The position numbers and the translations under genes were made by a program. Below, in pieces: positions 1-25,221 of a stretch of 25,221 nucleotides of DNA. How positions within the stretch are numbered: position 1 is the stretch's first letter; each line of letters opens with the position of its first letter. The stretch is taken from IMG/VR virus record IMGVR_UViG_3300025127_000250, positions 1-25,221 of that record; one strand, given 5' to 3'. A model generated the notes under the pieces. That model did no database searches, was not told where the DNA came from, and saw only the letters and a list, made by a program, of their open reading frames with translations. This DNA comes from a virus.

Positions 1-20
1 TGATAAACTTTAACTCCCAT
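1..20 (-). CDS. Possible start of the next late gene (partial)
   Basis: An ATG at 20-18 on the minus strand opens a frame beginning M-G-V-K-V-Y that runs off the window. It lies 31 bases downstream of the stop of the giant fibre gene, as expected for the next gene of the same operon. Only a weak AAGA-type ribosome site precedes it. Too little is present to name a product, and the start itself is uncertain. Confidence 0.25.
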
Positions 21-51
21 GATTCTTAATAGTTAATAATGTGATTTTTAA

Positions 52-3000
52 TTACCATGTGTTTAAAACGACCCTTTTCCACTGACTGTTTCCAGTGCAA
101 ACATAGATATAACCACCATGAGCTACCATTTCTCCAACCATACCAGAACTAGTGGAGCTAAGAGGAGGTGTGTCTGCAACTTGAGTAAGGGAACTGTATG
201 ATTGAGTTGGTTTTGTAACATTTATATCTGTGCTATTTTGAGCTAATATTAGAGTAGCTGATATCTTAGGAGATGCAGGACCAACAGTTGCATTACCAGA
301 TGTATCTCTATTTTTAGTATAATTTATCTGAACACAAAGGTCACGATAATACATAGATTCATTCACAGTGGAAAACATAGTGGAATTATACTTAATTCCA
401 GCACCAAAATTAAGAGTTCCATAATTCGTAATACCTGCCATGGTTCTTATTCGATCTGCTGTGCCAGTTCCGAATGCTGTCGTGAAATGATAAACTTTAG
501 AAATTGATGCATTTTCATCATTAACAGTCACATATAAAGTTCCAGCAAATGAACCATGTGCCTGTCCTATTCTGAATAAAGCTTGAGTTTGATTTACTGG
601 ACTTCCATCAGCCGTAGCAGAATCATCAATTTGAATTACTCTTCTATATATACCACCACCAGTTATTTGTTGTGCATCACTAGCTCTCAAATGTGAAAAT
701 ACTACATCACCATCAGAGTTGACACGGAATCTCTCTTCTCCTTCTGTTGTTATTTTAACATGCCCGTCAGAACCAGTATCAACTGTTTCTACAGATGTGT
801 TACCCTCTTCTATTTTATCTGAAGCACTAACACCTGTTTTAACTGCAGTTGCTAGATCCTCAATTTTTACCTGAGTATAAACTTCAGTATTACCAAGATT
901 TAAATTAGTATTATTTGCAGTATTTCGACTTACTGCAACACCAAGTGCTCCATCACCAAAAGTTCCTGTTTGACCAGATGAGTAAATCCACTGTTCGATT
1001 CTAAAATATGTGGTTACAGATATGTCAACTACAAATTCTCCCTCTGATTCATCCTCAGAATCAGAAGCATTACCTCCACCTGACACTGAAGGATCCACAC
1101 CAGAATACTGACTCGTTCCATAATAATAAGATGTGGTGCCACTAAAATCATCGTTTGTGTTATATGCCAATCTACTCTGAAATCTATCTACCTGATGAGC
1201 TGGCACTCTCCAACTTATCTTGTATTTTCCTGCTGCTAGTGAAAAAGTATTACTATATTGATTTCCTGCTTCGACACCATCACCAAGAGAAACAAAATTA
1301 CTTGGATCATATTTTGTGTTTAAAACTCTTGGGAACCATACATCTAAAACAGTATTAACACCATTCCAATATGCTCTTTTGCCTGTATAATCTCCAGTTC
1401 CTACTTTACCTCCATACATACCTGCGGATTTCTCATCTCGAATCACTGCGACACGACTTGTTCCGTCTCCAGATGTACTTGTATCAAACCATATATCACC
1501 ATCACAGGGATTGGTAGGTGTTGTGCTTTGAACAAATCTGGCACCAAAAGCATTACTATTTGAAGGTATATTGATCTGTTTTGTTCCTGTCGATGGTTCA
1601 GTTACTGTAATTGGTAAGGCACAAGGTGCACTTCGATTCGTATAGTCAACTGTTACGTCAGTTATACCACCTAAACCACTTACAGTATCAAATACTAAAG
1701 CACCTGCACTAACTTTTACAATCTTTCCATCATCACCAGGATTTGCAATTGAGGAAGGTGTATCATCTAAATCTGTAAACTTTTGAGCTCCTACAGAGGA
1801 GGGATCAACAAATTCTAATGCTGTTCCATTATTTGTTGATCCGTCTTTATTAACTCTTACTAACTTATTTGCGTGATTAGTGTAGTTTGCTGGTGTATCA
1901 TCTAAATCGGTAAAATTAAGAGTTCCAACACTTCCTCCTTCAACCTGTCCCCAAGTCCATCCACCGTTACCATCTGCTTTAATAACATAATTTTCTGTAC
2001 CAGTTCCATCATTCGAATCTATAATTTCTCCTGGTTTAATTTTCGGAACCGTTAATTTATTATTGGATGCATCATATAAGAAGTTAGAGTCAACCTTAGG
2101 TTCTTGATAACATCCCGCATCTGATAATTCAAAGAAACCAATATAGTTTATTGCACAACTTCCTGTTCCAGTTTTTACCGTATCTGCCTGACAAACAGTT
2201 GCTGTACTAAAATTAATTCCACAAGTAGTAACACATGTTATTAAACCCTTTCCATTTACGGTGATTCTTGGAACTGTGGTGCAATCACCATAAGTGCCAA
2301 CGCTACAATTAACAGTTGCTAATGTTCCACATGCCTCTACATCCTGACTACCATCAAAAGAAACACCCCAAGTCATATCACCACACATCGAAATGCATCT
2401 TGCAGTTTTTAATTTACAAGCTTGCTCGGATGTTGAAATAACAGTTGCCCACTTGATATGAGTTCCAGTTGAACATAAAAATTGACCAGATGTTCCAAGA
2501 CATGAATCACAATCTTTTAGTCCAGCACCAAGTTGAACGTTACTACTACAATCACCTCTCAACCAGTAAGCAGATTCACTACTTGCAATCACTAATTGAT
2601 TTTGACCTGTGAGACATTCAAGTTGAGCTTTATTACCAATTGCTATATTATAATCTCCTGATGTTTGACTACAACCTGCTAATCTACCTAGGAATATATT
2701 GTACATTCCAGTGCCAAGATCACAAGCTACTTTACATCCAATCGCAATGTTATGTGATCCTGTTGCATTAGAGAAAAGTGCATTTCGACCAATTGCAACA
2801 TTACTTCCTGTACCGTTATTATTACAATATCCTGCACACTGACCTAAGAAAATATTATTAGCACTAATGGTGTTGCTAAGACCTGATTTTGATCCAAGAA
2901 ATATATTATTGTCTGCATTAGGATTAACATTTGAATTACTTCGTGTATTACAACCTGCCTTAAGTCCAATCGCAATATTACAACAAGTATTAGCATCAAA

Positions 3001-6000
3001 AGAATCACCAGCATTAGTTCCAGCATATAAGTTCTCTTGAGCGTCTGGTTGCCATGCAGTTGCACCACCAACACAAGTTAAGTTCGAACCATCTCCATAA
3101 AATTTGTTTGCATAAACATTATTCCACTGATGTGTAGAAGATTCACCCAAATCATAGCAGTTATGGCATACTGGACTCACATTTGAATCAAAATATGATT
3201 TTCTACCAGGATTATCAATTCCATCTTGAACCATGAATGTTGATATTCCAAGTGAATTACTACCATCCTTTACATGTAATGCAAGAAAACTTGATCCTGT
3301 ATTATAAATTCCGAATTTACCATCAGATCCACCTACACTAAAAATATCACCATCATGTGTTCCTGATGTTCCTTTTAAATGGAAATTTCCACATATTGCT
3401 AAATCTTTTGTGCTCGCACTAAATGTGATTCCAAGTCCTGTGTATAATGGTTGATAAGTTCTACTATCAGATGGACTGTTAACATCCACAAATGATGGGT
3501 AGTAAACCTTTGTTGGATCTATGGATGGATCAGTTGCACCAACAGCGATTCTATTTGCGTCTTGAGTTAGTGCTTGAGTAGATAAATTGACCCATGCTCC
3601 ATCTTTGTAAATTCTTACTGAGGGTGTTGATGTATCATACCAAATATCACCCTCACATACAGTGTAACCACCTGTTGTTGGATCAACACCTTGAACATAT
3701 TTTCTACCATACGCATTGCTAGTTGTTCCAATACCAATTGTTGTTGCTCCACCTACTGTTTCACTAACAGTGATTGGATTTAAGGGAGTGTCATCTACAT
3801 TACAATAATTTTGCTGTTTGACATCTACAGTTGTCAAACTACCAGCACCAGCATCTTCCCATGAAGGGGCAGCGCTTGTACCATTAGAGGTTAATACCTG
3901 ATTTGGTGCTCCGTAGTTTTCACCACCTAATCCTATTTGACCTAAAGATCCGATGCGAAGTCTTTCACTTCTATTAGCACTATTACTAGGACTAGTTTCA
4001 AAAGTAATATCAGTCGGTATTTGATTTCCAGATACAGTTCCATTTACTACTACTTTTATCTGTGCTGTATTATTTTCTAAATCTGTTCCATCAGCAGGAC
4101 AAAATGCAATTTTTCCTAAAGTATCACCATTTGCCACAGTGTTGACTGATCCAGTAGATGTACCTCTTGTCTTTCCAAACAAAATTATTGAAGATTGAGT
4201 GGTATCCTGATTATTAACTAATGCAAATGAAGAAGTATTTACGGAATCTCCTTCTATGTGTAACTTTCCTCTTTGATTACTAAAACCTACATTTCTTGCT
4301 GTGTCTGTACCAATACCAACTGTTCCATTAAGTGGGTCATAAGTAATTAACTCAGTTGAGTATATCAATTCACTCTCTCTAGCATTATATGGATTATTGC
4401 TATCAACAAATGTAAAATGATGTATAGGAACGAGAGATTGAACTGTGATAGTTCCATACATGTTATTGTGACTAGAACACTGATAATAATATACACCTGC
4501 TGTATTTGGAGTCCATGATACTGTGTTATTACCAGTAGAACCTTGACCACTGGCAGCTGGTGTGCTTACTTGATTATTGACTCCAGTTCCTTGTACAGTC
4601 TTGATATAAAACGGATGAATGGCATTGACATTAGATAAATTAAAATTAATCGTATCTCCAACTTTTAATGTAACAGGTTGATTATTACCATTTACTGTTC
4701 CGTTTCTATCAGATCCACTTAACGTATAGTATGAAGAAACAGGTGCAGTGACTGTAATATTATAAGTTGCATTTGTGACTCCTGTATTAATACTTCCAAC
4801 ACCAACTTTATTTGCATTTTCAATTGTCAAGTCACCAGCATTAACCCAATTTATCTCACTACCAGTTGACTCTAATAATTGACCATTAGTACCTAACTCA
4901 CCATCTTTATCTTGCAATCCACCACTGATTTTTACACCATCATCAGTAGTTTGAAATCTTAATGTATTATTATATCTCAATTCAACACGGTCACCACTGT
5001 AGAACCTTGCCATGTCTTCATCTTCAGTTGCATTTCTTATTGCAACTTGATTGGATAATATAACAAGATCTCCTGTTCCAGTATCTTGGATGTAACTATG
5101 TTGATCTGCCGTAGCTGGATCAAAAGGAGATGTACCATGAAATATCCTTAAATCTTCACCATCACCTAAATGTATTCCTGCTTGATCTCTAAAATATGCT
5201 GTTGAACCAAATCCTACAGTTGCACTTGTTCCTATGAGAATATCCTCAACAAATGTAGATACACCTGAGACTTTTAATTGATTGAGTGTACTAATTCCTG
5301 TAACACGTAAATTAGTGAGGGTGCTGATTCCTGGTGATACGTTTAATTGAATTAGATCTCCAATACCACTTATTACATTAGTCGCAGTTTTTACAGTTAG
5401 ACCAACTGGTGATACCCAAGATGGTGCTTCAGTTTCATTATACTGAAGTAATTGTCCCGTGCTTGTTCCATTATCAATAAATGATGTTTGAGAAATGTCT
5501 GACTGATATGGTATTTTGTATGCTTCTCCACCACTTAAACTTTGTGCTGCACCAGTTAATGTTCCGTAAAATTCATTTGCAGTAACAATACCGACAGCTA
5601 ACTTAGCAGTATTTAAGGAGGTAACTGGATTATCAGGACCTGTAGTTCCAATACCAACTTTACCGTCAGATGTGATACGAACTTTTTCTGTGCCACTGGT
5701 AGTAAAAGTTAATGCACCATCAGTTCCCATAATATGATTTACGTTATCTGAGGCATCACGAAGAACCATCTCAAAATCACCATTAGGTCTCTGGAAGAAT
5801 CCTGCCCCATCTGATACATCAGTGTCTATTCTAAATCTCCAAGCACCTTCATTTGGTGGTAAATAACTTGGTGCAGTAGCATAAATTTGTAAAGGTGCAC
5901 TGGGAAGTGTGGCTCCAATCCCGACACTTCCTACTCCCGTGACATTAAAACCTTGTGTTCCCATACCCACCTGAAATATATTAACAGGTTGTGTAGTTCC

Positions 6001-7488
6001 AATTCCAACTCTACCTTGATCACCGTCATGAGAATTAATCGCAGTAAATAGTGTTCCACCTATTCCAACATCTAATCTTTTTGTAAATGTATTCGCAACA
6101 CCTGTGGCATGAATATCACCTTCAAAAGTGGATACACCAGTGACTTTTAATTGTTCAGTGACTACAACTGTTGGACTAAAATCTGCACCATTAAAAACAT
6201 CCGCATAGACAGTTCCCCATCGATTTAATTGTGATCCTAGATTCTTTGATCCATCAGTATTGTCAGGTATTAAATCACTCTCAACTTTATCGTCTACAAA
6301 TAAATCAGTCGTGGAAGTTACACCAGAAACAGTAACACCAGTTCCAGTAACCTCTAATTTTGTACTTCCTGCTTGCTGTAAAACAAGACTCCCAGTTCCA
6401 TTATCATTAATAATACTATCGCTTCCATCATGTACAATTTGCAAAGCATCATTTGCACCTAAGTACAAGGATTTGTTATTAGGAAATCTTGTGGTTTGAA
6501 GAGTGGTTACACCTACAACAGATAAATGATCGTCAATTATAATTTGACCACCAGCAGAATCTATAGTTAGATTTCCAACAGCAGTATCAATTTCATTATC
6601 ATTTGCAATACCAATCCTAACATTATCAATATTAGCACCACCATTACCAACATATAATTGTCCTGCAAATGTTGTGACTCCAACAAACCTAGAATTACCC
6701 AAAACATCTAATAATCTATCTGGTTGTGTTGATCCAATACCGACACGATTATTATTGTTTTCATAATCAAATACAAAATTAGATGCTCCATCTATTTTTC
6801 CATTATCAGCATGGAATTGAACTGATTTTTTCTCTCCACCAGCATCTGGAACACCAGTTATTGATTGATCTGCCCACTCTAATCCCCCACCTGCAGATTT
6901 TATTAAAACTTGATTTGTAGTTCCAGTATCATTATCTTTATCATATACGTCTCCAGTAATTTTAAGATTACCTGATAAATCTAGATCTTGTTCTGGTTGT
7001 GTACTCCCAATACCAACTCTATTAGAATCATTATCATATGTTAATCGACTTGCAGTACCAAAATCACCATTATCATTGAAGAGAACTTGATGATCTAATC
7101 CAGGTGGTGCAACTAAAATTGTTACTCCTACTCCTGGATTACCATCAGTATCTAAAGTTCCTATGGCAGTAACTATACTTCCTTCAAAATTAATATCAGT
7201 TATACTACTTGCTGCAGATGGATTTGGAACAATATTTCCCTCTTCTCTAATTGTAATTGAACCAGGAGTAACTCCTCCCCCTCCACCAAGAGGAACCCAA
7301 AATCTTTTACCAGGTTGACTTGCAACGGAGACTATTTGATACTTCTGTTCTGGTGGAACATTCTCAAGATTTGTCAGTGGATCTCCCAGATTTGGTTCTG
7401 CTTGATTTAATCCAAGATACTGATATCTGTCAGTTGTTAATGATCCTTGCGGAGTTCTTTTTACTCTACCACTAAAATACTTTGGCAT
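52..7488 (-). CDS. Giant fibre-like virion protein with cupredoxin and Cys-rich beta-roll modules
   Basis: A 2478-residue mosaic protein, probably a baseplate-attached fibre. The N-terminus (MPKYFSGRVKRTPQGSLTTD, then YLGLNQAEPNLGDP) resembles other marine T4-like structural proteins. At least six VGIG(S/T)TQP-type modules occur in about the first 1130 residues. A cupredoxin-like domain spans about 915-1022. A paired module with a GDIWxDTST core occurs near 1219-1306 and 1941-2019. A cysteine-rich region of NIAIGxxAG / NNIFLG repeats spans about 1439-1794 and looks like a YadA-type left-handed beta-roll. Two FTDLDDTP motifs follow. The C-terminus ends in IYVCTGNSQWKRVVLNTW; no S74 intramolecular chaperone was recognised. 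Its ATG is one base after the stop of the 448-aa gene. Role as a fibre is inference from repeats, size and context; receptor binding is not shown. Confidence 0.75.
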   Translation of the reverse strand: MPKYFSGRVKRTPQGSLTTDRYQYLGLNQAEPNLGDPLTNLENVPPEQKYQIVSVASQPGKRFWVPLGGGGGVTPGSITIREEGNIVPNPSAASSITDINFEGSIVTAIGTLDTDGNPGVGVTILVAPPGLDHQVLFNDNGDFGTASRLTYDNDSNRVGIGSTQPEQDLDLSGNLKITGDVYDKDNDTGTTNQVLIKSAGGGLEWADQSITGVPDAGGEKKSVQFHADNGKIDGASNFVFDYENNNNRVGIGSTQPDRLLDVLGNSRFVGVTTFAGQLYVGNGGANIDNVRIGIANDNEIDTAVGNLTIDSAGGQIIIDDHLSVVGVTTLQTTRFPNNKSLYLGANDALQIVHDGSDSIINDNGTGSLVLQQAGSTKLEVTGTGVTVSGVTSTTDLFVDDKVESDLIPDNTDGSKNLGSQLNRWGTVYADVFNGADFSPTVVVTEQLKVTGVSTFEGDIHATGVANTFTKRLDVGIGGTLFTAINSHDGDQGRVGIGTTQPVNIFQVGMGTQGFNVTGVGSVGIGATLPSAPLQIYATAPSYLPPNEGAWRFRIDTDVSDGAGFFQRPNGDFEMVLRDASDNVNHIMGTDGALTFTTSGTEKVRITSDGKVGIGTTGPDNPVTSLNTAKLAVGIVTANEFYGTLTGAAQSLSGGEAYKIPYQSDISQTSFIDNGTSTGQLLQYNETEAPSWVSPVGLTVKTATNVISGIGDLIQLNVSPGISTLTNLRVTGISTLNQLKVSGVSTFVEDILIGTSATVGFGSTAYFRDQAGIHLGDGEDLRIFHGTSPFDPATADQHSYIQDTGTGDLVILSNQVAIRNATEDEDMARFYSGDRVELRYNNTLRFQTTDDGVKISGGLQDKDGELGTNGQLLESTGSEINWVNAGDLTIENANKVGVGSINTGVTNATYNITVTAPVSSYYTLSGSDRNGTVNGNNQPVTLKVGDTINFNLSNVNAIHPFYIKTVQGTGVNNQVSTPAASGQGSTGNNTVSWTPNTAGVYYYQCSSHNNMYGTITVQSLVPIHHFTFVDSNNPYNARESELIYSTELITYDPLNGTVGIGTDTARNVGFSNQRGKLHIEGDSVNTSSFALVNNQDTTQSSIILFGKTRGTSTGSVNTVANGDTLGKIAFCPADGTDLENNTAQIKVVVNGTVSGNQIPTDITFETSPSNSANRSERLRIGSLGQIGLGGENYGAPNQVLTSNGTSAAPSWEDAGAGSLTTVDVKQQNYCNVDDTPLNPITVSETVGGATTIGIGTTSNAYGRKYVQGVDPTTGGYTVCEGDIWYDTSTPSVRIYKDGAWVNLSTQALTQDANRIAVGATDPSIDPTKVYYPSFVDVNSPSDSRTYQPLYTGLGITFSASTKDLAICGNFHLKGTSGTHDGDIFSVGGSDGKFGIYNTGSSFLALHVKDGSNSLGISTFMVQDGIDNPGRKSYFDSNVSPVCHNCYDLGESSTHQWNNVYANKFYGDGSNLTCVGGATAWQPDAQENLYAGTNAGDSFDANTCCNIAIGLKAGCNTRSNSNVNPNADNNIFLGSKSGLSNTISANNIFLGQCAGYCNNNGTGSNVAIGRNALFSNATGSHNIAIGCKVACDLGTGMYNIFLGRLAGCSQTSGDYNIAIGNKAQLECLTGQNQLVIASSESAYWLRGDCSSNVQLGAGLKDCDSCLGTSGQFLCSTGTHIKWATVISTSEQACKLKTARCISMCGDMTWGVSFDGSQDVEACGTLATVNCSVGTYGDCTTVPRITVNGKGLITCVTTCGINFSTATVCQADTVKTGTGSCAINYIGFFELSDAGCYQEPKVDSNFLYDASNNKLTVPKIKPGEIIDSNDGTGTENYVIKADGNGGWTWGQVEGGSVGTLNFTDLDDTPANYTNHANKLVRVNKDGSTNNGTALEFVDPSSVGAQKFTDLDDTPSSIANPGDDGKIVKVSAGALVFDTVSGLGGITDVTVDYTNRSAPCALPITVTEPSTGTKQINIPSNSNAFGARFVQSTTPTNPCDGDIWFDTSTSGDGTSRVAVIRDEKSAGMYGGKVGTGDYTGKRAYWNGVNTVLDVWFPRVLNTKYDPSNFVSLGDGVEAGNQYSNTFSLAAGKYKISWRVPAHQVDRFQSRLAYNTNDDFSGTTSYYYGTSQYSGVDPSVSGGGNASDSEDESEGEFVVDISVTTYFRIEQWIYSSGQTGTFGDGALGVAVSRNTANNTNLNLGNTEVYTQVKIEDLATAVKTGVSASDKIEEGNTSVETVDTGSDGHVKITTEGEERFRVNSDGDVVFSHLRASDAQQITGGGIYRRVIQIDDSATADGSPVNQTQALFRIGQAHGSFAGTLYVTVNDENASISKVYHFTTAFGTGTADRIRTMAGITNYGTLNFGAGIKYNSTMFSTVNESMYYRDLCVQINYTKNRDTSGNATVGPASPKISATLILAQNSTDINVTKPTQSYSSLTQVADTPPLSSTSSGMVGEMVAHGGYIYVCTGNSQWKRVVLNTW
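4423..4746 (-). other. Cupredoxin (type-1 copper) domain within the giant fibre
   Basis: Residues about 915-1022 of the 2478-aa protein form a plastocyanin/amicyanin-like unit. It has a beta-rich start, VTLKVGDTINFNLSN, then HPFYIKT with His958, then WTPNTAGVYYYQCSSHNNMY with Cys1004, His1007 and Met1010. The C-x2-H-x2-M spacing is that of amicyanin, and the 46-residue gap from His958 to Cys1004 is plausible for cupredoxins. All four canonical ligands are present, so copper binding is possible. Related domains may occur in other marine phage fibres and may be purely structural. Domain borders are approximate. Confidence 0.75.
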
Positions 7489-7489
7489 A

Positions 7490-8836
7490 TCATGAAGCAG
7501 TTGAATTTTCTAGAATACTACAAATAAATTCCATTTGCAGAGGACCGACTAATCCACCAGAGGTAGATACACCTGCATATACTGAAAATGTTTTTGATGT
7601 TCCAACAGCATCAACAATATCTACACCTAATTCATCACTTGCACTTCCCCAATTAGATGGGTCAGTCGCACGAGGATATTTGTGTTCTGTTAGATAATTA
7701 TCTTGAGAACATTTCCAGGTTGTTTTTTCTGTTCCAAGACCAACCCTTGATCTTGCTCTTTTAATTCCATTTGGCACTGCTGATTGATAAGTATGATGAT
7801 TTGAATTATTTGCAGGACCTACATTTATTTCAAACGTGTCATCATCAACTCTTGTGATTGGAACAAATCTACTACTTATAGGATCAGTGGATCTTGGATA
7901 TGATTTAGTTCCTCCTGACTCATAATCACAAGAAAATGAAATTGAATTATCTTCAAAACAAACTAGATCACCTGTCTGCCATCCACCTGAAGGAGCAACA
8001 GTTGTATTTGTTGTCATAATTCCTGAAATTGGATCATATCCTGTTCCAGTTGTTGCAGTGTAAGTTTCAGGAGCAGCTAATCCATGTACCATTGGAGATG
8101 TAAAACTTACAATTCCTGAGATTGGATCATATTCTGCAGAATTAAATGTTACAGAGTATCCTACATTTGTATTATTATTAAAAGTTGCAACTGCAGCACC
8201 AGATTGTGCTCGAACAAATTGATGAAACGCTGGTCGATATACATGTGGTAGTGCGTCTACAAGTCCTGTATTTGTAACAAAAGTCTTAGATGTTCCAACA
8301 TCTCCGATTAAATTTGTAATTGTAAATGCTGCCTGTGGTTCTGGAAAAATAGATGTAGTCAGACCATAAGTTCCTGAACAAGTGAAGGCAATTCCTGCCA
8401 TCGTTATCTGTTCACCAATATCTAACCCATGTGGATCTAATGTTGTGACTGTTGTTATACCTGAAGAACCATCATATTTTACATCAAATACTGTTCCGAT
8501 TCCTGTTTGAATACCTGTTAAAACAATTGAATCTGACACTACTGATGTTCTTTCTAAAACTAATCTACCATCAACCAAGATAAGTGCATCATTTGGTGGT
8601 ACTTCTGCATCTTTTATAATTCGATTATTTCTTATATTACCTGCTGTTCTTGTTGCAACACTCGTTCTACGATGTGTGAATGTAACTGTAGGGTATGATT
8701 GCCCAATTCCAACATTCGATACTTGTGCATAGAGCAAAATTGCGGATGTTCCTGTCGGTGCAGTATAAATTGTCTGTTCTCCTGGTGCTACAGGAACAGC
8801 TATTGTCAAAAATTTATTTAACGGTGCGACTGCCAT
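7490..8836 (-). CDS. Virion structural protein, function unknown
   Basis: A 448-residue beta-rich protein of Ser, Thr, Gly and Val, with no signal peptide or membrane segment. It starts MAVAPLNKFLTIAVPVAPGE and contains two copies of a YDPISGI motif about 30 residues apart, each leading into a short beta segment. Paired KSYPRSTDP / HKYPRATDP motifs lie in the C-terminal half. I do not recognise a named family. Its position between two fibre genes, with one base on either side, argues for a virion or fibre-connecting protein. The ATG at 8836 is two bases from the stop of the upstream gene, consistent with translational coupling. Function beyond a structural role is not supported. Confidence 0.7.
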   Translation of the reverse strand: MAVAPLNKFLTIAVPVAPGEQTIYTAPTGTSAILLYAQVSNVGIGQSYPTVTFTHRRTSVATRTAGNIRNNRIIKDAEVPPNDALILVDGRLVLERTSVVSDSIVLTGIQTGIGTVFDVKYDGSSGITTVTTLDPHGLDIGEQITMAGIAFTCSGTYGLTTSIFPEPQAAFTITNLIGDVGTSKTFVTNTGLVDALPHVYRPAFHQFVRAQSGAAVATFNNNTNVGYSVTFNSAEYDPISGIVSFTSPMVHGLAAPETYTATTGTGYDPISGIMTTNTTVAPSGGWQTGDLVCFEDNSISFSCDYESGGTKSYPRSTDPISSRFVPITRVDDDTFEINVGPANNSNHHTYQSAVPNGIKRARSRVGLGTEKTTWKCSQDNYLTEHKYPRATDPSNWGSASDELGVDIVDAVGTSKTFSVYAGVSTSGGLVGPLQMEFICSILENSTAS

Positions 8837-8837
8837 A

Positions 8838-11800
8838 TTATCTCAATGCTAGTATTAATGGTGTAACTTCTGCTTGAATTGCCCGACTGAAATCTCTACC
8901 TCTAATTGTTGAAGTTGTTTGATCAATTTGAATTCCTTCACCAATGTCAAAATTACCTTTCTGGTCAGTAGAAGTAAATGGTATTTGTGCTCCATCTGAA
9001 GCAACAATTTCATTCGCTTTTATGGGTATTGCACCCTGCAGGGGTGTCGATCTATTTATGTCTGTGCCCGTGCCAACATATTCAAAGGAGTGAGAACTTG
9101 TTAGTATTCGACTAATTCTTTGTAATGAGAATTGATCACCAGGAAATAATTCATATGGTATAAATTCATTGAATGTAATAGTACTCAAACCAACTTTTTC
9201 TTGTCCAACTCCAACTACATCAGTTGCAGATTCAACAGTAAAGAATATTGGTGCCATGACAGCAGTTGCTATTCCAGTATTACCTTCAACAGAGACAACG
9301 ATATTTTGTGTTGGAAGATAGTTTCTTCCCTGTGCAATTACATCGATTGATGTTAGTGTACCAGTCGCATCAACTGTTGCGGTTGCTTCTGCAATAATTG
9401 ACTGTGGTCCTTTTGGTTGTTGAGTTCCATCAGCATCTAGAATTAAAACACTTGGAGGATTAATTGCACTAAAACCCGTAAGATCTGCTCCTTCTATAAA
9501 TTTAACTGATTCTAATTGTTTTAGGGGTTCTTGAAGAATACCACTCTCTGCAACATCAGGGTAATTATCTAAATCTATTTTAAAGAATAATGCCTGACCA
9601 TCAAATGCTCTTCTTGGATTATCTTCATCATCAAGAACATTAGCACAAACAACAGTATCTTGTTCTCCAGCATCTGTGCTGGTAATAAAATCTCCTGCAG
9701 GATTCGTATTACTTACGATACCTGTGAACTGTGTTGATCCTAATCCCACTGCAACTAAACCAAAATTACCAAAAGATGAGTTTGAGTTAGTTAAATCACA
9801 TTGTGCCCCTGTATCTGCATAGATTCCAATATCACAGTTAATTGTAAAGATAGAAACTAACTGTGCATATGCATCATTTGTAAGAGAAACTCCAATTCCG
9901 TTCTCGTTATATTGTGTAAATGAATCACAAACCATTGATTTGAGATCTCCACCAATTGTTGATGCTGTTGCATTATCACCATCAATCTTCATTCCAATAC
10001 TACTTGTCATGAAGTTAGTACAGTTTCTAACATATGGTGATCTCCATCTTCCACTTGGTCCTTCAGTCGCAGGACCAGGTTCTGTGTATCCACTAACCGC
10101 ACTGTCAGCACCAGCAGGAGGTGGAAATGCCACACAAGCAGAATTTGTATGATCCACTCCAACATTTGTACCACCAAAGTTTAGATTTTCAACTAGACAT
10201 CCTCTTCTTACATGAAAAATATCTTTGTTTGGATTTTGTGCTTGTATGATAACTAATCGAATATCTTCTCCTGTAACTGAAACATCAGTTCTTAAACCGA
10301 TTGGATTATTTTCAATATAAATTCCTGGTCTTACTTTAATTGTATCAGTTTCCTCTGCAATTGCAGCTGCTCCTCCAATAGTTGCCTTTGCATCACCTTC
10401 TAATAATCCACTATTCGTATCACATCCATTTTTTGATACCCATATTGTTCTTTTTGTTTGAACACCAGATGGTCTCCAAGATACACCCGTGCCAACTGAT
10501 GCTAATCGATAATCAGTTTTACAAACACCTACAACATCTGAAAATCCATTGTCATTATTAATATCTAATAATGATGACTCTAATTCTAAAGTGCCTTCTA
10601 GTTTGGTATTTTGACCAACATTCAAATTTTCCTCAATACCAACACCACCTGATTCTACTACAAGAGCACCAGTATCTTTACTAGTTGATCCTTCATTAGC
10701 ACCTATTCTTACATTACCACCGACATTTACATTTTCCTCTACTCCAACACCACCTGATTCTACTACAAGAGCACCAGTATCTTTATCGGTTGATGGAGTA
10801 TTTGCTTCTATTTTTGTTTGACCACCAACAAAAAGTTTTTTGCCAATGGCAGCACCACCAACCACCTGTAAAGCTGCTACAGCATCAGAAGCAGTTGCTT
10901 CAGTATCTTTTTCTATCTTAGTATCACCACCTACAAATAATTTTTTGACAATTCCAACACCACCATCAATTTGAACTGAACTTGATGAATTAGAACTTGT
11001 CGCATCTGCGTCATTATTAAATGTTGATTTACCATCAACATCAAGTGTGCTGTTAAGTGTGGTTGCAAGATCAACATCAAGTGTGCTGTTAAGTGTGGTT
11101 GCAAGATCAACATCAAGTGTGCTATTAAGAGTTGTAGCACCATCAACATCAAGAGTGCTATTTAATGTAGTATCCCCATCTACATCAAGAGTCTGATTAA
11201 GAGTTGTATCACCATCTACATTTAAAGTTCCGTTTACATCTAAATCAAATTGTGGATTGTCTTGATTGATACCAACCTGGGTCATTCTATAGATAGATGC
11301 ATTTGCACCACTTCCATTATATCCCCATAAATCATTTGTAAATATGGTTGATAGACCAGAACCTTCTGGAGTAGAAGTATCAGCAGCAGTTGGTCTTAGT
11401 GTATCAGTTCCCAGTCCAAGACTATTTCTTTGAACAAAATTTATGGTTGTAAATGATTGTGCAGCACCAACAGTATTATGATTTTCATCGGTTGGAAGAA
11501 ATTGTCCTTCATCTTGTATAAAAATACCTTCATCAAAACCTGGTGTGAGTGGCACCCATTTGATTCCAAGTTCATCTCTTCTTAACCAATAGTTGTTTGC
11601 ACCAGGAGAACCTGAAGAGTCATAAATGTTTCTTGATATTGCAATACTACCATCAATACCAAGTCTTAAGGTTCCTTCAGCAGCATCATCAACATTTAAT
11701 ATTCCAGATGCTAGTGGTATTGCATCTGGTTCTGTTGTTCCAATACCAACTCTGAATGTGTCAGTGCCAACACCACTAATTATATTAAAAGATGAATTAT

Positions 11801-12335
11801 TACCTGCGTGTTCAAAGATTGTTCTTGGTTGTGTGGTTCCAATACCAACTCTTCCAGAATGAGTTACATTTAATGATGTTATATCAGAACCTACTTGGAA
11901 TAATACATTTGGTGAAGTTGTTCCAACACCAACTCTACATGGATCAGAGTGAATAGTTAAGCAATCATCACCAACTTGAAATAGTGCATCTGGTTCTGTT
12001 GTACCAATACCAACACGACCAGCATATTCTCCTGTACTGATTCCTGAAAATACACTCCCATCTCCATTAGGACCAATATCTACTCTAGCTAAAAAATCAA
12101 CATTTTGACGAAATGTGGTAACCCCAGAGATATCTAATTCACCTGATATATTAAGTCGATTTAAATTAGTTTGATTATTTACTGTTAGATTTTCTACAGT
12201 TAAGTCATCAAAGTTTATATCTACATCAAGACTCTCACTTATAATCTTTCCAGCAACCTCTATATCCTTTAGAAAAAGAACCTTTTCGTTAAATTGTGCT
12301 TCGTTACCTGTAACAGTTCTTTCAAAAGGATTCAT
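8838..12335 (-). CDS. Fibre-like virion protein with tandem repeats and beta-helix domain
   Basis: An 1165-residue protein. The N-terminus (MNPFERTVTGNEAQFNEKVL) leads into a segment like a coiled or beta-stranded stalk. Four VG(I/V)GTT(E/S/Q)P modules lie in about the first 220 residues, the same family as in the 2478-aa gene. Residues about 373-432 hold 12-residue repeats of the LDVDGDTTLNST type, and about 515-570 hold a 35-residue repeat with KDTGALVVESGGVG. Residues about 627-880 look like a right-handed beta-helix of pectin-lyase type, starting RTIWVSKNGCDTNSG with PGIYIENNP. Such helices often form fibre shafts or depolymerases, but I cannot identify catalytic residues. A GRNYLPTQ element near the C-terminus resembles the GSDYFYYPP units of the gp5-like protein. 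Start ATG is two bases after the needle gene's stop. Confidence 0.75.
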   Translation of the reverse strand: MNPFERTVTGNEAQFNEKVLFLKDIEVAGKIISESLDVDINFDDLTVENLTVNNQTNLNRLNISGELDISGVTTFRQNVDFLARVDIGPNGDGSVFSGISTGEYAGRVGIGTTEPDALFQVGDDCLTIHSDPCRVGVGTTSPNVLFQVGSDITSLNVTHSGRVGIGTTQPRTIFEHAGNNSSFNIISGVGTDTFRVGIGTTEPDAIPLASGILNVDDAAEGTLRLGIDGSIAISRNIYDSSGSPGANNYWLRRDELGIKWVPLTPGFDEGIFIQDEGQFLPTDENHNTVGAAQSFTTINFVQRNSLGLGTDTLRPTAADTSTPEGSGLSTIFTNDLWGYNGSGANASIYRMTQVGINQDNPQFDLDVNGTLNVDGDTTLNQTLDVDGDTTLNSTLDVDGATTLNSTLDVDLATTLNSTLDVDLATTLNSTLDVDGKSTFNNDADATSSNSSSSVQIDGGVGIVKKLFVGGDTKIEKDTEATASDAVAALQVVGGAAIGKKLFVGGQTKIEANTPSTDKDTGALVVESGGVGVEENVNVGGNVRIGANEGSTSKDTGALVVESGGVGIEENLNVGQNTKLEGTLELESSLLDINNDNGFSDVVGVCKTDYRLASVGTGVSWRPSGVQTKRTIWVSKNGCDTNSGLLEGDAKATIGGAAAIAEETDTIKVRPGIYIENNPIGLRTDVSVTGEDIRLVIIQAQNPNKDIFHVRRGCLVENLNFGGTNVGVDHTNSACVAFPPPAGADSAVSGYTEPGPATEGPSGRWRSPYVRNCTNFMTSSIGMKIDGDNATASTIGGDLKSMVCDSFTQYNENGIGVSLTNDAYAQLVSIFTINCDIGIYADTGAQCDLTNSNSSFGNFGLVAVGLGSTQFTGIVSNTNPAGDFITSTDAGEQDTVVCANVLDDEDNPRRAFDGQALFFKIDLDNYPDVAESGILQEPLKQLESVKFIEGADLTGFSAINPPSVLILDADGTQQPKGPQSIIAEATATVDATGTLTSIDVIAQGRNYLPTQNIVVSVEGNTGIATAVMAPIFFTVESATDVVGVGQEKVGLSTITFNEFIPYELFPGDQFSLQRISRILTSSHSFEYVGTGTDINRSTPLQGAIPIKANEIVASDGAQIPFTSTDQKGNFDIGEGIQIDQTTSTIRGRDFSRAIQAEVTPLILALR
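10639..10785. repeat. Pair of identical 42-bp direct repeats
   Basis: A 42-base sequence starting ccaacaccacctgattctac occurs at 10639-10680 and identically at 10744-10785, 105 bases (35 codons) apart. It encodes the repeated KDTGALVVESGGVG segment of the 1165-aa fibre. Identity at the DNA level suggests recent duplication or gene conversion. Confidence 0.85.
11041..11220. repeat. Five tandem 36-bp repeats in the fibre gene
   Basis: Units at 11041-11076, 11077-11112, 11113-11148, 11149-11184 and 11185-11220. The first two are identical and the others diverge progressively. More degenerate units flank both ends (11005-11040, and from 11221). Each encodes a 12-residue LDVDxxTTLNST unit. The array keeps frame, so gain or loss of units would change fibre length without breaking the gene. 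Confidence 0.9.
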
Positions 12336-12337
12336 TT

Positions 12338-12940
12338 TTATTGTTCCCGATTGTTGATATTTGGTTCATCACCAATTCCAGGCACCACTCCTTTTTGTAA
12401 GAATTTATCACCAGTTGGTGGACTTTGGAGATAATCAGAACCAACTTGAGTTGGTTTATATATCCTTTCAATCCATGATCCTATACTATGAACCAAATTT
12501 CCAAGAAGTGCACTTGCATCTGCCTTTATTGCCTTTAATAATATTCTTTGTCCAGCAGTTATTGTTACGTTTCTGCCAGCTTTAATGTTAATATCTTCAT
12601 CTGCCTGAATTGAAACATTATTACCTCTAATTTTTATCTGACCATTTTCTAAGACTGTGATTGTAATATTACCTTTCGCAGATTCTATTTTTATTGTGTC
12701 ATCTGTCTGTGTATTCTTTGATCCTGCAACAACTTCTATACCTCTTTCATTATGAAGTCGATATAAACCAGATTCACTTAATGCACAAAACTGTCTATCT
12801 TCATTATCAGTTACACCATACATGATGTACGCATTGTAACCATCATCTCCCATTTGAGGATTATTGACATCGATTCTAAATTTAGAACCTCGACTATCAA
12901 TATCTCTTGCTTCCCAGTTTTGATTAGGTCTTTCAGCCAT
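12338..12940 (-). CDS. Small beta-helical needle/spike protein (gp5 C-terminal-like)
   Basis: A 200-residue protein whose middle (about 85-145) is a run of short beta repeats, for example TIKIESAKGNITITVLENG then IKAGRNVTITAGQRILLKA. This resembles the triple-stranded beta-helix of T4 gp5 and VgrG spikes. The N-terminal part (NWEARDIDSRGSKFRIDVNN) may cap or dock it. Its ATG overlaps the stop of the gp5-like gene by one base (TAATG), so the two are translationally coupled. In T4 the OB domain, lysozyme and needle are one polypeptide; here the needle seems to be a separate gene. A membrane-piercing role is inferred from family and neighbourhood. Confidence 0.65.
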   Translation of the reverse strand: MAERPNQNWEARDIDSRGSKFRIDVNNPQMGDDGYNAYIMYGVTDNEDRQFCALSESGLYRLHNERGIEVVAGSKNTQTDDTIKIESAKGNITITVLENGQIKIRGNNVSIQADEDINIKAGRNVTITAGQRILLKAIKADASALLGNLVHSIGSWIERIYKPTQVGSDYLQSPPTGDKFLQKGVVPGIGDEPNINNREQ

Positions 12941-15282
12941 TAGTAACCTCCTCCATATCCTCCACCTCCAGAGGGTGGACTACTTGGTGGACTTGGTGGA
13001 CTTGGTGGACTTGGTGGTGTTGATGATGAAGTATCAGGCATTTGAGTTGGTGTTGTGGTAGGAGTAACTGTTGGTTGACTTTGTACTGCTGGTGAACTTG
13101 TTGTAATACCAGTATTAATTGTAGAACTTGTCTGTAAACTTTCGTCTAAAGTATCATATATTATTTCATGTTCGTAATTTACATGAACTGCACCAACCAT
13201 TTTAACTCCTTTGGTTGGATGTACATGGAAAGGTCCATAGTATGGTTTTCCATTTACATATCCGATTATGTTTGTATCTGGACCGACACAATCAATAATC
13301 TGAATTATTTCTCCCTGTGGTGTGGTTGGCAGTCTACCAATTATTGGTTTGATGAATGCACCCGACCCAGTGGAAGAAGTCACACTAATCTTAGGTAGAT
13401 CAGTTATTTCAACACTATTTATTGGGATTGCAGATATTATTTCTCCGTTGTTAATTGTTAAACTATATTCAGTATTTCCATCAGTTGCAACAGCATCCAC
13501 ATAGTCACTTCCTCCACTAACTATTTGTGTTGCAATTACTCCCATTGGAATTTGATCAGAATTAATTGCATCATCATTGTTACTTACAACAGGATAATTT
13601 TCACCCTCAGAAATCATAGTAACTCCAGTGATTTGTCCGTACGTTGCTGATAATGGATTCCAATCTATTATTGCTCTTCCAACAGCACCATATCCATTTG
13701 AACAAGGATCATCAAAAGAAACAGCAGGTGGATAATAGAAGTAATCAGATCCTGGATCTTCAATCTCAACACCAATTATACTTGCTGTTCTTGAAAAATC
13801 GGCAGTTACTTCTGACAATCCCTCTGTATTATCTACAAATTTACCGAGTATTGCTCTACCAAATCCTCCACTTCCACTTCCACCAAAGAAACTCACAGTT
13901 GGAGGACCACAGAAACTTGGTGTTGAACAATCTGGTCTGGGGAATGATGAAGTATTTTCATTCATATTTTTGGTCACATTATCATATGTTTCTTGAAAAT
14001 TAAATTGTTTTGTCAAACCTTTTCCAATAGTCCATTTTTTGACTTGACCAACACAATTTGAATCTGATTGATTACAATCAAGAAGATTACCAACAGATTT
14101 AAATGTATCTGAAGACGAACCTAAAATATCTTTTACAACAGTTCCAGCAGCAACTATTTTGTCAAGTGCTGCCAAAGGTGCGTCTAGTCCCTCTGAAATT
14201 TTATTATTAATAGTGCTTAAAAGAGATCCAGCAAATTGTTCTGTAATACATGCTCCTGTATTTACAACTTCTGTAAGTGCTTCCTCTATCAAACCTCGAA
14301 CCGTGTCAGTCAATCCATTCGCAACTTTAGATCCCAAACAGTCTAATTGATCTTGAAGTCCTTTAATTGGATTTATTTGCCCTTTCTGTGCATCAATTCC
14401 TTTTATTGTGGCAAGAGAATTAGCAATTGATGCACTCTTTCCTTGTGCAATTTGAAGAGCAAACTCTTTAGCATATTCTGTTTGATACAGTCTTTCAAGT
14501 CCTCCTTGTAAATTAGGAATTAAATTTGTATACAAAGATTCCATTGATGCGGTTATTGGAGCATTCGATAATTTTTTTATTTTTTCAGTCGCACTCGCCA
14601 CGTTCTGTAGTAAATTAGTTCCATCACCAACTGTCGCAAATAAATTATCCAAAGTTCCAGATACACTTCCCAGAAAATTATCCGCACAAGCATCTGCTGG
14701 TATTTCAACTAAACCAAAAGTGCTTGATATCGGAATTTCTTTTAATTTATCTTTTGGTTTACTTTGATTGATTTTATCAATTGTTTTTTTATCAGTTGTT
14801 CTTGGAGATTTTTGTGCTTCATCATCTGCTTCATTTGCTTCTGATGCTGCAACAGTATTGTTTGGAACTGGAATATTACCAGTATATCCTGTAAAAGGAA
14901 CAAAAGACTCTGATGGTGCATTTGAAGGAACTTGTTTTGTTCTACCAAAAGCACCCATTATAACTGGAATTTGACCATTGTCTCCATCTAAGAAGAATCC
15001 CATCACAACGTCGCCAGGTCTTATCTTTACACTTGAAGCGAAGTTTGCACCTCCAGTTCCTGAGGTTGGTGGTAATAAAACACTTGCCCATGGTAGTTCT
15101 GCATCAGGAAGATCACCTTTGTTATATGGGTGATATCCTAAAATTCTAACCTTATATCTATTTCCCCATCCTTTTTTATTAGCTTGATCGAACCATGATG
15201 TTACGGGTGGAATTTGACCAATCCACCACCTAAAACCATCTCTTCCTATAAAATTACTTTTTAACAGTGACTCTTCTATCAT
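12940..15282 (-). CDS. 5: gp5-like baseplate hub / spike-base protein
   Basis: A 780-residue protein with an N-terminal OB-fold domain like T4 gp5 (about residues 10-130: WWIGQIPPVTSWFD, NRYKVRILGYHPYNKGDLPD, LPWASVLLPPTSGTGGA, GFFLDGDNGQIPVIMGAFGR). Residues about 190-430 are mainly helical. Residues about 470-670 contain Gly/Pro-rich beta units such as DPGSDYFYYPPAVSF. Near 690 lies GPFHVHPTKGVKMVGAVH, a motif I associate with marine T4-like gp5 proteins. The C-terminus is a low-complexity PPSPPSPPSPPS then GGGGYGGGY tail. I see no T4 lysozyme-like segment. It lies next to the gp27-like gene (3-base gap), its expected partner in the hub. Confidence is high for the OB domain and low for the rest. 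Confidence 0.75.
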   Translation of the reverse strand: MIEESLLKSNFIGRDGFRWWIGQIPPVTSWFDQANKKGWGNRYKVRILGYHPYNKGDLPDAELPWASVLLPPTSGTGGANFASSVKIRPGDVVMGFFLDGDNGQIPVIMGAFGRTKQVPSNAPSESFVPFTGYTGNIPVPNNTVAASEANEADDEAQKSPRTTDKKTIDKINQSKPKDKLKEIPISSTFGLVEIPADACADNFLGSVSGTLDNLFATVGDGTNLLQNVASATEKIKKLSNAPITASMESLYTNLIPNLQGGLERLYQTEYAKEFALQIAQGKSASIANSLATIKGIDAQKGQINPIKGLQDQLDCLGSKVANGLTDTVRGLIEEALTEVVNTGACITEQFAGSLLSTINNKISEGLDAPLAALDKIVAAGTVVKDILGSSSDTFKSVGNLLDCNQSDSNCVGQVKKWTIGKGLTKQFNFQETYDNVTKNMNENTSSFPRPDCSTPSFCGPPTVSFFGGSGSGGFGRAILGKFVDNTEGLSEVTADFSRTASIIGVEIEDPGSDYFYYPPAVSFDDPCSNGYGAVGRAIIDWNPLSATYGQITGVTMISEGENYPVVSNNDDAINSDQIPMGVIATQIVSGGSDYVDAVATDGNTEYSLTINNGEIISAIPINSVEITDLPKISVTSSTGSGAFIKPIIGRLPTTPQGEIIQIIDCVGPDTNIIGYVNGKPYYGPFHVHPTKGVKMVGAVHVNYEHEIIYDTLDESLQTSSTINTGITTSSPAVQSQPTVTPTTTPTQMPDTSSSTPPSPPSPPSPPSSPPSGGGGYGGGY
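12982..13017. repeat. Four perfect 9-bp tandem repeats
   Basis: The unit acttggtgg is repeated four times without a mismatch. It encodes the PPS repeats of the gp5-like protein's C-terminal tail. The array is in frame, so slippage would change tail length only. Confidence 0.9.
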
Positions 15283-15285
15283 TTT

Positions 15286-16632
15286 TTAACCGCCGTAAAA
15301 TCCAAATGAATCTCTAACTATTTTCATAGAAGTATATGAACCGTCTGGATCAAAATGATGACATAACTCCTTTATTATATATTTACCACTTATATCAGGA
15401 TCCAATTCACTTGAATCTTCTCTTGATATTTTTGGAAATTCACATGTAATTACATTACCAGCTCTCAAATCAGTGTTGCAAGGAATCAACATACTGATTG
15501 TTTGTGTAAGTAAAACATTATATCTCATCGTAGATTGTGCTTGATACTTACTAGCATCAGCATTGACATTTCTTGATATACCACGATCAAGTGTTCCAAC
15601 ATCTAAGATACCAGTGAATATTCGAGTTGGAAGATCATCTAAAGTTCTTTCTGCTTCATCTGATATTTTAGGAAGTTCAATCTCCCTTGCTCCAAGTTTT
15701 TTAACATCAGATTTTTGAAATTTAAACTTACCTTGCTCTGGTGTAGTAAATCTAAAATTTAATGGGTTAAAGAAAAGTTGTTGACTTGAATATGTTCCTA
15801 ATCTTAATTTTTTCAATAAATCTTGATTTTTATCAACAGAGTATTTTATGATTCTAAAATCATTATTTCGATCAACAGAACTCTTATTTACTTCTGTATA
15901 AACATATGTTGCTACAGATTCTTGCTCAATCATGTCATCAATTGATCTAAATTGAAAACCATCTTGAGTCTGATAAAATAAGAATCCTGCAGTTTTATCT
16001 CCAGATTTTGATGGTACTGATTTAGATGCTAACCATACAAGAACGGAAAATGGTTTTTTAAGATTGCCAATAAAATTATACTTGTTACTTGTAGGATCAA
16101 CTTTTATACGAAGTGGATCAATTTTTAAGGTTTCTTGTAGAATTTTCTTTACTGATGTGGATATCGAACCTGTATACTTTCGAATTACTCTAGCAGTTTC
16201 ATTTGTAATTGCCTCTCTTGAAACAAAATTAAGTAGAAAACTTTCTCTTTGAGTTTCCGCAATAACATCAGTAATACTTGAAACATAAAGATATTTCATC
16301 GGATCACTTGAAAAATTAATTCCCTTCTTGTCCTCACCATTATATGATTTACCCCTATCAAGTATTTTTAAGATAAGTCTTTCACCACCTCTTAAGGGAA
16401 GACCACCATATATTGATTGTTTTGCACCATCAACTTTACTTGAATCTGTTTTATCTTTTGGTGACATTGAATCACCAGTGTTAATTACCCTAATCTTAGC
16501 AGTAATTGTAGGTGAGAATATATCTTCATAGTAATCAACAGAAACTGCACCTAATCTAAGATCAGCAGTTCTCTCCTGATCGTTTGACTCAAGTGTTATT
16601 ATTTCATATTGTGCTGGATTTGTTGCTGACAT
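15286..16632 (-). CDS. 27: gp27-like baseplate hub protein
   Basis: A 448-residue protein (T4 gp27 is about 390). It begins with YEIITLESNDQERTADLRLG, then DYYEDIFSPTITAKIRV, and has SITDVIAETQRESFLLNFVS and KKPFSVLVWLASKSVPSK. These fit the tube-like hub domains of the gp27 / VgrG-N / GpD family. It should form the trimeric hub connecting the tube to the gp5 spike. The neighbouring gp5-like gene three bases downstream supports this. The ATG overlaps the stop of the preceding gene by one base (TAATG). Identification is from overall pattern and context, not a catalytic motif. Confidence 0.65.
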   Translation of the reverse strand: MSATNPAQYEIITLESNDQERTADLRLGAVSVDYYEDIFSPTITAKIRVINTGDSMSPKDKTDSSKVDGAKQSIYGGLPLRGGERLILKILDRGKSYNGEDKKGINFSSDPMKYLYVSSITDVIAETQRESFLLNFVSREAITNETARVIRKYTGSISTSVKKILQETLKIDPLRIKVDPTSNKYNFIGNLKKPFSVLVWLASKSVPSKSGDKTAGFLFYQTQDGFQFRSIDDMIEQESVATYVYTEVNKSSVDRNNDFRIIKYSVDKNQDLLKKLRLGTYSSQQLFFNPLNFRFTTPEQGKFKFQKSDVKKLGAREIELPKISDEAERTLDDLPTRIFTGILDVGTLDRGISRNVNADASKYQAQSTMRYNVLLTQTISMLIPCNTDLRAGNVITCEFPKISREDSSELDPDISGKYIIKELCHHFDPDGSYTSMKIVRDSFGFYGG

Positions 16633-17996
16633 TATGTGTACGCTAAATTTGATAAAAATTGTTGTTCTATCATAGTATTTACTGAGTCATTCTTTAACAT
16701 CAAAATCTTAGTGCTTGCACTAGGTGTTGATGATGCCATAGATTGATCCTGATCAATAACCACTATTTTTTGTTTCTTTTTATTAGGAGTTAAATTTGAT
16801 ACTGATTGGTTATCAGGTGTAACAGATTTAATAGATTCAGATTTCATAACTGAACTTTTCATCTTAGTTTGATATGCCTCTTTTGCTGCTTTAATTTCTC
16901 TAAAGTCAGTTGTTTTAGATCCATCTTCTTTTATGATAGTAATTTTACCACTACCAGATGATCCTGACAACTCAGGGACATCTTTTTCATCCTTTAATTT
17001 CATCGGTGTTTTTGGTGCCGATCCACTCTTAATGTCAATAACTTTTTCTTTCTTCTCTGTTGGTATTTTTTGTTCTGTTGGGGTAGAAACTCCTTTTCCT
17101 TCAGTTCCAACTTTCGCAATTTCTTTTTTAGCTTTGTCTATCGCAACATCAAAAGTTTCTTTTCCTTTTGAAATTTCAGATCCAACTTTATCTAAAGTTC
17201 CTTTAATGCCTTTTACATCAGTTGGTTCCTCTGGTTTTTGTGGTTTACCTTCTTCCAACTTACCATCTTTTGCAATTTTCTTTGGATCCTCCTGTTCTTT
17301 CTTTTTAAGTAATCCAAGACCACCCTTAATTTTCTTTAGTATATTTCCAAATGCATTCTTGATGCCATCAAATTTTTCTCTAATGAAATCACCAATTTTT
17401 GAAATATCAAATGATTTTATTGTGTTAAATGCATTTGAGATGGCACCTCCTATTTTTTTGAAGAAATCACCAATACCAGTGAAGAAATCTTTTATTGACT
17501 GACCTATATTTTGAATCGATTTAATAACTTTTTTAATAAAATTAACAAGTTTTAATCCTGTATTTACTAACCACCCAATCAAAATAGTTGAAAGAAAATC
17601 AATTATTTTACCTAAAATTCCTCCTGGTTTTTTAAGTTTCATTTCTGGATTTGGTTTTTCATTTGAGTCTTTGTTTCCCTCCAACAATTTTTCTCTTTCT
17701 TTTCTTCTTCTCTCCTCTGCCTCCTTCGCACGTCTTTTTTTATCTTTCATAAACTTATCTTTATCAATTTTTTTACTTTTCGACGTATTTGTCTTCACTT
17801 TTTTCATAGTCACTCTTGATTTTTTAACTATTGCTCCTCCTTTCTTAGCAATTGCACCACCAGATCTCATACCCACTCTGGCAATAGATCCACCCATTTT
17901 CAAACTACTTTTTATGGCGACTTTTGCCCCTACTTTGGCACCAACTAATGCCCCCTTTACTAATCCTCCTGCGATAGCTGCTAATGGTGCTGGCAT
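16632..17996 (-). CDS. Tape-measure-like, basic amphipathic tail protein
   Basis: A 454-residue, very lysine-rich protein. The N-terminus (LAAIAGGLVKGALVGAKVGA) is small-residue amphipathic. Residues about 50-110 are highly charged and likely coiled coil (RRAKEAEERRRKEREK). Residues about 124-235 alternate hydrophobic and basic helices (GGILGKIIDFLSTILIGWLV, then FIKKVIKSIQNIG and DFFKKIGGAI). The C-terminal half is low-complexity Lys/Glu/Pro/Ser. This resembles tape-measure or tail-lumen proteins such as T4 gp29. Its hydrophobic core resembles that of the next upstream gene, suggesting paralogy. It lies one base after the upstream stop. Which of the two is the true gp29 equivalent is unclear. 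Confidence 0.5.
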   Translation of the reverse strand: MPAPLAAIAGGLVKGALVGAKVGAKVAIKSSLKMGGSIARVGMRSGGAIAKKGGAIVKKSRVTMKKVKTNTSKSKKIDKDKFMKDKKRRAKEAEERRRKEREKLLEGNKDSNEKPNPEMKLKKPGGILGKIIDFLSTILIGWLVNTGLKLVNFIKKVIKSIQNIGQSIKDFFTGIGDFFKKIGGAISNAFNTIKSFDISKIGDFIREKFDGIKNAFGNILKKIKGGLGLLKKKEQEDPKKIAKDGKLEEGKPQKPEEPTDVKGIKGTLDKVGSEISKGKETFDVAIDKAKKEIAKVGTEGKGVSTPTEQKIPTEKKEKVIDIKSGSAPKTPMKLKDEKDVPELSGSSGSGKITIIKEDGSKTTDFREIKAAKEAYQTKMKSSVMKSESIKSVTPDNQSVSNLTPNKKKQKIVVIDQDQSMASSTPSASTKILMLKNDSVNTMIEQQFLSNLAYT

Positions 17997-17997
17997 T

Positions 17998-19488
17998 CTA
18001 GGTCACCGTATTGTAATTCATTTGTGAATATAATGTAAGAAAATTACTAGGATTTGAAGAAGCAATAGATGGTGCTTCAGTTTGATTTGAGTCTGCTCCT
18101 GGTGCTTTTCCACCATCTTGTTGTGCAGAAGATTTTTTATAAACTATTTCTGGTTTAGAATCTGCAACTGGGTCTAAATTTGTTTGAGAAGTAACTTTAG
18201 TTATTTTAGTTTCAGATTTTGATGGTGATTGTACGCTTGAATCACTAACTTGAGATACAGGTTCTGGTGATGAACTACCCCCACCACCACTTATTTTTGC
18301 CTCATACTTTGCTCTAATATTTTCTTTTGTTTCTTCCCATTTTACCCTTGCATCTGCCCAATGTTGTTTTCTTTCAACACCACTCTTTGGAGATGTTTCT
18401 CTAACTTGTTTCCACCACTTATCATGTGTTTCATTTATTTCTTTATTCATCGCATCTCGAATACCATCTAATCTATCTCTTTCTTTTTTAAATTCTATGT
18501 ACGCTGCTTTTTGTTCTTCAGTTCCATGTTCCATCACGTCAACATTTTTACCATCTATTTCAATTTTTCCACCAGAGGTAACACCCATATTTTTTAAATT
18601 TTTCAATCTTTCATTATTTTTTTTATGTGCATCTCTAAATTCTTTACCTCCTGCCATTGCTGTTCTTATCGCATTACCACCCATAACAGCAGCACCAATA
18701 CCAGCTATTACAGCTAATGTAATTAATCCTGGTGGTGATAATAAAAATCCTATGATCGCAGTTCCAACAGTTGCAAGCATACTGGCAATCGGAGTAATTA
18801 ATGCAGGTATGGCACCAAGTCCACCACTCAATGCTAACATGATACCTCCAGCTATGCCAAGTGTTGAAACGATTGATATCGCAAAACCAGCAAATGCCTT
18901 ATAATCTCCATCCATAAATGCTTTTATTGCTTTCAAACCTTTATCAAATAGAAATCCAGCAAAGATGAGCATAAAAGCATCTTTTAATTTCTGTAAGATG
19001 CCCCCCATTGCTTTACCAGCAGATTTCATTGGAGATAATAACTTATTTTTTAAAGAATCTGGAGTTTTTTCTAATAAATTTTCCTCTTCACTTGCTTTAT
19101 CTTTTTCGTCTGCTATTTTAGCACTTCTTTTTTGTTTATCCTCTTGTTCTTGTTTCTTCTTTTTCTCTTCAAGTAAGGAGTCTGATATTTTCTTTACGGT
19201 GTCTTGAAGAGCAGATAATGCTTTTTGTATATTTTCAACAGTAGAAGATAAATTAGAATCACCACCAGTTTTTACTAGTGCTCCTCCACTCTCAGGGATC
19301 ATTGAAGATTGTGGTTGAATTCTAGTGGCATCATTTTTTCTATTACCAAAAACTCTATCACTACTTACACGAGTTCTCTTGAAGTAAGCGATTCTCTCTG
19401 CATTAGTTTTGAAATATTTTCCAGTACTAGGATCCACTCCAGTGATTGCTGGACTTAGTGTTGGTTTTAGAGAGATGTTAGATTCCAC
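17998..19488 (-). CDS. Tape-measure-like protein with hydrophobic core (gp29-like candidate)
   Basis: A 496-residue protein starting with GTG (19488-19486); no upstream ATG was seen that fits better. It overlaps the preceding small gene by 11 bases. Residues about 75-135 are probably coiled coil with a long Lys/Glu stretch. Residues about 160-277 are strongly hydrophobic (GGILQKLKDAFMLIFAGFLF, FAISIVSTLGIAGGIMLALS, several Gly/Ala-rich helices), as in tape-measure proteins that can insert in the host membrane. Residues about 277-385 are charged helices, then a Ser/Pro-rich tail. Position right after the gp26/gp51-like pair matches tape-measure genes in long-tailed phages. At under 500 residues it would be short for a lone tape measure, so it may act with the downstream gene. 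Confidence 0.55.
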   Translation of the reverse strand: MESNISLKPTLSPAITGVDPSTGKYFKTNAERIAYFKRTRVSSDRVFGNRKNDATRIQPQSSMIPESGGALVKTGGDSNLSSTVENIQKALSALQDTVKKISDSLLEEKKKKQEQEDKQKRSAKIADEKDKASEEENLLEKTPDSLKNKLLSPMKSAGKAMGGILQKLKDAFMLIFAGFLFDKGLKAIKAFMDGDYKAFAGFAISIVSTLGIAGGIMLALSGGLGAIPALITPIASMLATVGTAIIGFLLSPPGLITLAVIAGIGAAVMGGNAIRTAMAGGKEFRDAHKKNNERLKNLKNMGVTSGGKIEIDGKNVDVMEHGTEEQKAAYIEFKKERDRLDGIRDAMNKEINETHDKWWKQVRETSPKSGVERKQHWADARVKWEETKENIRAKYEAKISGGGGSSSPEPVSQVSDSSVQSPSKSETKITKVTSQTNLDPVADSKPEIVYKKSSAQQDGGKAPGADSNQTEAPSIASSNPSNFLTLYSQMNYNTVT

Positions 19489-19657
19489 TTTGTTGTTGCT
19501 GTTTTAAATTTTCCTCTTCAATATATTGTTCTAGAAGAGCAACATATACATCCTTTTCCCAAGGAATCATATTTTCAATTTCAGTTAATGAGTATTTATG
19601 ATGTTGCATCAAGGCAAAATTTATCTTGAAGTATGACGCTAAATCAATATGCGCCAT
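19478..19657 (-). CDS. Small gp51-position ORF; predicted C-terminal part of a gp26 frameshift fusion
   Basis: A 59-residue reading frame: MAHIDLASYFKINFALMQHH followed by SLTEIENMIPWEKDVYVALL, then an acidic EEEN and Gln-rich end. The P-W-E-(R/K)-D-x-Y-x-x-x-L pattern resembles the downstream parts of tail-assembly chaperones and small gp51-position proteins. It lies two bases after the gp26 stop and is open in the -1 frame back through the slippery site. Its ATG sits within the 5' arm of a predicted 9-bp stem, so separate initiation may be poor. It is probably made mainly as a gp26 fusion. It overlaps the GTG start of the tape-measure-like gene. Confidence 0.7.
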   Translation of the reverse strand: MAHIDLASYFKINFALMQHHKYSLTEIENMIPWEKDVYVALLEQYIEEENLKQQQQSGI

Positions 19658-19687
19658 ACCTACTCGAAAAAACTTGACAGACCCTCC
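19631..19687 (-). promoter_or_regulatory. Predicted -1 programmed ribosomal frameshift signal
   Basis: Reading 5'-3' on the minus strand, a Shine-Dalgarno-like GGAGGG lies at 19687-19682. After 9 bases comes the slippery heptamer T TTT TTC (19672-19666), in the gp26 frame as X XXY YYZ over codons Phe237-Phe238. After a 6-base spacer comes a hairpin: arm 19659-19651 (GTATGGCGC), 11-base loop, arm 19639-19631 (GCGTCATAC), nine pairs with one G-U. The order and spacing match the dnaX-type bacterial -1 site. The gp26 stop TAG (19662-19660) lies in the spacer. Confidence 0.75.
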
Positions 19688-20379
19688 AATACTACTTCGG
19701 ATTCAACCTTTGTTTCTGGATTTTTAATCTTAAGTTTATGAGATAATTTAGGCATTGTTTCAAAGAAAGTTTCAATTTCTTTAAATTGTTTTGAACTTAA
19801 CTGTTCAATAAAATCATTAAGTTCTTTCTTTGTACAATCAGATGCATTCCAAGATTCTTCTTCATTAAATACTTGATCGATACATGAAACAATCATGTCA
19901 AATGATTGAGAAACGTTAATACCTTCATCAACATTGAAATTATTTGAAATAAATTCAGATAAGGATGGATATTTCATTCTTAATGTTAGATTTTCATCTA
20001 ACTTAATATCTTTTGTATGTTTTGGATTTTTATGAACTTTAATTTCATCAAGAGCAATGGTAACTGGAACCTGAGTCTTGTCATCGTCAGGACAGGTGAT
20101 TATAACATCAACATTCTCTCCAACGGATTTTCCACGAATATTTAAGAACAGATATTCTATATCAAATGTTGATAATTTTTCAACTTTAGTTCCCCTAGTT
20201 AGAATGCAATTTCCAATCACAGTTTTAATTGCATTGGTGATTTGCTTTTGATCTTCTGATTCCATTGCAATAATCAGAAGTTTTTCTTCTTTTACTAAAA
20301 ATGGTCGATACTTAATTTTTCGATCACTCGATGGTAATACCATCTCATAAGTTGGGGTTACAATTTTTGGTAATGGCAT
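19660..20379 (-). CDS. 26: gp26-like baseplate hub / tail assembly protein
   Basis: A 239-residue protein whose start, MPLPKIVTPTYEMVLPSSDR followed by IKYRPFLVKEEKLLIIAME, matches the T4 gp26 family (Pfam T4 baseplate family by recall). gp26 is needed for hub formation. The C-terminal half is acidic and helical. The ATG at 20379 follows a late-promoter box by 25 bases and has no clear Shine-Dalgarno. The gene ends ...SSFFE-stop within a slippery site; -1 slippage at F237-F238 would extend it with R-V-G and the 59-residue downstream frame to 300 residues. That organisation is the one known from lambda G/GT chaperones upstream of the tape measure. Confidence 0.8.
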   Translation of the reverse strand: MPLPKIVTPTYEMVLPSSDRKIKYRPFLVKEEKLLIIAMESEDQKQITNAIKTVIGNCILTRGTKVEKLSTFDIEYLFLNIRGKSVGENVDVIITCPDDDKTQVPVTIALDEIKVHKNPKHTKDIKLDENLTLRMKYPSLSEFISNNFNVDEGINVSQSFDMIVSCIDQVFNEEESWNASDCTKKELNDFIEQLSSKQFKEIETFFETMPKLSHKLKIKNPETKVESEVVLEGLSSFFE

Positions 20380-20404
20380 AATGTTTACAGCACTTCATTA
20401 TTTT

Positions 20405-20412
20405 TATTTATA
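20405..20412 (-). promoter_or_regulatory. T4-type late promoter box upstream of gp26
   Basis: TATAAATA on the minus strand, an exact match to the T4 late promoter -10 element recognised by gp55-programmed polymerase. It lies in the 39-base gap between the tail-tube-family gene and gp26, 25 bases before the ATG. It would start transcripts about 12 bases before the gp26 start codon and drive the long late operon. Confidence 0.7.
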
Positions 20413-20418
20413 GTGGTT

Positions 20419-21084
20419 TTAGAAGAGTCTAAAATTCTCGTTATCACCTCTTTGTACATTCAAACTATTGTCTTTTCCTGAAATATATCTCTCATAGTTA
20501 AATGTGCAACTTACCTGTAAAGTATCTGAACTTCCATACTGTACAGGTGTTGAAGATAAACTAATTGGAAACATTCCTATAAATGTATATTCAAGTTCCT
20601 GATCATAATCACGTTCAAATTTTACAATTTTAACTCTATCACATTTATATCCACTAGCACCTCTTGGATACCTCATACGATAAAAGTATGCAGGGGATGA
20701 TTTTGAGAAGAATGAATTTTTACTTATTTCTGAACCACTTGAGATATATTCAATCCAGTGTTCTAAAAATTTAATCATTTTATAATCTGAATCAACATAA
20801 AAAGACAACACCAACTCTGTAAAAATTCTTGTATGTGCAAATTTTTCCTGAACTCCAGTAAAATTACCAAATATATCACTTGTTCCCAAAGTACTGCCTG
20901 GCAGTGATGCAGAGTTACAAAGTAATCCAGCATTTTCTATTATAAATCTTCGATCAACACCTTTTCTTGCAAGATAATTAAATAAATTTCTTGACAAACC
21001 ATCAAAAAATACTTGATAGTGCGAAGTTTGTGCTGTTTTTGCAAGTTTGTTTCTAAACTCACCTATTTTCTTAGGACGAACCAT
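20419..21084 (-). CDS. 54: Tail-tube-family protein, probable gp54-like tube initiator
   Basis: A 221-residue protein with a tail-tube fold pattern of the T4 gp19/gp54 family: N-terminal charged helix, NAGLLCNSASLPGSTLGTSD (the 'aaLPG' strand typical of tube proteins), ELVLSFYVDSDYKMIKFLEHW and IEYIS, and a final strand VSCTFNYERY. gp54 polymerises on the baseplate to start the tube and is a paralogue of gp19. The window also carries gp48, its partner in T4, which favours gp54 over gp19, though T4 gp54 is longer. The ATG at 21084 is preceded by TATTTAG with no Shine-Dalgarno. Start of the minus-strand operon in this window. Confidence 0.6.
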   Translation of the reverse strand: MVRPKKIGEFRNKLAKTAQTSHYQVFFDGLSRNLFNYLARKGVDRRFIIENAGLLCNSASLPGSTLGTSDIFGNFTGVQEKFAHTRIFTELVLSFYVDSDYKMIKFLEHWIEYISSGSEISKNSFFSKSSPAYFYRMRYPRGASGYKCDRVKIVKFERDYDQELEYTFIGMFPISLSSTPVQYGSSDTLQVSCTFNYERYISGKDNSLNVQRGDNENFRLF

Positions 21085-21121
21085 CTAAATACTCTATATC
21101 TCTATATAATAAACTATTTAG
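21085..21121. promoter_or_regulatory. Divergent intergenic region with mirrored start-site motif
   Basis: A 37-base gap between divergent genes. It begins with CTAAATA (21085-21091) and ends with TATTTAG (21115-21121), an inverted repeat, so each ATG is preceded by the same TATTTAG. Neither gene has a Shine-Dalgarno. AT-rich elements (CTATATAATAAA) could be late-promoter variants in either direction, but no exact TATAAATA is present. Presumed bidirectional late promoter region, by inference. Confidence 0.5.
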
Positions 21122-21562
21122 ATGTCTTATAAGGGAAAATACTATCCATCCTTTCCTAAGAAGTACAAAGGTGATCCGACAAATATAATTTATAGATCAC
21201 TTTGGGAAAGAAAATTCATGGTCTGGTGTGATAAAAATGAAAACATATTGAAGTGGGCAAGTGAAGAAATCGCAATTCCATATCGATCTCCAATAGATGG
21301 TAGACTACACAGATATTTTCCAGATTTTTATGTTAAAGTCAGAGAAAACAGTGGAAAAATTGTTGAAAAATTGATTGAAGTTAAACCTTTAAAACAAACC
21401 ACACCACCTACAAAACCAAAAAGAAAAACAAAAGGATATATCTATGAGGTTCGTGAATATGCAAAAAATATGGCAAAATGGGAGGCAGGAACTGAATTTT
21501 GTAAAGATAGATCATGGAAATTTCAAGTATTAACAGAAAAAGAACTAGGAATTAAGAAATGA
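21122..21562 (+). CDS. 4: gp4-like head completion protein, PD-(D/E)xK nuclease fold
   Basis: A 146-residue protein like T4 gp4 (also called gp50), which acts at the portal in finishing DNA-filled heads. Motifs: YRSLWERKFMVWCD with Glu29, then PDFYVKV with Asp68, and IEVKP with Glu86 and Lys88. This E...PD...ExK set is a PD-(D/E)xK / TnsA-type nuclease site, so an active endonuclease is plausible. It overlaps the next gene by four bases (ATGA). First gene of a short plus-strand late operon with gp48 and gp53. Name confidence is good; nuclease activity is inferred from motif. Confidence 0.8.
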   Translation: MSYKGKYYPSFPKKYKGDPTNIIYRSLWERKFMVWCDKNENILKWASEEIAIPYRSPIDGRLHRYFPDFYVKVRENSGKIVEKLIEVKPLKQTTPPTKPKRKTKGYIYEVREYAKNMAKWEAGTEFCKDRSWKFQVLTEKELGIKK

Positions 21563-21939
21563 CAAACAGTTATCCAACTGATGATAAAGATAATCGAGTT
21601 AGATCTGTAGTCTATAGATTAATCGGAACAGAGGATCCTGATGATTTAATGATTGAATTGATGCAAGTATTAGGTGATACAGTGACTCCTGTTCCAGATG
21701 TTGGTAAGTACTATATTTTTGTATATAATCCAAAAACATCAGGTATTCAATATGACCAAAATCCTTTAGTTGCAGTCACAGATGTATTCAGATGGGGTTT
21801 TCGTGGTATTAATTTTCACTGGAATGGATACCGACAATATACATGGAATGAAGTTGCTGGACAACTCTATGAAGTGAGGTCAGATGAGTTGGCTGATGTA
21901 AGAGAATTACCTTTTGCAAAAATCCTGCTAAATAGTTAA
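21559..21939 (+). CDS. Conserved-looking phage protein, function unknown
   Basis: A 126-residue acidic protein starting MTNSYPTDDKDNRVRSVVYR, with KYYIFVYNPKTSGIQYDQNP and DVFRWGFRGINFHWNGYRQY. The 'Y.F.Y.PK......YD..P' pattern is one I associate with small phage structural or assembly proteins found beside T4-like gp4 and gp48, but I cannot assign a function. No signal peptide, membrane segment or catalytic motif is visible. It starts within the gp4 stop (ATGA overlap) and precedes gp48 by 15 bases, which suggests coordinated late expression with head-completion and tube genes. Confidence 0.7.
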   Translation: MTNSYPTDDKDNRVRSVVYRLIGTEDPDDLMIELMQVLGDTVTPVPDVGKYYIFVYNPKTSGIQYDQNPLVAVTDVFRWGFRGINFHWNGYRQYTWNEVAGQLYEVRSDELADVRELPFAKILLNS

Positions 21940-21954
21940 AAAATAGGGTCGATA

Positions 21955-23016
21955 ATGGGATTCGCAGGACAATTATTTGATAAACCAGGAGAGGGTAAAT
22001 TTACGCAAGGGAATATACGTAGAATCCAAAAAGGTGAAAGAGGTATCATTACAAATGATAACAATAAAGACGATAATAAACAAATTGTAGTAAATAAAAA
22101 TTCAAAAAAAAGAGCTCCAGTTTTTAACTATAGATACCCAAATTCACAATTAGAAAGAGATAGTGATTTTTTAGAAATTAAAGTTGTAGAATATAAACCA
22201 CCTGGTTTAAAAAGAGATCAGAATCAAAAATTTAAATTAAGCACATCAACAGAAGCTGTTCAAAAAAATATAGAAAATCCATTGGGTTATATATTTTTAC
22301 CAATGCCTGAGAACATTCAAGATAGTAATGATGTTACTTGGGGTGAGGATAGTATTAATGGATTAGCTGCCAGAGGTATGGATATTGCAACAAAAGCAAT
22401 CAAGTCAGGGAATCCTGTTTCTGCAGTAGGAGAACTTATAACGGGAACTGGAGGAGCATTAGGTGATTTTGCAGGTGATAAAAGTGCTCAAGGATTGGCA
22501 CAAAGTTTCTTCGCATCAAAAGCAGTTAATATTTTAGGTGGAAATACAAGTCTTGATGGGATATTGGCAAGAACTCAAGGTCAAATCTTAAATCCAAACA
22601 TGGAACTTTTATTTAAAGGAGTTAAACTTAGAGGATTTAGTTTTGATTTTGACCTTGCACCCAGAGATGACAGAGAGGGACAAACAATTAAAAATATAAT
22701 TCGAACATTTAAGGTAAATATGAATGCAAGAAATTCATCATCAGGAGACGAAAATACATCAGGATTATTCATCAAGTCACCAAACATATTTCAACTAACA
22801 TACAAAACTGGAAACAAAAATCATAATTTTTTACATAAATTTAAACCAATGGCACTCACCAATATGGGTGTTAATTACACTGGTGCAGGAACATATGCCA
22901 CATATGATGATACAACACCAGTGCACATGAAGTTGACATTAACATTCCAAGAGTTGAATCCTGTTTATGCAGAAGATTATGAGGCAGATCAAGGATTAGA
23001 AGGAGTTGGATTCTAA
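21955..23016 (+). CDS. 48: gp48-like baseplate tail-tube cap
   Basis: A 353-residue protein close in length to T4 gp48 (364). Typical segments: GYIFLPMPENIQDSNDVTWG, LLFKGVKLRGFSFDFDLAPR, DREGQTIKNIIRTFKVNMNA, the mid-late SPNIFQLTYKTG, and the C-terminal NYTGAGTYATYDD with LTLTFQELNPVYAEDYE. gp48 sits on the baseplate hub and, with gp54, initiates the tube. The N-terminal ~90 residues are Lys/Asn-rich and look disordered. It is preceded by AGGG six bases before its ATG, and its stop overlaps the gp53 ATG by one base. Identification is confident from the C-terminal half. Confidence 0.88.
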   Translation: MGFAGQLFDKPGEGKFTQGNIRRIQKGERGIITNDNNKDDNKQIVVNKNSKKRAPVFNYRYPNSQLERDSDFLEIKVVEYKPPGLKRDQNQKFKLSTSTEAVQKNIENPLGYIFLPMPENIQDSNDVTWGEDSINGLAARGMDIATKAIKSGNPVSAVGELITGTGGALGDFAGDKSAQGLAQSFFASKAVNILGGNTSLDGILARTQGQILNPNMELLFKGVKLRGFSFDFDLAPRDDREGQTIKNIIRTFKVNMNARNSSSGDENTSGLFIKSPNIFQLTYKTGNKNHNFLHKFKPMALTNMGVNYTGAGTYATYDDTTPVHMKLTLTFQELNPVYAEDYEADQGLEGVGF

Positions 23017-23711
23017 TGGGATATTTTAGAGAACTACCAAATATTGAATATCAGTCACCATTTCCAACTAGAATATCAAATTCAAGTTATGTGACTGCAA
23101 AGAATCTTTTTAGGAGAATGAAGATTCGTGATGATCTACAAAATGTTTTTACAATTTTTAATAAGTATCAAATTGAAGATGGACTTAGACCAGATAATGT
23201 TGCAGAGGAAGTTTATGGAAAATCTAATTTAGATTGGGTTGTCATTTTATCATCTGGTATTACAAATATTCGAGATCAATGGCCACTATCCAGTAGGGAT
23301 TTATATAAATTTGTTGAAAATAAGTATGGTTTGAAAGAAATAAACGAAATTCATCACTATGAAACAAAAGAGATAAAAGATAGAGAAGGTAAGTTAATTC
23401 TTCCTTCTGGATTGGTGGTAGATGCTGATTTTTCTATCTCATATAGGGAAGTTGTTGGTTATGATAGTGTAAATAATGTCACTGACATATCCACCAATCC
23501 AATAATACCTAGTTCATCAGACATAATAACTGGGATTTCTAATTATGAATACGAAACTAGAATAAATGATGAGAAGTCATCAATATACATTTTAAAAAGA
23601 TCTTTCTTACAACAATTTTTAACAGACATAAGAAATGAGATGACCTATAAGAGATCATCTCAATATGTGAACGATAATTTAATTCGAACTGAAAATACCA
23701 GAGTTAAATAA
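23016..23711 (+). CDS. 53: gp53-like baseplate wedge protein
   Basis: A 231-residue protein of the T4 gp53 family: MGYFRELPNIEYQSPFPTRI, NLFRRMKIRDDL, EDGLRPDNVAEEVYGKSNLD and WVVILSSGITNIRDQWPLSS. gp53 joins neighbouring wedges around the hub. The 'RPDxVAeexYG...WvviL' block is diagnostic. The C-terminal half is more variable. ATG overlaps the gp48 stop by one base. It ends at base 23711, directly abutting the convergent gp32 stop, with no room for a terminator. Confidence 0.88.
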   Translation: MGYFRELPNIEYQSPFPTRISNSSYVTAKNLFRRMKIRDDLQNVFTIFNKYQIEDGLRPDNVAEEVYGKSNLDWVVILSSGITNIRDQWPLSSRDLYKFVENKYGLKEINEIHHYETKEIKDREGKLILPSGLVVDADFSISYREVVGYDSVNNVTDISTNPIIPSSSDIITGISNYEYETRINDEKSSIYILKRSFLQQFLTDIRNEMTYKRSSQYVNDNLIRTENTRVK

Positions 23712-24602
23712 TTACTCTGCTAGTTTAGCAAAATAAGATAGTGCGTCATCTTCGTCTTCATTAACACTTGATGGTGTTGTAGAAACGGCAGCATTGACTA
23801 ATTCTTCTGCTTCACCACGATCATCATCCTCTTCAAAACTCTCTGCATCTCGACGAATAGTAGCACTATTGCCAAGAACATAACCAAGACGTTTTTTCAA
23901 TTCATCATAAGTTTTGAATTGTTCTGGTGCAACAAACTCAGATAATGATGATTCTTTCTTCCAGATTCCTTCAAGTGCGTCATCATCATCAAGCAAAGGA
24001 GTAACTGGAGTGAATTCAGAACTATCATAGTTTCTGTATCCTGCTACATTCTTTGCCTTCAATTTGAAGTTAGCACCTTGCCAGAAATCGAATGGATCGA
24101 TTGCTTCCTCATCTTCAAACTCAGGTTGCATTGCTGCAGTGAGTTTATCAAATATTTTTTTACCATACTTGAATAAGAATACTTTACCCTCATTCTCAGG
24201 ATTTGCTGGATCTTTTACAACGTAAATATTACTGATGTAAGTTAACTTACGTTTCTGCTTTCTTGCAGCGTCTTTACCTGCATCTGTTCCATTGTTCCAT
24301 AACTGAGTATTGTACTCAGAAACAGGGTCTTTCTGACCTAGTGTGGTCAAAGAGTTTTCAATGTACCAACCGCCAGGACCTTGAAAGGCATGACTGTAGA
24401 GTTTTATAAATGGAAGATCTTCTCCATTTGGTGCAGGTAGAAATCGAATAACAGCATAACCGTTACCAGATTTATCACATTCTAATTTCCAAAGACGATC
24501 ATCACCTGATGCGCCATTGTTATTCATTTTTTCCACTTCTTTAACTAACTTTGCAGTTAAAGAACCTAGTTTTGATTGCTTTTTAAGATTAGCAAAAGAC
24601 AT
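23712..24602 (-). CDS. 32: gp32-like single-stranded DNA-binding protein
   Basis: A 296-residue protein matching T4 gp32 (301). N-terminal KKQSKLGSL resembles the cooperativity (LAST-like) segment. The DNA-binding core has GYAVIRFLPAPNGEDLPFIK, GGWYIENSLTTLG, YISNIYVVKDPANPENEGKV and FLFKYGKKIFDKL, plus WQGANFKLKAKNVAGYRNYD. The acidic C-terminal tail (NEDEDDALSYFAKLAE) is the usual docking site for replication partners. Of the T4 zinc ligands (one His, three Cys) only His71 seems kept; the Cys positions read S84 and PVSEY (S95), so no zinc site is evident. A strong sigma70-like promoter lies just upstream. Ribosome site GAGG lies seven bases before the ATG. gp32 coats ssDNA in replication, repair and recombination. 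Confidence 0.92.
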   Translation of the reverse strand: MSFANLKKQSKLGSLTAKLVKEVEKMNNNGASGDDRLWKLECDKSGNGYAVIRFLPAPNGEDLPFIKLYSHAFQGPGGWYIENSLTTLGQKDPVSEYNTQLWNNGTDAGKDAARKQKRKLTYISNIYVVKDPANPENEGKVFLFKYGKKIFDKLTAAMQPEFEDEEAIDPFDFWQGANFKLKAKNVAGYRNYDSSEFTPVTPLLDDDDALEGIWKKESSLSEFVAPEQFKTYDELKKRLGYVLGNSATIRRDAESFEEDDDRGEAEELVNAAVSTTPSSVNEDEDDALSYFAKLAE

Positions 24603-24642
24603 TTAGATACCTCGGATTAATTTGGATTCGTTGGATGTTTAG

Positions 24643-24671
24643 ATTATAACAAAAAATTATACATTCGTCAA
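24643..24671 (-). promoter_or_regulatory. Near-consensus sigma70-type promoter for gp32
   Basis: On the minus strand TTGACG (24671-24666) and TATAAT (24648-24643) are separated by exactly 17 bases. The -35 box overlaps the TGA of the upstream small gene. The -10 box is 40 bases before the gp32 ATG. This would be read by the unmodified host polymerase, giving early expression of gp32 on top of read-through from gp59. Confidence 0.75.
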
Positions 24672-24994
24672 CAATTGTTTTTCATCTTTTCAATTGTATC
24701 TTCCATTGCACTGAATAATATATTCATATCAGTCCCTTCTGGGAATCCCATAATTTTGACTGATTTACGTAAATTTTTAATCATTTCAATCGCATCTGGA
24801 TCATCTGACAGTGACAATCTGGTGTACATAATCTTTTGTTTATCTAACAAAAGTTCAAGATTTTCGATATGATTCTGAAAATCTTCAGATTCCATATCTC
24901 TTATATTCAGTCCATTTTTATAAACTTCTTTTTGAAGTTCATGAATTTCTTGAATTGATTCTTGAATTATATTAGAGTCGAAAAATTTACTCAT
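24668..24994 (-). CDS. DUF1825-like small protein between gp59 and gp32
   Basis: A 108-residue acidic, mostly helical protein: MSKFFDSNIIQESIQEIHEL, then LDKQKIMYTRLSLSDDPDAI and GFPEGTDMNILFSAMEDTIE. The 'FFDS..(I/V)(V/I)Q......L' start and 'RLSLSDDP' resemble the DUF1825 family of cyanobacteria and their phages. In T4 the neighbour here is gp33, the late-transcription co-activator, but I see no typical clamp-binding C-terminus, so gp33 is not assigned. The ATG overlaps the gp59 stop region by eight bases (ATGAGTAA). Function unknown; a link to replication or late transcription is only positional. Confidence 0.6.
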   Translation of the reverse strand: MSKFFDSNIIQESIQEIHELQKEVYKNGLNIRDMESEDFQNHIENLELLLDKQKIMYTRLSLSDDPDAIEMIKNLRKSVKIMGFPEGTDMNILFSAMEDTIEKMKNNC

Positions 24995-25221
24995 TTACAA
25001 TTTTCCTCAATATTTGTTTAAATGGAAATACATTAATATTTAGAAAAGATTTATATTTTTTTATCTTTAAACTGACGGATTCCCACACTGGATCAGTTAA
25101 ATTCTGATCAAATTTTTTCCCAAAAGAAAAGATTTTTTCGAAAATTACTAAAGTTTCCAAACTTACTTGTCCTCCCAGATACTTTTTGAGTATTACTGGA
25201 TGCCCTTTCGAACAATTGAAT
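24987..25221 (-). CDS. 59: gp59-like helicase loader, C-terminal part
   Basis: A 77-residue open frame runs in from the window edge: after FNCSKGHPVILKKYLGGQ come LETLVIFEKIFSFGKKFDQN, LTDPVWESVSLKIKKYKSFL and FPFKQILRKIVNE. The 'DP(I/V)W...SLKI(R/K)(K/R)Y..FL' block resembles the end of T4-like gp59, which loads the gp41 helicase on gp32-coated DNA. The neighbouring gp32 supports this. It is truncated by the window; the stop TAA is at 24989-24987 and overlaps the next ATG. The frame was read directly from the sequence. Confidence 0.7.
   Translation of the reverse strand, partial: FNCSKGHPVILKKYLGGQVSLETLVIFEKIFSFGKKFDQNLTDPVWESVSLKIKKYKSFLNINVFPFKQILRKIVNE

Follow-up and report, generated by a model that had tools for sequence, protein, structure and literature searches.

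A likely copper-binding cupredoxin module in a T4-like cyanophage tail fibre belongs to a widespread family of marine tail-associated domains

Results

Genomic setting of the fibre gene

The stretch of DNA analysed here (25 kb over its full length, hereafter the window) is a fragment of a T4-like cyanophage of the Kyanoviridae, near S-SKS1/P-SSM2, and its baseplate region is nearest to those of Synechococcus phage S-SKS1, the AG-345 single-cell marine viruses, S-SRM01, and P-SSM2. The feature of interest lies within a mosaic protein of 2478 amino acids, the N-terminus of which shares approximately 42% identity with a Kyanoviridae homologue in AG-345-L05 and approximately 40% with a tail-fibre-like protein of P-SSM2. 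On the basis of PHROG matches along the chain and of its tail and baseplate neighbours (Table 1), the protein was assigned to the tail-fibre family; its presence in the virion is inferred. The N-terminal domain of the T4 gp9/gp10 family (PF07880) was not found in this protein by Pfam search, and the window fibre itself is not a gp9.

Two further features of the locus were recorded. The second large fibre contains tandem repeats of the DVDGDTTLNSTL type. Within the 2478-residue fibre, 27 of the 36 Cys residues fall in a single stretch (aa 1441–1800, window 2089–3168, minus strand) that spans NIAIG-type beta-roll repeats and the next module. This stretch returned no match in the Pfam search, and it could conceivably be disulfide- or metal-stacked within a trimer.

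Table 1. Features of the window and of related loci. Positions are those of the window unless a locus number (L) is given.
Feature	Position	Strand	Basis
Giant mosaic tail-fibre protein, 2478 aa	52..7488	-	ORF; segments match PHROG tail fibre, tail and tail spike families
Fibre module absent from homologous AG-345-L05 fibre, aa 885-1190 (cupredoxin and following fibre module)	3919..4836	-	blastp
Cupredoxin domain, aa 900-1022	4423..4791	-	PF00127 score; AF2; Foldseek/VIA matches
His958, predicted first copper ligand, motif H-P-F	4615..4617	-	Conservation of 98.5% with ligand-masked profile (68 non-redundant viral domains)
Cys1004, predicted thiolate ligand, first Cys of the protein	4477..4479	-	Translation; ligand-masked conservation
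His1007, predicted second His ligand	4468..4470	-	Translation; ligand-masked conservation
Met1010, predicted axial ligand (Gln in a small subgroup)	4459..4461	-	Translation; ligand-masked conservation
Neighbourhood of the fibre gene	7490..24602	.	Pfam and PHROG matches
Second large tail fibre	8838-12335	-	Pfam/PHROG
Hub/lysozyme	12940-15282		Pfam/PHROG
Tail protein	15286-16632		Pfam/PHROG
T4_baseplate, PF12322	19660-20379		Pfam/PHROG
Tail tube	20419-21084		Pfam/PHROG
Tail tube cap gp48	21955-23016		Pfam/PHROG
gp53	23016-23711		Pfam/PHROG
gp32	23712-24602		Pfam/PHROG
Subtilase-cupredoxin fusions, cyanophage tail regions	L036 5967-11489; L041 4285-6333		
Members of the axial-Gln subgroup	L013 frame-2 ORF aa 1545-1636; L218 frame-0 ORF aa 440-538		

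A cupredoxin domain within the fibre

When the domain was searched by itself against Pfam, it matched PF00127 with 22.8 bits (E 1.3e-4), above the gathering score of 21.2; the entire 2478-residue protein scored 18.3 bits, below that threshold. An AlphaFold2 model of the domain, computed from 21 window and viral sequences, contained nine strands and had a mean pLDDT of 94.5. Searching the PDB with this model in Foldseek gave rusticyanin, a CuA domain with an amicyanin loop, AcoP, CuNIR, and amicyanin as the best matches (E values down to 8.8e-6), and VIA-align superposed it across about 100 residues on rusticyanin, CuA, amicyanin, and Cu-nitrite reductase domains with Z-scores of 9–11 (maximum 11.2). 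A family profile of 21 members was also compared with the PDB at a cut-off of E ≤ 1e-3. This search resulted in 42 distinct sequences, all of them copper cupredoxins or Cu-nitrite reductases, and no T4 gp9 structure was matched at that cut-off. The closest viral models in BFVD were phage proteins, two of which are annotated as gp9 connectors (S-H34 and S-RIM14). Matches in BFVD also included small 'beta-sandwich proteins' from giant viruses of the Pithovirus/Marseillevirus type (E ~1e-5).

Amicyanin was the top NCBIfam family for the domain, yet the TIGR02657 score of 24.4 bits is below the equivalog cut-off of 110.2, and the plastocyanin equivalog TIGR02656 was not met either (18.6 bits against a cut-off of 87.85). 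By its TIGR02657 score the domain is thus not an amicyanin, although it is inferred to work like one. We conclude that aa 900–1022 form a true cupredoxin with a full type-1 ligand set, as established from the sequence; the Greek-key beta-sandwich is predicted by the model, and no metal has been measured.

The initial annotation, made from the sequence alone, had proposed a cupredoxin at 4423–4746. Structure prediction and HMM search bore out the fold, with the domain alone passing PF00127. The interval held only in part, as it covers aa 915–1021 of a slightly longer domain. The four ligands that it named and their C-x2-H-x2-M spacing, as in amicyanin, were correct to the residue.

Conservation of the copper ligands

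His958, Cys1004, His1007, and Met1010 are arranged at amicyanin spacing, and along the C-x2-H-x2-M loop the domain aligns without a gap to 5u7n. The pattern C..H..M occurs only once across the six frames of the window, and aa 1–1003 of the fibre contain no Cys. A search for homologues can be biased towards the residues under study; to avoid this, the four ligand columns were masked in the search profile. Among 77 non-redundant domains (pairwise identity below 80%), the ligand set read HCHM in 74 and HCHQ in two, and the remaining one read YSAM, having lost the His, Cys, and second His. The 68 viral domains comprised 65 HCHM, two HCHQ, and the YSAM copy, and all nine bacterial domains were HCHM. 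Ligand columns in the viral set were 97–98.5% conserved, compared with 50% for the median column, and together with two Tyr they show the highest conservation in the family despite the masking. Loci had been retrieved with DNA patterns that overlap in part with the ligand motifs, and the count was therefore repeated on 35 domains lacking any such pattern word, with a similar outcome (32 HCHM, two HCHQ, and one YSAM; ligand columns 94–97% conserved, median column 47%). The C-x2-H-x2-[MQ] spacing was kept in 250 of 252 rows.

The first His is directly followed by Pro in 75 of the 77 domains. Asn or Ser is usual at this position in small electron-transfer cupredoxins, and the properties of the site may therefore differ from theirs. 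His-Pro is, however, usual at the type-1 His of multicopper oxidases and so is no argument against copper. Gln occurs as an axial ligand in stellacyanin. A second, distinct subgroup of phage cupredoxins (HPLMFS...YYWCHYHTGQG), with a stellacyanin-like axial Gln, was observed in another large protein.

Two copies without a site were encountered. One is the YSAM domain, a tandem repeat in L063; the other, outside the 77-domain set, lies in the S-B05 fibre (L223, 3446–5788) and has Phe, Ala, Val, and Met at the ligand positions. Both lost His, Cys, and His jointly, as would be expected if the ligands were one functional unit, and both demonstrate that the cupredoxin fold can outlast its site. Free loss of the ligands among homologues, which the initial annotation had named as grounds for refutation, was therefore not seen, dead copies being rare; its argument that intact ligands speak against a merely Ig-like decoration is supported by this conservation.

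The cupredoxin segment as a mobile module

Comparison by blastp showed that residues 734–884 and 1191–1288 of the window fibre match adjacent or overlapping segments (688–826 and 806–904) of the AG-345-L05 fibre (L227). Since the flanks adjoin there, aa 885–1190 were either inserted in the window fibre or deleted in AG-345-L05. Among phage records, the domain is closest, at approximately 71% identity, to one in a subtilase-type protein of MED4-213 that is not an orthologue of the fibre, and in a phylogenetic tree the window copy was placed together with subtilase-borne copies in a supported clade (99/97). The tree is based on few columns, and its carrier labels derive from a crude motif. The cupredoxin segment behaves as a mobile module.

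Distribution in gp9 and other proteins

The family is best represented by the domain at the C-terminus of gp9, the connector between baseplate and long tail fibre. Cyanophage gp9 consists of the PF07880 gp9/10 N-terminal domain followed by a C-terminal cupredoxin, and it falls in PHROG 677, 'baseplate wedge tail fiber protein connector'; PF07880 was likewise detected in the relative P0003 of S-MbCM100. C..H..M was found in all 45 distinct full-length gp9 proteins in the fetched loci, and in 44 of the 45 the ligand is the sole Cys of the protein, which excludes an intrachain disulfide as the reason for its retention. The fold of the gp9 C-terminus rests on the profile match and the BFVD matches, as the AF2 model of full-length gp9 had a pLDDT of only 42. 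Distant gp9 or fibre homologues in S-SSM7, S-SZBM1, P-TIM68, Bellamy, and Sf-CH8 retain all four ligands. Mass spectrometry of purified S-SM1 virions identified 41 proteins (PMC3037559). S-SM1 encodes a gp9 of the cupredoxin-ending type, which does not imply that this protein was among them.

Querying phage records by tblastn with the window domain matched 180 records, and the gp9 version matched 337, of which 329 bear Synechococcus, Prochlorococcus, or cyanophage names; the other eight are labelled 'Marine' (five), Pelagibacter (two), and Actinomycetia (one). Pattern scans of IMG/VR with three queries returned 34, 423, and 403 relatives, without removal of the overlap between queries. As an approximate denominator, 457 records bearing one of the three cyanophage names given above match the T4-like baseplate segment of the window. 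Roughly seven in ten T4-like cyanophage records thus carry a domain near the gp9 form, and, within the limits of that denominator, the domain terminates gp9 in most T4-like cyanophages. The initial annotation had guessed that other structural proteins of marine phages contain domains of this kind; this held on a large scale, and the family, with the gp9 C-terminus, is larger than was then seen.

Other carriers are diverse. Subtilase fusions occur in MED4-213, where the protease is flanked by two cupredoxins, and in ACG-2014j. A P-SSM2 tail spike combines two copies of the domain with an S74 chaperone, and podoviral carriers include P-SCSP2 and a Pelagibacter podovirus fibre. Metagenome-assembled genomes of marine Flavobacteriaceae and of Flammeovirgaceae, Myxococcales, and Lysobacterales (L124–L140) encode the same domain at the protein end, and several of these bacterial proteins have lipoprotein-like or secretory N-termini, as judged by eye.

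Discussion

Comparison with known systems

The window domain shares with amicyanin, plastocyanin, and rusticyanin (PF00127) the Greek-key beta-sandwich and the His...Cys-x2-His-x2-Met ligands in amicyanin spacing. Unlike these proteins, it sits in a phage tail fibre without a signal peptide or a known redox partner, scores far under the equivalog cut-offs, and has Pro in place of Asn/Ser after the first His. Cyanophage gp9 resembles T4 gp9 in its N-terminal domain and in adjoining the baseplate wedge genes, and differs in ending with a copper-type cupredoxin. Metal sites within fibre proteins have a parallel in the iron sites formed by HxH motifs in T4 gp37 and in the fibres of marine phages (the Ferrojan horse, PMC11705849). 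Those sites are trimeric His octahedra for Fe, whereas the site predicted here is mononuclear, of the copper type, formed by a single chain, and includes Cys and Met; no HxH motif was found in the 2478-residue fibre. Blue-copper folds are also known in cyanophage genomes from the auxiliary metabolic gene for PetE plastocyanin (PMC3037559), but PetE is produced during infection as a free electron carrier, whereas the tail cupredoxin is a domain of tail structural proteins. The open-access literature that we searched contains no description of a cupredoxin, blue copper, or type 1 copper site in phage tails; most subscription papers lay outside the search, and automated database labels may exist. 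The fold and site are known, and their location in a phage tail is thus probably unreported, as far as that literature goes.

Proposed role

The explanation that we favour is that the long tail fibre of this T4-like cyanophage probably carries a module with a complete type-1 copper site, drawn from a widespread marine tail-associated family. Its sequence, predicted fold, ligand conservation, module mobility, and distribution are shown; metal binding and role are inferred. That a blue-copper fold retains a lone Cys along with a Met and a pair of His is likely best explained by copper binding, although no metal has been measured. Cyanophage particles may, by inference and without experiment, carry copper. 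The further suggestion of the initial annotation, that redox-active or structural copper in the virion serves fibre stability, adhesion, or host-surface chemistry, remains inference only.

The most economical inference is that the domain acts as a surface or adhesion module stabilised by copper, since it is found on tail proteins unrelated to one another as well as on surface proteins of bacteria. A structural or adhesive function appears likelier than electron transfer, which would require a partner; none has been identified so far. The protein would be made in the host cytosol with its Cys reduced and unpaired, copper would be acquired either in that compartment or from seawater and lysate, and the metal would clamp the His/Cys/His loops of the exposed domain, leaving a metal-stabilised surface or adhesion module on fibres and baseplate. 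The cytosol, where tails are assembled, is almost devoid of free copper, so the virion might instead contain the apo form or another metal.

Alternative explanations

If only the fold mattered, the domain would serve in adhesion or decoration, and the four residues would be vestigial or would hold a different metal, for instance zinc. Ig-like decoration domains are common on phage fibres, one carrier is labelled 'Immunoglobulin domain-containing' in BFVD, and the two ligand-dead copies persist in nature. We consider this reading unlikely, as the ligand columns and two Tyr remain the most conserved in the family under masking and the only Cys in gp9 is in every case the ligand; vestigial residues would decay. 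A bolder reading, likewise improbable, is a copper-dependent tail in which a mononuclear type-1 copper centre on gp9 and other tail proteins would control fibre attachment, deployment, or adsorption through copper binding or redox state.

Still weaker is a redox device that would exchange electrons with a partner on the host surface or in the periplasm, or sense redox conditions, and so trigger or tune adsorption or tail contraction. In its favour are the complete type-1 ligand set, the fact that the fold finds its best PDB matches in electron carriers, and the strong bias to phages of photosynthetic hosts (the 329 of 337 gp9-domain records noted above). Against it, neither a partner nor a conserved docking patch was identified, Pro follows the His in all but two of the 77 domains, and related domains are known from settings without a photosynthetic partner, namely exported bacterial proteins and the fibre of a Pelagibacter phage. 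We hold it very unlikely.

Also very doubtful is copper as bait or cargo, whereby host copper-uptake systems would recognise loaded tails (a copper Ferrojan horse) or the virion would scavenge or ligate copper. The HxH iron sites and their Trojan-horse hypothesis (PMC11705849) offer a precedent, and a site on fibre and baseplate proteins implies several copies per virion. However, there is no evidence for a receptor, the site lies within the cupredoxin loops instead of being displayed, and the domain is borne by proteins at differing tail positions.

Three candidates were rejected: an accidental ORF or chance motif (a single C..H..M in six frames, and deep conservation), a captured PetE plastocyanin (equivalog score far under cut-off, and a different carrier), and an intrachain disulfide role for the Cys (sole in gp9, with none before residue 1004 in the window fibre). 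The viral NirK of PMC8115048 is a real NirK unrelated to the tail cupredoxin.

Implications

For the favoured copper-site reading, the copper claim can be tested immediately with small recombinant domains and existing phage stocks, and the dead copies of L063 and S-B05 are natural, ready-made controls for metal experiments. PF00127 matches in viral contigs should not necessarily be taken as auxiliary electron-transport genes. The domain is not peculiar to one contig, as it forms the end of gp9 in most T4-like cyanophages, where the single Cys is kept as the ligand, and these phages are among the most abundant viruses of the ocean. The hypothesis of iron in phage fibres offers a parallel, in which the metal site is much less well defined. 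Each virion would hold several copper ions if the sites were occupied; marine viruses that are abundant would then act as copper ligands, and the copper status of the host could affect adsorption.

Follow-up and report, generated by a model that had tools for sequence, protein, structure and literature searches.

A probable programmed −1 ribosomal frameshift at the 3' end of gp26, a putative tail assembly chaperone gene, in a marine T4-like phage

Does the gene for gp26 in T4-like phages end in a programmed frameshift that fuses it to the small gp51-like open reading frame (ORF) behind it, or are the two ORFs separate genes? The question was raised by a 25-kb virus record from IMG/VR, analyzed here as a stretch of 25,221 nucleotides (the window), for which the nearest isolate found was cyanophage S-SRM01 (gp26 73% identical). 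Atkins et al. (2016) described G-T frameshifting as a feature that phages with long tails, "except T4", have widely conserved (PMC5009743). According to papers that cite them, Vladimirov, Gautam and Davidson (2022, Virology 566:9-15) identified tail assembly chaperones of T4-like phages; in these citing accounts, T4-like TAC-N genes carry poly-T −1 slippery sequences (PMC12846349), and some T4-like phages encode the short form and the fused long form in separate genes (PMC10885494). As described there, those chaperones share with the window a short/long pair and a poly-T stretch for −1 slippage within the gene for the short form. The first-pass annotation of the window had regarded the idea as not established for T4-type phages, a view superseded by these accounts; since the citing papers credit Vladimirov et al. 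(2022) with the kind, the window cassette adds a strongly supported member of a kind already reported. In the literature open to our search, we did not find reports of a covarying hairpin that buries the start codon of the second ORF, or of start-codon loss in about half of clusters.

All elements of the cassette lay on the minus strand. The gp26 gene (19660..20379, 239 amino acids [aa]), which would encode the short, TAC-N-like product, ended in GAG GGT CTG TCA AGT TTT TTC GAG TAG. Its two Phe codons, in frame as AGT TTT TTC, formed a slippery heptamer U_UUU_UUC (19666..19672), the putative slip site, which fits the 0-frame X_XXY_YYZ pattern expected close to the 3' end of a first ORF; in-frame T_TTT_TTC occurred once in the 8,205 codons of the window genes, one codon before the gp26 stop. 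That stop, TAG (19660..19662), stood within the six-base spacer GAGTAG, one sense codon after the slip site. A Shine-Dalgarno (SD)-like GGAGGG (19682..19687), read directly from the sequence, lay 9 nt 5' of the slip site as a possible stimulator, and a candidate stimulatory hairpin (19631..19659) followed the spacer, with a 9-bp stem of GTATGGCGC (19659-19651) and GCGTCATAC (19639-19631), one G-U pair and an 11-nt loop. The 59-aa gp51-like ORF (19478..19657) began two bases past the gp26 stop, in the −1 frame, and would supply a TAC-C-like C-terminal domain. Reading across the slip in that frame gave F-F-R-V-G-M-A-H..., so that the predicted TAC-NC-like frameshift product (19478..20379) would comprise gp26 residues 1-238, R-V-G and then the 59-aa ORF (238 + 62 = 300 residues). 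Heptamer, GGAGGG at nine bases, stop-bearing spacer, 9-bp hairpin and the open path through R-V-G into a 300-residue product were all as the first-pass annotation had described them.

Loci of gp26 were gathered from IMG/VR and isolates (an IMG/VR scan with Vibrio 6E35 gp26 as query gave no matches), and 249 loci of non-T4-type arrangement were counted. TTTTTT[C/T/G] stood at the homologous place in 245 of the 249 (228 TTTTTTC, 16 TTTTTTT, and 1 TTTTTTG), and the gap from slip to stop was one sense codon in 217. Relatives bearing the heptamer spanned Kyanoviridae (Syn33, syn9, S-H34, P-SSM5, and HTVC008M, the last as TTTTTTT), Straboviridae (KVP40, CZ01, 6E35, and AP1), Pootjesviridae and others, with further sites in Stenotrophomonas phage Yut2, Agrobacterium phage OLIVR5, Rhizobium phage RHph_I9 (TTTTTTG) and Sinorhizobium phage phiN3 (TTTTTTT). 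For codon counts, loci were collapsed into 97 clusters (<90% protein identity), 93 of which carried the heptamer. Its first Phe codon was TTT in all 93, with no synonymous change on the tree, compared with 6 to 31 synonymous changes at each of ten other well-conserved gp26 Phe columns and a median of 31 third-base changes per gp26 column. The codon 5' of the Phe pair, which specified Ser, Asp, Asn, Ala, Thr, or His, had undergone 27 changes, always keeping its final T. The slip codons therefore show the synonymous constraint expected of −1 tandem slippage.

The four exceptions to the heptamer were Ackermannviridae or their gp26 neighbors. Canonical slippage was rejected for Ackermannviridae, in which the homologous place held [A/G]_AUU_UUC, A_CUU_UUC or C_GUU_UUU and the −1 frame was still open; sites of these types recall that of T7 gene 10. 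The loci concerned, without a canonical heptamer and with an open −1 frame, were L269-L286 (Kuttervirus-like), L089, L092, and L098. Many Kuttervirus-like loci also had no ATG, GTG, or TTG ahead of the C-domain, which suggests a variant slip site. As a separate observation, six loci (L222, L241, L242, L244, L256, and L196) had 10 codons from slip to gp26 stop rather than the usual 3, with heptamer and −1 frame intact.

Beyond the slip site, the −1 frame ran on without a stop for 55 aa or more in 245 of the 249 loci, the other four reaching the contig end still open, as expected of programmed frameshifting into a coding frame; the +1 frame shut within 6 to 24 codons in nearly all of them. The −1-frame codon right after the slip began with CG (Arg) in 74 of the 93 clusters, at a place where the 0-frame residue varied (E, A, G, or V), and a tblastn search with the −1-frame domain from the slip onward matched 550 phage records. 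The conserved C-domain motif could be recognized in 89 clusters, and in 47 of these there was no ATG, GTG, or TTG between the slip and the C-domain, ruling out a separate start by a standard codon. In those clusters, the gp51 domain appears, by its sequence context, to be reachable only by recoding. The window's own clade has retained an ATG at the 59-aa ORF, preceded by a weak GAG, so some separate initiation is possible there. None of 22 annotated isolate records held a joined gp26-gp51 gene: the deposited records examined either annotated gp26 and gp51 as two genes or omitted the second, and some started gp51 beyond its conserved N-terminus. In Syn33, annotated gp51 begins 51 bases past the gp26 stop, 3' of conserved −1-frame residues.

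Support for the hairpin was more local. The 45 nt 3' of the slip site had a fold z of −4.3 (measured on a locus, L004, with the same sequence as the window there), with values from −2.3 to −6 across the window's clade, and the wider 101 nt of the window gave −1.8. Over 26 aligned relatives, 97.4% of the hairpin pair cells held standard pairs. One pair covaried (G-C in 13, U-A in 10, and A-U in 1), giving a covariation score that beat all 500 shuffles, which ignore relatedness, and all slid versions; we take this as good, single-pair evidence for the hairpin. A universal hairpin was rejected: the 49 loci nearest Syn33 averaged a z of −0.83 with varied stems, the strong stems that S-H34, OLIVR5, and a phiN3-like contig had at this position were unrelated to it, and many lineages had no stem. 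A putative downstream stimulatory structure is thus a property of the window and its clade and is not general across relatives. Because the heptamer is near universal and the stem limited to a clade, the former is the element common to the relatives and the latter an addition specific to its lineage. Comparison of the relatives' gp26 ends, which the first-pass annotation had proposed, therefore bore out the heptamer and left its stem with one covarying pair within the clade and no conserved pairing outside it. Its claim that the start codon of the second ORF is buried in a hairpin arm holds in the same clade, where the ATG (19657-19655) sits in the 5' stem arm, and fails elsewhere. We put forward tentatively, at somewhat less than an even chance, that the clade hairpin has two jobs: it would set the slip rate by stalling ribosomes, and it would bury the ATG and thereby restrict the C-domain to the fusion product, in which case the annotated "gene 51" would not be independent.

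For a strong SD effect, the codon-shuffle test was suggestive at most: anti-SD pairing at the GGAGGG stretch had a mean z of −0.68 over the 93 clusters and −0.90 in the loci nearest the window, modestly above synonymous-codon expectation in relatives. On this sequence signal, GGAGGG is a plausible slip stimulator.

Both ORFs matched hub protein families. gp26 matched PF12322 (T4_baseplate, E = 1.3e-75) and the baseplate hub family phrog_150 (E = 5.8e-82), and the 59-aa ORF matched the baseplate hub assembly catalyst phrog_634 (E = 2.5e-28) as well as the C-terminus of phrog_150 (E = 1.6e-5). The AlphaFold model of gp26 had a pLDDT of 88.6, and a model of T4-type gp51 had one of 90.5. The highest-probability PDB matches to the gp26 fold were weak, at 0.44 for 2OB9, the tail assembly chaperone of HK97 (E = 1.5), and 0.38 for YqbN (3klu), both with E above 1, and no solved chaperone was among the 50 matches listed for the T4-type gp51 model. 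A PDB sequence search with gp26 gave a kinetochore match alone, which was judged to be chance.

Upstream of the cassette, in the position of lambda V, lay a gene for a tail tube-type protein (20419..21084, minus strand; PF23849 Phage_TTP_2, E = 3.7e-18; phrog_45, E = 8.4e-39). Downstream, in the position of lambda H, two minus-strand ORFs (16632..19488) made up a candidate tape-measure region: a 496-aa ORF (19488-17998) with a weak match to phrog_15478 (E = 0.035), and, second after the cassette, a 454-aa ORF (17996-16632) matching the tape measure family phrog_4197 (E = 2.7e-5). An ORF in the corresponding region of HTVC008M had a tape measure match of E = 8.4e-12. The order of tube-type protein, gp26/gp51 and tape-measure-like ORFs is that of lambda V-G-GT-H, so the cassette lies between tube protein and tape measure, as G/GT genes do, and, by sequence, would likewise yield a short form and a C-terminally extended long form. 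Elsewhere in the window, the ORF at the gp4 (head completion) position (21122-21562, plus strand) had a TnsA-like endonuclease N-terminal domain (Pfam E = 6.2e-23), and a 126-aa ORF at the gp2 position (21559-21939, plus strand), whose match to the PHROG for the DNA end protector was confined to positions 25-109 of 210, looks shortened or diverged. A 2,478-aa probable tail fiber or adhesin (52-7488, minus strand) carried a plastocyanin/azurin-like stretch at residues 935-1017 (Pfam Copper-bind, E = 0.0032, 18.3 bits, under the cut-off of 21.2).

The arrangement in T4 offers another view of the long form. In T4-type phages gp26 and gp51 are two genes on opposite strands, divergently transcribed and without a frameshift site, whereas the window has one gene and a slip site. 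A domain comparison run on T4-type relatives found that T4-type gp51 (250 aa) consists of a complete T4_baseplate domain and the C-domain, with the junction at residue 200, where the gp26 profile ends (E = 4.1e-11) and the −1 ORF profile begins (E = 7e-8), covering residues 200-251. T4 gp26 thus corresponds to the short form, and T4 gp51 joins a gp26-like domain to the same C-domain as the window's ORF. In L093 (1692-2444, minus strand, and 2492-3118, plus strand) and in L179-L190, T4-type gp51 is a gp26 paralogue with an extra C-terminal domain, encoded divergently from gp26. In a gp26/gp51 tree, in which some T4-type gp26 rows were without a few N-terminal residues, each T4-type set formed a clade (100%) and the midpoint root split them; rooted in this way, the tree does not date the duplication. 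By these comparisons, T4-type gp26 and gp51 are paralogues that supply the short and the long form from two genes, and the relatives would make both from one gene by frameshifting. The T4-type domain makeup and profile junction support a lambda G/GT-type tail assembly chaperone pair of gp26 and its fusion, the reading that the first-pass annotation had offered.

Could the 59-aa ORF nonetheless be an ordinary gene that is never fused, its translation beginning at its own ATG or through stop-start coupling to gp26? The ATG two bases past the gp26 stop in the window's clade, the stop-start overlaps of several lineages and the two-gene (or one-gene) annotation of the deposited records examined would all suit such a gene. 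It would leave unexplained the conservation of the heptamer and its preceding T at synonymous sites, the 47 of 89 clusters with no usual start codon ahead of the conserved domain, the placement of the window's ATG inside a stem and the full-length fusion found as T4-type gp51, and we consider it very unlikely. A fusion that arises when RNA polymerase, rather than the ribosome, slips on the T run seems more improbable still. Transcriptional slippage is known at T runs and a run of six is present here, but six is generally short for it, and a longer run would be favored, yet the seventh base was C in 228 of the 249 loci and T in 16; the frame register also suits tandem slipping of Phe tRNAs, and a stem lies at the expected distance in the window's clade.

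A third possibility accepts the frameshift and takes it to set dosage for assembly of the baseplate hub, with gp51 as a hub assembly factor only and no link to coating of the tape measure. T4 gp26 and gp51 are classed as hub assembly chaperones, with gp51 needed for assembly yet not present in the particle, and T4 genetics place both in the hub (PMC3004832); the similarity of fold to solved tail chaperones is also weak. Gene order and the short/long design, on the other hand, match lambda G/GT, the citing papers have Vladimirov et al. (2022) naming T4-like tail assembly chaperones, and gp29, the tape measure of T4, belongs to the hub, which makes the hub and tape-measure roles overlap. We regard a role confined to the hub as unlikely. 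The −1 frameshift proposed by the first-pass annotation is favored by the comparative evidence (the heptamer in 245 of 249 loci, the open −1 frame and the synonymous constraint). On cassette anatomy, conservation, −1-frame coding and domain homology to T4-type gp51, each read from sequence, the end of this gp26 tail assembly chaperone gene is very probably a −1 programmed ribosomal frameshift cassette.

In such a cassette, most ribosomes would end at the TAG and yield the short form, gp26. Some, held up at the hairpin and perhaps also by GGAGGG, would move back by one base on U_UUU_UUC, the two Phe tRNAs pairing anew with UUU, and would read R-V-G into the 59-aa ORF to give the 300-aa long form; the hairpin may stimulate the slip and so contribute to its rate. 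By analogy with lambda gpG/gpGT, the two products would serve as tail or hub chaperones, the gp26 part coating the tape measure protein, whose gene lies immediately downstream, and the extra C-domain recruiting tube or hub subunits. The lambda slip occurs on G_GGA_AAG, unlike the window heptamer. The two systems are alike in pairing a short protein with a −1 long form, 5' of the tape measure gene and 3' of the tube protein gene, and differ in that the window proteins belong to another family (PF12322), with a short 59-aa C-domain and a 0-frame stop one codon past the slip. In Escherichia coli dnaX, the hairpin lies 5 to 6 nt downstream of the slip site. The window resembles dnaX in its SD-like element, tandem slippery heptamer and downstream hairpin, whereas dnaX slips on A_AAA_AAG, its shift truncates the product where that of the window would extend it, and the contribution of the SD-like element is weakly supported in the window. 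Phage Adele (Vandenendeviridae / Andersonviridae; PMC12846349) also has a −1 frame open throughout and a T-rich slip motif at the end of its short-form gene; the invariant motif of its group is GTTTTT, compared with T_TTT_TTC in the window.

If the tentative reading of a hairpin with two jobs is true, the "gene 51" annotated in several hundred genomes would be no independent gene, its ATG having been wholly lost in many marine relatives. For marine T4-like phages, in which gp26 and gp51 are annotated as two proteins, the evidence points to short and long products of one gene. T4 gp51 has long carried the label of an essential hub "catalyst" of unknown function; it would be the gp26 long form, encoded by a gene of its own, and its role could therefore be tested by comparing frameshifting relatives, such as KVP40 and cyanophages, with T4.
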